Origin: Chrysiogenes arsenatis DSM 11915
GTDB taxonomy: Bacteria > Chrysiogenota > Chrysiogenetes > Chrysiogenales > Chrysiogenaceae
Direction: 5' to 3'
DNA: 53,186 bases
Assembly: GCF_000469585.1 (NCBI RefSeq)
Contig: NZ_AWNK01000004.1
Coordinates: 104,311-157,496 of the forward strand
Positions 1 to 53,186 of this stretch are shown one piece after another (positions within the stretch are counted from its first letter, which is position 1; each line of letters opens with the position of its first letter). A program made the position numbers and the translations under genes. The notes under the pieces were generated by a model. It was not told where the DNA came from. It saw only the letters and a list, made by a program, of their open reading frames with translations, and did no database searches.

Positions 1-3000
1 TTTGTGACAATTCGTTCCCTTGGGCATCGGTGCTACCATCAGCAAGTTTTACATCGCCACGGAAGGTGACCGACCCGACGCTGGTAATATTCAAACCTGG
101 AGTGCCATTGCTGCGCACTACTGCGATTGTAACGGGATAATCAGCACGCAAGTAATGGTTGTAGTAATCTTTATAACCAGTTTCCGTGGTAGTAAGGGTA
201 TGGATGGTTTTTGTGCGCAACCAGCCGCCACCGGTAGTCCAGTTCTTTTGTACGTAGGTGTAATTTCCATCGGGGTTAAGTGTTACCTCAAAGGTAATGC
301 CATAACTGCTATCGGTTACGAAGGCCGGCACATCGTTTGGGCTCAAGATCAGCTCGGATTCTAATAATGGCGCGGCATCGGTGTATTCAACGGTTCTCCA
401 AGCATAGCTTTGATCTGCGACTAAAAAACCCCAATCAAAACCAATCAGGTTGAAGCTGTTCTTTTCGTACTTGCGCGTCTCGGTTTGGGTGAAGCTTTGC
501 CCTTCCACCCAAGAGTAGAAGGTACCCTCGGTGGGTTGATAATAAATACGCCCGGTCGTATCGCGCAGGAGATCGCGTGAAGCATATTCGGCACTGGACT
601 CAAAGGTAGCGCGCGTCAACGCCATTGCTTCGATATCATACACCACCATGCCACCGGCACTTGGGGCAAGTGGGGTGTATTCTATACGGTTGTTAACGAG
701 GCTGCCTTGATAGTTGACCTCGGTTATTTCGCCACTAGCAAAAGTATATTCAGTCTTGCGTAGGCGCGAGGTGTCGTTGATGATTAACATGCCGGGACGG
801 GAAACGGATAAATCGATGCCATCAAATACGAGTTCATAAGCACTATCGTTATTGATAGTGACATTCGGCACGCCATCCGCAACACGGATTTCACCAAGGC
901 CGGTATTGAATATATGGCCTGTCACGGTAACACGTCCGGGTGTGGTCGTCATTTGTTCGACGACAATAGATTGGGTGGCATAATCAAAATAGCTTTTGAA
1001 AGGGACATCGCCAAAATTCACGCCATGGGCAAATACATAGGGGCGGAAATGGTCATCAAGCGATTGACCTCCCGGTGCTTGATCATAGAGGCTGATAGAA
1101 CTATTTGGGGCAAAATCGGCACTGATATTGAGCACTAAATCGGTGATACCACTTTGAATGATGCCGTTCAAATTGAGATAAGTGGCAGAAATATTCACTT
1201 CGCCACGTGCGATAATTTTAGACATTTCGCGATCAAGTAAGCCGGCACGCAAACTTTCGAAAGCCGCCAAATTTTTGGCAATGGCGTTATCGGCATCATT
1301 CTTGACCGCCGTGTAGTGCGAAACAAAATCGGCTAACTGGCGTGGATCGGCAAAGTGTTGCCAACCCGCAACGTTGAGGTCAAAGTTGCCTGCACTGACA
1401 ATGTCGAGGGTTCCTGCCAATAGCTGGCCAGATACCTGAATGCTGCCCATCTGGTTATTAATCGTGATGCTGCCAGCTTGATTGACCACTGAGCCAAGCA
1501 CGAACATATCTTGTGGACCGGAGAGCAATTTGGCGATTTCTTGATTCAGCCCGAGCAAGCTTGCTGATTTGCTGCTCTGTAAGATACTGACGCTATTGGC
1601 GCTACCACTGCTTGTAGCATGTGTGAGATTAACGTTATTGAGATAAATATTGCCCGGATGGAAAGTCATCATCTGGCCATTGACAGGCCGCACTAAACGA
1701 GCATCGTTGATGACCGCATCGGCAATCCGCATTTGTAACGGTGTATTGTTGACAATATCAATCCGCGCAGCTTCGGCTGTTTTGAGGAGGCCAGAACTGA
1801 TGCGGCTTGCGATCATGTTCGCGTCGGTTTGAGCCGCTTCGATAAAAATCAAACCTGGAGCGGCATAAAGATTTGGCAGATCAAGGAAGGCGACGTCCAT
1901 GGAACGGGCAATCAAGGTGTACTCGTGACCATTCACCACGACTGTTTCCATCAGCCCTAGTTGCGTGAGGGCATCTTCGACCTGTTCTAGCTGCACCTGA
2001 TAGCGGGCAATCGCCTCAGCATTGCCGGCATGACTGGACATCCAGCCCAGAATTGTTTCGTGCCGTTCAATTAAAAGGTTGGCAACATTATCTAACCGTA
2101 CAATAGGAGCCGCAACTTCTACTGGCTTAATAACATAGAACTTCCCTGCCAATGCACTGATAATCGCTTGTTTGGTTGAAAGCTCTTCCGCCGTGAGGTT
2201 GTCCGCTGTGAGGGCCGATAAATCGAGTGCCACATATTCCATAGCGACATCCGCCGCAATGCCTAATGTGGCTTTTTCCGCACTGGTCAACTGTGTACCA
2301 ATGCGGTTCCAGTCAAACAGTACCTGACCTTCTGCTTGCACCGGCAGAATCATCATTACCGCTTGATTATTTAAGGCAGATTGAACACTCGCGTTGGTGC
2401 TCATTAACACTTCATTGACAGATGCCTCTACTTGCCCTTGGTCGTTGCGGCTACTGCCGTACGGAATCATAGAGAGCGACAATACGCTTTCGGACTCTGT
2501 ACCGCGCTGGTTGCCGCCAATCCCTTCCACGGCGCGCAGATAAGTATTGCCAATAGATTGGATACGGGTATTGCCTTGCAAATGAATGCGATTAATTTCG
2601 TTAATGCTAAAATCGGCTCCGGGATTCGCTAAAGATGGGAACATGCCAATGGTCGTAATGACCGCATCACTGTAACCATTGAGCTGATTCACTCTACCTT
2701 GAGCGTTGACACCAGTAAGCAAATGTACCGAGCCACCACGGATGGTTGAACCGTTGGTGGTGATGAGGTTGAGTGCGCTGACGCGACCCACCGCATCGGC
2801 ACCAGTCACTCCACCGAGAACTGCCGCCGTAAACATATTGGCGCTAGCGTTGGCCGTTGCCACTGTGCGTGTTGCGAGGTAGACATCACCGCTATCACTG
2901 CGCAGTGTTGCGGCACCGATATTGATGTGCGACAAGGTTGCCGCATCAATGCGACTGCGGCCATATGACAGACTAAAGGCGGATACACCTTCAACGAGCA

Positions 3001-6000
3001 CGCTATCGACAGCGTATACATCGGCAACGCTGTTGATTTCAATACGCCCTGGCGCTTCATGCGAACCAAGCACTTCGAGATGCACACCATCTGCAATGTT
3101 AACTTCGGCGGTGAAGCGACTGGCGTCGGTACCAAATAGGGTATAGCTTTCAAGTGCGGTGAGGCCAATAGCACCTGCCGAACCGGAAGTTAGGTTATTT
3201 TCATGAGCATAACGCTCTTTTAAACCAGTATTTATGGCGCTGATAGAAACGTTATCGCGTGCGAGAATGTTGGCGTTCTGACCAATAGTAACGTATGCAT
3301 CGCCACTCATTTCAGTGAGCACAAGAGCACCTGTGCCGGCCAGTAAGCCCAGTGCTTTGGCATCGGCGCGAGAATCACCAGCTTGATTATGGCTTGACAA
3401 CACGATGAGGCTACCAACATCCACTTGGCTATTGGCACCGATTTCAGCGTTAACGTCGCGCGTATTGCCCACAATGGCGATGGTTCCTGCCAAACCAGCC
3501 AATAAACCTGCACTGCTGGCTTCACTCTGGACGTACAGTTCGTCTTGAGCATTAGCGTGTATATCGAGTATACCAGCGGTAATATTGGTGTTTTGACCTA
3601 AGCCCGCAGTGACATCACCGCTCGCATAGATACGTGCATCAGAAGCACCGACACTTAAACCGGTCGATGCAGAAAGTCCACGAGATTGCGCGTAGCCATC
3701 CAGCTGAGAATTGGCAGTCACACTCAGGCGACCAAGCGCGGTAACGGTTGCATTGCCAATGATTGCTTGGGTAACGCCGTTAAAATCAAGGAGTGACACG
3801 GAACCAGCCGCGGCTGCGGCAATAAGCCCTGCTGAAACTGCCGTAGCGCGCACTTGACTATCAGCAAAGGCGGCACTATTGGCTTTTACCAAGATGTTAC
3901 CTGCGGCAAAAAGGGAAGCATGATCATCAATGAGTGCTTGTGTTAAATTATTGATGGTTGATTTGGCTTCGGCGCCACCACCAGCGAGGGCTGCGCCAAT
4001 GCTGAAGCTGGCAGAAATAGCCGCTGCTTCTGAATAGGCCTCAATTTGAGCCTCATCACTAGCCAACACACTCAGGTTCCCAGTTTCAGAAGCAAAATTC
4101 GTAGCTGAAACTTGGGCGACAATGTGGTTATCCAATGTATTACTGGCAATCGAAACGCCAATTGCGACAGAACCGCCAAAAGCTCCTACCGAAGCGGCCA
4201 GCGAGGCAGCGGTAACATCTGCCAAGATACTAGAGTGTTCCTTGGCTTCGATACGGGCATCCTCAAGCAGTAGCACGTTCCCCCCACTCAGGGCGGCACT
4301 TATCGTCATCGCTATGGTGTTATCGGCTACGGAGCCTGCTCCTGATGCGGCGACACCCACGGCGCCACCAGCCACCGCCATGCTTTTGGCATCGACTATG
4401 GCTTCAATAATTGCGTCGTTGGCGGCCTCAATGACCAGCCCGCGAGCAACCATATTCGTATTGCTGACCAGTGCCTGAACACTTCCGCCGATACTATTTT
4501 CGGCCTGAGCAGAACCGATAGCAATGCCAATACCAACGGTACCACCGACAGCCAATGCGGCTGAAGCGGCGCCCACTTCGGCACGGATGCTGGCGAGGTT
4601 GTCTGCCAGTACGGTGACATTACCGACGGCATCTATATGTGAATCCTGAATCAGTGCTTGTGTTTGGTTGATGATGACGTTGTGAGCAAAGCCAAAGGCG
4701 CCACTAAAGCTGATTCCCGCCGTGCCGCCCACGGAAGCTGCTGCCGATATGGCACTCACATTGGCAGTGATGCTCGCATTTTCTATGGCTTGCAGTTCGA
4801 TATCGCCACTACGTGCTTCTACTTCCGCTTGGTTGATAGCGGCGGTTACTTGGTTGCCAATACTGTTCGCAGCTACGCTGGCGCCCACTGATATTGCGAC
4901 TCCGACAGTACCGCCAAGGGCAGCAGAGATAGCGGTTCCGGTTAAGCGGGCGTCGATGACAGAATCATCGTTGGCACTCAGGGTGATGGCATCGGCTTTG
5001 ATGCCACTGCCTTGGCTGCCGGTTATGGTGGCAGCTACATCAACATAGATCTGATTGGTGGCACCAACTCCAGCGCCACTCAACCCTAAACCACCAGTAC
5101 CACCACCAGAGACCGCTACTGACAAAGCACTGACTTGTGCTTCGATACGCTGCTCGGCTTGAGCATTCAGGCTCAGTGCGCCCCCTGCATCGATGGCCGA
5201 ATCGACGACCAACGCATGAACATTGCCGCCATCCCTTGCGAGGCCAACTTGACGCCACAAAAGGGTATTGCCGTAATCTTGGGTCGACAAATTGCCGTTC
5301 TCTTCGGCCTCAAAGTACAGTACTTCTTCTCCGATATATTCATACGTTTCATCACCACGCACCCCATGCAACACCTTAACGATCTGGCCACTGCTGATGC
5401 TGCTGATGTCGATTTGGTCGGTGGTGTAGTGATAACTCGGATCTTGCTCTTCGCGCATGCCGATGACATTACGGGCAATACCGACACCCAATGAGGCGCC
5501 AATACCCGCCGTGCCACCTAAACCAACCGATACCGCTAAAGAGCCAACGTCCGCTAGAATAAGCGAGCTATCACGAGCTGCGATAATCACATTGCCCTGA
5601 GCTTCGAGAGAACTCCTTTCAACACGCGCAATCGTGTTTCCATTGATGTAATTTTTAGCATCGGCACCCGCTCCGCTAAGGGCAATACCGGATGTGCCTC
5701 CGATGGCAGCCGCAACAGAAGCGGCAATCGAAGTAACTTCTATCTGTGCTTCGGATTGACCTTCGATAAAAATATTACCAACGCTTATAACTTCAGTAGC
5801 GTTTAATATTGCAGCTTCAACGGTAGTATCAATAACGTTGCGCGCAATGCTGGCTCCTATCGATACAGCGACACCCGTCGTACCGCCAAGGGCGGCGGCT
5901 ATTGAGGCCGCTCCCGCAAATGATTCAATGGTTGAGCGGTCATAGGCCGTAATTGTGATGGAATTGGCTTCAATGGTGCCATTCGTTTCGCCACGAATAC

Positions 6001-9000
6001 CGGCAAAAACATCGTTGGCAATCCAATTGTTGGCAAGAACTCCAGAGCCTGACGCCCCGATACCAAACGAACCACCAGCGGCCACTGCGACGGAACCACT
6101 GAATACGAAAGAACTTATCGTTTGGCTGGCCACCGCGCTCAGTGTTAAATCGCCAGCGGCATTAAGATTTACATTTTCTAAAAAGGCATGAGTGCGGGCG
6201 CCTTCGAATTGGCCACTCGAGTTGATGCCAATCCAGTTACGGGCTAAGGCTATACCAATAGAGGCACCAACGCCATTGCTCGAGCCGGCACCTACCGCTA
6301 TTGAAGCGGCTATAACTGAGGCATTAATGCCACTGTTACTGAAAGCGGTAATGGTAACATCGCCGGCACTATCAATACGGCTATTGCGTATAAAAGCTTC
6401 GGCGGAAGTGAGCATGGTGTTATAGGCTACGGCACCAGCACCACTAACAGCGATGCCATTATCCATGCCAGCCCCTACCGCTATCGAAGCAGCTAAAGAA
6501 GAAGCATTGATAGTATTACGGATAATTTCTACTTGATCGTTGTTGTTTGCTGAAAGGCGTAGCGTGTAGCTACTGCCATCGGCAAGTACCATAAGCCACG
6601 ATTTGCCTGGCTCAAGAATGCTAAGTGTGGGGTTTGGGATTACTTTTTCAAATAACGTACTATCGGCATAATCAGCTTGTGATAAATCAATTTCACCCTC
6701 GTTGCCAAGATAGCGATATAATGTATCCCGTTCACCACCAGCCATGTGAGATCTATCAACGCGGATGACATCACCTGTCTTAAGCGTTTGCTCTCCATCA
6801 TTACTGCGATAATTCCAATCAGCAATAATGTCGCTTACTTCAGGGAGTTTTATGCCGGCATCGGTTAAGGCGACAGTTAACTTTTGTAAAATGGCGTAAT
6901 CATTTGATTCATCGAGGGCATATTCGTCAATATCGGTATCTTCAATATTGCTCTCTTTGGTAGCGGCATCATCAAAATCTGCCGCACTTAAATGTGCACC
7001 TGCGAGGCTAAAGATACCAGAGGTGACACCACTTGCCTGAGCATTGATAAGAATATCACCCGTCGTGGCGGTGACGCTCTCTGCCCCTTCGATAAAGGCT
7101 TTCGTGCTGTTGCCTATTTCATTAAAGGCCAGAGATAACCCAATAGTTACCGCAACGGAGTTTTTCAAGGAAAGTGAAGCCCCTACGGTGGCAGCACCGG
7201 CTATGGAATTAATACTGCTAAAGTCTGCGGCACGTAGGTTAATGGCGGCCGCTACAACGGGCAGTGTGCTGGTGATGTAGGCATGGGTATCGACGTAAAT
7301 GTTATTTTCGCTATAAACGCCGCCAATACTTGGAGCGACTGTCGTCCCTTTGGAGGCAGCGACCGCTACCGTTGTTGTTTGTACTTTGGCATTGATAAAG
7401 GCATTATTTTTCGCTTCGACGCTCAGATCACCACCAACGGTGGTGGCGGCATTGGCGATATACGCGAGTACTTGTGTCCGTTCAGTAACCGTATTGACCC
7501 ATTGCCACTGTGCATTATCGTAGTAGTTTTCGTTCAGCAATTCGCTGGTTTCAGTACGGTTATCGCCAATATACTCATAGACACGCCCAAGCAATGGCCC
7601 ATCAACAACTTTTACTCTTTGGCCTTTGGTTAAGGTGGCTGCAGTATCTTCGTGCTCAAAATCATAATCGATATCAGCAGTGGTATTGCGCCCAATGTTA
7701 TTGGCCGCAACGGATAAGCCAATAGCTACAGCTGGTGTTGCTTTGGATCCAAGGCTGATTGAAACCGCCACGGCAGTGGAAGTGATGGTAGCATCGATGA
7801 GGGTGGTGTCACTGGCGAACAGTGACATATTCTTGCCGATACTGAACCCTTGCATGGTAGTGACAAAGGCGTTCGTAGCTCCGTTAATCGCATTGAAGGC
7901 TAAAGTGCCAGCGCCAGCGACGGAGGTAGCCCCTTTCAGACTAGCGGCCACGGCTACGGCGGTGGCGGTACCAGTGGCGAGAATACTCCCTTCGCGCCAT
8001 GCTTCAATAGTCACATTGCCATCAGCCCGCAATTTTGCTCCGATATTGTTCGGAGCACCAGCGACAGATGCAATAACGTCGCTCTCGATGTCATTGCGCG
8101 CCAGACTGAGCCCAATGGAAATACTGCGAGTATCGCCGCTACGACTTGCGGCAACGCTCACGGCAGAGGCTTTTACTTCAGAGCTAATTTCGTTTTTACC
8201 TTGAGCGACAATCAGCACATCGCCTTTTATGGTCATGGTTTGGGCGGCAATAATGTGTGCTCGCGTATCGGTGCTCAGTTTATTCATCGCGAGAACCGGT
8301 GCGACGGTGAGAGTGTTGGAGGAAGAGTCACCCGTTTCAGTTATGCTAACATCCAGCGCCAAAGCCGAATTAACGATGTTGGCGGCAATAGCACCAGCCG
8401 ATTCTGCCTTGAGTTCGAGATTGCCACTGAGAGTGAAATGGGTATTTTCGATGACGGCATACGTATTGAGGGTTTGCTGGCCGCCAAGTTCAGTACCAAA
8501 GGTATCAAGAATATTGTAAAGAAGATTCGTCGGTTTATAACCAATGGTGTTGAACGCTAGCGTGACACCTATTGAGGTCGTCGCTTGCACCTCGCTGTTG
8601 ACGTTAGCAATAATCGAGGCCACCGATTGAGCGACAACGCTGAGATTTCCACCCGCATCGATTTGGCTATCGCGCACTACAGCATTGGCACCACCGAGTA
8701 TCGTGTTGGTGGCGATAACCACATTGATGCCCAACGTATCCGCACTGACGACGCTCTCTTCTTGAGCCAAAATCACCGCTGACTCTATCGCTTTCGCACC
8801 CACCGTGCCACCGGCATCAATAGTGACGTCTTCAATCAAAGCGTGTACGTCGGAGCGCACATCATTGCGTACTACAAGCCCACCAAAACCGGTACCTTTA
8901 GCGCTTTCGCCAAATATGATGTCGGTTCCTTCTGCCACGAAATCGACAATCGCATCAAGGTCGATTCCAAGCCAACGAGAACTATCGGTAAAATCCTCTT

Positions 9001-12000
9001 GTCCGAGATCAACTTCACCGAGGTTTTCGCGCGCCATGTAAATGAAGCCGGTATCGGCTTCCACTTCACGCCAAAGGCTCGTGTCGGCATAATTCTGACG
9101 ATCAAGGCGCTGGTTTTGCAAAGCCTGTTCACCAATGAATTGGTACGTAGTTCCTCCGGCACCGCCGGCCATGTCCCAATCGAGAGTGACGCGGTCGCCT
9201 GATTGTAGCTTTGCGACACGATCAAACGGGGTATAACCGCTCGAGCCAATGCGCACTCTGTCACCTAGAGTGATTTCGCGCACACCAGAATAATCGGTGT
9301 AATTCTGCCCAAAGAAGCTCGCCAGCGCTCGGATGGCGGCGGCTTGATCGCCCTCGTCGCCCGTTTCTGCACTGAGGTTGACCAAAGACTTGATGCTAGC
9401 GTCGTTTAAGGTTAAGGCAAGAACATCGCCCATGATGCTGTTGACGTTATGATTTATGCCAGAAATGCTGGCGAAGGCGCGGCTTTCGACCATGTTGCTA
9501 CCGAGGACAAAACCGACGGAGGTGGCGCTTGAGTCATCCGGTGCTTTATCGCCTAACTCAGAGGTCGTCTCGTTTGTGACTCGTGCTAAAATAGTAGCTT
9601 GGTTGTTGGCTTCAACAATCACACTGCCATAGGCATTCACATCACTGTTATGGATACGTGCCGTGACTTCAGCCGGTTGTTCATTGCCAATAGAAGTTCC
9701 AATAAGGGCATCGATGGTATTGAAAAGCACGTTCTGAGCTTGCCAACCTATCGTGTTAAATGCCAGCGTGACATTGACACCAGTACCATTGGAGCTGATA
9801 CTGCTCGCATTACTGGCAAATATTTCGGCATTGTTCTTGGCCAGTACGGCAACATCACCTTCCGTAGTCGTGATAATGCTATCGATAATTAAGGCTTCGG
9901 ATTCGTTAAGAATTAAATTGGTGGCAATGATGCCACCAAGGGCTAATCCCGGTGATTTGCTGTCGCCAGTTTTCGCTACGGCATCGAGTTGTGCATATAT
10001 CTGAGCGTCTTCAGTGACCGTTACGGTAACAGTACCCGCTTCTATCCGAGCGTTTTCAATACTGGCATAGGCTGAACTGCGAATGTCGTTGCGGACGATA
10101 AGTGCACCCACAGCGGTGGCACCCTTCTCCTCACTTTTTTCCGTTTTAGCTCCGCCAACTCCCGCGACAGAAAAGGCGGTGATAACCTGTCCATGAAGAC
10201 TCCCCTTAAAGTTGACGATCCATTTTCCATCTTTATCTCCCTTCAGCACGTCGGCTTTAATACCAAGGCTGTCGAGTCGTACGCCGCTTGCGGAACGGGC
10301 TCCCAATAAAGCATTGCTGATTTGCTCCAAGCTGGCATCTTTTTCAAGTTCCCCGGTAGTGAATTTGGCGCCATCCATTGTAACTGTTAGCGTGTACTTC
10401 TCTTTATCGGGAACGGTAAACTGATAGCCTGGTCCGATGGGAAATTTGCCTATTTTCAGATTGCCAGTCGAGGCTTGTACCGCTTCGGGATCGCTTAAAC
10501 CATTTACTTTCAGTAGGTCAATGGGGCGAGTTGCTTGCCTGCCTTCGAAGACAATCTTGTACTGCTGGATGAATTCACTAACAGAATAGGGTGTGACCGC
10601 AATGTTGCCACGGCCAAGTAGACCCTCAAGAGCCCCTTGGATCAGTTCGGCTTGCATCTCGGCAGTATATTCCTCTGCCCCTTCGATCAGAGTTTCAGCA
10701 CGAACCACGAGAGTGCCGGGATCGCCCACTCGCTGCATCCGGATTTGCGCCATATTTGTGGCGGCTAACTCACCGATAAAGCTTATGTTATACGACCAGC
10801 CCAAGGCGGTTTTTTCTGCTGTGACCTTCACGTTCCCTGCGCCGTGCCAAGCACTCAAGACACTCTGAATTGCTGCGGCATTGGCGCTGATGTTGCTACT
10901 AAAGCTCAGTACTTCACTCGTTTGCGATCCATTGCTGAGGCGGAACTGGACACCATAATCTTCTTTGGAGTGAATAAAAGTTAAGCGCTGCAGTTCATTG
11001 GCTGGCTGACCTACAGGGAGAACTTGAAATTTCGCTGAAGTTTTGGATCCCATCGCCAATGCGAGTTCAGGAAGCTCTCCCTGATAGTCTGTGCCGTCAA
11101 AATGGAGCTCAAGATATTGTTCAGAAGAAACGCCAGGCACTGCCGCCTTAATAAGTGAAGCAGTCGTGGCTTCTTTTGCTGGAGCATCGGGAGTTGTTTT
11201 TCCTGGCGCACGTTCCAGTGGTAATTCGAAGCCCACGGCATCCAGTGCAACTATTGCCATGTTAAAATATTCTTGATATTGCTTGAAATCTTCCGGCGTC
11301 AGATCACCCAAGTTGATGTCGGGCAACTGAACCTTGCTGGTCATGCTCGTATCAACAAAGGAAAACAGAAAATCTGGCAATATCGCTTCATATATTTCCA
11401 GTAGGTCAATATGAATAAAGCTCCCTTTTTCGTTTTCCCCTTCTGACATCCAAGGGATACTATCTAACACCGCACTCAGGGGAAGTTGCCAATCACTGGT
11501 GAAACCGAGGAGTTCAAAATTTACATTGGGGTCTGACAATTCGAGGTAGCGCGGCATAAATTTCAGTGATTCTTTTAAGCCATTGGCGATCTCTTCCAGA
11601 GTGCCATCGAGATCGATTTTCACCATCTCCTGATTCCAATAATTTGGATCGCGATCTGCCAGAATTTCACTCGCTAAGCCCGGCTTCAGCTTATTCAGTA
11701 AGTACGTGTCAAGATCCACTTTAGGCATGGTTACGCTGATAGGCGCAAGGCTGCGATTAACAAATTTGGAGACGTCATCGTCGCCCTCTAAATCAAGGGT
11801 GCGCAGTGTAAAGAGATTGCTTGCGGGTGGATTACCATCGGCATCGCGCTCGCCACCGAACATGAACTGGAGCGGTTTCCCCAGGAAGGTCATATTGAGT
11901 GTCGGTTGTTTGATAATAAATTCGCGAGGCAAGAACTTCTGCGGTGCTAGGTCGTCAATATCCTCTATGTCTACATAAACCTTGTAGTCGATGCGCGGCA

Positions 12001-15000
12001 TGAAGGCTTGATTGTCACCTTCAACAATAGCCTTGATAAAATCGGTCAATACTAAGTTTTCCCAACCAAAATCAAGTTGTATTCCCCAGTCGACCTGTTC
12101 GCCATTGTGTTTAATAGTTCCTAGCCGGTGCTGATATTCAATTGACAGTAAGTCTGGGGTCGGCATGACCAGTTCGAGCATCAATGAGGGCAGTGCGAAG
12201 CCAGCGATATCACCGAGATTAAGCTGAATGCCATTGTCAGTCAGTTCAACTCCAGCTTCCTGAATGCCTTCGCCGTTCAGGAAGTCGATGACATCGAGTT
12301 CTTTCCAACCCATACCAACCTTAAAGCCAAGTGGATGATTCTTATCAAAGATATTGAGAGTGTGGAGGATAATTTCCTTTTCCTCCATCGGCATTTCGCC
12401 ATAGAGAAAAGCAAGAATATCGCCTACAAAACCCTCTGGAGGGGGAATTTCCATCCAGTAACGATTGTCATTAAAATCGGTCGCAGAGAGGTTTATTTTG
12501 GTGAGAATCTCTTCGTCATCGCCACTCTCATTGATGGCAGTTCCATTGTACCCCATGTAGCGATAGATATGGCCGAGCTCGCCTCCACTTTTATGGTCTT
12601 TGGTGACATAGACGTGATTACCAAAGCCAATCTCCACATTCCCTTGATTACTGGTGAAATCGACGCGGATATATTCATCTTTCAGCTTTGGTGCCGTGGC
12701 AGCCGCCATAACGGTGCCATCGGCAAGGATAGAAGGCGAATCGGTAGCTTCAACCCAAATGCCTCCAGCGACGAGCGCTTGGCCAATGGGGCTGAGTAAG
12801 CGGGCGTCGGCATCACTGCTGACGAAGTTCGTGGCGAGCACAACGCTGGCGGCAGCCCCTGCCGATTTTGACTGTGCTTCGCTGTACACGGTGGCACTAA
12901 TCGAGGCCGTAACATCAGCCGTCAAGTTTAGATTTCGACCAATATCCAGCGCCGTATTTTCGATGCGCGCCACAACGGCGATCGGATCGACGGTACCAAT
13001 ATCGGTACCGATCAAAGCGTCAATTGTGCGGGTAAAGATATCCTGGGTTTCATAGCCGAGCGTGTTGAATGCGAGCATAACGCCAACCGCCGTGTCCTGA
13101 GAGGTAACCACCGCCTTGTTATTCGCAATGATGGCGGAATTATTGATGGCACGCACATTCAAATCGCCTCTTGCGCTGATGTTACTGTCGAGCACGAGAG
13201 CACGGCTGTTGCCTAAAATCAGGTTGGTGGCAATGGTACCGCTGGCGGCCAACCCCGATCCTGAGCTTTTTTGGGAGACCATGACCCCAGAGAGCACTGA
13301 GGAGAGGCTGGTTTGTTCTTCGGCTAAAACAGATACGCTCCCGGCGGCAACCACGTGGACGTTGTTCAGCTGCGAGAGCACCTCGTCTTGAATGTCGTTC
13401 AGCGCAACAACCACTCCAACGGCAGTACCGCCTTTGCTGGAGACAGAAAGAATAACGTTTGACTTGATATCAGCACTGCTGGCGGCACGCAGAAGGAGGT
13501 CGCCACCTACTTGAATCTGCTGTTGAGTGGTTGTGGATACGATTTCGGCAACCGCAGAACTGTTGATTTTATTGCTTGATAGGATAAGCCCAACGGCAGT
13601 TCCATTGCCAGCGGCTGAACTGCTATTGATGCTGGCTTCGATACGGGCACCTTTTTTTTCTAAGGGGTCATCTCCGAGTCCTCCTGCCTTCACAATGAGG
13701 TTACCCCCAGCCATGAGTCGCGAATTGGTGACTCTTGCCACGACGTCAGCCGGACTCGCATCACCTATATTTGTGCCGAGTATGGTGTCAATGGTATTAA
13801 AAAGTAAGTTTTGCGCTTGATAGCCAATCGTATTGAAAGCAAGCATCACTCCAATAGCTGTGCCACCGGATGTCATGCTCGCCGAGTTCATGGCGGAGAT
13901 GGTAGAGGTATTGTCAGCAAGCACTGAAATGTTACCACCAGCGATAACGACAGAATCACTGATGGTTGCGGCAGAATTACTGAGCACAAGATTAGTGGCT
14001 ATCAGACCATTAACCGTTAAGCCACCCTTCGTACTGTCGGCGGCTTGAGTGAATTTTTCTTCGCTACTCTCAACACTGCCGCTGAGTTTAGCGCTGATGC
14101 TAGCGGCTTCTAATGCCTGCAAGTTAAAGTCCGCTTCGGCGCGTACGTTGGCGGCGGTAATACTGGCTTGGACATCACTGCGCAGATCGTTGCGCGCGAC
14201 AAGCCCACCTACAGCCGTGCCACCACCACTACTACTGGTTTTCATGCTGATCGTCGCATTTAAAGAGGCATTATCTTTCGCGGAGATTGAAAGGTTGCCC
14301 CCGGCCTGAATGCGCATTTGACGTTCTTGACCGGTGGTTTTTTCGATTACAATACGCGCTATCGAATTGACCATATTACTGGCGAGGACCAGTCCAGCAG
14401 AGAAGCCTGAACCTTCAGTAGCTGCAAGGTTACTAATCGTGGAAAGTAGGCTCTGGCGTGCCGTAGCGGCAATGCGAATGTCGCCTTCGGCCTCTAGCTC
14501 GCTGTTGCGAAGTGTGACTACCACCTGCACCGGATCAGCATTGCCAATACTGGTTCCAAGGAGGGTATCAAGCGCATTGAAGAGTACATTCTGCGCTTCC
14601 CAGCCCATGGTGTTAAAAGCAAGTGTCGCTCCAATGGAATTTCCTGAAGCGCGTGCTTCGGCGACGTTTTCCGCTAACAGGGTAGATGCATTGCGCGCAT
14701 CTATATCCATGTTGCCTCTGGCGGTGAAATTGCTGTCGTTGACGACTATTTGCGTATCAGAGAGTACGAGGTTAGTCGCAATAATTCCCGTAAACGCAAA
14801 TGAAGGAGATTCGGTTGGATCATCGTCCTCCTCTTCCATTTCGTAAGAGTCGGGTTGTTTTCCATCAAGTATGGCCTGTATCACCGTGACACTGCGCGCT
14901 AAAATACTGAGATTCCCCCCAACGGTGGCGTTGGCATTTTGAATATCAACCATTACATCGGAGCGGACGTCATTGCGCGCAATGATACCGCCACCGGAAG

Positions 15001-17302
15001 CACCACCAGAACTCGCTGATCCCATGCGGGTTACAGCAAATATTAAAGCATTATCTAACGCTAAAAGGGTTAAATCACCGGTGGTGCGTTGAGTGGTTGC
15101 ACTATTGGGATTAAAAATAATCTCACTGCGCGATGCCACCATATTGCTGGTCATCACGAATCCAACGGCAAGGTTATCGCCTTCGGTAATAGTTTCGCTA
15201 CTGACAAAAGCATCAAGGGTGGGAGTTGATAAAGCGTACAGCTCCATATCGCCAGCAATATTAAAATCGCTCTCTTCAAATTTTATGCTGGTAAGTAGCG
15301 GTTGCGCGGTACCAAGTGCGGTAGTGCCAAGGAGCGCATCAAGCCCTTGGCTAAAGATATTTTGGGCTCCCCAACCGATGGTGTTAAAGGCGAGCATAAC
15401 GCCAACCGATGTACCGCGAGCATCAACGCCTCCTTCAAGGCGTGCATTGATGGTAGATGTATTTTCAGCTCGGATATATAAATCACCACCATTATTGGTA
15501 GTGAGATTCGAGTTAACAACGGTTACGCTCACTTCGCCAAGCACACGGTTGGAGGCTACAAAGCCATTCAGAGCAAAAGTTGGTACTTTGTCGGACTGTA
15601 TCTCTTCGGAACCGATGCTGGTGGCAATGCCAATAAGGCGTGCATCAAGCTGGGCTTGACTTTCGGCCTCAATGCGGATTCCAGCCGCCCCTGCATGTAA
15701 TGTGCTATCGGCAATACTTATGATGCTCGTATTGTCGACACTATTAAAGGCAAAGGCCATGCTGTAAAGGGTGAATTCGCCTACTTCACCATCTTCTGAT
15801 TCCGCTACAGGGCCGATGGCTTCTGCATGCGTGGCATCAACAGCTAAAATACGCAATCCATTGTCGCCAGCAGTTGCCGTTGTCCCTTGCAAAGAGACTT
15901 CGGAGCGCACTTGGATGGTATTCCACGTAATCATCCCCGTGGCAGAATAGTGACTGGCAGTAGTAGTTTTCAGGTAAATGGCATCGGCATTTAAATTTGC
16001 GGCACCAATAGTGATAAGTGCGTCTTCTTTAACGGTTATCCCAGAAAGGCTACCAAGCAAAGAACTGGCTAATGACGTGTCGATCACTACCATGCTATCA
16101 GTATGAGCCAGCAAACGGAGAGTTTGACCTGTAAGTGAAACATCATCAGCAATGGTGATGGTAGCACTCGATTCGCTATTAAATACATCGCCTGGCGTCC
16201 ATATGGAACTTTCATAATTCCATTGGGTTGCCGCAGTAAGAGCCAAGTGGCCACCGGAACTTATATTGCCATTGATCGCAAGAGCGGCGTTGAGACCTTG
16301 ATCATCATCGCTAAAGTCCTGCGCCAATAAGATAATATCGCCAGTTGAAGTAAGGCTGGCCTGAGCGTTTACACTGATTTGTTCTGACTTTACCAATAGA
16401 TGGGTGGAGCCTAGATCGATAGTTCCAAGAAAATTTATCGAGTCCCAACCATCGCCAGTGTCAAATATCAGGGCGTTCGCAAGAGTAAGATCGATTAAGT
16501 GTGAATGAGAACCGTACGCGACAGAAAGTTTATTGCTTTCATGTTGGGAAACATTGATCGTATCGTTTAGGTTGGTAAATGTAATGGTTTGCGCGCTGAG
16601 AGCCTGTAATTGAAGCGTATTCCCCTGCTCATCAATACGGAGAAATATATTATTGAGATCGTGGTCATATAACCCAGTAATAGTTGTAAAATTCCCTTGA
16701 CGTTCACCATAGGTGAGAAAATCAAACGTTTGTCCTGCGGTAGGGGTAAAACTATCAATAAGCTCTATTTGCAGTGTTCCACTTAGCTCCGCCATGTTGG
16801 TGACGTTGAGCTGGTCAAACTGCGTTCCTGCTACCATGCCACCAATTTCAATATGCAGCAGTGCATTTTCATCCTGGAAATAACTGCTTACTGTTTGCTC
16901 GCCAGGGGAATAGCCAGGAGCTAAAATCCCTTGGTTATGCAGGTGAATTTCAAAGTCGCCACTCCCACCTACCGTTGTGCCGGTTTCAATGGTAAGGATT
17001 TCGTTCCCCACAGAGGTACCAAAAATATCATTAATGTCGCGCACCAGTGCCGACATATCGAACTCGCTATCGGCCGGAGTATCGCGGTCGTAATGCGAGA
17101 TAAAGAGCGATTCTTCCTGTTGATGCGATAGGTTTTTAGCGACTTGATTATCGTACGGAATAGTAATTTCGTTATCATGAGGCATCAGTATTTGAGCTGG
17201 AGCAAATACTGGATCTGCCGAAAGCAGGATACGCGGCTCTAGATTTTCTACTCGGAAAGAGTTCTCAATTTGTTTTTTTACAAAATTTGATCGAGTTATC
17301 AT
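1..17302 (-). CDS. LEPR-XLL giant repeat protein (C-terminus beyond left edge)
   Basis: A single frame stays open from the ATG at 17302 to the left edge, giving at least 5,767 residues with no stop. AGGTGAGGA lies about 7 bases upstream of the ATG. Residues 21-30 read LEPRILLSAD, the defining motif of the LEPR-XLL domain found near the N-terminus of very large bacterial proteins. Most of the rest is Ala/Ser/Gly/Asn-rich repeats whose units run roughly GxAxSxGxAxAxNxI, then VxAxIxxSxVxAxGDIxLxA, as in beta-helix adhesins. The repeats are interrupted by a non-repeat block at about 10,030-12,660 and by five YxYxG modules. From about 2,900 to 1 they become less regular. No classical Sec signal is seen. 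Known for the family: size and the LEPR motif. Inferred: surface or secreted adhesin, export route unknown. It lies downstream of, and in line with, a two-component operon. Confidence 0.93.
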   Translation of the reverse strand, partial: MITRSNFVKKQIENSFRVENLEPRILLSADPVFAPAQILMPHDNEITIPYDNQVAKNLSHQQEESLFISHYDRDTPADSEFDMSALVRDINDIFGTSVGNEILTIETGTTVGGSGDFEIHLHNQGILAPGYSPGEQTVSSYFQDENALLHIEIGGMVAGTQFDQLNVTNMAELSGTLQIELIDSFTPTAGQTFDFLTYGERQGNFTTITGLYDHDLNNIFLRIDEQGNTLQLQALSAQTITFTNLNDTINVSQHESNKLSVAYGSHSHLIDLTLANALIFDTGDGWDSINFLGTIDLGSTHLLVKSEQISVNAQASLTSTGDIILLAQDFSDDDQGLNAALAINGNISSGGHLALTAATQWNYESSIWTPGDVFNSESSATITIADDVSLTGQTLRLLAHTDSMVVIDTSLASSLLGSLSGITVKEDALITIGAANLNADAIYLKTTTASHYSATGMITWNTIQVRSEVSLQGTTATAGDNGLRILAVDATHAEAIGPVAESEDGEVGEFTLYSMAFAFNSVDNTSIISIADSTLHAGAAGIRIEAESQAQLDARLIGIATSIGSEEIQSDKVPTFALNGFVASNRVLGEVSVTVVNSNLTTNNGGDLYIRAENTSTINARLEGGVDARGTSVGVMLAFNTIGWGAQNIFSQGLDALLGTTALGTAQPLLTSIKFEESDFNIAGDMELYALSTPTLDAFVSSETITEGDNLAVGFVMTSNMVASRSEIIFNPNSATTQRTTGDLTLLALDNALIFAVTRMGSASSGGASGGGIIARNDVRSDVMVDIQNANATVGGNLSILARSVTVIQAILDGKQPDSYEMEEEDDDPTESPSFAFTGIIATNLVLSDTQIVVNDSNFTARGNMDIDARNASTLLAENVAEARASGNSIGATLAFNTMGWEAQNVLFNALDTLLGTSIGNADPVQVVVTLRNSELEAEGDIRIAATARQSLLSTISNLAATEGSGFSAGLVLASNMVNSIARIVIEKTTGQERQMRIQAGGNLSISAKDNASLNATISMKTSSSGGGTAVGGLVARNDLRSDVQASITAANVRAEADFNLQALEAASISAKLSGSVESSEEKFTQAADSTKGGLTVNGLIATNLVLSNSAATISDSVVIAGGNISVLADNTSTISAMNSASMTSGGTAIGVMLAFNTIGYQAQNLLFNTIDTILGTNIGDASPADVVARVTNSRLMAGGNLIVKAGGLGDDPLEKKGARIEASINSSSAAGNGTAVGLILSSNKINSSAVAEIVSTTTQQQIQVGGDLLLRAASSADIKSNVILSVSSKGGTAVGVVVALNDIQDEVLSQLNNVHVVAAGSVSVLAEEQTSLSSVLSGVMVSQKSSGSGLAASGTIATNLILGNSRALVLDSNISARGDLNVRAINNSAIIANNKAVVTSQDTAVGVMLAFNTLGYETQDIFTRTIDALIGTDIGTVDPIAVVARIENTALDIGRNLNLTADVTASISATVYSEAQSKSAGAAASVVLATNFVSSDADARLLSPIGQALVAGGIWVEATDSPSILADGTVMAAATAPKLKDEYIRVDFTSNQGNVEIGFGNHVYVTKDHKSGGELGHIYRYMGYNGTAINESGDDEEILTKINLSATDFNDNRYWMEIPPPEGFVGDILAFLYGEMPMEEKEIILHTLNIFDKNHPLGFKVGMGWKELDVIDFLNGEGIQEAGVELTDNGIQLNLGDIAGFALPSLMLELVMPTPDLLSIEYQHRLGTIKHNGEQVDWGIQLDFGWENLVLTDFIKAIVEGDNQAFMPRIDYKVYVDIEDIDDLAPQKFLPREFIIKQPTLNMTFLGKPLQFMFGGERDADGNPPASNLFTLRTLDLEGDDDVSKFVNRSLAPISVTMPKVDLDTYLLNKLKPGLASEILADRDPNYWNQEMVKIDLDGTLEEIANGLKESLKFMPRYLELSDPNVNFELLGFTSDWQLPLSAVLDSIPWMSEGENEKGSFIHIDLLEIYEAILPDFLFSFVDTSMTSKVQLPDINLGDLTPEDFKQYQEYFNMAIVALDAVGFELPLERAPGKTTPDAPAKEATTASLIKAAVPGVSSEQYLELHFDGTDYQGELPELALAMGSKTSAKFQVLPVGQPANELQRLTFIHSKEDYGVQFRLSNGSQTSEVLSFSSNISANAAAIQSVLSAWHGAGNVKVTAEKTALGWSYNISFIGELAATNMAQIRMQRVGDPGTLVVRAETLIEGAEEYTAEMQAELIQGALEGLLGRGNIAVTPYSVSEFIQQYKIVFEGRQATRPIDLLKVNGLSDPEAVQASTGNLKIGKFPIGPGYQFTVPDKEKYTLTVTMDGAKFTTGELEKDASLEQISNALLGARSASGVRLDSLGIKADVLKGDKDGKWIVNFKGSLHGQVITAFSVAGVGGAKTEKSEEKGATAVGALIVRNDIRSSAYASIENARIEAGTVTVTVTEDAQIYAQLDAVAKTGDSKSPGLALGGIIATNLILNESEALIIDSIITTTEGDVAVLAKNNAEIFASNASSISSNGTGVNVTLAFNTIGWQAQNVLFNTIDALIGTSIGNEQPAEVTARIHNSDVNAYGSVIVEANNQATILARVTNETTSELGDKAPDDSSATSVGFVLGSNMVESRAFASISGINHNVNSIMGDVLALTLNDASIKSLVNLSAETGDEGDQAAAIRALASFFGQNYTDYSGVREITLGDRVRIGSSGYTPFDRVAKLQSGDRVTLDWDMAGGAGGTTYQFIGEQALQNQRLDRQNYADTSLWREVEADTGFIYMARENLGEVDLGQEDFTDSSRWLGIDLDAIVDFVAEGTDIIFGESAKGTGFGGLVVRNDVRSDVHALIEDVTIDAGGTVGAKAIESAVILAQEESVVSADTLGINVVIATNTILGGANAVVRDSQIDAGGNLSVVAQSVASIIANVNSEVQATTSIGVTLAFNTIGYKPTNLLYNILDTFGTELGGQQTLNTYAVIENTHFTLSGNLELKAESAGAIAANIVNSALALDVSITETGDSSSNTLTVAPVLAMNKLSTDTRAHIIAAQTMTIKGDVLIVAQGKNEISSEVKASAVSVAASRSGDTRSISIGLSLARNDIESDVIASVAGAPNNIGAKLRADGNVTIEAWREGSILATGTATAVAVAASLKGATSVAGAGTLAFNAINGATNAFVTTMQGFSIGKNMSLFASDTTLIDATITSTAVAVSISLGSKATPAVAIGLSVAANNIGRNTTADIDYDFEHEDTAATLTKGQRVKVVDGPLLGRVYEYIGDNRTETSELLNENYYDNAQWQWVNTVTERTQVLAYIANAATTVGGDLSVEAKNNAFINAKVQTTTVAVAASKGTTVAPSIGGVYSENNIYVDTHAYITSTLPVVAAAINLRAADFSSINSIAGAATVGASLSLKNSVAVTIGLSLAFNEIGNSTKAFIEGAESVTATTGDILINAQASGVTSGIFSLAGAHLSAADFDDAATKESNIEDTDIDEYALDESNDYAILQKLTVALTDAGIKLPEVSDIIADWNYRSNDGEQTLKTGDVIRVDRSHMAGGERDTLYRYLGNEGEIDLSQADYADSTLFEKVIPNPTLSILEPGKSWLMVLADGSSYTLRLSANNNDQVEIIRNTINASSLAASIAVGAGMDNGIAVSGAGAVAYNTMLTSAEAFIRNSRIDSAGDVTITAFSNSGINASVIAASIAVGAGSSNGVGASIGIALARNWIGINSSGQFEGARTHAFLENVNLNAAGDLTLSAVASQTISSFVFSGSVAVAAGGSFGIGASGSGVLANNWIANDVFAGIRGETNGTIEANSITITAYDRSTIESFAGAASIAAALGGTTGVAVSIGASIARNVIDTTVEAAILNATEVISVGNIFIEGQSEAQIEVTSIAASVAAAIGGTSGIALSGAGADAKNYINGNTIARVERSSLEAQGNVIIAARDSSLILADVGSLAVSVGLGGTAGIGASLGVGIARNVIGMREEQDPSYHYTTDQIDISSISSGQIVKVLHGVRGDETYEYIGEEVLYFEAEENGNLSTQDYGNTLLWRQVGLARDGGNVHALVVDSAIDAGGALSLNAQAEQRIEAQVSALSVAVSGGGTGGLGLSGAGVGATNQIYVDVAATITGSQGSGIKADAITLSANDDSVIDARLTGTAISAALGGTVGVAISVGASVAANSIGNQVTAAINQAEVEARSGDIELQAIENASITANVSAISAAASVGGTAGISFSGAFGFAHNVIINQTQALIQDSHIDAVGNVTVLADNLASIRAEVGAASAALAVGGTVGIGIAIGSAQAENSIGGSVQALVSNTNMVARGLVIEAANDAIIEAIVDAKSMAVAGGAVGVAASGAGSVADNTIAMTISAALSGGNVLLLEDARIEAKEHSSILADVTAASLAASVGAFGGSVAIGVSIASNTLDNHIVAQVSATNFASETGNLSVLASDEAQIEAYSEAAAISASFSIGAALAGGGAEAKSTINNLTQALIDDHASLFAAGNILVKANSAAFADSQVRATAVSAGLIAAAAAGSVSLLDFNGVTQAIIGNATVTALGRLSVTANSQLDGYAQSRGLSASTGLSVGASDARIYASGDVTAGLGQNTNITAGILDIHANAQDELYVQSEASSAGLLAGLAGTIAIVGNTRDVNAEIGANSQVDVGSLIVLSSHNQAGDSRADAKALGLLAGTGALVLTEMSGDAYVTIGQNANILARDNVSISAINTGLKERYAHENNLTSGSAGAIGLTALESYTLFGTDASRFTAEVNIADGVHLEVLGSHEAPGRIEINSVADVYAVDSVLVEGVSAFSLSYGRSRIDAATLSHINIGAATLRSDSGDVYLATRTVATANASANMFTAAVLGGVTGADAVGRVSALNLITTNGSTIRGGSVHLLTGVNAQGRVNQLNGYSDAVITTIGMFPSLANPGADFSINEINRIHLQGNTRIQSIGNTYLRAVEGIGGNQRGTESESVLSLSMIPYGSSRNDQGQVEASVNEVLMSTNASVQSALNNQAVMMILPVQAEGQVLFDWNRIGTQLTSAEKATLGIAADVAMEYVALDLSALTADNLTAEELSTKQAIISALAGKFYVIKPVEVAAPIVRLDNVANLLIERHETILGWMSSHAGNAEAIARYQVQLEQVEDALTQLGLMETVVVNGHEYTLIARSMDVAFLDLPNLYAAPGLIFIEAAQTDANMIASRISSGLLKTAEAARIDIVNNTPLQMRIADAVINDARLVRPVNGQMMTFHPGNIYLNNVNLTHATSSGSANSVSILQSSKSASLLGLNQEIAKLLSGPQDMFVLGSVVNQAGSITINNQMGSIQVSGQLLAGTLDIVSAGNFDLNVAGWQHFADPRQLADFVSHYTAVKNDADNAIAKNLAAFESLRAGLLDREMSKIIARGEVNISATYLNLNGIIQSGITDLVLNISADFAPNSSISLYDQAPGGQSLDDHFRPYVFAHGVNFGDVPFKSYFDYATQSIVVEQMTTTPGRVTVTGHIFNTGLGEIRVADGVPNVTINNDSAYELVFDGIDLSVSRPGMLIINDTSRLRKTEYTFASGEITEVNYQGSLVNNRIEYTPLAPSAGGMVVYDIEAMALTRATFESSAEYASRDLLRDTTGRIYYQPTEGTFYSWVEGQSFTQTETRKYEKNSFNLIGFDWGFLVADQSYAWRTVEYTDAAPLLESELILSPNDVPAFVTDSSYGITFEVTLNPDGNYTYVQKNWTTGGGWLRTKTIHTLTTTETGYKDYYNHYLRADYPVTIAVVRSNGTPGLNITSVGSVTFRGDVKLADGSTDAQGNELSQ
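5244..12625 (-). repeat. Five dispersed YxYxG...LWxxV modules in the giant protein
   Basis: Five modules of about 45-60 residues share one layout: a G(D/Q)xV start, a (T/V)Y(E/R/Q)(Y/F)(I/L/M)G strand, a polar stretch, then (D/N)(Y/F)xDxxxWxx(V/I). They lie at about 12447-12625, 9060-9225, 7499-7635, 6640-6785 and 5244-5402. The third reads VYEYIGDN then NYYDNAQWQWV. The fifth reads TYEYIGEE then TQDYGNTLLWRQV. They break the beta-helix repeats at intervals of 0.9-3.4 kb. They look like small beta-barrel inserts. I know of no assigned function. Confidence 0.75.
10030..12660 (-). other. Non-repeat block within the giant protein
   Basis: About 870 residues lack the Ala/Ser-rich repeat pattern. 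They contain ordinary mixed sequence rich in Asp, Leu, Pro and Trp, for example PSLMLELVMPTPDLLSIEY and SIPWMSEGENEKGSFIHIDLLE. The block probably forms one or more globular domains between two beta-helix arms. I do not recognise its family. Confidence 0.6.
12950..15900 (-). repeat. Higher-order super-repeat of about 770-780 bp inside the giant gene
   Basis: The same block, encoding roughly GVxLAFNTxGxxxQNxLFNT followed by DxLxGTxIG, recurs near 13,030, 13,797, 14,575 and 15,350. Spacings are about 768, 778 and 775 bp, or about 258 residues. Each super-unit contains several of the smaller beta-helix repeats. More diverged copies of the block appear near 9,720 and 8,510. Copies differ at many third positions, so the duplication is not recent. 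Confidence 0.75.
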
Positions 17303-17491
17303 AATATAGTCCTCACCTAAGAACAGAATTACCGAGCAGAATCAATGAGGCTTGTATCCATGATTTACATTAGAAAATGTACTAACATTTCTCTACGAGG
17401 AAGTGTAGGGAAAACGGATTCGAAAATACGATTTCATCTATATATAAAGCACCTAGGAATCCGCCACAGTGAGTTAATTGCATAAGAAATC

Positions 17492-17507
17492 AGCTAGTCA
17501 CAAACCA
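17492..17507 (-). promoter_or_regulatory. Candidate sigma-54 (-24/-12) promoter for the giant gene
   Basis: On the minus strand the bases read TGGTTTGTGACTAGCT. This keeps the GG and GC doublets 10 bases apart and matches TGGCACG-N4-TTGCW at about 8 of 12 fixed positions. The predicted start is near 17,480, about 180 bases before the ATG. A second, weaker GG-N10-GC arrangement lies near 17,450-17,465. By-eye match only. Confidence 0.4.
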
Positions 17508-17593
17508 TAATAGGAATTCCTTAAAACGATAATTTTACAAGGATGATTCACCACGCTAACTTTCCGTCTGTGACACCATCACATAAACACACC

Positions 17594-17609
17594 TGTCCAA
17601 ATCCGGACA
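17594..17609. promoter_or_regulatory. Palindrome TGTCC-N6-GGACA, candidate activator site
   Basis: Perfect 5-bp inverted arms with a 6-base centre, about 90 bases upstream of the candidate sigma-54 promoter. A second copy with the same spacing is at 17734-17749. Position and duplication fit an enhancer for a Fis-type NtrC-family regulator, most likely the one encoded at 17777-19135. The link is inferred. Confidence 0.5.
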
Positions 17610-17725
17610 ATATGTATCCAGTAATGAGCTAGCGAGCATAGTAGGAGCGAAATCTATGCCAAATATGCAACGAATGTAATTTTAACAAGTTAATAGGATA
17701 CGATAAGCTAGAGTTGCCCCACGAG

Positions 17726-17750
17726 GGACAGATTGTCCACACTGGGACAA
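17726..17750. promoter_or_regulatory. Clustered palindromes GGACA-N3-TGTCC-N6-GGACA
   Basis: The core TTGTCC-N6-GGACAA (17733-17750) has perfect 6-bp arms. An extra GGACA at 17726-17730 makes a second, overlapping palindrome. It lies just after the response-regulator stop codon and about 230 bases upstream of the candidate -24/-12 box, a usual enhancer distance. Confidence 0.5.
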
Positions 17751-17776
17751 CTTAAAAGATCGAAGAGAAAGTAAAA

Positions 17777-19135
17777 TCAGTAAAACAGCTTGCGGGATGC
17801 TTTTAGTAGGCGGGCGGCAGAGGATTTATTGTTGTTACACTGAGCGAGCGCCCAGCTCAAGACTTGTCGATTCACGGCAGCGAGGGAAAACTCTTCCGGG
17901 GAAAAGTTGAAACCGAAGGAGATACGCCCATCACCCAGCTCTCCATGGCAGGATTCATCTGACGGTTGCAGACGTAGGTGCTTTGGTTGAATCAGGTCGC
18001 CATTAGAAGTAATAGCGGCATACTCAAGCAGGTTGCGTAGCTCACGAATATTGCCGGGCCAGTCGTAGGCAAGTAGTTTGTCAAGTGCCGCCTGTGAAAG
18101 GCCGAGCTGCGGTTTACCCTGATGCTGTCTAAAAATTTCCAGAAAACAATCAGTCAGATGCGGGATGTCTTCGCGCCGTTCACGCAAGGGAGGAATGGTG
18201 ATGGGAAAAACGTTTAAGCGATGGTAGAGGTCACTGCGGAAACTCCCCTGTTTGCAGCATTGTTCGAGACTGCGGTGCGTAGCGACAATAACTCGGAAGT
18301 TGGCGGATAGGAGCTGATCCGAGCCGACTTTTTCATAGACGCGCTCTTCCAGCAGACGCAGTAACTTTGGTTGCAACGACAGCGGCATATCGCCGATCTC
18401 ATCGAGAAACAGGGTGCCACCGTGAGCCCGACCACACTTTCCCTCGCGCTCACGGTCGGCGCCAGTAAAAGCCCCTTTCACATGGCCGAACAATTCGCTT
18501 TCGAGCAAGGTTTCTGGAATAGCAGCACAGTTTACAGCAACAAAATTGGTCAAATTCTGTCCGGAAGTAACATGAATGGCGCGCGCCAGCACCTCTTTAC
18601 CCACTCCACTTTCGCCATAGATGGCAATAGTAGTGCGAGGGGACGCCGCTACCTGCCGAGCAGCAGCAAGGACTTCCCCCATGACCGACGAAACGGAGTT
18701 AATAGTGTGAAAGCTGTATTGCTCGCGTTCAGAATTGACCATCCGGTCGTAGTTAGCCCGCATCTTGGCATTGGTCAATAAGCGCTTTATCACAATCAGC
18801 AGCTCTTCCCAGTTTAGCGGTTTCAGCAGATAATCATCGGCTCCGTCTTTCATGGCGGCCACGGCATTATCAACGCTGCCGTGAGCGGTAATCAGCACAA
18901 AGGGGAGCAGGGGATAACGGCGGCGTATCTGATGCAGTAAATCAAGTCCATCCATCTCAGGCATGACCATATCAGACAACACGAGGTCAAATGAGGTCTG
19001 CTCCAAGGCCGCCAACGCTTCAGCCCCCCCAGCGGCACAGGTAGCCTGATAACCGGCATCATCCAAAAACGCTTTCACTATGAAACGGAAGCTTTGCGTG
19101 TCATCGACCACCAGTATGCGTGAGGCAAGGTTCAT
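17777..19135 (-). CDS. NtrC-family sigma-54-dependent response regulator
   Basis: The 452-aa protein has three parts. A receiver domain (about residues 5-120) carries the phospho-acceptor D55 and K105. An AAA+ domain has Walker A GESGVGKE (174-181), the sigma-54 contact loop GAFTGA (221-226) and Walker B TLFLDEIG. A Fis-type helix-turn-helix ends the protein. The start is the ATG at 19135 because it overlaps the kinase stop as ATGA and has AGGAG upstream; an earlier possible start at 19165 is less likely. It should accept phosphate from the adjoining kinase and activate sigma-54 promoters. The C-terminus stops at ASRKLFY, several residues earlier than the usual SRxTLYxKLKxY ending. No sigma-54-dependent gene other than the giant one is visible nearby. 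Confidence 0.93.
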   Translation of the reverse strand: MNLASRILVVDDTQSFRFIVKAFLDDAGYQATCAAGGAEALAALEQTSFDLVLSDMVMPEMDGLDLLHQIRRRYPLLPFVLITAHGSVDNAVAAMKDGADDYLLKPLNWEELLIVIKRLLTNAKMRANYDRMVNSEREQYSFHTINSVSSVMGEVLAAARQVAASPRTTIAIYGESGVGKEVLARAIHVTSGQNLTNFVAVNCAAIPETLLESELFGHVKGAFTGADREREGKCGRAHGGTLFLDEIGDMPLSLQPKLLRLLEERVYEKVGSDQLLSANFRVIVATHRSLEQCCKQGSFRSDLYHRLNVFPITIPPLRERREDIPHLTDCFLEIFRQHQGKPQLGLSQAALDKLLAYDWPGNIRELRNLLEYAAITSNGDLIQPKHLRLQPSDESCHGELGDGRISFGFNFSPEEFSLAAVNRQVLSWALAQCNNNKSSAARLLKASRKLFY

Positions 19136-21177
19136 TCGGTATACTCCTGAAGTCGCTGAGGACATTCTGCCTCAATAGCTGAAAGCTGCTCTACTATCTG
19201 CCACAACTCTCCAGTTGAGGCAACGGAGGCATGATGCACCAGCCAGCTCGCTAATTCCACCGGCTGCCGTTTGGTCATATATCCATACAGCCCTTTTAAG
19301 GTATGAGCCGCCCGGCGAAATTCATTCCGGTCACCCTGCGCAAGTGAATTCCGCAAGCACTGGAGTTCGTTGGCAATATCCGTCACTAATATCTGTTGAA
19401 AATTATCAATACGCTTAGGGTTGTTGCTCAGGCCAACAAGGGTTTGCTGCGTTAGCTGCGGGATATTTTTTTGGGAGATGCTCTTTGTTCCTTCAAGCTG
19501 TGTCGCAATGACTCGTGCCAGCTGGTCTGGGATCAATGGCTTTTGTAACACCGCGTTGATACCGCCCATATGACAGGCTTCGCGGGTTGCAATATCGGTA
19601 TCGGCGGTAATAGCGATTATCGGCACCGCTGTTTGCGAACGCTCCTGCTCTCGCTGCCGGATCCTGCGAGCAACCTCAATGCCATCGATGCCTGGCATAC
19701 GGATATCCAGCAAGACCAAATCGAAAGGCTGTTGCTCTGCCAGTACCAGAGCCTGATGACCATTTTCCGTCAGCGTCACCAAGTGTCCCCATGAGGTGAG
19801 AATGTCACCCAGCAGCTGCCGGTTAAAACGGTTATCCTCGACGACCAGAATCTCAGATGGCTCAAGCATTACCGGCACAGCAAAAAGCTTTTCGGATAGT
19901 GGCTCCGTTTCCTGCAGTGGCAGATCGACGATAAAGCAACTGCCGACCCCTTCGGTACTCTTTACCGCTATTGTTCCTTTCATCAATTTCACCAAACTGT
20001 GGACAATTGCCAAACCAAGACCGGAGCCGCCAAACTTACGCGAGATGGTTGGGTCGAGCTGGCGAAAAGGGCTAAAGATATCCGTTAGAAAGGAAGCGGG
20101 TATGCCGATGCCGCTATCTCGCACTTCAAAACGAATAAGTTGATCGGTGCCGTTTTCGTGGCGACTAATGGTGCAGGATATTTCTCCGTTTTCGGTAAAT
20201 TTCACCGCATTGGCAAGCAGATTGGTCAGGATCTGGCGCAGACGGATCGGATCGCCCAAAACCCAGCTTGGAATTCTGTCGTCTACCGTCACTCGAAAAG
20301 TCAACATTTTCTGAGCGGCCAGATGATGGTACTGTTCTTCGAGGCTGGCGAGAAATTGACGAAGATGAATAGACATCGCCTCAAGCTCCAGCCGCCCCGC
20401 ATCAATCTTGCTGACGTCCAAGATATCATTCACGAGATCCATCAACGAACGGGATGAGTGCTCTAAGATTGACAAGTACTGATTGATTTTCGCGGGATCC
20501 GTCGCTTTGCGCGCCAGGGTGCTGAATCCCACGAGGGCATTCAGCGGTGTGCGTATCTCATGGCTCATGGTGGCCAAGAATTGGCTCTTAGCTTTACTGG
20601 CCTCTTCGGCCACGGCCTTGGCTCGGCGGGTCTCATCCTCTGCGAGTTTGCGCTCGGTGATTTCCCGCGTAATGCCATGGAATCCAGTCACTTTCCCATC
20701 TACGTCACGCTCTGCCGAGTAGCGAATTTCTGCCCACAGCCAGCTCCCATCCTTACAGCGATGCTCCGCCTCAAAAGTGATAACATCGGTATAGATCCCG
20801 CGCCGTTCTGCCTCAAGCCGCTGTTGCGCCATTTTCTTGATGGCCGCGATACCGTCTTCGTTAAACATCTCAAACACATGGCGGCCTAGCACTTCGTCTG
20901 CCTTGTAACCACGCAGCCGCTCATCCGCCGGGCTGACATAGGTAAAGCGGTACTCGCTGTCAAGCCGCCAAACCACATCGGATGCGTTTTCGGTTAACAG
21001 GCGATATTTGCTCTCGCTCTCCCGCAGTGCTTCTTCAGTTTGCTGCTGTTCAGCAATGGTTCTTTCCAATTCGTCATAGGTGTGTTTCAGTTTGTTCTCA
21101 ACTTCGAGTAGTTGAGCCGTTTTTTCTGCAAGCTGTGCTTGTAGTTGCTTGATGATCTGCTGGTCGTTGTGTTCCAT
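19132..21177 (-). CDS. Hybrid sensor histidine kinase with PAS, receiver and HPt domains
   Basis: The 681-aa protein has an N-terminal coiled coil (about 1-55), a PAS domain with PAC tail (about 55-180), and a HisKA domain with SHEIRTPLN and phospho-acceptor H206. A HATPase domain follows with the N box near 323 and G boxes DSGIGIP and GGSGLGLA. A receiver domain has D491 in LLDIRMP, and an HPt domain has H625 in AAHTLKG. No transmembrane segment is evident, so it probably senses a cytoplasmic signal through PAS. The phosphorelay His-Asp-His-Asp would end on D55 of the regulator encoded next in the operon. The two genes overlap by 4 bases, so they are co-translated. Confidence 0.95.
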   Translation of the reverse strand: MEHNDQQIIKQLQAQLAEKTAQLLEVENKLKHTYDELERTIAEQQQTEEALRESESKYRLLTENASDVVWRLDSEYRFTYVSPADERLRGYKADEVLGRHVFEMFNEDGIAAIKKMAQQRLEAERRGIYTDVITFEAEHRCKDGSWLWAEIRYSAERDVDGKVTGFHGITREITERKLAEDETRRAKAVAEEASKAKSQFLATMSHEIRTPLNALVGFSTLARKATDPAKINQYLSILEHSSRSLMDLVNDILDVSKIDAGRLELEAMSIHLRQFLASLEEQYHHLAAQKMLTFRVTVDDRIPSWVLGDPIRLRQILTNLLANAVKFTENGEISCTISRHENGTDQLIRFEVRDSGIGIPASFLTDIFSPFRQLDPTISRKFGGSGLGLAIVHSLVKLMKGTIAVKSTEGVGSCFIVDLPLQETEPLSEKLFAVPVMLEPSEILVVEDNRFNRQLLGDILTSWGHLVTLTENGHQALVLAEQQPFDLVLLDIRMPGIDGIEVARRIRQREQERSQTAVPIIAITADTDIATREACHMGGINAVLQKPLIPDQLARVIATQLEGTKSISQKNIPQLTQQTLVGLSNNPKRIDNFQQILVTDIANELQCLRNSLAQGDRNEFRRAAHTLKGLYGYMTKRQPVELASWLVHHASVASTGELWQIVEQLSAIEAECPQRLQEYTE

Positions 21178-21216
21178 AGTAGGGTGCCTATTGTTAGATC
21201 TCTGGGAGTGTTGTCG

Positions 21217-21240
21217 TTCAGGTTCCTAGATCCACCTGAA
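21217..21240. promoter_or_regulatory. Inverted repeat upstream of the kinase gene
   Basis: TTCAGGT and ACCTGAA form perfect 7-bp arms around a 10-base centre, 40-63 bases before the kinase ATG. It may be an operator or a leader hairpin. No convincing -35/-10 pair was found beside it. Confidence 0.35.
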
Positions 21241-21327
21241 TTCTAAATTCATGTAGAAAAGCGACTCCCGCGTTTAATAACGGGTTGTGCCCTTATGATA
21301 CAAATTCACCTATATGGGAATAAAATT

Positions 21328-21360
21328 AACCGCCCTGCGGGCAGAGCCGGAGGACGGTTT
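21328..21360. terminator. Imperfect hairpin between the attachment region and the kinase
   Basis: AACCGCCCT pairs with AGGACGGTT except at one position. On the minus strand it is followed by the T-rich AATTTTATT. It could end transcription arriving from the prophage side. In the 385-base gap 21178-21562 the other visible elements are the inverted repeat at 21217, the tRNA-like sites, and a small AT-rich hairpin at 21404-21418. Confidence 0.3.
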
Positions 21361-21370
21361 CATAACAAAA

Positions 21371-21390
21371 TGTGGGAAAAATATGGAAAA
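21371..21390. repeat. Arm-type repeat, left copy
   Basis: TGTGGGAAAAATATGGAAAA matches the sequence at 21542-21562 with two substitutions and one gap. Paired TGGGAA-type repeats around a tRNA-like core resemble arm-binding sites of tyrosine integrases. This is inferred from layout only. Confidence 0.35.
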
Positions 21391-21435
21391 CAAGAAAAAC
21401 TTAAAATGCAAAGCATTTATTTACAAAGGGTTTAG

Positions 21436-21462
21436 TGGTGGGCGATACTGGGATTGAACCCG
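21436..21462 (-). other. tRNA 3'-end fragment, likely prophage attachment site
   Basis: The minus strand reads GGTTCAATCCCAGT, then ATCGCCC, then ACCA. This is a T-loop, the 3' side of the T stem, a 7-base acceptor strand, a discriminator A and CCA. The 5' side of the T stem pairs imperfectly, and no D or anticodon arm lies upstream, so this is a fragment and not a gene. A tRNA-Val-like parent (acceptor GGGCGAT) is possible. Tyrosine-integrase phages often leave such a copy at one end. Confidence 0.55.
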
Positions 21463-21466
21463 CCTG

Positions 21467-21495
21467 TTAGTGTTTTTTGACTGGAATTGAACACG
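21467..21495 (-). repeat. Second, degenerate copy of the tRNA-like attachment sequence
   Basis: TTAGTG, then ACTGGAATTGAACACG, repeats the layout of 21432-21462 (TTAGTG, then ACTGGGATTGAACCCG) with two mismatches in the 16-base core. The bases between are replaced by a T run. It looks like a decayed earlier attachment site. Confidence 0.4.
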
Positions 21496-21541
21496 TCTGT
21501 GGTGGTTTGGCGTTCAAAATCATTCAAAGCGCATTGCAAAT

Positions 21542-21562
21542 TATGGGAAGAATATGGGAAAA
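21542..21562. repeat. Arm-type repeat, right copy
   Basis: This partner of 21371-21390 lies inside the prophage, immediately before the stop codon (21563-21565) of the tail-assembly gene. The two copies flank the tRNA-like cores. Confidence 0.35.
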
Positions 21563-22078
21563 TTACTCCCACCACGCACTCAACTCCCCCGCATTCACAC
21601 GGTCAATAATCCCCTGTTGCTGTCCGAGAATATGACCCACAGCCGCACGATAAAGTTGATTATTCTCCAACACTTTTTCAATCATCAATTCCAGCGATAC
21701 CCCTCGCGCCTGTGCCATGCTTTCCAGCATCGCACCTCCTCCACTTTTCGCCTCTTCCAATTGCACAAACCAACTTTCACGCTCCCCTTGTTCGTAAGGC
21801 TGCGCGATAGCCGCAAGACGGCGCTCACCCTCTTCTCTGATTCGTGAAATTATTTCAGGGTTATGTGCGAGCAGCAGCGAGATATCAGCCTGTGTATCCG
21901 CTTGAAATTCAATTTCTGGTAGTTGTTCCGGTATATCTGAAATAGAATCGGGAATATACACGTAATGACGTCCGTCTATTTCCCTTAACAGTTTAACCCC
22001 TTCAATGTCATGCGAACGAAAATCATAAACTGTGCCGCTGTGTCCGGGTGTGATTGTTTTCTTGTAGCTGTAAATCAT
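21563..22078 (-). CDS. Phage tail-fibre assembly chaperone-like protein
   Basis: The 171-aa protein carries, in its C-terminal half, the pattern of phage tail-assembly chaperones: LAAIAQPYEQGERESWFVQ, then EEAK, then a hydrophobic-rich helix ending GHILGQQQGIIDRV. The N-terminus (MIYSYKKTITPG) is beta-rich. The ATG at 22078 is chosen over a longer frame from 22153 because it overlaps the reverse transcriptase stop as ATGA and has AAGGAG 8 bases upstream. It is the last gene of the DGR operon and may fold or assemble the diversified fibre. Family placement is by pattern. Confidence 0.65.
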   Translation of the reverse strand: MIYSYKKTITPGHSGTVYDFRSHDIEGVKLLREIDGRHYVYIPDSISDIPEQLPEIEFQADTQADISLLLAHNPEIISRIREEGERRLAAIAQPYEQGERESWFVQLEEAKSGGGAMLESMAQARGVSLELMIEKVLENNQLYRAAVGHILGQQQGIIDRVNAGELSAWWE

Positions 22079-23076
22079 GCGGATAACTCCTTGTAGTTTG
22101 GTATTTTTGAAATAAGCTCTGGGCGCATTGCCTTGATCCTCATGCAAAACCATTTGAATGAAGATGTTTTATGAGCGTTACCAAGTATGCTGATAATGCT
22201 TTCAATTTTTCCGCGCTTGATCGCTTTCGTCATACTCTTCATGCTATGTTTTCGCACGAAACGCATATTGCGCCATGTTCTGAATCCAACAAAATTCACC
22301 CCGCGAGATACCTTTGCAATACCCCACTTAGAAAGCGTGAGCTGCAATTGCAGCAATAGAAATTCTTGTATTTTTTTGAGATACATTTTTGCTTGATCGC
22401 TACTAAGCCCGAACAAAATAAAATCATCAACATAGCGCACATACTTGCTGACTTTAAGCTCACGCTGGATAAAATGGTCGAGCTTATTTAGGTATATCAG
22501 CGCCAGCAGTTGCGATAATAAATTTCCAATTGGTACTCCAGTTTTGCCCTCTCCGTTGGCGAATAACATAATCAGGTCAATCAATCGCTTATCTTTGATT
22601 TTCTTTTCTAAAAGATTGCGTAAGGTTTCGCGGTTGATGCTGTAATAGTATTTGCGAATATCAAGCTGAAGCGTGTAGCTGTCGGGCGGCGATTCCCGCA
22701 AGTATTGCTGTGCGCGGTCGCTGGCCTTGTGAGTTCCTTTGTTTCTGCGGCAACCGTAGCTATTGTGAATGAATGTTTTGTCGAATATCGGCAAAATCAC
22801 TTTATAAATAGCATGTTGCACAACAACATCCCTAAAGTCCGGTGCCGATATTTCACGCGGCTTCGGTTCGCGCACAGTGAATTTCTTGTACGGTCGTGGT
22901 GTGTAGTTCCCACTATGCAATTCTTCATGTAGTCGCATGATGTTACCGCCAAGGTCGCACTCAAAAAGATGTACGTTCAATTTCTTGCGCTTGTTCTTTC
23001 TTGCTGTCCGGTACGCTTCGAACAGGTTGTCAACCGTAAAAATCTTGTCATATAAATTACCGAAACGTTTAGGCAT
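22075..23076 (-). CDS. Diversity-generating retroelement reverse transcriptase
   Basis: The 333-aa protein starts MPKRFGNLYDKIF, like other DGR enzymes. It has the DGR-type motif IGNLLSQ (183-189) where group II intron enzymes have a different sequence, the catalytic YVDD (215-218), LDIRKYYYSI in motif A, and a C-terminal thumb region. The ATG at 23076 has AAAGGG upstream. A TTG-initiated extension from 23127 lacks a ribosome site. In known DGRs this enzyme copies template RNA into cDNA with adenine-specific errors, and the cDNA replaces the variable repeat of the target gene. All active-site motifs are present. It is coupled to the downstream chaperone gene. Confidence 0.96.
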   Translation of the reverse strand: MPKRFGNLYDKIFTVDNLFEAYRTARKNKRKKLNVHLFECDLGGNIMRLHEELHSGNYTPRPYKKFTVREPKPREISAPDFRDVVVQHAIYKVILPIFDKTFIHNSYGCRRNKGTHKASDRAQQYLRESPPDSYTLQLDIRKYYYSINRETLRNLLEKKIKDKRLIDLIMLFANGEGKTGVPIGNLLSQLLALIYLNKLDHFIQRELKVSKYVRYVDDFILFGLSSDQAKMYLKKIQEFLLLQLQLTLSKWGIAKVSRGVNFVGFRTWRNMRFVRKHSMKSMTKAIKRGKIESIISILGNAHKTSSFKWFCMRIKAMRPELISKIPNYKELSA

Positions 23077-23121
23077 TTGGATTTTCCCTTTCAGTACTAA
23101 AACGTTTGCCTTTGCAGATTT

Positions 23122-23135
23122 CGCCAAAAATGGCG
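23122..23135. other. Small hairpin between template repeat and reverse transcriptase
   Basis: CGCCA-AAAA-TGGCG on the plus strand gives a perfect 5-bp stem. It lies in the spacer downstream of the template repeat. In the Bordetella phage DGR this spacer is part of the functional template RNA. Confidence 0.35.
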
Positions 23136-23188
23136 GGATGGATCGCTCCCTATGTTTCCAGTTTTTCCAGAGAATTTCAGGATAGAAT

Positions 23189-23301
23189 CATAGTCCGAAG
23201 CCCGAAAGCCAATATTGTTGTTCGTGTTAGATCGGTTGTTATTCCAATTACGCGCAAACACTCCAGCAATGGAACCATTATTCCAATTGCCGCCACAAAG
23301 C
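23189..23301 (-). repeat. DGR template repeat (TR)
   Basis: This 113-bp repeat matches 23789-23901 at 95 positions. All 18 differences fall on TR adenines (minus strand), out of 29 adenines in the repeat. If translated it is dominated by Asn codons (GGNWNNGS, ARNWNNNRSNTNNN), the usual way a TR offers AAY codons for diversification. The first TR base follows directly on the avd stop codon. It should be transcribed with avd and the reverse transcriptase as template RNA. Confidence 0.97.
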
Positions 23302-23730
23302 CTATTGATCGACCACCCCAAGGTTAATTTCACTTTTCAGGTTTCTTATCCAGCCACCAATCATCGCGCCAAGCTCATTGATGTAAACACAAATAGCAGA
23401 GTACCTTCTATTTGCTTCGCTCTCGCTTCGCGTTGACGCGCTATTGTGAAACTCATAGTAACCCAACTCATAGGCAAGATTAACTAGCATCCTTAACTGT
23501 TCATGCCTTACATCTAGCTTGGTAAGGCTTGTCTTGTTGTGGTACCGTTTCTTGCACTCAACCAAAAGAGAGTAAACGTCGTAAGCCGCATTCCGAATTT
23601 CGTTGCACAAAGCATATTTTTCGTGCTTTGGGAAATGGTTCAAGTGGATATTTAATAACTTTATCATTTCCCTACACTTATGGAATATCGTTGCTTGTGG
23701 GTTTTCGTTTTTTGGAATGTGGCGCGACAT
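23302..23730 (-). CDS. avd: Avd-type DGR accessory protein
   Basis: A 142-aa, helix-rich, basic protein sits between the variable repeat and the template repeat, the place and size of Avd. Avd is a four-helix-bundle protein that forms a pentameric ring and binds the reverse transcriptase. Helical stretches such as HKCREMIKLLNIHLNHFPK, EIRNAAYDVYSLLVECKKRY and LTKLDVRHEQLRMLVNLAYE fit the fold, and the C-terminus has INELGAMIGGWIRNLK. AGGGG precedes the ATG. Naming rests on position, size and helix pattern. Its stop codon abuts the template repeat. Confidence 0.85.
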   Translation of the reverse strand: MSRHIPKNENPQATIFHKCREMIKLLNIHLNHFPKHEKYALCNEIRNAAYDVYSLLVECKKRYHNKTSLTKLDVRHEQLRMLVNLAYELGYYEFHNSASTRSESEANRRYSAICVYINELGAMIGGWIRNLKSEINLGVVDQ

Positions 23731-23755
23731 ATATTTACCCCTGCTACTTTACAAT

Positions 23756-23773
23756 GGGGCGCTTCCGCACCCC
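23756..23773 (-). promoter_or_regulatory. DGR target-site hairpin with GGAA tetraloop
   Basis: On the minus strand GGGGTGC-GGAA-GCGCCCC forms a 7-bp stem with one G-T pair and a GGAA loop, 15 bases beyond the end of the variable repeat. Hairpin or cruciform structures with GRNA tetraloops just downstream of the variable repeat are known to promote retrohoming in DGRs. Confidence 0.8.
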
Positions 23774-23780
23774 TAACACT

Positions 23781-25313
23781 TTACAGTACATAGGCCGAAG
23801 CCCGAAAGCCAATATTGTGGCTCGCGTTAGAGCGGTGGCCACTCCAAGAACGCGCAAACACCCCAGCAAGGGAACCATCAGACCAAGCGCCGCCACAAAG
23901 CGGAAAAAGATTGTGACGATTGTGTCTGTAGCACCCATCACCTCCGAACAAATTCGTACCTGTTGCGCTCGTTGCATCATTGTTTTGCTGCACTCCTGCT
24001 GCTGTACGCAGATATCCAGCCCCCGATGCAGCAGGATCAAACACACGATTCGTACCGTTGCCGAAATAGACATAACTCCCCTGCGTCGCGCCGAATGGTA
24101 AATAATCCTCTACGAGATCATACAGCCCTAAAATATGCGCTTCATTACCCCACGCATCCGTTCCAGTGTTCCAGCCGCCCGTCAACGAACTCACTGAAAT
24201 ACTTGGTTTCAGCACGTATGAGTTGCCATTCAGTATTTGCGTCGCACTCGTCGCAGATGACCCCCAAAATGTAACGCCCAACGCAACTTCCCACATGGTG
24301 CCATTCAAGTCGGCAATTCCGCAATTCTGACCGTTGTGTGTGGTTTTTGCGAATTGATTTGCAGAACCAGCGAGCGGCTTGGCCGAAGCTCCCGCATCAC
24401 CAGCAGTGACGAACAATATGCTTGTGTCGTTCACGTCGCGTAGTGCGCCGTTATTACATCCTTTGGGAAAATTAGTCGTTCCTGCCGCATCATACCAAGC
24501 GCAATGCGTCGTACTCGTACTATACTGCGCTTGTGCTAGTGCTACCTTTGCCAGCCATGATTCTTGAAAAATCGTTTTTGCGTTAAATCCTGCACCACGA
24601 GCGCGTGATAACACTACTGCGTCAGCGAGAATACCAGTACAACCAGTCATGCCTTGTGAGCGTGTGTATGTAGTTGTGGTTGTCAAACTTATTGGTACGC
24701 CGTTTTTAACAGACCTACCGTGCGTGAGTCCGTCTGTCGATTTTGAGTTGACGTACTTGTCGTACCAGAATCCCGGACGTATCTGGCCACCATCAATGAA
24801 TGCGCGGTCTAACACATATCCATCAGCATTGGCGGTAGCTTCGTCTGGGAAATCGTATCTAATATCCATCGCATTATTGCCATAGACAGCATAGCGAGGG
24901 CTGTCAGCGTGACCGATACGGTAATAGCCCTTCGGGTTCCATGTGATAATTGAACCATCGCTGTAGATATAGTTTCCAAAATTATCGCTATTGGGATCGG
25001 TAGTACCGAACAATAGAGAAATATTAGCCGGTAGCGCCAGTGGATACACCCCCATCCCAGCACCAGCAGTTCCCATATCACGCCATAGATGAGTGGGGGA
25101 CGGCCACGACTCGCCATTCCACAGCGGCAAGCCGTTTGACTCGGTGATTTTCTGAAGGGCGGTTGGTATGTTTGGATTATGCGCAATATTGCCAGTTGTA
25201 TCTGTGAGGTATAGATCGAATCCGGCACCAACGCGAACAAAATACATTGTGTTTGGCGTCAGTGTTCCGGGTAGTGTTCCAATCACTTTTTCAAAGCGGA
25301 CTATCTCGTTCAC
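23781..25313 (-). CDS. DGR-diversified tail-fibre protein with C-type-lectin/FGE-like C-terminus
   Basis: The 510-aa protein starts at a GTG directly after the stop of the upstream fibre gene. Its N-terminus (about 1-45, LPGTLTPNTMYFVRVGAGFD then LYLTD) is the fibre-attachment type shared with its neighbour. The C-terminal half has the formylglycine-generating-enzyme variant of the C-type lectin fold: IADLNGTMWEVALGV and LCGGAWSDGS, ending NIGFRASAY. The variable residues (about 471-508) fall in this last segment, where the fold shows its ligand-binding face. By analogy with Mtd of Bordetella phage, it should be the receptor-binding tip, changed by the adjoining retroelement. Confidence 0.93.
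   Translation of the reverse strand: MNEIVRFEKVIGTLPGTLTPNTMYFVRVGAGFDLYLTDTTGNIAHNPNIPTALQKITESNGLPLWNGESWPSPTHLWRDMGTAGAGMGVYPLALPANISLLFGTTDPNSDNFGNYIYSDGSIITWNPKGYYRIGHADSPRYAVYGNNAMDIRYDFPDEATANADGYVLDRAFIDGGQIRPGFWYDKYVNSKSTDGLTHGRSVKNGVPISLTTTTTYTRSQGMTGCTGILADAVVLSRARGAGFNAKTIFQESWLAKVALAQAQYSTSTTHCAWYDAAGTTNFPKGCNNGALRDVNDTSILFVTAGDAGASAKPLAGSANQFAKTTHNGQNCGIADLNGTMWEVALGVTFWGSSATSATQILNGNSYVLKPSISVSSLTGGWNTGTDAWGNEAHILGLYDLVEDYLPFGATQGSYVYFGNGTNRVFDPAASGAGYLRTAAGVQQNNDATSATGTNLFGGDGCYRHNRHNLFPLCGGAWSDGSLAGVFARSWSGHRSNASHNIGFRASAYVL
23789..23901 (-). repeat. DGR variable repeat (VR) in the fibre gene
   Basis: It covers the last ~39 codons of the target gene. Compared with the template, it has 8 A-to-C, 8 A-to-G and 2 A-to-T changes and no other difference. 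They alter 12 residues: six Asn become Ala, Ser, Asp, Gly or His, with further Asn, Thr, Ile and Asp sites changed as well. The 24 bases at 23795-23818 are identical in both repeats and serve as the mutagenesis-homology anchor. One further A-to-C difference lies just beyond, at 23794. Confidence 0.97.
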
Positions 25314-25889
25314 TTACCACCCCACGCTGTTCCATCCAGTAACAGGGAGTTTTCCTCCATACGTCATATGTCCTCCGGACTCGCCTATCTTGTTCAGCTC
25401 AGTGGCATTCGTATGGGCGTGTCGCTTAGAGACCGCATCATCAATGTCAGTCACAGATGATGACGGCTTACCTGTGATATTTGCCCACGATAGCGCAACA
25501 TCCATAGATTCAGATTCGCTAATTTTCGTAAGCGAAGTATTACTATGGCGATAAGCATACGTTGCCGAACCGCTCGTAACCGTGGCGTCAGCGCTGGCAT
25601 CGAGCACAAGAATCAGCGCATTTGCTTCCAGCGTAGCCACCAGTGCGTCGCGCTCGGTAATATCAGCGACCATCTCAATGCTATTCGCACCACCGCTAAC
25701 CATAGACGCATCAATCATGCTTTGAACATCATCCGCATTGATTGCGCGCTTAACGATAGAACCACTTGAACCCGTGACATACATTTCAACAAAATCAGGC
25801 CGTGCCGCTGGAGCAATTAAATAGATTGAATATGCCTCAAGTGTTCCCGGCAAAACCGTCTCTCTAAAAATATTAAATGGCTGTGACAT
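25314..25889 (-). CDS. Tail-fibre protein, short paralogue upstream of the DGR target
   Basis: The 191-aa protein has AGGAGG 8 bases before its ATG. Its N-terminus (VLPGTLEAYSIYLIAP, then YVTGSSGSIVKRAIN) aligns with the start of the DGR target. The C-terminal part (WANITGKPSSSVTDIDDAV, then HAHTNATELNKIGE) is typical of fibre shafts. The gene ends TAA and the target's GTG follows with no gap. It probably forms part of the fibre stalk or connects the variable tip to the tail. Confidence 0.75.
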   Translation of the reverse strand: MSQPFNIFRETVLPGTLEAYSIYLIAPAARPDFVEMYVTGSSGSIVKRAINADDVQSMIDASMVSGGANSIEMVADITERDALVATLEANALILVLDASADATVTSGSATYAYRHSNTSLTKISESESMDVALSWANITGKPSSSVTDIDDAVSKRHAHTNATELNKIGESGGHMTYGGKLPVTGWNSVGW

Positions 25890-25930
25890 AAAAATATCCT
25901 CCTAATGTATCAATTATCGATTTACTGAAA

Positions 25931-26125
25931 TTACCAACTGGTAGATTGCCAAACCGTCGGTGGTATCTCTCGCCACTCTCCGTCAACTCTTGCATGCAGC
26001 TTTCCGTCATGCGGAGCATCACGGATACTTCCCGCACCAACGCCAAATACCGCAACAATAATGCGTTCGCTTCGGTATTCGATGACCGTATTATACGATT
26101 GTGGTGTGGCTGTAGTTCCGCTCAT
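25931..26125 (-). CDS. Small phage protein with EWREIP motif
   Basis: The 64-aa frame begins at an ATG overlapping the previous stop as ATGA, which supports translation. It is beta-rich (VIEYRSERIIVAVFGVGAGS) and ends GEWREIPPTVWQSTSW. A related AEWREIPSS sequence occurs in the 70-aa protein of the head-tail module (49333-49545). Function unknown. Confidence 0.6.
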   Translation of the reverse strand: MSGTTATPQSYNTVIEYRSERIIVAVFGVGAGSIRDAPHDGKLHARVDGEWREIPPTVWQSTSW

Positions 26126-26436
26126 CGCGTCACATCCCGCATGACATCAACATAGAATGTTTGTGAACTGAACCTCACACCATCAGGATTGGTATATTCA
26201 ACATCGCATTCTAACTTTTCTGCTGGCCATGATTCTGGCTGCTGTGCCGTCATCGTGTATGATAAATGGTCTGCAGCGATTTCTACCAGTAACGTATCAA
26301 CCAATTTCCCGCTCTTTGTCCTCAACTGTGAGCGGATAACATAGTCAGTTAAATCAATAGGATTCTGATTATCATCCAGTAGTTGACAGCTCGACAAAAT
26401 GAACGTATCCCCTCGCTTATGTCTGATCGGTTCCAT
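26122..26436 (-). CDS. Phage tail-associated beta-sandwich protein (unknown role)
   Basis: The 104-aa protein begins MEPIRHKRGDTFILSS and continues with DLTDYVIRSQLRTKSGKL. This is a common pattern in small phage tail or baseplate proteins (RGDTFxL, DLTGxxIxSQ). GGAGG lies 5 bases upstream, overlapping the stop of a 7-codon mini-ORF. It is the first full gene of the fibre-DGR operon. Confidence 0.65.
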   Translation of the reverse strand: MEPIRHKRGDTFILSSCQLLDDNQNPIDLTDYVIRSQLRTKSGKLVDTLLVEIAADHLSYTMTAQQPESWPAEKLECDVEYTNPDGVRFSSQTFYVDVMRDVTR

Positions 26437-26444
26437 AACGCCTC

Positions 26445-26468
26445 CTATTTCTTGTACCCCACGTTCAT
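26445..26468 (-). CDS. Seven-codon mini-ORF (possible leader peptide)
   Basis: ATG-AAC-GTG-GGG-TAC-AAG-AAA-TAG encodes MNVGYKK. A strong AGGAGGT lies 5 bases upstream of its ATG, and its stop codon overlaps the ribosome site of the next gene. The unusually good initiation signal suggests it is translated, perhaps to couple or tune the fibre operon. Confidence 0.4.
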   Translation of the reverse strand: MNVGYKK

Positions 26469-26502
26469 AATGAACCTCCTGAAATAGATTTTCGACAATC
26501 TC

Positions 26503-26531
26503 AGTATAGGGTTAACTCATGTTATTGTTGA
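26503..26531 (-). promoter_or_regulatory. Sigma-70-like promoter for the fibre-DGR operon
   Basis: The minus strand has TCAACA, a 17-base spacer, and TATACT (4/6 and 5/6 matches). The predicted start is near 26,496, just before the mini-ORF. It would let the fibre-DGR cassette be transcribed separately from the late genes at 29-52 kb. By-eye prediction. Confidence 0.45.
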
Positions 26532-26635
26532 GCTTGAAACATTGATTCGTTGCAGAAAATCCGGCAAAAGCGGCAGAAGTGGGAAAGGTGCCAGAAGTGT
26601 AGTGATACATTGGTCGAGCCTACGCCAAGTATCGC

Positions 26636-26664
26636 TTGATTCTCATGCTATTCACCACTATATT
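26636..26664 (+). promoter_or_regulatory. Sigma-70-like promoter for the exported protein gene
   Basis: TTGATT, a 17-base spacer, then TATATT, ending 75 bases before the ATG at 26740. It faces away from the fibre-DGR promoter. The two sites account for most of the 271-base gap. Confidence 0.5.
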
Positions 26665-26739
26665 GCGCCAAGTCGTTACGGAAATCGTCTTAGCGTTCAC
26701 GAATGAAACAACGATTTTAACAGTTGAAGGGGGGTAGGT

Positions 26740-27219
26740 ATGAAGATTTTGGCCACATGCTTCCTAGTATTTATTGGACTATCCATATTTGCAGTTGCTG
26801 GAAACTACGAAGTTACAATCACCCGTAACGACCAAGACCGTTACGAGGTTATTGGGAAGGATATTTTTATTCACACACAAAACTGTTACGAATATGAGTA
26901 TTATTCCGGCGCTATCCTTAAAATGGCAGGCTACCGCGGCAAGATCATTTTTCCCAATTCAAAAAAACAGTGCGACGTGATAGGTGTTTACGGTTTAAGT
27001 AATCAAAATGCAGGAAACTACCAAGTAAGCGTAAGTAGAGAAAGTAGCAATTTATACAAGATAGTTGGTAACGATATGTATATTAAGACAGCAGCATGCG
27101 TCAGACCTGGCATGATGATAGAAGCAATCCTATCAATCAATGCTGGAGGACGTGGCACTCTCTATATGGATGGTAACGAGTGTATGGTAATAGGGATATA
27201 TTCGATGCTTGCACTTTAA
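26740..27219 (+). CDS. Exported protein with two tandem copies of one domain
   Basis: The 159-aa protein has a signal peptide (about 1-21, ending FAVAG) and then two related ~65-residue units. The first begins GNYEVTITRNDQDRYEVIG and the second GNYQVSVSRESSNLYKIVG. Each has one Cys after a (D)IFIHTQNC / DMYIKTAAC strand and a second Cys before VIG(V/I)Y, so each copy likely holds a disulphide. It should act in the periplasm or outside the cell. The gene lies on the opposite strand to the virion genes, beside the antirepressor, with its own promoter, as lysogenic-conversion genes do. I do not recognise the family. Confidence 0.75.
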   Translation: MKILATCFLVFIGLSIFAVAGNYEVTITRNDQDRYEVIGKDIFIHTQNCYEYEYYSGAILKMAGYRGKIIFPNSKKQCDVIGVYGLSNQNAGNYQVSVSRESSNLYKIVGNDMYIKTAACVRPGMMIEAILSINAGGRGTLYMDGNECMVIGIYSMLAL

Positions 27220-27291
27220 CGCCTACTGCGCATTTTAATGGCTAATTAAGTCCAAACGCAATTCCACCGTTGGAGTGGAGAATGGGGAAGC

Positions 27292-27519
27292 GTGAACGCT
27301 AAAATAATCATCACAGGATTGCTTTTCATTGGTGCAGCACTGATTGTGGATGCGGTTTTCTGGTCTACCCCGAAAATCAATTCCTACGAAGACTGCATAC
27401 TTGAATCCATGAGAGGCGTATCGAGCAATACCGCGGCTTATGCAATCAGGAGTGCATGCCGCAGTAAGTTTCCTGAACAGCCGAAAGTTGACTGGAGACA
27501 GTTTCAAGACCAACAATAA
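27292..27519 (+). CDS. Small single-span membrane protein
   Basis: The 75-aa protein starts at GTG (GGGGAAGC upstream). It has one N-terminal hydrophobic helix (KIIITGLLFIGAALIVDAVF) followed by a soluble part with EDCILESMRGVSSNTAAYAI and a second Cys in RSACRSKFP. The DC(I/V)LExM(K/R)GVxS...AxxAC pattern occurs in many small proteobacterial proteins of unknown function. It follows the exported protein on the same strand with a 72-base gap. Confidence 0.65.
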   Translation: MNAKIIITGLLFIGAALIVDAVFWSTPKINSYEDCILESMRGVSSNTAAYAIRSACRSKFPEQPKVDWRQFQDQQ

Positions 27520-27551
27520 TAATTGACAGGCACCTGTATTAACAGCAACCA

Positions 27552-27968
27552 TTACCAAGAATTCTGCATGTTTCTATAAAATTCGTGTGCAGTACTGAGT
27601 AGTTCGATTTCCGCAGGGTGATCGTCTATGCCTAAATACGTCTCTGATAATATAATGCCGAGAGCTTCGCAAGCGACTCGCTTTTGCCTGTATGTGAGTT
27701 GAGTAAAGGTTTCGCCAGAGGTGGAATCAAGTGCATTCACAAAAATGCTAATAGCCAATATGTTTGGTTTAATTTTAATATGTTTTGGGGAAAACAAAGC
27801 AGGAAACCTTCTAATTGCGGGGACGGTTATCTGTATTGCTAAGTCATCACTGGAAAAATTTTTATCGTTGCCGACATGAACTTTATGCGATAACGCAAGG
27901 TATGTGGAAACGATAGCAGTAACCTTTGCTTGCAAATTAACTGCGCGAAAATTGTCAAAAAACCCCAT
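27552..27968 (-). CDS. Hypothetical protein, 138 aa
   Basis: The ATG at 27968 is chosen because AGGAGG lies exactly 6 bases upstream. An in-frame GTG at 27974 would leave no spacing. The protein starts MGFFDNFRAVNLQAKVTAIV, is mixed helix and hydrophobic, and has no signal peptide or recognised motif. It faces the two plus-strand genes and stops 32 bases from the 75-aa gene. It may be a prophage-borne accessory gene. Confidence 0.55.
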   Translation of the reverse strand: MGFFDNFRAVNLQAKVTAIVSTYLALSHKVHVGNDKNFSSDDLAIQITVPAIRRFPALFSPKHIKIKPNILAISIFVNALDSTSGETFTQLTYRQKRVACEALGIILSETYLGIDDHPAEIELLSTAHEFYRNMQNSW

Positions 27969-28043
27969 TGACACCCTCCTAATGACTTTATCCTCATTCT
28001 GTACTTGCGGAATATAACCTGTAATCTAAGATTAAAAATAAAT

Positions 28044-28300
28044 TTGACAACCCCCGCGCTTGCTGCTAGTGTCCGCCGCAATAGGTGCTAGTAACACCCA
28101 ACACAAGGCGGATCATCACGCCCCGTAAGCGCGGTATTTTTATGCCCGAAAATCATTTATAATGGTGGCATTCCTTTACCTTGTTGCCTATGGCGGCGGG
28201 AGTACGACGAAATAAGGCGCTTGCGCACGAATAAGTCTGCTGTCCTTGTGCAGTTACTAGCTCCCGCCTTTAGTAAGGGCGCAGAACACAAGGGAGGTGT
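28044..28300 (+). ncRNA. c4-type antisense RNA / leader region ahead of the antirepressor
   Basis: The stretch resembles the immunity leader of P1/P7/P4-like phages, where c4 RNA represses the icd-ant message. A promoter-like TTGACA with extended TGCTAG lies at 28044-28072. GGCGGGAG (28195-28202) is perfectly complementary to CTCCCGCC (28261-28268), and CCTTGTG (28244-28250) to CACAAGG (28288-28294) beside the ant ribosome site. TATAAT occurs at 28158-28163. I recall similar leaders from enterobacterial prophages. Exact RNA ends cannot be given. Confidence 0.5.
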
Positions 28301-28304
28301 CGCC

Positions 28305-29210
28305 ATGACACACACAGTTAATTCCACCACGTCTCACGTTGTTCCCGTTTCTTTTCACGGCCACGAATTACTCACCACCGAAAAAGACGGCAAGGTCTAC
28401 GTTGCCATGAAACCCATCGTCGAAGCGATTGGGTTAGATTGGACGGCGCAATTCAGAAGAATCCAACGACAGCCTGTGTTATCTCAAGGTATTGCCATCA
28501 TGGCAACACCCTCCGCAGGTGGCGAACAGGAAACAACTTTTCTCCCCCTCGACCTACTCAATGGCTGGCTCTTCGGTGTTGACGTCAACCGCGTTAAGCC
28601 CGAACTCAAAGAACGCCTACTCCAATATCAAAAAGAATGTTACCACGCCCTTGCCGACTACTGGGGCAAAGGGGTAGCCGTGAACACCCGCGTGACCATC
28701 ACCCCTGAACAGAAATCCGAACTCCAGCAGTACGTCAAACAGATCGGCGCGGCCAAGAAGTGCTACGGTGCCATCTGGGGGCGGTTCAATAACCACTTTA
28801 AACTCGGCAGCTACACCGAACTGCCGTCAGCGAAGTTTGACGAAGCCATGACCTACCTTGACCGCCTCGCGCAAGAACACGGCCTTGGCGAATACAAAGA
28901 CCGCCTTGATAAATTGCGCGACACACCGGGCGCGATGCTCGATGCCGCGCTTGATGAGTTTGCCAACCTTGGTGACATGAGCGAGCACGGCGTTTCCGGA
29001 ATGGATGCCTTCCGCTACGACAGACAGCCAAGTAAGCTGTTTGCCTTCTTCTCCCACATCATGCAGGGAATGCCGCTGGCCGCCCAAGCGCTGCAAGAGT
29101 ACAAGGCAATGAAAGCCAAGCAGGTTAAGGATGCTAAAACAATCGATATGATCAGCACGACGATTGAGGAGCGGAAGAAGGATACCATGCCGCAACCGAC
29201 GACAGCATAA
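28305..29210 (+). CDS. ant: P22-type phage antirepressor
   Basis: The 301-aa protein has the P22-antirepressor N-terminal domain (about 10-110): VPVSFHGHELLTTEKDGKVY, AMKPIVEAIGLDW, then FLPLDLLNGWLFGVD and RLLQYQKECYHALADYW. A helical C-terminal region with TPEQKSELQQYVKQIG follows, as in related Ant proteins. Start 28305 is chosen for the strong GGGAGG 7 bases upstream. The frame is open further upstream to a TTG at 28221 but has no ribosome site there. Such proteins bind and inactivate the prophage repressor. The upstream c4-like leader would keep it silent in the lysogen. Confidence 0.85.
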   Translation: MTHTVNSTTSHVVPVSFHGHELLTTEKDGKVYVAMKPIVEAIGLDWTAQFRRIQRQPVLSQGIAIMATPSAGGEQETTFLPLDLLNGWLFGVDVNRVKPELKERLLQYQKECYHALADYWGKGVAVNTRVTITPEQKSELQQYVKQIGAAKKCYGAIWGRFNNHFKLGSYTELPSAKFDEAMTYLDRLAQEHGLGEYKDRLDKLRDTPGAMLDAALDEFANLGDMSEHGVSGMDAFRYDRQPSKLFAFFSHIMQGMPLAAQALQEYKAMKAKQVKDAKTIDMISTTIEERKKDTMPQPTTA

Positions 29211-29216
29211 ACGAAC

Positions 29217-29250
29217 AAAGCCCCCTCCAATTGCGAAGGGGGCTTTTTTT
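29217..29250 (+). terminator. Rho-independent terminator between antirepressor and late genes
   Basis: GCCCCCT (29220-29226) pairs with AGGGGGC (29237-29243) and is followed by seven T. AAAG on the other side makes it partly bidirectional, so it can also end the convergent late operon that stops at 29261. Confidence 0.9.
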
Positions 29251-29260
29251 ATTCTCCCCC

Positions 29261-32200
29261 CTACAACCCAACCGCCCTGACGTTCCGCAGATATTCACGG
29301 TTATAGTCGTACACCAGCTTATATTTCGACTCCGGCAGATTCAACTTTGCCCACCGCAGGAACTTCATTCGCTCCTGATTGCTCGGTGCTCCGGCAATGA
29401 GTATCGGCTGACGCACCCGAAGCGATGCCTGTAATGACGTATGAATACTCTGGCGTTCCTTGAAGCTCCCAGCATTGCGCTTCGCCTCACGAATCAACTG
29501 CCGTGCCGTCTCCCTATCACCAAGCAAGACAGCCTCGTATACCGCTTGATTCAACGGGCTACGCTCGGTTTTTCCGAACCGGCCTGAAGAAGTCCGCTTC
29601 GACTCAATCCCCATGTGTGACGCATACCGCCGCGTTACTTGGCGAATATCGTTAATATCGCGCCGTACTTTCTCAAGGCGAACCTCGTTCAAATCAATAT
29701 CGGAATAAATCCCCGCAGTCATACCAGCACGCTTGTAGCTGCGATAGAACGCAAATGCCTTTTGTCCGATCTGGTCAATGTCGCGTCCGGTCAATGTACC
29801 TTGCTCAATATAACGCATCAGCAGTTCTGTCACCGCGCTAATCGTTGCAAGCCCCGGAGGATCAAGCGGACTCTTCACCCGTTGCTGGTCAGTAATATCC
29901 ATCCCCATCTGAATATAATTCCCAAAGAAGCCGAACGCAGCGCCAGCCATCAACGAAGCATGTGCGCGGCTGAACATGAGCGCCATTAGGTACGCCCGAT
30001 CTTCCTGCTTCATTGCCTCCTCAATCTCTTCCCAATCCGCACCCGGATCGCTCAGGCCGAACAGTGCTGCCCGTGCCGTAAGTACCGCCGTGCCGCCCAC
30101 GAACGCCGTGGCGAAGTAGCGCAGTATTGGCACCAACGTCCGCACCATTTCCTTTGTGTCGCCGCTCTTGATTGCATCGACAAACGGAACCAGCATATTC
30201 TTCCAGAACATCCGGCTTACTTGCGTTGCGAACTTCTGGTACTTGAACAGGAACCGCCCAACGCGAGTATCGACGTAAATCGGCACTTGGTCAATCCTGT
30301 ACGAACCTTGCGGAATATTAACCATCAGTCGCAGGAAGCGACCCGTCTCTTCGCCCTTGCCGTTTTCTGCAATCAGCTTGTCAGCGTGAATGCCGTTTTG
30401 CTCCATGAATTTCAGGTACTTCTTGCTGTCGTCACTGTTCATGTTGGCGTTCCACGCTTGGAGTGCATCGGAAAGCTGGATCATCCCCGCCGCCAGTGCG
30501 TGAGAACGGATGATATTTTCCGTTGGCGTATATCCACCCCATTTCATTGTCCATGCTGCAAACTTCGAGAGCTTGTCCTTTACTTGGCCAGCCGCATCGA
30601 AATAAGTGTCCGTGCTTTCGGTATCGCGCAGAATGTTCATCACATCCTTGCCGAGAACACCAAGGCTAATGCCCGTTTGCTGAATCTCTTGCCACTCCTG
30701 CGTAAGCTTCGCGTATGCACGCGCAGCCGTTTTCCAGCCAAAGAGTTGCGTGGTAAGCTGACTACCGCCGATCACGTTCAGTATTGCCGTGGCGGGGTTC
30801 CCAAGCTGCATAGCCGTTGCCAAAATGTTCAGGTTATCCATGAGCGAAAGGATGGTATCGGGAGATTGGCGATTATAAACCCGCGACTCTATGGCGCGAA
30901 TATAATCAATCGTGCCGGGGTCGAAGCTCTGCCCTGCCACTTCCGCGAACAGGTCTTTGGTTCCTGCCGTTGTCGCTTGCCCGAATTGTTCTATTTGGCT
31001 CACCCGCGTTGCCCACTTGGTCGTGTACTTCTGAAATGCCGTCCAAGTGTAGTCGTAAAATATTTCCGGCAACTTCGCACCACGCGCCCGCTCGACTCCG
31101 GCAAAGTAGTCGTTTTTGATCTCGGTCGTGAAGTAGCTTTGCAGATAGTCCATTGCCTCCATAGGTTCTTTGATATGCCCACCATCAAGCAATGCTGCCA
31201 CTATTTCATTCCAAAGTTCAATATTGTTTGCCGGATTACGGAGGACTTCCTGTACTTCTGGCCGAATTGCACGCGGCCAAAACTCACCCTTGCGGATACG
31301 GCCAATTTTGCGCCATCCACCCGCCGCTTTCGGATCGGCAACCAATATGCCTTCGAACCCGTCAGGCTGCTTGATAGTCTGGTTGATCGTACCCATGTCG
31401 AAGTAAACCGCTTTCACCTCTTCGATCAAAGCACGCAATTCAGGATGGTTTGCAATGACTGCATCAGCTTCCGCTTTGCGCCCGTTGTCGTGGTGCTTCC
31501 AGTATTCGGCAAAGAGCTTTGTCGATTCGTCGTCAGTCACCTTATCCAGCAGTGGCTTAATGCGCCCGTTTACAAATCCCGTGCGCTCGTCCACGCGGTC
31601 ATAGAAACGGTCAACGCGGTTCCCAAGGTCGATCAGCATAGGATGCTTCGAACGACGCAAACGGTCGGTGGCCGACTCGAACAGGCCGATACCCTTCATT
31701 AAACTTTTGGCCGTAGAATCAATCCTTGCCGGTGTCGGGATGGGGGCGATGTTCTGCGCTGCAGTATTCGTTGGCGCGGATGATCTTGAATAGCGGATAC
31801 CGGAACTCTGGCCATCGCCTCTCTCCATATTCACTGCATTCTCAGTAGCAGATTGCGCCATGACGACAATATCTGCCGCGGTAAGCTCATTCGCCCACTT
31901 CACAAAGCGGAGCCTGTCAGCACCCTTAATGGCACTACCAAGAGCGCGTAATTGCTTGCGTACCCATGCAATGAATTTCTGCGAGAGGGGAACATCCGGA
32001 TTAGCTTCGACGAAGTAGCCAAGCGCCTCCTCGGTTATCAGGTGCGCTTCGGTTTCCTTTGGCACACGGTCAAACGCGGCTCTTACCCTTGGATTCAGTG
32101 TGCGCATCTTCTCGAACTGTTTAAGAATACCCTGGAACTCTGCATCGTTCTGACCAAGCTGGCGCAAGTGGACACCGACCTCATGGAGCATCAGCCCCTT

Positions 32201-35200
32201 AACGTCGTGGTCTTTGCCGATGTTATCAGCGACCAAGTGCGCTACGCCGTCTTTGACATAACCAAGCACACGCCCGTCAGCGGAGTATTTAACGTCGGTG
32301 GTAGTGGTCAAATCCCGCTCCATCTGTGCGCGGGAAATGATCTTGAATTTCCCCGTACCCATCAGCAAGTCGGCAAAACCTTTGACCTTGCTGAACGCTT
32401 TGTCAACGGCGTCCTTGAGCGTTGACGCGGTGTGTGCGTTGGCGAGTGGCGTGGTTGCGGCCTGATTATCGAAAATATGGATATTGACAAAATCGCTGTC
32501 GCTTTCCATATTATCAGTGATGGAAACCTCTGGTTGCATCGAGAACCCGCCCCCCTCGGCAGATATCCGGGGTACAGGGCGGGTTTCTTTTTTGCGATCC
32601 CATAACTCTTGCGGGTTATGATTGACATTATAATAAAGGTTTCCGCTATCATCCTCTGCTACTGTTACGCCAGCATGGACATTCTCCCCGTCAATACTTA
32701 CTATGCCGTCGAAATAATGGAATGCAACCACATTGTCATCACGACCTACTTCCTCATTACGCCCATGATAGCGCCCATTTTCTATGATATCTCTCACGGA
32801 AGGTATCAATTTAACTTTCAGCGGATTACGCTTCAGGCCGTCTTTTGTCTTTCCCCATCCCTTCGACGTAAACCGTATATCGCCTATCTCCTCACGGTGC
32901 GCTACCGTGCCTTGCAGGTTTTCGCGGTAGTATTCACGCGCGGCAGCAAACAGGTCATCACCCTGAATCTCGTCCCCAGTGAGTTTCGCGACCGTTGGAA
33001 TATCTGATTTACTGCGGCTGAAAAGCTCCACGCCTTTATCTGTCTCGCGGGTTTGCACGGTATCAAAAAGATTTTGGAATGCTTCCGCAATAGGGGCAAT
33101 CTCATCTGGTCGCAGATAAGGGTACCGATCCTGATTGCGCCGGAAGTCAAACGCGCCAACAACATTGGCAAGGTAGTCGTTGTGGTAGCCGTTTTTGGTC
33201 ATATCTTCGATGACGAAGTTCTCGAACGCTCTGGATGCCCGCTCAAGTGTGCGGCTCCAGTAGTCGTTACTGCCCTTGTCGTTTTTGGCTGAACGCTCGG
33301 ACATTGGCGAATCGTTCAGTTTTTCCACCAAGTTAGCAAAGGCTCTTTCGACCTCCGGCCGCACACCTTCTGGGTGGTTTGGGTCAAGGCTCCAGTTCTT
33401 TTCCTGAAAATGTTCGTTATTAGGATTCCTCTTGCGCGCCGCCTCAAGATAAGCGCGCGATTTTGGATGTGCCGGATAATCCTTATGGACGTACATTTGT
33501 TCCGGCTTGTGGGTAATGTAGTTCGCATCACGGAACGCCTTTTCATCACCTGTAAATTCTGTCACGCCACGTTTGCGAGAAAAGTAATTGTCCAGTGCAT
33601 GAAACCACTCGTGGGCAAGCGAACCCGACCCGCGTGTCTTTGTCAGGTTGATAACGGTTTTGTCCGCCTCATAATGCGCACTCGCTTTGCCGCCGCCACG
33701 CGAACCGAAGCCAAGACCAAGTGTGCCATTCAGCGATATAGCTTTTGGTGGAATACCGACGATATTTGCCAAGTCCATCAGTGCATCGTAAGCGTCATTC
33801 AAATCCGCTTGCCGTTTGCCTTGCTCAACCCAATTGCCGAACTCAACACCACGGAAACCAAATGTATCAGCGAACTGTTCAGGGGTAACGTCTTTCCCTT
33901 TGCGGTAATCGGAACCAGCGCGGGGTCGTTCCTCTTTGGAGCGCACATCGGATTTCTTGACGTTATCGCGCTCTTTAATTTTTTCCCACGCCTCTGCAAG
34001 CGCCTCGATGTTGTTCTTGCGGTATGCAAGTGCTTCTTTGCTGGTAGGGAATCTTTCTGTGAGTGGACGATATTCTTTATCCCCTTTGCGAAAGACGGCG
34101 AACCCTTTGTCTTTTGAACCACGAATTTCGTAGGCATCTGCGGTCGATGTTGATTTACCTGTTGCGGTGCGGTCGGTTTTCAACATTTCGCTCGCGACAT
34201 CAATAACGACGTTTTCCATTTCAATTATCGAATCGGAGGCGTTGAGATCAATGCGCTTATAGTTTTCATCAACTTGAATCAGCGCGTTCGCTCTTGGAAC
34301 ACGCTCTCCATTATCGTTGTATGTGTATGATTTAGAGTAAACTTGCGCCTCACCGATACGATCCCATTGATCACGCGGTATCGATTGTAGAATACGGACG
34401 TGCACGGCATCGTTGTTGGATTTACGGATTAAATCGAGCGCCGCATCATTGTCCATAGTGCCAACGCGAGCCATAAACGCACGGATGGCTTTTACGTCCT
34501 TCACCCACTGAGCCAGCTTGTACCCTGAGCGCGGCTTGTTGGGTATCTTGTTTCTGAAAACCGTGGCGATTGCCGCCGTCTTGTCGTCCATCTTGTCGAT
34601 ATCTTCTTTCGGCCATATCTTCGAGAGTGGCATATTGTTAAGCTCGGCATCGCTGTATTCTTTATCGAAAGAAGAGCGCCATGTGTCTTTCTTCGCCCCG
34701 CCGATCTTCTCTCCAACATCATCGATCTTCTCTGCTGGCTTGGCAGGTTTCTCTTCTGTTTTTACTTCCGTCTGTGTTTTTACCTTCGCCTCCGTCGCCT
34801 TCTGTGCTGCTGGCTTGCCGTCGCCTTTTGCCTCTGATTGAACGTCTGCGGCCTTCGACTCTGTCTTTACGTCCGGCTGAATGTCCGCTTTCTGATTCCT
34901 CGATGCTCCGCCCCATACATCCGGGGTAAAGCGCACCGTCATCCCTTCCCGCAATTCGGTCTTAGGGAGAAAGGTTTTTGCTTTTAGATTGAACGTGTAC
35001 GAGTCATTGAAGCGCAGGAATAATTCGTCGCCATCCTTGACCACTTTGAATACCGGAGCCTGTTTGAACTCTGGAACCCTGCTCACGAATTTTCTAAAAA
35101 CCTGCCCCACTATCTTGCGCTGCTTTTCATCGCCATTAGTGAAAGTTGCAGCATCAATAACCGTGTCGGCCTTTATCTCGTTAAGCGACGCCAGACGTGC

Positions 35201-37801
35201 ATTCTCTTTGGCTTTGCTTTCATAACCCTTACTCACAACATCAATGCCAGGTTCCGAGTCCAATGCTTGCTTTTCAGCATTACCAACTGCACTGCCGGCC
35301 ACGTATGGTGCAGTCTTCCCCTTCTCAACCAAGTGTTTTACACGGGTGGCAATGAATGGTGATACTGGCTTAGTATTTCCCTCACTGTCTACCAACTCCC
35401 ACTTGGCATTTTTGGTACCAGCATTAACAAACACGTAGCCGTCGAGCTTGGCTTTTGGGTCAGTGACCGTCACTGCCACAGCATTACGGCGATTGCCAAT
35501 GGCATTTTTTACCGCTTCGTCAACAGGCGATGTTGATGTGTTATTGATAGTGCCTTGCGTTTCAGTAGCGACAACGGGCTTAGTGGTAACTGGACGCTCC
35601 GCAACGGGCGAATCAATGCGAACCTCGCTCTTGTCCACTGTCCAGTTCTTCCCGTCATAAACCACCGTCACCTTGCCGTCCACTTCACCGCGATAGTTCG
35701 CGTCCACCCATCCGTCTTTCCCGGCATGGTAAAACTGAACCGTGTCGCCTACGCTTGGGGTAGTATTTTCCGTTGCTGGCTTTTCCTGTGGCTGTTGTGG
35801 TGATTGCGTTTGCGCGATTGCTGGTGGTTGTGGTTGCTCCTGTGGCTTTACGCTTTCTGGCGTTTGCCCGGTTTCTTGTCCGGCGGTTTTCGTTTGTTCT
35901 GCTGGCACTTGTCCGGTTACTTGTTCGGTAGCTTTGGCAGGAGTAGCACCATCGGAATCCTGATTTGGCGTGGCCTTGATCTCTTTATCAGTGCGAATCT
36001 CCTCAAGTGATTGTGCCAGCAATCCAAGCGTGTTTGGGTTATTCTCGATTTCTGCAAGAAGGGCATCGGCCTTCATATCGCCAAGTGCCTTTTCCATCTC
36101 TTTCATGGCTGTTGGGTTTGATTCAATCTCCATCAATAGTGAATCGATATGCCCCACCTCTGGTGTCTGCGGTAAACTCTCGATAACGCTCCGCACCACA
36201 CTCTTTTCATGTGGGTTATTGCTGGCCACTTGCGGCGACACATCAGCTACTTGCGGTTCTTCTTCAAGAGTTAACGTGTCTTTAATCGACAAAAAGGCCA
36301 CCATATCGTTTTTGATTTCCTTGAGCCTCCCTTTAGCCACATTCTTTTCATTTTCTGCGTGTAGTTTTTTCGAGAGCGGCAATTCATCTGCGATCTTCTG
36401 TTTGGCGGTTTTCGTAGCATTCTGGTAATCGGTGTTCATCTGGTCGATAAAAGCATCCGGGTTATTCGGGTAGCGCGTTGTGTACTCACGCAACACATAC
36501 GCCAATCGTTTTGTTTTTGGATCTTCTTCGAGACTACTCAGATCAACGCGCTCACCATCAATAAGCGGCACGTAATTTACTTGACGTGGCAATTCGCCTT
36601 CAGTAGCAGGTTGAGATATCTCTAGTGCAGTTCTGGTTTCATCGACTTGCGGGGTATGAATACTTTCTGCGGCCTTTGCCAGTGGTAACTTCTTCGTGTT
36701 CGGCTGGCTCGAATCAGCCGTACCAATAGCGCCAAATCCTGCCCCCATAGGAGCCCCATAAAGCGCACCGGTCGCCGCTGCCGGAAGCACACCACCCATC
36801 CGTTCATCATCTCCCATTACCCCTTTCCCAATAAGGGCATCGTTAATGCGAAGCTGTTGAATCCCTTCCTGTACTGCTTCCTGTGGAGTTTCCAGCAATG
36901 CGCCTTTGAGTGCGTTTTTCCAGCGCTTTTCACCGCCAAACATCTTCATCAGACTTCCATCAAGCAACTTCCCACTCATTACGCCACCGGCACCGGACGC
37001 AATCAGGTTAACCGGATCATACATAGCCGCTTGCTTGGTTGCTTCAATGAAGTCAGATCGTGCCAACTGGTACGCCTCTTGAAGTGAGCCAGACTGTTGG
37101 TGTCGGTTACGCAGGATTTCCTTGAACACCTCCGACTCCAACAGTTTCTCATGTGGCATTTGACTGACTATCTGCTCCGCCTCATTACCACTGCTCCCAC
37201 CTGCCATAGCCGCGCCGCTGGCTACATACCCCGCCGTTGCACCACGGGAAGCTGCCGTTTGCGCAGCCTTTGTCGTCAGCCCGAGCGCCTTTGCTCCCGC
37301 ACGGACAACAGAGCCAAGGCCAAGGCCACTCGCAATCAGTGGCGCTTGATCTCCAAGAATCTCAGCACCCTGTAAAAATAAAGTGCCCGGATTTGTAAAG
37401 GCGTTCTTGTTGACCGTTAAACTTCCATTTTCGTCTTCGCCAAAAGGGGCAACGCTTCGGCGCACCTTTGCCCAATCAGATTGACCCTCCAGTATCCCTT
37501 CCGCTGCACCGCCAAGCAGTTTTGCCGCACCTTTTAACTGTGCGAAATCTGCCACATTGCCAGCAGCACGAAGCGCTCCGCTCGTTACACCGCGACCTAA
37601 ATCATCAACCGTGCTGAGAATGCCTGGGTTTTCTGTCGTTGCGAGTCGATCGCCCTCATAATCCAGCACATTCAAGAAATCTTTAAATTCGTATTTCTGC
37701 GCACCCGGAGCGTTTTTATAAATAAGCTGCGCCAGCTCATCGCTATTGCGTTCATTTAAATGCGGATTTTCCTGACGGAATTGTTGAAGGGTCATTCTCA
37801 T
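29261..37801 (-). CDS. Giant polyvalent internal virion protein (LPD1/LPD5-like, LPD3-like, LPD38-like)
   Basis: The 2,846-aa protein has these parts in order. Residues about 1-370 are Gly/Ala-rich helices, possibly membrane-active. Residues 600-700 form a Gln/Pro/Thr linker with two small SH3-like units after it (VGDTVQFYHAGKDGWVDANY). Near 1,350-1,400 is a polyvalent-protein zincin with AHEWFHALDNYF. At about 1,610-1,750 is a segment (YYRENLQG, GWGKTKDG, VKLIPSVRDIIENG) like the LPD3 nuclease-related domain. Near 1,870 is a second HExxH (LHEVGVH). The last ~800 residues are helical and LPD38-like. In podoviruses such giant proteins are packaged and ejected with DNA. It is the last gene of the late operon. 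Confidence 0.85.
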   Translation of the reverse strand: MRMTLQQFRQENPHLNERNSDELAQLIYKNAPGAQKYEFKDFLNVLDYEGDRLATTENPGILSTVDDLGRGVTSGALRAAGNVADFAQLKGAAKLLGGAAEGILEGQSDWAKVRRSVAPFGEDENGSLTVNKNAFTNPGTLFLQGAEILGDQAPLIASGLGLGSVVRAGAKALGLTTKAAQTAASRGATAGYVASGAAMAGGSSGNEAEQIVSQMPHEKLLESEVFKEILRNRHQQSGSLQEAYQLARSDFIEATKQAAMYDPVNLIASGAGGVMSGKLLDGSLMKMFGGEKRWKNALKGALLETPQEAVQEGIQQLRINDALIGKGVMGDDERMGGVLPAAATGALYGAPMGAGFGAIGTADSSQPNTKKLPLAKAAESIHTPQVDETRTALEISQPATEGELPRQVNYVPLIDGERVDLSSLEEDPKTKRLAYVLREYTTRYPNNPDAFIDQMNTDYQNATKTAKQKIADELPLSKKLHAENEKNVAKGRLKEIKNDMVAFLSIKDTLTLEEEPQVADVSPQVASNNPHEKSVVRSVIESLPQTPEVGHIDSLLMEIESNPTAMKEMEKALGDMKADALLAEIENNPNTLGLLAQSLEEIRTDKEIKATPNQDSDGATPAKATEQVTGQVPAEQTKTAGQETGQTPESVKPQEQPQPPAIAQTQSPQQPQEKPATENTTPSVGDTVQFYHAGKDGWVDANYRGEVDGKVTVVYDGKNWTVDKSEVRIDSPVAERPVTTKPVVATETQGTINNTSTSPVDEAVKNAIGNRRNAVAVTVTDPKAKLDGYVFVNAGTKNAKWELVDSEGNTKPVSPFIATRVKHLVEKGKTAPYVAGSAVGNAEKQALDSEPGIDVVSKGYESKAKENARLASLNEIKADTVIDAATFTNGDEKQRKIVGQVFRKFVSRVPEFKQAPVFKVVKDGDELFLRFNDSYTFNLKAKTFLPKTELREGMTVRFTPDVWGGASRNQKADIQPDVKTESKAADVQSEAKGDGKPAAQKATEAKVKTQTEVKTEEKPAKPAEKIDDVGEKIGGAKKDTWRSSFDKEYSDAELNNMPLSKIWPKEDIDKMDDKTAAIATVFRNKIPNKPRSGYKLAQWVKDVKAIRAFMARVGTMDNDAALDLIRKSNNDAVHVRILQSIPRDQWDRIGEAQVYSKSYTYNDNGERVPRANALIQVDENYKRIDLNASDSIIEMENVVIDVASEMLKTDRTATGKSTSTADAYEIRGSKDKGFAVFRKGDKEYRPLTERFPTSKEALAYRKNNIEALAEAWEKIKERDNVKKSDVRSKEERPRAGSDYRKGKDVTPEQFADTFGFRGVEFGNWVEQGKRQADLNDAYDALMDLANIVGIPPKAISLNGTLGLGFGSRGGGKASAHYEADKTVINLTKTRGSGSLAHEWFHALDNYFSRKRGVTEFTGDEKAFRDANYITHKPEQMYVHKDYPAHPKSRAYLEAARKRNPNNEHFQEKNWSLDPNHPEGVRPEVERAFANLVEKLNDSPMSERSAKNDKGSNDYWSRTLERASRAFENFVIEDMTKNGYHNDYLANVVGAFDFRRNQDRYPYLRPDEIAPIAEAFQNLFDTVQTRETDKGVELFSRSKSDIPTVAKLTGDEIQGDDLFAAAREYYRENLQGTVAHREEIGDIRFTSKGWGKTKDGLKRNPLKVKLIPSVRDIIENGRYHGRNEEVGRDDNVVAFHYFDGIVSIDGENVHAGVTVAEDDSGNLYYNVNHNPQELWDRKKETRPVPRISAEGGGFSMQPEVSITDNMESDSDFVNIHIFDNQAATTPLANAHTASTLKDAVDKAFSKVKGFADLLMGTGKFKIISRAQMERDLTTTTDVKYSADGRVLGYVKDGVAHLVADNIGKDHDVKGLMLHEVGVHLRQLGQNDAEFQGILKQFEKMRTLNPRVRAAFDRVPKETEAHLITEEALGYFVEANPDVPLSQKFIAWVRKQLRALGSAIKGADRLRFVKWANELTAADIVVMAQSATENAVNMERGDGQSSGIRYSRSSAPTNTAAQNIAPIPTPARIDSTAKSLMKGIGLFESATDRLRRSKHPMLIDLGNRVDRFYDRVDERTGFVNGRIKPLLDKVTDDESTKLFAEYWKHHDNGRKAEADAVIANHPELRALIEEVKAVYFDMGTINQTIKQPDGFEGILVADPKAAGGWRKIGRIRKGEFWPRAIRPEVQEVLRNPANNIELWNEIVAALLDGGHIKEPMEAMDYLQSYFTTEIKNDYFAGVERARGAKLPEIFYDYTWTAFQKYTTKWATRVSQIEQFGQATTAGTKDLFAEVAGQSFDPGTIDYIRAIESRVYNRQSPDTILSLMDNLNILATAMQLGNPATAILNVIGGSQLTTQLFGWKTAARAYAKLTQEWQEIQQTGISLGVLGKDVMNILRDTESTDTYFDAAGQVKDKLSKFAAWTMKWGGYTPTENIIRSHALAAGMIQLSDALQAWNANMNSDDSKKYLKFMEQNGIHADKLIAENGKGEETGRFLRLMVNIPQGSYRIDQVPIYVDTRVGRFLFKYQKFATQVSRMFWKNMLVPFVDAIKSGDTKEMVRTLVPILRYFATAFVGGTAVLTARAALFGLSDPGADWEEIEEAMKQEDRAYLMALMFSRAHASLMAGAAFGFFGNYIQMGMDITDQQRVKSPLDPPGLATISAVTELLMRYIEQGTLTGRDIDQIGQKAFAFYRSYKRAGMTAGIYSDIDLNEVRLEKVRRDINDIRQVTRRYASHMGIESKRTSSGRFGKTERSPLNQAVYEAVLLGDRETARQLIREAKRNAGSFKERQSIHTSLQASLRVRQPILIAGAPSNQERMKFLRWAKLNLPESKYKLVYDYNREYLRNVRAVGL

Positions 37802-37802
37802 G

Positions 37803-38690
37803 TCAATAACCTCGCTCGTAAATTCCTTGATTTATATGAGGTTCCGGTAATCTAAGCTGCCAGTTTTGTAGCCACGAGTTTTCATAAACACCTATTTTTG
37901 GTGCAGGCTTCTTTTTCTTCATTTGCGGTGCAATGGCCGATTGTAGAAGCTCGTCACTTGGGGCAGAAACACTTGGGGCAGAAGTATCAGGACGAGCATA
38001 GTTGCCATACCTTGTTTCCGTAGTCCCATCAGGATTATCTTTATTGTCCTTAACTCTTGCTTGACTACCAAGTTCCCCTGTAGCTGTGTTGTAAACGGTT
38101 GGTGCGCTTGTTATGGGATCGGTGTACACTGAAAACGTACCCTTCTCCGCTGGCTTGGTCGGTTGTGTGAACCGCGCGATGTTTGGCACCTGCCCTGCGG
38201 GTGTCTGCATGACAGAGTTCGCTTGCTCCGGCTCATACCCACCTATCAGGAGTTTGAAGGCCGCTTCCTGATTGGCGATAGACTGAGCATGTGCGTTCCT
38301 TGCTGCAACTTCGTTCATGGAGTTATTGTTGTTGAATGTTGCCAGCGCATGAGCAGAATTGATATTTGCGTTATTCACTCCCATTCGAGTATTGTTATTC
38401 ATCTGCGTAATTCGCTGGGCAGAATTGTTTGCCAATGTTTGCGTGTCGATTGCACCCTTATTTTCTAACGTCTGACGGTCGATATTACCAGTGTTTGAAA
38501 GCTGCTGGATTGAATACCCGCCCTCGTTTGAGAGTTTTTGTTTTGCTAAACCAGCTTGACCTTTATTATCGACAACGGAAAGATTGCCAGCTATCTGCTG
38601 CGCTGCGAGTCTTTCTTTTATCGCTGCATCGCGTTCCGCTACTTGATCTTTCCTTCTTCTGTAGTCTGCTAATGCTGCCCCTTTAAGCAT
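37803..38690 (-). CDS. Virion protein with 11-residue (hendecad) repeats
   Basis: The 295-aa protein has a strong GAGGGGGGC ribosome site. Residues 53-129 form seven consecutive 11-residue units: LSNEGGYSIQQ, LSNTGNIDRQT, LENKGAIDTQT, LANNSAQRITQ and three Asn-rich ones. This spacing favours a right-handed coiled coil or stacked helix. The flanks are charged and helical at the N-terminus and disordered Pro/Ser/Thr-rich at the C-terminus. It ends one base before the 2,846-aa gene, so it is probably an internal virion or tail protein acting with it. Confidence 0.7.
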   Translation of the reverse strand: MLKGAALADYRRRKDQVAERDAAIKERLAAQQIAGNLSVVDNKGQAGLAKQKLSNEGGYSIQQLSNTGNIDRQTLENKGAIDTQTLANNSAQRITQMNNNTRMGVNNANINSAHALATFNNNNSMNEVAARNAHAQSIANQEAAFKLLIGGYEPEQANSVMQTPAGQVPNIARFTQPTKPAEKGTFSVYTDPITSAPTVYNTATGELGSQARVKDNKDNPDGTTETRYGNYARPDTSAPSVSAPSDELLQSAIAPQMKKKKPAPKIGVYENSWLQNWQLRLPEPHINQGIYERGY

Positions 38691-38721
38691 AACGCCCCCC
38701 TCTTATTGTTCTGTTATTGGC

Positions 38722-40683
38722 TTATTCGTGATTGTAAATGTGTGACTCTGACGTGCTTCTGCTTCTGCTGTCGCTGTCGCTGCTGCTGTAACTACTATTC
38801 GTTCCTCCACTGAATCCAAGCGATACCGACGTATTGATTGCGTTCATGGCCGACGCGACCAATTGAGCATTGACATTCATAATCCCCTCTTGTGCCTTGA
38901 GTCGTAATGCGCTGACCGATTCAAACTGCCGTGCTGTGGCTTCCGTCCCAGCGATACCAAGCCTGATGTTTGCCTCGGCTTCAGCTATTGACGCTTTAAG
39001 TATTTCCGTTTGCACTTTTGCCGCCGCCTCTTGTGCGCCAACATCGGCGCGGTAGGCCGAAATTTTCGCCTCATACATTGCGACCTGAGAACTAACGTCA
39101 GCAATATTTGCCTTGACCTCCGTGTCATAAATTGACGCATCGGCTCTGTACTGCTCAACCAATTGCGAGTTGTATTCCAATTGCGCCTTGACGGTTTCTA
39201 TCTTCGACTGATGTGCTTTAATAGCACTTTCAAGCTCTATGGCCTTGGCCTGTAGTTTCGCCTTGTAAATTTCAACTTCGGTTCCTTGCGCCCTTACCTC
39301 AGTTTCAAACATACTGAACTCGGCTTTTTGCGCATCTATTGCGGCAAGGTAGGCTTGCGTTTTTAAGCGGTACTCTTCGAGCTTTGCCATTTCTAATTTT
39401 GCCTCAACCTCAACGGCTGACATTTGCGCGGAATAAAGCCTGACCCGCGATTCAGCAGCAGCAATCTGCCCTTGATACACTTCGATCTTTAGCCGTTCAA
39501 AATCAGCACCAAGTTTAGCCCCTTCCATTTGCCCACGGTAAATGTCGATTTTCGCCAGTTCGCCTTTTATGCTCGTCTCGTATGCCAGAGCCTTTGTGCG
39601 GTACACCTCAATGTCGAGGTTGTATTTTTTTACCGCTGCATCGTAAATGGCGATGGAGTTTTCAGCGGTATATCGCGCAGCTTCAAACATCTGCCGCACT
39701 CGCTCGTTGTAGAAGTCCCGCAGTATCCCCTCGACCTTTACACCAATATCCATGCTGAATTGCGTGTTTTTCTGTGCAAGTTCAGCCTGAGCAATCGCAA
39801 TTTCATTACTAGCAGTGATCTTTTCCTTTGCCGCTTGCTTCTGTAGATTCGCAAGTGTTGCCGCCATTGCTCCAGTAGGCATACTGAATCCACGCGAAGC
39901 GAAAAAGTTCATAGTGTCATCGGTCTGTTTTTCTAGGACTTCTTCGATACGGTCAAGGTGTCGGTTAAAAATCGCAGCTTCCACTTCCGCGTTTAATCCT
40001 GTGCCACCATTAGTGATATCATCAAGAATCTTCCCTAACAAAGCTCCCCAATAACCAGCAGTAGTATAAGCTTCCGGTGCGCTTGAGGCAAAAGCCACAG
40101 GTGCTGATCCAGTGAAAATTCCGGCAAATTCGGCAAAAGCTGAAACGCTTACCGATGGCGCTGCCGGAATAGACGGTAGTGTTATTGATGGCATTGCAAT
40201 ATCTTTGATTTCTGGTGCCGTTGGCTTTACCAGAGTAACCATTGATGGCATATCACCTGGCGATGGAATGTTCACTTTTGCTGGCTTCGCTATTGGTGCA
40301 AGAGATGGAGCAACAACAGAATAACTTGGAAGAGTAGGCGGTGTAATCGCACTTATATTGGTTAGATTCGGCTTTGTCGCCCTTGTCGGTTGTGCGGGTT
40401 TTAGGATGCTACCCTGTGGCGTTGATCCCGGCTTGAATGATGGGATTTGCACACCAGCCAGTAGCGACGATGGCGGTGTAGTGTTATTGCCAGTATTTGG
40501 GGTAAAAGTGTTTGCCATGTTTGCAATGGCGTTCATTTGTGCCGTCATTGTTGTTGACGCTTGGTTGGCCACATTGGTGATCTGTGCTGTCCTCGCGTCG
40601 ATAACGCTTTTAGTCTGGTCAAATGTAATTGTCGGGTTAACCCTTGGTGCGCCCGTATTGATAATAACTGACGATGATGCCAT
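38722..40683 (-). CDS. Long coiled-coil virion protein
   Basis: In this 653-aa protein, residues 1-190 are rich in Pro, Ser, Thr and Ile with repeated IAxPAKxNIPSPG-like segments. Residues about 230-600 are almost continuous helix in which short phrases recur, such as YRTKALAYETSIKGELAKID, YQGQIAAAESRVRLYSAQM and YEAKISAYRADVGAQEAA, at about 40-residue spacing. The C-terminus is a Ser/Asp/Arg tail (SDSDSRSRSTSESH). It should form a long shaft or internal rod of the tail. Family not recognised. GGAGGGGC precedes the ATG. Confidence 0.7.
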   Translation of the reverse strand: MASSSVIINTGAPRVNPTITFDQTKSVIDARTAQITNVANQASTTMTAQMNAIANMANTFTPNTGNNTTPPSSLLAGVQIPSFKPGSTPQGSILKPAQPTRATKPNLTNISAITPPTLPSYSVVAPSLAPIAKPAKVNIPSPGDMPSMVTLVKPTAPEIKDIAMPSITLPSIPAAPSVSVSAFAEFAGIFTGSAPVAFASSAPEAYTTAGYWGALLGKILDDITNGGTGLNAEVEAAIFNRHLDRIEEVLEKQTDDTMNFFASRGFSMPTGAMAATLANLQKQAAKEKITASNEIAIAQAELAQKNTQFSMDIGVKVEGILRDFYNERVRQMFEAARYTAENSIAIYDAAVKKYNLDIEVYRTKALAYETSIKGELAKIDIYRGQMEGAKLGADFERLKIEVYQGQIAAAESRVRLYSAQMSAVEVEAKLEMAKLEEYRLKTQAYLAAIDAQKAEFSMFETEVRAQGTEVEIYKAKLQAKAIELESAIKAHQSKIETVKAQLEYNSQLVEQYRADASIYDTEVKANIADVSSQVAMYEAKISAYRADVGAQEAAAKVQTEILKASIAEAEANIRLGIAGTEATARQFESVSALRLKAQEGIMNVNAQLVASAMNAINTSVSLGFSGGTNSSYSSSDSDSRSRSTSESHIYNHE

Positions 40684-40726
40684 AATGCCCCTCCGCTATA
40701 TTTTTACGTTGAAAACAAATTTTAAC

Positions 40727-42280
40727 TCACTCCCGCTGCGCATTTCTGATTGTATTTGTTCCACCTGATACGAAAATACGTGAATCAACTGTAACTATAG
40801 CTAGGTTAGAGTTTGAAACCGCAATGTGGTCAACACCTATACTGTTGACATGGTTAATCATTGCGTATAGTCCATTATCGAATCGTAATGACTGATTCGT
40901 ATACGTAAACATCATCCTTATCGAACTGAGGAGAACCCCGTCGTTTGTTACTGCAAAAACCATTGAAGAATTTGCCGCTATCTGTTTGATATTGCTCCAC
41001 TGCGAAATAGTGGATTGATGCTCTATCGGGTTAAATGTTGCGTGAGTTCCATAGCCCGTTGATTCGCCTATTAGGTAAGGCGACACGCTTGGCACTCCAA
41101 TTACCACCGTTCCGTCGTTCTTGAGTCCAAGCACAAAGTATTCCGCAACCACGACGTTTTTAATGTCAGTAAAGTGAGAGAGGTCTATTGGGAGGAAGTA
41201 TTTCCAAAAATCACGTTGAAACCTTTTATTATCATTAAACCATCCCGGCTTAATAAAGTATTCCCCTGTAAATCGCTCACCTATTGTCGATGTATGAACA
41301 TGTTCTGTAATGAGTGTATCTGGAGTGTAATCGATGCCAGAAAACTCATATCGCTGCATTCTAAATCCTGCATAGTTAAGCATGAAGACCGTTCCATTAG
41401 ACTTTACGAATGCCGCATTGTAATTGTTCGCATCGCAATGGATTACATCGTCTATTGGCTGTCCTGTGTAATTTTCAGAGTAATCGTATGGCGCCACAAG
41501 CCTATGATCCTGACTACTGCTTTGTGATGGGAAGTACCCTGGCTCCAGATAGTTTATTTCTGGCTGATAATCGGATCGAAAAATATCAACATTACCATCG
41601 TCACGAACAGCAAAAGTCCAAAGGTTATTTTGCGCTACATGCTTGTATTGTATTTCTGAATAACTTGATTCGTTAAAGTCAGAAGTGAGGAAGTACGGAT
41701 ATCTGAATAATGTACTTATACGGCGCAACCCACCACCGATTTTCGTTCCGTAGATATTCCCATAAAAACTACCCGTGAAAATCTCTTTCGATCCAAGCAA
41801 TGGGGTAGTGTCGCCAGTAAAAGCCGCATTAGAGAAAACCTCTATCTCGCTACATAGCTCATCGTACACGATAAGGTATACCGTATTCGCATACGGATTA
41901 AGTGAATAGAAACCATACTCGTAACCACCAGTAACACCATAAGTTGACCACGGAAAAATTGAAACAACACGGTTAGGCTCAAAACAAAATTTAACTTTTG
42001 GGTTATTTATGACGAATGGCAATTCAATGAAATTATCTTCTCTATCCGCAGGCGTAACTACTCTACTTGTTATATTTATTACCAATGATCCTGCAATTAG
42101 TGTTGCTTCTACAAAAGTTCCATTGAATAATGTCCTTTGCAAAGAATACTGTTTTAACCCTTGAAACCGCGCTTGCTCAACACACAAGTATGCCAAGCTC
42201 ATAGCTTCGCCAATGTGAGACTGTGCCATTCGTTCATCGCCGTGGAGCCGTATTCGCTTAGGTACTCTCAGAAAATCCAT
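40727..42280 (-). CDS. RCC1-like beta-propeller tail protein
   Basis: The 517-aa protein contains blade-like units in the style of RCC1: IKQIAANSSMVFAVTNDGVL, NVVVAEYFVLGLKNDGTVVI and FAVRDDGNVDIF. The unit is hydrophobic-ala-x-x-F/V-x-(L/V)-(K/R/T)-(N/D)-DG-x-V. It begins DFLRVPKRIRLHGDERMAQ. GAGGA lies just upstream of the ATG, which falls inside the 3' end of the preceding gene (23-base overlap). Beta-propellers at phage tails usually bind host surface sugars or proteins. It sits beside a second RCC1-like protein, so both are probably receptor-contact or spike components. Confidence 0.7.
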   Translation of the reverse strand: MDFLRVPKRIRLHGDERMAQSHIGEAMSLAYLCVEQARFQGLKQYSLQRTLFNGTFVEATLIAGSLVINITSRVVTPADREDNFIELPFVINNPKVKFCFEPNRVVSIFPWSTYGVTGGYEYGFYSLNPYANTVYLIVYDELCSEIEVFSNAAFTGDTTPLLGSKEIFTGSFYGNIYGTKIGGGLRRISTLFRYPYFLTSDFNESSYSEIQYKHVAQNNLWTFAVRDDGNVDIFRSDYQPEINYLEPGYFPSQSSSQDHRLVAPYDYSENYTGQPIDDVIHCDANNYNAAFVKSNGTVFMLNYAGFRMQRYEFSGIDYTPDTLITEHVHTSTIGERFTGEYFIKPGWFNDNKRFQRDFWKYFLPIDLSHFTDIKNVVVAEYFVLGLKNDGTVVIGVPSVSPYLIGESTGYGTHATFNPIEHQSTISQWSNIKQIAANSSMVFAVTNDGVLLSSIRMMFTYTNQSLRFDNGLYAMINHVNSIGVDHIAVSNSNLAIVTVDSRIFVSGGTNTIRNAQRE

Positions 42281-42731
42281 GGTTCCTCAATATGAAAATC
42301 GCGTCTATTGCATCCATTGAGAAGTCGGCGCCGCTTTCGTTCGAGATACGGAAAACCCAATATCGCTTATTGATTCGCCTGCTAATAGCAACACGGTATC
42401 GCTGTTGACCGATTTTGCGCTGTGGAATTTGGTACTCCTCTTCCTCTCCATCTTCGCTGGTAACAGTCAATTTCAAGTCACCACTAGCCTCGTATCCGAA
42501 ATACATAAAGCGAATCTGCTTGATGTACGAACTACCCCAATCGCTCATAATTGGTTCAAAATAGGCGTTGATTACTGTGGTTTTATCTTTGTCGCCCCCA
42601 AGTGAAGATAACCCTTGAGCGTTCGCTGCAATGCTTTTCCCTCCAAAATTACAGAAGGAATTGAATGCGTAATTCGTGAACTGCGTTGTCGCCCTTGCCG
42701 CTTGTAGATTCGTATTCAGAGTCATTGGCAT
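42258..42731 (-). CDS. Small tail protein (unknown)
   Basis: The 157-aa protein starts MPMTLNTNLQAARATTQFTN. It has a beta-rich centre (IKQIRFMYFGYEASGDLKLT, EEEEYQIPQRKIGQQRYRVA) and ends FSMDAIDAIFILRNHGF. The pattern of one strand set followed by RRINKRYWVFRISN fits a beta-sandwich of the tail. It lies tightly between two RCC1-like genes, nearly touching one and overlapping the other, so it is translationally linked to both. Confidence 0.6.
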   Translation of the reverse strand: MPMTLNTNLQAARATTQFTNYAFNSFCNFGGKSIAANAQGLSSLGGDKDKTTVINAYFEPIMSDWGSSYIKQIRFMYFGYEASGDLKLTVTSEDGEEEEYQIPQRKIGQQRYRVAISRRINKRYWVFRISNESGADFSMDAIDAIFILRNHGFSEST

Positions 42732-42732
42732 A

Positions 42733-44832
42733 TCACACCACCACCTTGTTTCTTATATGCCGCAGAATGACCGACTGCTGTATTACACCAACCGCCATGC
42801 GCGCGCGGAGCGACGGAAGTAATGCGCTAATCGAGCCAACCACTTCGGCATTTGCCGCCATCATCCCATGTATCCGAATGGTACCGTTGATAGACGCGAC
42901 AGTGTTATTACTCCCAACGAATCCACCATGAAGAGAAGGGAATACCGATTTCAACTGCATGAGGTCGCCAGTGAATACCAACACGCTTCCAGATAACGAC
43001 GGTAGAGTTCCATTTAACGAAACTTTAATGCCAGATTTGGCTTGCACCGCCCCTGTGATCTGCGGTAGCGAACCGGATATAGCAGCCGATTCAGACGTTC
43101 TCCCTTCGATATTGCCAATAAGCGACGGCAAGAACGCATTCAGTACATTCCCTGACGCAATGATCCCATGCAATCGCGGAAGCTCTCCCGACAGTGTGGA
43201 AATCGTTTCCGTGCTTATTTGAATAGAACCGTTCAGTCGCGGAAATACTGCGAAGATTACTGGTGACGTTTCGAGTGCACCAGTAATCGTTGGTAGCGCT
43301 GAAATGATATATGCCGTTGATGAATCGTCTGTGACAAATGACCCTGAGAGTTTTGGTAAACCTCCAAGAATACCTGAAAACGGAACAATATCAGCGTAAA
43401 GTGTTCCAGTAATAAGCTTCGGCAATATACCGTCTTTAATCCCTTGAATATAAACATTCGCTACGATCTCGCCACCAACAACAGGAAGACTTGCGGTAAT
43501 GTCGCCGTTCTCTGGCAAATGGATGGAGGTATCCATTTCGCCACTCAGCGCTGGTAGTGGTTTACTTGTGACGTATGAAAGGTTAATCCAAGCGGTTGTA
43601 TTGCCAGTGGAAACATCAAATGAACCATCCAAAAGTGGAAGGTAGCCAATAAGTCCATTGTCGAAATATGCTATAGCTGAACATTCTCCGGTTAAAACAG
43701 GGAGAACCCCATAAAAATAACCTGCAACATCAGTCTGCTCCACCGTAACATCGAACCCGCCACTCAGCGCTGGCAGGAATCCAAAAATACCATTATCGAA
43801 AGAAGAGTCTGCCGCAATGCCTCCTTCGAGCGCAGGTATATACGTTGTCATAGCGGAGTTATTGGGACAGATGTAATCCGCAATAGTTCTCAGCCCTGTA
43901 TTGTAACTGTATTCTCCAGCAGACATAGAGCCAGTACCAATCACCGTGCCATCGTCACGAATGCCAATCAATACATCATACCCAAGGGCAATATCGACAA
44001 TGTCCGTAAAGCACGTAGTATCGAACTCGCCAGCGTAGCGAAACGACCCATTAACGAACTCACGGTAAGAGGCATCGCCTCTGTATACTACTGTGCCATC
44101 ATTCCTTAGGGCTGCAATACCTCTGCGACCAACAGAACTACATAATGTACTTATTTTGGAAATATTCATTAAACCAGTGTCTCTTATTTGCCAGTCTAAA
44201 GAATAATCGGTAAGCCACAACACCCTTCCATCTTCTGTAACAGCATAACACCCATTCCAATGGGAAGAAGTGTTTATGGCTATTTGCTTTACTCCTGTAA
44301 GCAAATACTCATCAACCTTATGGTTTACAATGACATTTCCATCAATCGTTAAACTGTAAAGAGTACCATAACTTAGAATTGCCTGTTTTATATTGGTAAG
44401 ACCGTAAATACCTTCATACATTCCCGGAGTTATCAGTATTCCAGCGTCAATATATTCTTGGAACTTTTCATTCCCAACATAGTAATGGTTGAATTTGCTA
44501 GTATCGAAATCACTAAAAAACTTCCACGGCTTCCATAGATCATAGTAATAATGTAGGTTTTGCATTTGAGTTGTAAATAACTGATCAAAATTGATCAGGC
44601 GATCAAACGAATTGTATGATACTAATGGCGTTACAATCCCACTACTTCTTACGGCAACCCATCTATCTATAAATACCGCGTCCATGCCATCAAACTGTCC
44701 GCTCGTACTGACAATCCTTTTATCGGCAGTGATTCCATAGTTAATGTTACCGGAACTGGTATTTGCGGTAAATAGGCTGACGATATTTTGAAACTTATTC
44801 CATATTTGTGTGTTAGGTGTTGATCCGCTCAT
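42733..44832 (-). CDS. Tail protein with RCC1-like propeller and LPxLxG repeats
   Basis: The 699-aa protein starts at the ATG at 44832, with AGGTGG 5 bases upstream and the preceding stop just before. An in-frame GTG at 44841 is less likely. The first ~310 residues hold RCC1-like blades (IKQAILSYGTLYSLTIDGNV, VDIALGYDVLIGIRDDGTVI, RRGIAALRNDGTVVYRG). The next ~290 residues are 14 copies of an LPxLxG motif, mostly at 21-residue spacing. The C-terminus is basic. It is probably a spike or fibre with a propeller head and a repeat stalk. Confidence 0.7.
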   Translation of the reverse strand: MSGSTPNTQIWNKFQNIVSLFTANTSSGNINYGITADKRIVSTSGQFDGMDAVFIDRWVAVRSSGIVTPLVSYNSFDRLINFDQLFTTQMQNLHYYYDLWKPWKFFSDFDTSKFNHYYVGNEKFQEYIDAGILITPGMYEGIYGLTNIKQAILSYGTLYSLTIDGNVIVNHKVDEYLLTGVKQIAINTSSHWNGCYAVTEDGRVLWLTDYSLDWQIRDTGLMNISKISTLCSSVGRRGIAALRNDGTVVYRGDASYREFVNGSFRYAGEFDTTCFTDIVDIALGYDVLIGIRDDGTVIGTGSMSAGEYSYNTGLRTIADYICPNNSAMTTYIPALEGGIAADSSFDNGIFGFLPALSGGFDVTVEQTDVAGYFYGVLPVLTGECSAIAYFDNGLIGYLPLLDGSFDVSTGNTTAWINLSYVTSKPLPALSGEMDTSIHLPENGDITASLPVVGGEIVANVYIQGIKDGILPKLITGTLYADIVPFSGILGGLPKLSGSFVTDDSSTAYIISALPTITGALETSPVIFAVFPRLNGSIQISTETISTLSGELPRLHGIIASGNVLNAFLPSLIGNIEGRTSESAAISGSLPQITGAVQAKSGIKVSLNGTLPSLSGSVLVFTGDLMQLKSVFPSLHGGFVGSNNTVASINGTIRIHGMMAANAEVVGSISALLPSLRARMAVGVIQQSVILRHIRNKVVV
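42915..43775 (-). repeat. Fourteen LPxLxG repeats
   Basis: The motifs read LPALSG, LPVLTG, LPLLDG, LPALSG, LPVVGG, LPKLITG, LPKLSG, LPTITG, FPRLNG, LPRLHG, LPSLIG, LPQITG, LPSLSG and FPSLHG. Most intervals are 21 residues; others range from 17 to 28. DNA copies have diverged, so the repeat is kept by selection on the protein. Confidence 0.8.
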
Positions 44833-44833
44833 A

Positions 44834-47161
44834 TTAACCACCTACTCCAAATGAAATTCCACCAACCCTACCAGCAACCGATAATGTTCCATCTTGAAAA
44901 CTACCCACAGGATCGCGCAACGCTACACATCCGCGAGAGGCAGCAACGCGGTTGATTGTCATCTCTGGGCGCGAACCGCCAACAACAGGACGTTCGCCTT
45001 TTCTTATATTCTCGTTAGCTATCTCGCTTTGAGAGAGCGCACGGTCAAATATTTTGAAATTGAACATTCTTTCTATCTCATACCCATGTGGCGAACCAAT
45101 AGAGCTATACCCGTAATCAGGCTCAACCCCTCCCAGTGTAAGGTTGCCGACAGTTGCAGAAGAACTTACTTCAACACCATTGAGGTATAACCTCAGAAAC
45201 TGGTCTTTATATGTCACACATACATGGAAGACTTGGTTTGAATATTCAGGAATAGGTACGAATATCAAAGGCCAGCTTGATGTTCCCGGTGTTCTCCACT
45301 GGAAAACAATACGGACAACACCACTAGATACAGTCTTAAATCCATAAAGAACACTGTATTGATACTGTCCAACAGGTATGTCAGGCTGTGTATATGCGAA
45401 TTGAAACAGATCGCGGAAATTGTCAGGAACCGCAGTGTTCTGCATAATAAACAAAGAAATTGTGTATTCGTTATATGACTGAGTAAAATACTCAGTATCC
45501 ATCCCGCAACCATTATCGCCAGCGGTTGTGGTGAAGTATTTTATTCCATTTTCGACACTAAACACCGCAGGATCAGACCAATCCTTCATGCTGGCATGCA
45601 ATCCACCAACAATATCATTAAGGTTTTCTTGTAATGGCCAATGATGAACAAGTCCAACCTCGGACGTAAATGATATTGTGCCGTCAGGGTTTAAGATAAA
45701 GTCGCCATACTCGCCTAAGTCTACGACTTTATCTTCTCCTGTTGATTCAGTAGGAGGATACTCAATTTTGGTATATTTATTTTCAGTTATTTCCCACCCG
45801 TCAGCAAAAGGAGCGGAGTAGATTGTCGAGATAGCGTTACTGCCGCTGCTTCCACCTAACAAATACACACGATTTTTCGTAATTATTGCTTGAGAAGAAT
45901 CCGGTAAACTTCCAGCAGTAGCACTCCATGATCCTAGTATACCTTCATCACTTATCTGAGCCGTGTATGTATTAGATTTACCAATTAAGTATACGCGATT
46001 TTTAGTAACAATTGCTTGGTGAGGGCTAGGAAATGGGTTCGCATTGATTCCGATATTTCCTGATATACTCCAAGCGCCTAACGTCCCATCTTCATTGATT
46101 GGGGCTGACTGTATATCTTGCATTTGCACTAAGTAGCCATACTGTTCAAAAACTTTTGAACCACCCAATAAGTACACTCTACTGTTAGTGACAATGGCTT
46201 GATGGGCAATAACTGGAATTAACAAATCATTAGCGGCACTCCAAGCGCCTAACGTCCCATCTTCATTGATTGGGGCGCTGTAATTATTATCGCTTGTCAT
46301 TCCATTTTGCAAATGTGATGAGATTGTTCCACCTACTATATATACGCGATTTTTAGTAACAATTGCTTGGTGAAAGCTAATAGTGACAGGCAGATTTCCT
46401 GATATACTCCAAGCGCCTAACGTCCCATCTTCATTGATTGGGGCTGACTGTATAACACTTTCTCTATACTCTCGGTGTCCTCCGTCAACTAACACTTCAT
46501 AAGATGCGCCACCCAATAAGTACACTCTACTGTTAGTGACAATGGCTTGGCTACTTGCAATTGGAATTAACAAATCATTAGCGGCACTCCAAGCGCCTAA
46601 CGTCCCATCTTCATTGATTGGGGCGCTGTAGACTTTATTTGAGTTAACGTATGAAGAGTACGGATCGTACGTCCATCCGCCAATAAAGTAGACTCGACTC
46701 TTTGTTACAATGGCTTGCGATAATGACTTTGCTGCTGGTAAGTTCCCAACTGCTGCCCATCCTGTTATATTTTGTACTGTAGTTGGTTGATTTATATTTT
46801 GGCTATGCAGTCGGTTGACATAAACGTCAGTTAATTGTGGCACTATCGGCGCGTAATCCTTTTGTATAGGAGGTTTTTCTCCAATTATGTCTTTAATTGC
46901 ATTCACAATTTCAATAGGAGCTTCAGGCGATGGAACCGACTCAATACGGTATCCATCACGGTAGTAATAGCTATTGTTAATTTTCGTAAACGTCTGCACC
47001 CATCCAACATCTTCAAACGATTGCCAGTCGTACTTCCACACTGCGCCAGCAAGTATATTTTTAATATAGACAGGCACTAATCTTGGCAACGTCGGCGCTC
47101 CTGTGAGTGGATGCGGTTGCGATCCGGGATAATTATTGGTTGAATTTTGCGACAGTGACAT
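44834..47161 (-). CDS. Kelch-repeat plus LamG-domain tail protein
   Basis: The 775-aa protein starts at the ATG at 47161, preceded by GGAGGGGGAGC. A frame from 47194 exists but has no site. Residues about 140-455 contain six Kelch-like blades, each with QAI(V/I)T(K/N)(S/N)RVY(L/F/I)(L/I/V)G(G/K). Five carry SAPINEDGTLGAWS-type linkers. Residues about 505-715 form a laminin-G/concanavalin-like domain (LVHHWPLQENLNDIVGGLHA, YKDQFLRLYLNGVEVSSSA, FNFKIFDRALSQSEIANENI). Both domain types bind glycans or proteins, so it is probably a receptor-binding fibre. The protein ends in a glycine-rich tip (GGISFGVGG). Confidence 0.8.
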   Translation of the reverse strand: MSLSQNSTNNYPGSQPHPLTGAPTLPRLVPVYIKNILAGAVWKYDWQSFEDVGWVQTFTKINNSYYYRDGYRIESVPSPEAPIEIVNAIKDIIGEKPPIQKDYAPIVPQLTDVYVNRLHSQNINQPTTVQNITGWAAVGNLPAAKSLSQAIVTKSRVYFIGGWTYDPYSSYVNSNKVYSAPINEDGTLGAWSAANDLLIPIASSQAIVTNSRVYLLGGASYEVLVDGGHREYRESVIQSAPINEDGTLGAWSISGNLPVTISFHQAIVTKNRVYIVGGTISSHLQNGMTSDNNYSAPINEDGTLGAWSAANDLLIPVIAHQAIVTNSRVYLLGGSKVFEQYGYLVQMQDIQSAPINEDGTLGAWSISGNIGINANPFPSPHQAIVTKNRVYLIGKSNTYTAQISDEGILGSWSATAGSLPDSSQAIITKNRVYLLGGSSGSNAISTIYSAPFADGWEITENKYTKIEYPPTESTGEDKVVDLGEYGDFILNPDGTISFTSEVGLVHHWPLQENLNDIVGGLHASMKDWSDPAVFSVENGIKYFTTTAGDNGCGMDTEYFTQSYNEYTISLFIMQNTAVPDNFRDLFQFAYTQPDIPVGQYQYSVLYGFKTVSSGVVRIVFQWRTPGTSSWPLIFVPIPEYSNQVFHVCVTYKDQFLRLYLNGVEVSSSATVGNLTLGGVEPDYGYSSIGSPHGYEIERMFNFKIFDRALSQSEIANENIRKGERPVVGGSRPEMTINRVAASRGCVALRDPVGSFQDGTLSVAGRVGGISFGVGG
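46020..46710 (-). repeat. Recent tandem duplication of a two-blade Kelch unit
   Basis: A 69-bp stretch at 46214-46282 is identical to 46562-46630, offset 348 bp. Flanking parts, such as the QAIVTNSRVYLLGG codons and the TACGCGATTTTTAGTAACAA stretch, repeat at offsets of about 345-351. The near-perfect DNA identity marks a recent duplication and could allow length change by slippage or recombination. Confidence 0.8.
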
Positions 47162-47236
47162 GGGAAGCTCCCCCTCCTTATGGCAGTAAAACAAAGCGAT
47201 AGCTTCCTTTAAGTCGCTATCGCTATAAAGACAATC

Positions 47237-47692
47237 TTACTGTGCTGGCAATGTGATGTTCGCCACGTCAACCGTGGTGGTAGTTCCCGAAACCAGCGAT
47301 ACGTTTGTCATCTGCATTTCGCCGCCGCTCGTCGCACACACACCGTCGATACGGATAGCGGTTGCACTCACGCCAGTAACAAGCGGGTTTGCATAAAAAC
47401 GAAACCAACCAGCCGTTCCCGTTTCCATATTCACCCCTGACCAAACTTCCCCTTCTGCTTTGCCGATTGTGCCATTTGCTGCTGTGCCGAAGTTAATCCC
47501 GTTTTCCGGTGCGCCAGCAATAAACGCGCCCGATGCAAGCGAAATCTGGCAGAGCAAAGTTCCTGTCTCACCAGCGTCAGCATTTGCAGGCTGCGTTCCC
47601 GTAAAGATGCGGATAACCCCATTAGCAAACGCCTCCTTAAACCCCTTATCTTCTAACATCGCATTGCGCAAACCAGTACTTAATCTCCACAT
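47237..47692 (-). CDS. Phage tail beta-sandwich protein (unknown)
   Basis: The 151-aa protein begins MWRLSTGLRNAMLEDKGFKE and has FANGVIRIFTGTQPANADAG and AGWFRFYANPL. This pattern occurs in a widespread group of small phage proteins near tail genes. AAGGGG lies upstream. It stops about 75 bases before the Kelch protein start. Exact role unknown, perhaps a fibre-attachment or tail-hub protein. Confidence 0.6.
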   Translation of the reverse strand: MWRLSTGLRNAMLEDKGFKEAFANGVIRIFTGTQPANADAGETGTLLCQISLASGAFIAGAPENGINFGTAANGTIGKAEGEVWSGVNMETGTAGWFRFYANPLVTGVSATAIRIDGVCATSGGEMQMTNVSLVSGTTTTVDVANITLPAQ

Positions 47693-47704
47693 ATCGTAAC
47701 CCCT

Positions 47705-48622
47705 TTATATTCCTACTGTTTGAATGAAATTAAACCCACGCAGGATACTTGCCCCTGCAACCCCAGCCTCTTCACCGTACAGAATGCGATGGCGGTTCAA
47801 ATTGACAACCACACCGGATGGCGTGCCAAGACAAGCGCCCTCGCGTGACGCCCATAACGCGCACAGACCCGGCTCTTCCAACCCAGCATCCAGCCCATCT
47901 ACCAAGTCGATGGCCGCCGACCACTCAAGTGCCGGATGCGCGGCCACCTTTACTGCCTGCCACTCGTTGGCATTCGCGCCGCTAATGAAAATCGTTTCCG
48001 TTTCCGTTGACACATACAAGCCGCCATTAACAGGCTTCAGCATCCGTATCCGCGTCGGGAACATAAAAAACCCGCGCTCCATATCGAACAGAGAAAACCC
48101 AAACGGCTCCGAGTAGAAAACCACATTGCCAACCGAAACAAATACCCGCGACTGAAAGAACGCCACATGCTCGCCGCTCTCCGGTGGAGCACTAAAGCTC
48201 CGCGTCGTAGGCGCACCAACATACGTTCCCGCTTCCCATTCGCGAAACTCCCCATGCTCGTTGACAATCCCCTGAATACCCCCAACAACGTAGATATCGT
48301 TATTTACCTGAGCATAATCACAGCGAGTACCAGCCAGAACGCCACTCCGCACCACCGACACGCTCATATCATCGTGCAATCTGCATAGCTCGTTATCGCG
48401 CACAAACAGGCAAATGCCGCCGTCGCAAAACACACTATGGCAATCGCCAGTTATAACTTCAGAATACCCGTCACGGCGCGAAACACGGCCAGTGCGATCA
48501 ACTACCACGTTGACAGCTACTGCCAATGACGACACACCATTATCAGGATCAAACTTCAGTCGCACCGGATCGACGACAACATCTAGCCCGTCACTACCGC
48601 GAAAAATTGGCGTTACCTTCAT
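47705..48622 (-). CDS. Beta-rich tail protein, likely tail nozzle/stabiliser
   Basis: The 305-aa protein overlaps the previous gene as ATGA and has GAGGTGAG upstream. It is almost wholly beta and begins KVTPIFRGSDGLDVVVDPVR. Blade-like phrases (GICLFVRDNELCRLHDDMSV, NNDIYVVGGIQGIVNEHGE, GGLYVSTETETIFISGANAN) suggest a propeller. In podovirus-like late operons the gene after the adaptor encodes a nozzle or stabiliser protein, which fits position and fold. Assignment is inferred. Confidence 0.55.
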   Translation of the reverse strand: MKVTPIFRGSDGLDVVVDPVRLKFDPDNGVSSLAVAVNVVVDRTGRVSRRDGYSEVITGDCHSVFCDGGICLFVRDNELCRLHDDMSVSVVRSGVLAGTRCDYAQVNNDIYVVGGIQGIVNEHGEFREWEAGTYVGAPTTRSFSAPPESGEHVAFFQSRVFVSVGNVVFYSEPFGFSLFDMERGFFMFPTRIRMLKPVNGGLYVSTETETIFISGANANEWQAVKVAAHPALEWSAAIDLVDGLDAGLEEPGLCALWASREGACLGTPSGVVVNLNRHRILYGEEAGVAGASILRGFNFIQTVGI

Positions 48623-49323
48623 AGGAACTCACCTCGCACAACCGTTGCCGGAGGACGCGGGGCATGGAGCTTGGCGAACTTCTCCAGCTCTGCAATGCCC
48701 TGCTCAAACTTCTGTTCATAGTAAAGCGTGTTGGTTTTCTGCCCCTCAATGCCATCCTCAATACGCTCGTAAATACGATGGCATGCCGCATGGATGATTG
48801 ATTCGTGAGCGAACTCCGGCAAGTAGTCGGGCGTATCGCCAAGATCAACCAGCGCATCAGGCTTACGATAGAAGTGCAACCTAATAAGCTGCGGCTCCTT
48901 CGGGGTTCCAACATACAGTAAATACTTTGCCAGCATCGTGGCCGCGCTGACGCTTGTGACCAGCCTTCCGATATCGCCGCGACAATCACTTAAAAAGTCT
49001 TGCGGACTTTTGTAGAAACGAATCGCCTGTCTACTGCTCTCTTCAGGTTCCACCCTGTACAGGTAGCGCATGAAGTTTTCAGGCAATAAAACGCGGTGGT
49101 TATAAGCGAGACTCTCTGTCACCTCGCCCGTGTCCTCGTCCGTCGTTACTACCGTTTCAGCCACCGTAGAAATAACCTCGCTGGTAGCCAAGTCTGGCAA
49201 CAACACCCGCGAGGCAATCTTGATGATTGCCCGATTCACGAACGGCAAAATGTCGTCCTCACTCGAATACCCCGGATCGTTCACAATATCGGCAATATCG
49301 TCGATCATTTCCTCAAGCGTCAT
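48619..49323 (-). CDS. Head-tail adaptor (tail tubular A-like) protein
   Basis: The 234-aa protein starts MTLEEMIDDIADIVNDPGYS, then DDILPFVNRAIIKIASRVLLP. This amphipathic helix pattern is typical of podovirus adaptor proteins. The C-terminal half has HESIIHAACHRIYERIEDGI and a long helix (KTNTLYYEQKFEQGIAELEK). AAGGGG lies upstream. It would sit below the portal ring and receive the nozzle encoded next. Confidence 0.65.
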   Translation of the reverse strand: MTLEEMIDDIADIVNDPGYSSEDDILPFVNRAIIKIASRVLLPDLATSEVISTVAETVVTTDEDTGEVTESLAYNHRVLLPENFMRYLYRVEPEESSRQAIRFYKSPQDFLSDCRGDIGRLVTSVSAATMLAKYLLYVGTPKEPQLIRLHFYRKPDALVDLGDTPDYLPEFAHESIIHAACHRIYERIEDGIEGQKTNTLYYEQKFEQGIAELEKFAKLHAPRPPATVVRGEFL

Positions 49324-49332
49324 CGTTGCCCC

Positions 49333-49545
49333 TTACTTTTGTGCTGGTGATGGTTTACGTTCTGCTTTTGCGTCGTCCTGTGGTGGTGTTACTGATCTGG
49401 CAACTTCTTCTGAAATACATCCGACTTCAAACGCCGCGTCATGCAATGAGCTTGGAATCTCGCGCCACTCGGCGCCAATGCGTACAATCTGCCCGTTTGG
49501 AAGTGTGATTCGACGTACCGTATTATCTCTTGAACGAAATCTCAT
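49333..49545 (-). CDS. Small head-tail region protein with AEWREIP motif
   Basis: The 70-aa frame has a perfect AAGGAG site and reads MRFRSRDNTVRRITLPNGQI, then VRIGAEWREIPSSLHDAAFE. The WREIP element recurs in the 64-aa protein at 25931-26125. The C-terminus is charged (PPQDDAKAERKPSPAQK). Position suggests a head-tail joining or decoration role. Function unknown. Confidence 0.6.
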   Translation of the reverse strand: MRFRSRDNTVRRITLPNGQIVRIGAEWREIPSSLHDAAFEVGCISEEVARSVTPPQDDAKAERKPSPAQK

Positions 49546-49618
49546 ATCGTTATCTCCTTATGTTTAATGGAACCCGTGACAGTATGGCGCAAAGCACACA
49601 CTGCCACGGAAATCACCA

Positions 49619-50011
49619 TCAGCCGTGGCTATGGTGTGAACGACCATCAACGATATAGTTGACTACCAGACGACATTTGCCAGCGCTAGGAGCTGCACCA
49701 ACGCCCGTCCACGTTACCGTCACATTACCGTTCGTGGCAGTCAGCGCACCAGAAGGGGTCAACGCCGTACAGCCAAGAGCATGCACGTTCACAGAACCAG
49801 AAAGAGCATCACCAGCCACACCTTTGACCACAATCACGTCAGACGTGCCGGAATCAAGCGCGACAAGCGTTGCCAAAAAACCACCCGTGACGATGGCACC
49901 GATTGGCAGATCAATCACACCAACGGCGGTACCGTTCACCAGATCAGAAAAATCAAAATCAATATCAGCAGCCAATACATCTTGGCGGCCACAATCCTTT
50001 ACGATAGGCAT
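49619..50011 (-). CDS. Likely capsid decoration or stabilising protein
   Basis: The 130-aa protein has AGGAGGGG upstream and stands directly after the major capsid gene. It is Gly/Ala/Val/Thr-rich and beta-rich (VIDLPIGAIVTGGFLATLVA, GNVTVTWTGVGAAPSAGKC, LVVNYIVDG) and ends in a His/Ser tail (RSHHSHG). Decoration proteins commonly occupy this place. Inferred from position and composition. Confidence 0.55.
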   Translation of the reverse strand: MPIVKDCGRQDVLAADIDFDFSDLVNGTAVGVIDLPIGAIVTGGFLATLVALDSGTSDVIVVKGVAGDALSGSVNVHALGCTALTPSGALTATNGNVTVTWTGVGAAPSAGKCRLVVNYIVDGRSHHSHG

Positions 50012-50024
50012 ACTTCACCCCTCC

Positions 50025-51125
50025 TTAACCGAGATAGTGGTCACAAGCGACCACGCCAAAATCTTCAACTGCGTTATCGTAGATGCTGTGGAACTTCGGC
50101 TTGAGCAACCCAAACATCTTGTCCACGTTGATCCCTTTTTGACTGTCGTACTGGAACATCTTCTCGCACCACTCAGGATCGCCAAGGTCGGCCATGCCGA
50201 GTGCTTGTGCGCCACAAAGCAGCGTCCGAGTACCGTTGATTGCTTGATCTTCTCCCCATTTCTGTCCGGAAGGTGCGCCAGTAGTTGAGTACACCAGACG
50301 ATGCTCGTGCAGCACTGCGCCGTCGATAGTCACACTACCGCCGGTAAACCAAGGGTTCTTGGCATCGCGCGGCAGGGCAGTAGTGATGGCACGTTGATAA
50401 TCAGGGTCGGTTTTAAGCGCAGCAAGAGTGCCAGGCTTCACCAACATGACGTAATACTCTTTACCGCCAGACATGAGCGGCTTGACGTAGTGATCCTTGG
50501 CATAGGCCACCAGATCGACAATCATCTTGTACTTTGGCTTGAATGTGTTTGCGATGATCGACGTATCACCCGATACCAGCTCATCACCCGTCCACGTAAC
50601 GTGGCGGTTGGCAGAAGGGGCTGAAACGTCAGCAGCAAAACTCAGTGAAGGGAACGGACTTTTGTTCCGCAGTGAGCCGTCGTTGTAGTACGCATACGAA
50701 ACACCCGACAGCGTTAGGAATGCGAGCTGGTCAACGCGGTTTGAGAGCCAGTAGGCAAGGCGCGACTTCGCGTGTTCGCGGAATTGGATAACGGTTTTCT
50801 GGTCAGCCATCTTCCCTTTATTGCGAACGCCGTGTGAAATCAGGTCAATGCTGAGAATCTCAGCGTATGACATCATTTCTTCCTCATTACCCTCGCGCTC
50901 ATTGTCGCCAATGATACCGTCTTGAACGAGGTCGGCCACGAGGTGCATAATGCATTGGTCGCCTTTTTCCGTCTTCGTCAACTCCGTAATACGCTGAATC
51001 ATGGCGCCATCGCCCTTACCAATGAAACGCTTGATAAACATCTGGTCGCGAGCGGCTTCCCATACATCGCGACTCCATACTAACTTTTGCTCCGGTGTCA
51101 GAGCGGCAAAATTCGTTAAAGCCAT
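50025..51125 (-). CDS. Major capsid protein, N4-gp56 family
   Basis: The 366-aa protein has the start 51125 chosen (MALTNFAALTPEQKLVWSRD, with GAGG 9 bases upstream). A frame from 51161 lacks a site. Family features are the N-terminal MFIKRFIGKGDGAMIQRIT, then EKGDQCIMHLVADL, GDNEREGNEEEMMSYAEILS, and a long loop region followed by YYVMLVKPGTLAALKTDPDY. Length fits the N4-gp56 (DUF4043/Phage_capsid_3) group. It follows the scaffold after a 187-base spacer and precedes a decoration-like gene. Confidence 0.88.
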   Translation of the reverse strand: MALTNFAALTPEQKLVWSRDVWEAARDQMFIKRFIGKGDGAMIQRITELTKTEKGDQCIMHLVADLVQDGIIGDNEREGNEEEMMSYAEILSIDLISHGVRNKGKMADQKTVIQFREHAKSRLAYWLSNRVDQLAFLTLSGVSYAYYNDGSLRNKSPFPSLSFAADVSAPSANRHVTWTGDELVSGDTSIIANTFKPKYKMIVDLVAYAKDHYVKPLMSGGKEYYVMLVKPGTLAALKTDPDYQRAITTALPRDAKNPWFTGGSVTIDGAVLHEHRLVYSTTGAPSGQKWGEDQAINGTRTLLCGAQALGMADLGDPEWCEKMFQYDSQKGINVDKMFGLLKPKFHSIYDNAVEDFGVVACDHYLG

Positions 51126-51281
51126 CGTCTCATACCTCGTGAGAATTATTTGCGCCCCCATACGGGTTTGCTATTCATCACGAAATTTCGCTTTCGTAAG
51201 CGTTTAACAGCCTTAACGTGGCCGCTTCGTTTTGCCGCATAACACCGGGCAAAAGTAGCGAAGGACAGTGCTATTTATAGT

Positions 51282-51305
51282 GGGCGCCGCACCGAAAATG
51301 CGCCC
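51282..51305. promoter_or_regulatory. Hairpin in the scaffold-capsid spacer
   Basis: GGGCGC pairs with GCGCCC (6 bp, 12-base loop) beginning 7 bases after the scaffold stop, with no T run. An adjoining palindrome CTATTTATAG (51271-51280) holds a TATAAA on the minus strand. This may be an RNA-processing site, an attenuator or a weak internal promoter setting capsid excess over scaffold. Confidence 0.4.
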
Positions 51306-51312
51306 TCAGCTA

Positions 51313-52245
51313 TCAGACTAAATCACCGCGTAGTCTGCGCTTTTCGGCTTCCGAGAGTTCAGAGAAGTCGTCTTCGGACATATCTGAAACTTTCGTCGGC
51401 CTCGTATCCCCGGCGGTACGGTTTCCTACCCCTGCGCGTGGCGGTTGTTGACTCGCCAGTTGCAGCTTTTTGGTGAGTGCATCAGTATTCGTATTATCCT
51501 GCTGACCTTGTGCCTCATCTTGCCCATAAAGCTTGAGCACCTTACTTAATGCCTTGTCCATTGCTTCGACCATGTTCCCTGTCTTTTTGTACGCCGCGTC
51601 ACGCAGCGCAATGAACTCGTCGATGGCTTCTTGGTTAAAGTCTTCCGCCTGATCGTTCAGGAATGAGTGTTGACTGACGATCTCAATCGCACGATTCAGC
51701 ACCACTTTTTTGGTCTCTTCTATCGATGCTTCCTGTTTTGTTTGCTCAACAGTCTGCTTTGCCAATACTCGCGCCTCTTCAGAAATCAACTGACGGCGCA
51801 ACTTTTCCAGCTCCTTATATGTATCCTTGGCTCTTTCAGGATCTTCGAGTAGCAGTTCATGATATGCGTCGCCCTTTTGTTCAATGAGCAATTCGAGTTC
51901 TGTAATTTTTCCGCTATCCTGTCCTTGTGACGCCGCCTGTTGCTTGCCTTCCAACTCCTGCCGCAACCGCTCCGCTTCACGTTCCGCGTTCTTCATACGC
52001 TCGTTGATCTCATCGAAACGCGACTTTGGAATGCGAATATCCGGCTTCTCGTCCAGTACATCTTTCAGCGCATCAGGAGATATTTCATCATCAACTTTAA
52101 CGCTGCCGCCATCCTCTTCATCGTCGGTTTCCGGTGTAAAATCGTCGCCACGGTCTACCGTTGACTTTACAACACCTTCTCCCTCTTCAACTTCGGAACC
52201 CTCTTCTAAATCAATGATCTCTTCTTGCAGGTCGTTCTCAAACAT
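51313..52245 (-). CDS. Scaffolding protein
   Basis: The 310-aa protein starts at the ATG at 52245 with GGAG 8 bases upstream; a TTG three bases before is less likely. Residues 1-65 are strongly acidic (EEIIDLEEGSEVEEGEG). Then comes a long charged coiled coil (RFDEINERMKNAEREAERLR, then EELEKLRRQLISEEARVL-like). A basic helical C-terminus (SEAEKRRLRGDLV) follows a Gln-rich linker. Acidic N-terminus, coiled coil and basic tail directly upstream of the capsid gene are typical of scaffolds, which guide shell assembly and then leave. Confidence 0.75.
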   Translation of the reverse strand: MFENDLQEEIIDLEEGSEVEEGEGVVKSTVDRGDDFTPETDDEEDGGSVKVDDEISPDALKDVLDEKPDIRIPKSRFDEINERMKNAEREAERLRQELEGKQQAASQGQDSGKITELELLIEQKGDAYHELLLEDPERAKDTYKELEKLRRQLISEEARVLAKQTVEQTKQEASIEETKKVVLNRAIEIVSQHSFLNDQAEDFNQEAIDEFIALRDAAYKKTGNMVEAMDKALSKVLKLYGQDEAQGQQDNTNTDALTKKLQLASQQPPRAGVGNRTAGDTRPTKVSDMSEDDFSELSEAEKRRLRGDLV

Positions 52246-52259
52246 CAATCACGCTCCTT

Positions 52260-52349
52260 TTACTTCGTAGCTTCAGCACCGATAACAGCGCTCATTTCAC
52301 TGAGTTTTTCTTTTGCTATCTCCTGAGCCGCTTTGAGTCGCGCTGGGTC
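52260..52349 (-). pseudogene. 3' remnant of a late gene (likely portal) cut by the IS21 element
   Basis: The last 29 codons of a gene (PARLKAAQEIAKEKLSEM, then SAVIGAEATK, stop) lie 15 bases before the scaffold start. The frame meets a stop within a few codons after entering the IS end at 52350. In podovirus late operons the gene before the scaffold is usually the portal, so that is the best guess. The stump alone cannot prove it. Confidence 0.65.
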
Positions 52350-52356
52350 TGTCCGG

Positions 52357-52398
52357 CGTCAATTACTTTGTCCGGTCAGCGACAATTACCTTGGCCGC
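52357..52398. repeat. IS21 subterminal direct repeats
   Basis: CGTCAATTACTTTGTCCGG (52357-52375) and CGACAATTACCTTGGCCGC (52380-52398) are 19-base repeats, 23 bases apart. Such multiple terminal repeats are binding sites of the IS21 transposase. Confidence 0.7.
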
Positions 52399-52413
52399 TT
52401 TTCTATGAGTAGA

Positions 52414-53148
52414 TTAACGGCTTAGTTTCTGTTTTTTTCTATAACTTTCCCCCTCTATTTGTATGATCCATCCATGGTGAATGATGCGATCGACTGCCGC
52501 TACGGTCATTAAGCTATCTGGAAATATCTGATCCCATGCGCTGAATGGCTGGTTGCTGGTTATTATCAGGCTCCCACTCTCGTAACGGTGCGCAATAAAT
52601 TCGAAGAGTACCTGTGTTTCTCCTTCTGTTTTTTTTACGTAGCCAATGTCGTCAATAATTATGACTCTATATTTATCCAGCTTGCTCATAAATCCAATAA
52701 GATCCAATGCGTTTTTCGCTGTCTGGAGTTGCTGAACGAGGCTCACGGCACTCAATGCCTTGACGCGTACCCCTTGGTCGATAAGGTGCAACCCTAACGC
52801 GTTTGCAATATGTGACTTGCCGACACCGGAAGGGCCAAAGAAGAGTATGTTATTGGCACCATCAACCCAGTCGGTGGACTGTTGTAATTGTCGTATGGTT
52901 TGCATAACCTCCCGTGGATAGTTTTCTAATGATAAATTTGTCAGATTTTTCGCATTATTGAGGCTGCTTTCGCGGCGCCAATTACTCACCCGCGTCTGGA
53001 AACGATTAGCAATTTCACGTTCGCACAGATGGCTAAGAAATTCGCTGTAGCTCCAACTATTCTCTAGTGCCTGATCCTGCAATGATGATAGGTGCTGTTT
53101 GAATCCGCTCAGACGCAACTCTTTGAGCATGCCGTCTATTAGTTGCAT
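52414..53148 (-). CDS. istB: IS21-family helper ATPase IstB
   Basis: The 244-aa protein is a full-length AAA+ helper: an N-terminal helical region with LKELRLSGFKQHL and EREIANRFQTRVSNWRRESS, Walker A GPSGVGKSH, Walker B VIIIDDIGYV, sensor-like LIITSNQPFSAWDQIF, and RIIHHGWIIQIEGESYRKK near the end. IstB loads on DNA and activates the IstA transposase. AAGGA lies about 10 bases before the ATG, inside the expected istA tail. It appears intact. Confidence 0.96.
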   Translation of the reverse strand: MQLIDGMLKELRLSGFKQHLSSLQDQALENSWSYSEFLSHLCEREIANRFQTRVSNWRRESSLNNAKNLTNLSLENYPREVMQTIRQLQQSTDWVDGANNILFFGPSGVGKSHIANALGLHLIDQGVRVKALSAVSLVQQLQTAKNALDLIGFMSKLDKYRVIIIDDIGYVKKTEGETQVLFEFIAHRYESGSLIITSNQPFSAWDQIFPDSLMTVAAVDRIIHHGWIIQIEGESYRKKQKLSR

Positions 53149-53186
53149 AGTTCGTGGTTCCTTCTGTCTTGCTGGTATGCGCCGGT
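53139..53186 (-). CDS. istA: Possible 3' end of the IS21 transposase istA
   Basis: One frame (TGAYQQDRRNHELCN, stop at 53139-53141) enters from the right edge and overlaps the istB start by 10 bases, as is usual in IS21 elements. Too short to identify by itself. Confidence 0.35.
   Translation of the reverse strand, partial: TGAYQQDRRNHELCN

Follow-up and report, generated by a model that had tools for sequence, protein, structure and literature searches.

The window, meaning the whole stretch of DNA analysed (53,186 nt of Chrysiogenes arsenatis DSM 11915), contains a complete BPP-1-type diversity-generating retroelement (DGR) on its minus strand at 22075-25313. Read along that strand, the cassette runs from the target gene with its variable repeat (VR) through a hairpin, avd, the template repeat (TR) and a spacer (Sp) to the reverse transcriptase (RT), confirming the order target-VR, hairpin, avd, TR, RT that the first-pass annotation had likened to the Bordetella phage element.

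25314-25889, minus strand: upstream tail-operon gene (phrog_7946), N-terminus weakly resembling that of the target
23781-25313, minus strand: DGR target gene, 510 aa, with a C-terminal domain of C-type-lectin type that bears the VR
23789-23901, minus strand: VR, 113 nt, with 17 mutagenic A changes and one fixed difference
23756-23773, minus strand: post-VR hairpin, GGGGTGC-GGAA-GCGCCCC, a 7-bp stem with one G-T pair and a GRNA loop
23302-23730, minus strand: avd, accessory variability determinant, 142 aa (Pfam bAvd, phrog_3206)
23189-23301, minus strand: TR, 113 nt, beginning immediately behind the avd stop codon
23077-23188, minus strand: spacer (Sp) RNA between TR and RT, 112 nt
22075-23076, minus strand: DGR reverse transcriptase, 333 aa from ATG (phrog_1423, 1e-108; PDB 8ub7 bRT, 1.9e-57)
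21563-22153, minus strand: downstream gene, function unassigned (phrog_2618)

TR and VR are exactly 600 nt apart and mismatch at 18 positions, all 18 at adenines of the TR, which has 29 (hypergeometric chance 1e-13). Eight of these adenines are replaced by G, eight by C and two by T. The first-pass claim of 113-bp repeats, 600 bp apart, with 18 adenine-only differences (p about 1e-13) was thus reproduced exactly. The differences alter 12 codons and leave two silent. AAY accounts for most A-bearing TR codons (n=11); adenine mutagenesis of the TR can reach no stop codon and about 2e15 proteins. A genome-wide look found no further copy of the TR anywhere in the 2.83-Mb genome, and the DGR therefore has a single VR. 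The hairpin starts 15 nt beyond the VR. Its folding energy alone is not unusually stable (z -1.2). The requirement for a post-VR hairpin is known (PMC3240598), and both this GGAA hairpin and the sequence pair IMH/IMH* (GCCT in VR, GACT in TR) are present.

The RT carries the motifs first read in it, IGNLLSQ (with SQ in motif 4) and YVDD, and falls in the DGR clade. Its best PDB match is BPP-1 bRT, 8ub7, covering almost the full length, and its start is most likely the ATG at 23076 (MPKR..., compare MGKR... in BPP-1), not the TTG at 23127. Avd scores above the cut-off of Pfam bAvd and slightly below that of NF033474, and matches the solved Bbp7/Avd structures of the PDB in profile search. The comparison with DGR families that the first-pass annotation had proposed therefore assigns both proteins, the RT to phrog_1423 and 8ub7 and Avd to bAvd and Bbp7/Avd. 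Single-protein scans of two collections for relatives of the RT found nothing; alignment queries did find them.

The VR lies at the 3' end of an open reading frame with a C-type-lectin fold. No Pfam family matched the target. Modelling, also proposed at the first pass, gave a pLDDT of 78 (alignment with 29 relatives). The best PDB matches of the model are the variable proteins TaqVP of Thermus aquaticus (5vf4, 3e-14, 16% identity) and then Mtd (1yu0-1yu4, 2e-4, 12% identity), with the FGE-like PvdO weakly matched, which bears out the "lectin/FGE-like" fold. Residues 79-510 form a module common to relatives; the N-termini differ, as would be expected if the N-terminus fits each phage's own tail.

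The cassette shares with the BPP-1 DGR (mtd-avd-TR-brt) its gene order, the TR right after avd, the post-VR GRNA hairpin, homologous RT and Avd, a lectin-type C-terminal VR and an IMH complementary to Sp. However, the window RT is 37% identical, the target N-terminus is unrelated, and host and capsid lineage differ; the IMH of the window shows one fixed A/C difference (plus flank), whereas BPP-1 has five mismatches. Among named phages the closest RT is that of Pseudomonas phage Bise (OR683401, 53.7%), whose DGR has the same GACT/GCCT signature and a 51% identical Avd. In Bise, however, a J-type baseplate gene adjoins the DGR, and the likeness of the targets is limited to the C-terminal part. 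Taken together, we consider it very likely that the cassette is a complete BPP-1-type DGR that sits in a prophage late operon and has a target of receptor-binding type. It is a well-preserved, otherwise ordinary DGR of a known type. Many thousands of DGRs are known already, and the new one is a phage DGR from a small phylum that has been little studied; we found no literature naming Chrysiogenes together with DGRs.

Prophage setting

The cassette lies in a tRNA-Val prophage whose capsid gene is KPP25/AP1-like.

21436-21460, minus strand: attachment-site core, 25 nt, at the tRNA-Val 3' end; duplicated beside the integrase on contig C14
50025-51161, minus strand: major capsid protein, 73% identical to that of Acidovorax phage AP1 (closest) and 48% to that of Pseudomonas phage KPP25
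52414-53148, minus strand: IstB, from an IS21-family element at the end of the contig; the insertion apparently lies in a small gene adjoining the portal gene

The portal gene is on C16, whose beginning is the same IS21-family sequence as the end of C2. The end of C14 is a multicopy IS256-family element, found also near the C16 end and with 14 matches in the genome, mostly identical. The prophage thus seems to be spread over C14, C16 and C2 and to hold two IS insertions, across contig joins that we infer. The assembly, too, is broken at copies of these two IS families. Of what a functional temperate phage needs, integrase and att sites were found, but IS elements appear to interrupt the prophage across C14, C16 and C2. 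Because the prophage is probably interrupted by IS21-family and IS256-family elements, current phage production is doubtful. The cassette itself is intact, as the first description had it.

The same insertions raise the possibility that the element is a recent fossil, its TR/VR differences recording past activity, with phage genes broken by IS elements and neither phage nor DGR now working. The IS21-family element at the C2/C16 junction adjoins the portal gene, and the IS256-family element at the C14 end lies beside a 5'-truncated exonuclease-like ORF, both consistent with such decay. However, RT, Avd, target, TR, hairpin and Sp motifs are all intact and free of stop codons, and the TR-VR differences are purely adenine-specific, unlike those of the second DGR of this genome (see below). 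We regard a fossil as a real but rather unlikely possibility.

Three other genes in the window were recorded. A P22_AR_N/ORF6C antirepressor-like gene (28221-29210, plus strand) lies within the late operon on the opposite strand. The gene at 29261-37801 (minus strand) encodes a 2846-aa virion-type protein (phrog_616) with a weak match to an endolysin-annotated family. One open frame of 5767 codons (2-17302, minus strand) runs off the window and adjoins a host two-component pair; it is probably a giant surface protein outside the prophage.

Diversification and the fixed position 108

Comparison of VRs among relatives, a check proposed with the first annotation, was made on 115 viral-contig pairs that share the same TR but differ in the VR. 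At TR adenines 1606/3163 sites differ (51%) versus 113/9854 other sites (1.1%), in pairs that are not independent, some contigs recurring. In close relatives of the RT clade, the VR has another base at 53% of TR adenines (G in 47%, C in 27% and T in 26%). Scans found no close relative, nor a second isolate of this phage. In the C. arsenatis strain, the divergence of VR from TR points to DGR activity, and diversification at the population level is seen in relatives only.

One difference stands apart.

23194, minus strand: TR adenine 108 (GACT; the VR has C), a fixed IMH* difference

GACT in the TR and GCCT in the VR are found at position 108 in 63/65 relatives, where mutagenesis would give mixed outcomes. 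The 18th difference, A108C (Asp507Ala), is on this alignment no product of mutagenesis but a site at which IMH* and IMH are fixed for different bases across the RT clade. Base 108 is most likely outside the transferred tract, so that the 18 changes and 12 altered residues first reported, though correctly counted, come down to 17 mutagenic changes and 11 residues. In four loci of the window's RT clade (L134, L136, L183 and L184) the GACT/GCCT signature was not found or differs, L183 having GATC/GCTC.

Complementarity between VR and spacer

23788-23794, minus strand: VR initiation segment (IMH) CCTATGT, exact complement of Sp ACATAGG; the TR has ACTATGA
23149-23155, minus strand: Sp segment ACATAGG, complementary to the VR IMH and presumed by analogy with BPP-1 to coincide with or adjoin the cDNA priming site

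BPP-1 has the same property: its VR TGACCACCT is complementary at 9/9 bases to Sp AGGTGGTCA, a stretch of the spacer whose last base is at the priming site, the adenine A56. In 64 relatives, with pairing anchored on the AGG of Sp, the VR pairs at positions 1-5 in 63, 62, 62, 55 and 45 loci, and the TR in 0, 62, 62, 16 and 53. The TR pairs with Sp as well, less well close to the primer and better at a distance from it. Each of the four Watson-Crick combinations of VR and Sp is represented at position 4 (T:A 25, G:C 12, A:T 10, C:G 8), and when Sp segments were swapped among loci the observed pairing was reached in 0/20000 trials.

Five further scans yielded three RT clades: W (window-like), B (BPP-1-like) and C (CTTTTG), the last of which takes in the second DGR of the C. 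arsenatis genome. Over the first k bases, the VR is perfect in 89/107 non-redundant loci of W (k=4), 34/37 of B (k=5) and 51/55 of C (k=4). The TR is perfect over the same bases in none of B, one of C and none of W, where the anchor, TR GACT (227/238 loci qualified), fixes the position-1 TR mismatch by construction. In each clade one TR mismatch is typical, that at position 1 in W, 5 in B and 3 in C. At positions 6-9 the TR pairs in about 60-80% of loci and the VR mostly does not, except that in clade B it pairs to position 7. In mixed distant DGRs, with the register set from the TR alone, the VR repairs a TR mismatch in 22/58 versus 16% expected (p 5e-5); in archaeal and CPR DGRs the pairing is weak or undetectable. 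Longest-run complementarity without an anchor was uninformative across diverse DGRs, and anchored or TR-chosen registers were used instead.

The match could be a by-product, with the VR 3' end kept for the C-terminus of the lectin fold, Sp kept for RNA structure, and their agreement a coincidence or a leftover of TR:Sp pairing. Conserved residues are indeed encoded by the VR ends, TR and VR are homologous, and TR:Sp pairing is strong and covarying, with 17 compensatory double changes at position 6 and 14 at position 7 of a 106-taxon RT tree. However, on the same tree VR and Sp show nine such changes at position 4 (shuffled mean 1.4, maximum 6 of 300), involving VR bases partly outside the TR/VR homology. 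An earlier 64-taxon tree had given only three double changes per position, and sampling was then widened. In three clades, moreover, the VR pairs exactly where the TR does not, and the VR match is lost in slid registers. We consider a by-product unlikely. The pairing is short, 4-9 bp; as a sequence pattern the VR:Sp rule is well supported, and as a mechanism it is a proposal.

In BPP-1, cDNA priming takes place inside IMH* and uses an adenine of the spacer (PMC12875486), and a 21-bp part of IMH with five TR mismatches sets direction (PMC3240598). How cDNA enters the VR was still described as incompletely understood in 2026 (PMC12875486). In the window, RT and Avd would reverse transcribe an avd-TR-Sp RNA with errors at template adenines, and the cDNA would replace the VR, rewriting adenine-bearing codons (11 of them AAY) of the lectin-like tip; the phage could then sample new receptors, if the tip binds receptors as supposed. 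The priming site in the window's RT clade is placed by analogy with BPP-1. On that placement the cDNA would carry at its 5' end an Sp segment that is a perfect short complement of the VR IMH and is mismatched to the TR IMH*. This difference leads us to propose that annealing of the Sp-primed cDNA, or of the RNP, takes place across the VR junction but not across the TR. Stated generally, and with somewhat better than even confidence, DGRs may choose their target by RNA-DNA pairing: over 4-9 nt the VR IMH perfectly complements the cDNA-priming Sp segment, the TR IMH* retains one or more mismatches within positions 1-5 and forms its pairs beyond them, and the covalent RNA-cDNA strand would anneal across the junction in the VR only, making transfer one-way. 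If true, the rule would explain one-way TR-to-VR transfer, an open mechanistic step, and would make natural DGR targets predictable from sequence. No prior statement of the proposal was found in the DGR literature searched, which does not include the three most relevant papers.

Finally, an ordinary duplication shaped by mutational bias, in place of a DGR, is refuted as an explanation of the repeats by 18/18 differences at A (p 1e-13) beside Avd and an RT of the DGR clade; no point in its favour was found, and its probability is negligible.

Spacer RNA and other DGRs

23158-23181, minus strand: stem-loop of Sp, conserved, in which relatives show compensatory changes

In this stem-loop 94% of cells are paired, and the covariation score is 0.608 versus 0.186 shuffled. 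Rfam has no family match in the window, Sp RNA included. The Sp RNA, with its conserved, covarying stem-loop, could serve as the basis of a family with which to locate DGRs. The motifs TGGA, AGGGA, TCCNGC and GCGAAATC recur in the Sp RNA of the window and its relatives.

The genome has a second DGR on contig C22 (L023 9984-12838), with an RT 38% identical, an Avd, a target of FGE-like appearance and an adjoining DNA adenine methylase. Just 13/20 of its TR/VR differences are at A, which may mean that its VR goes back to an earlier TR or is in decay. Another family of the same phylum has a third DGR, which is of clade C type (L026 7929-10712, genome G010).
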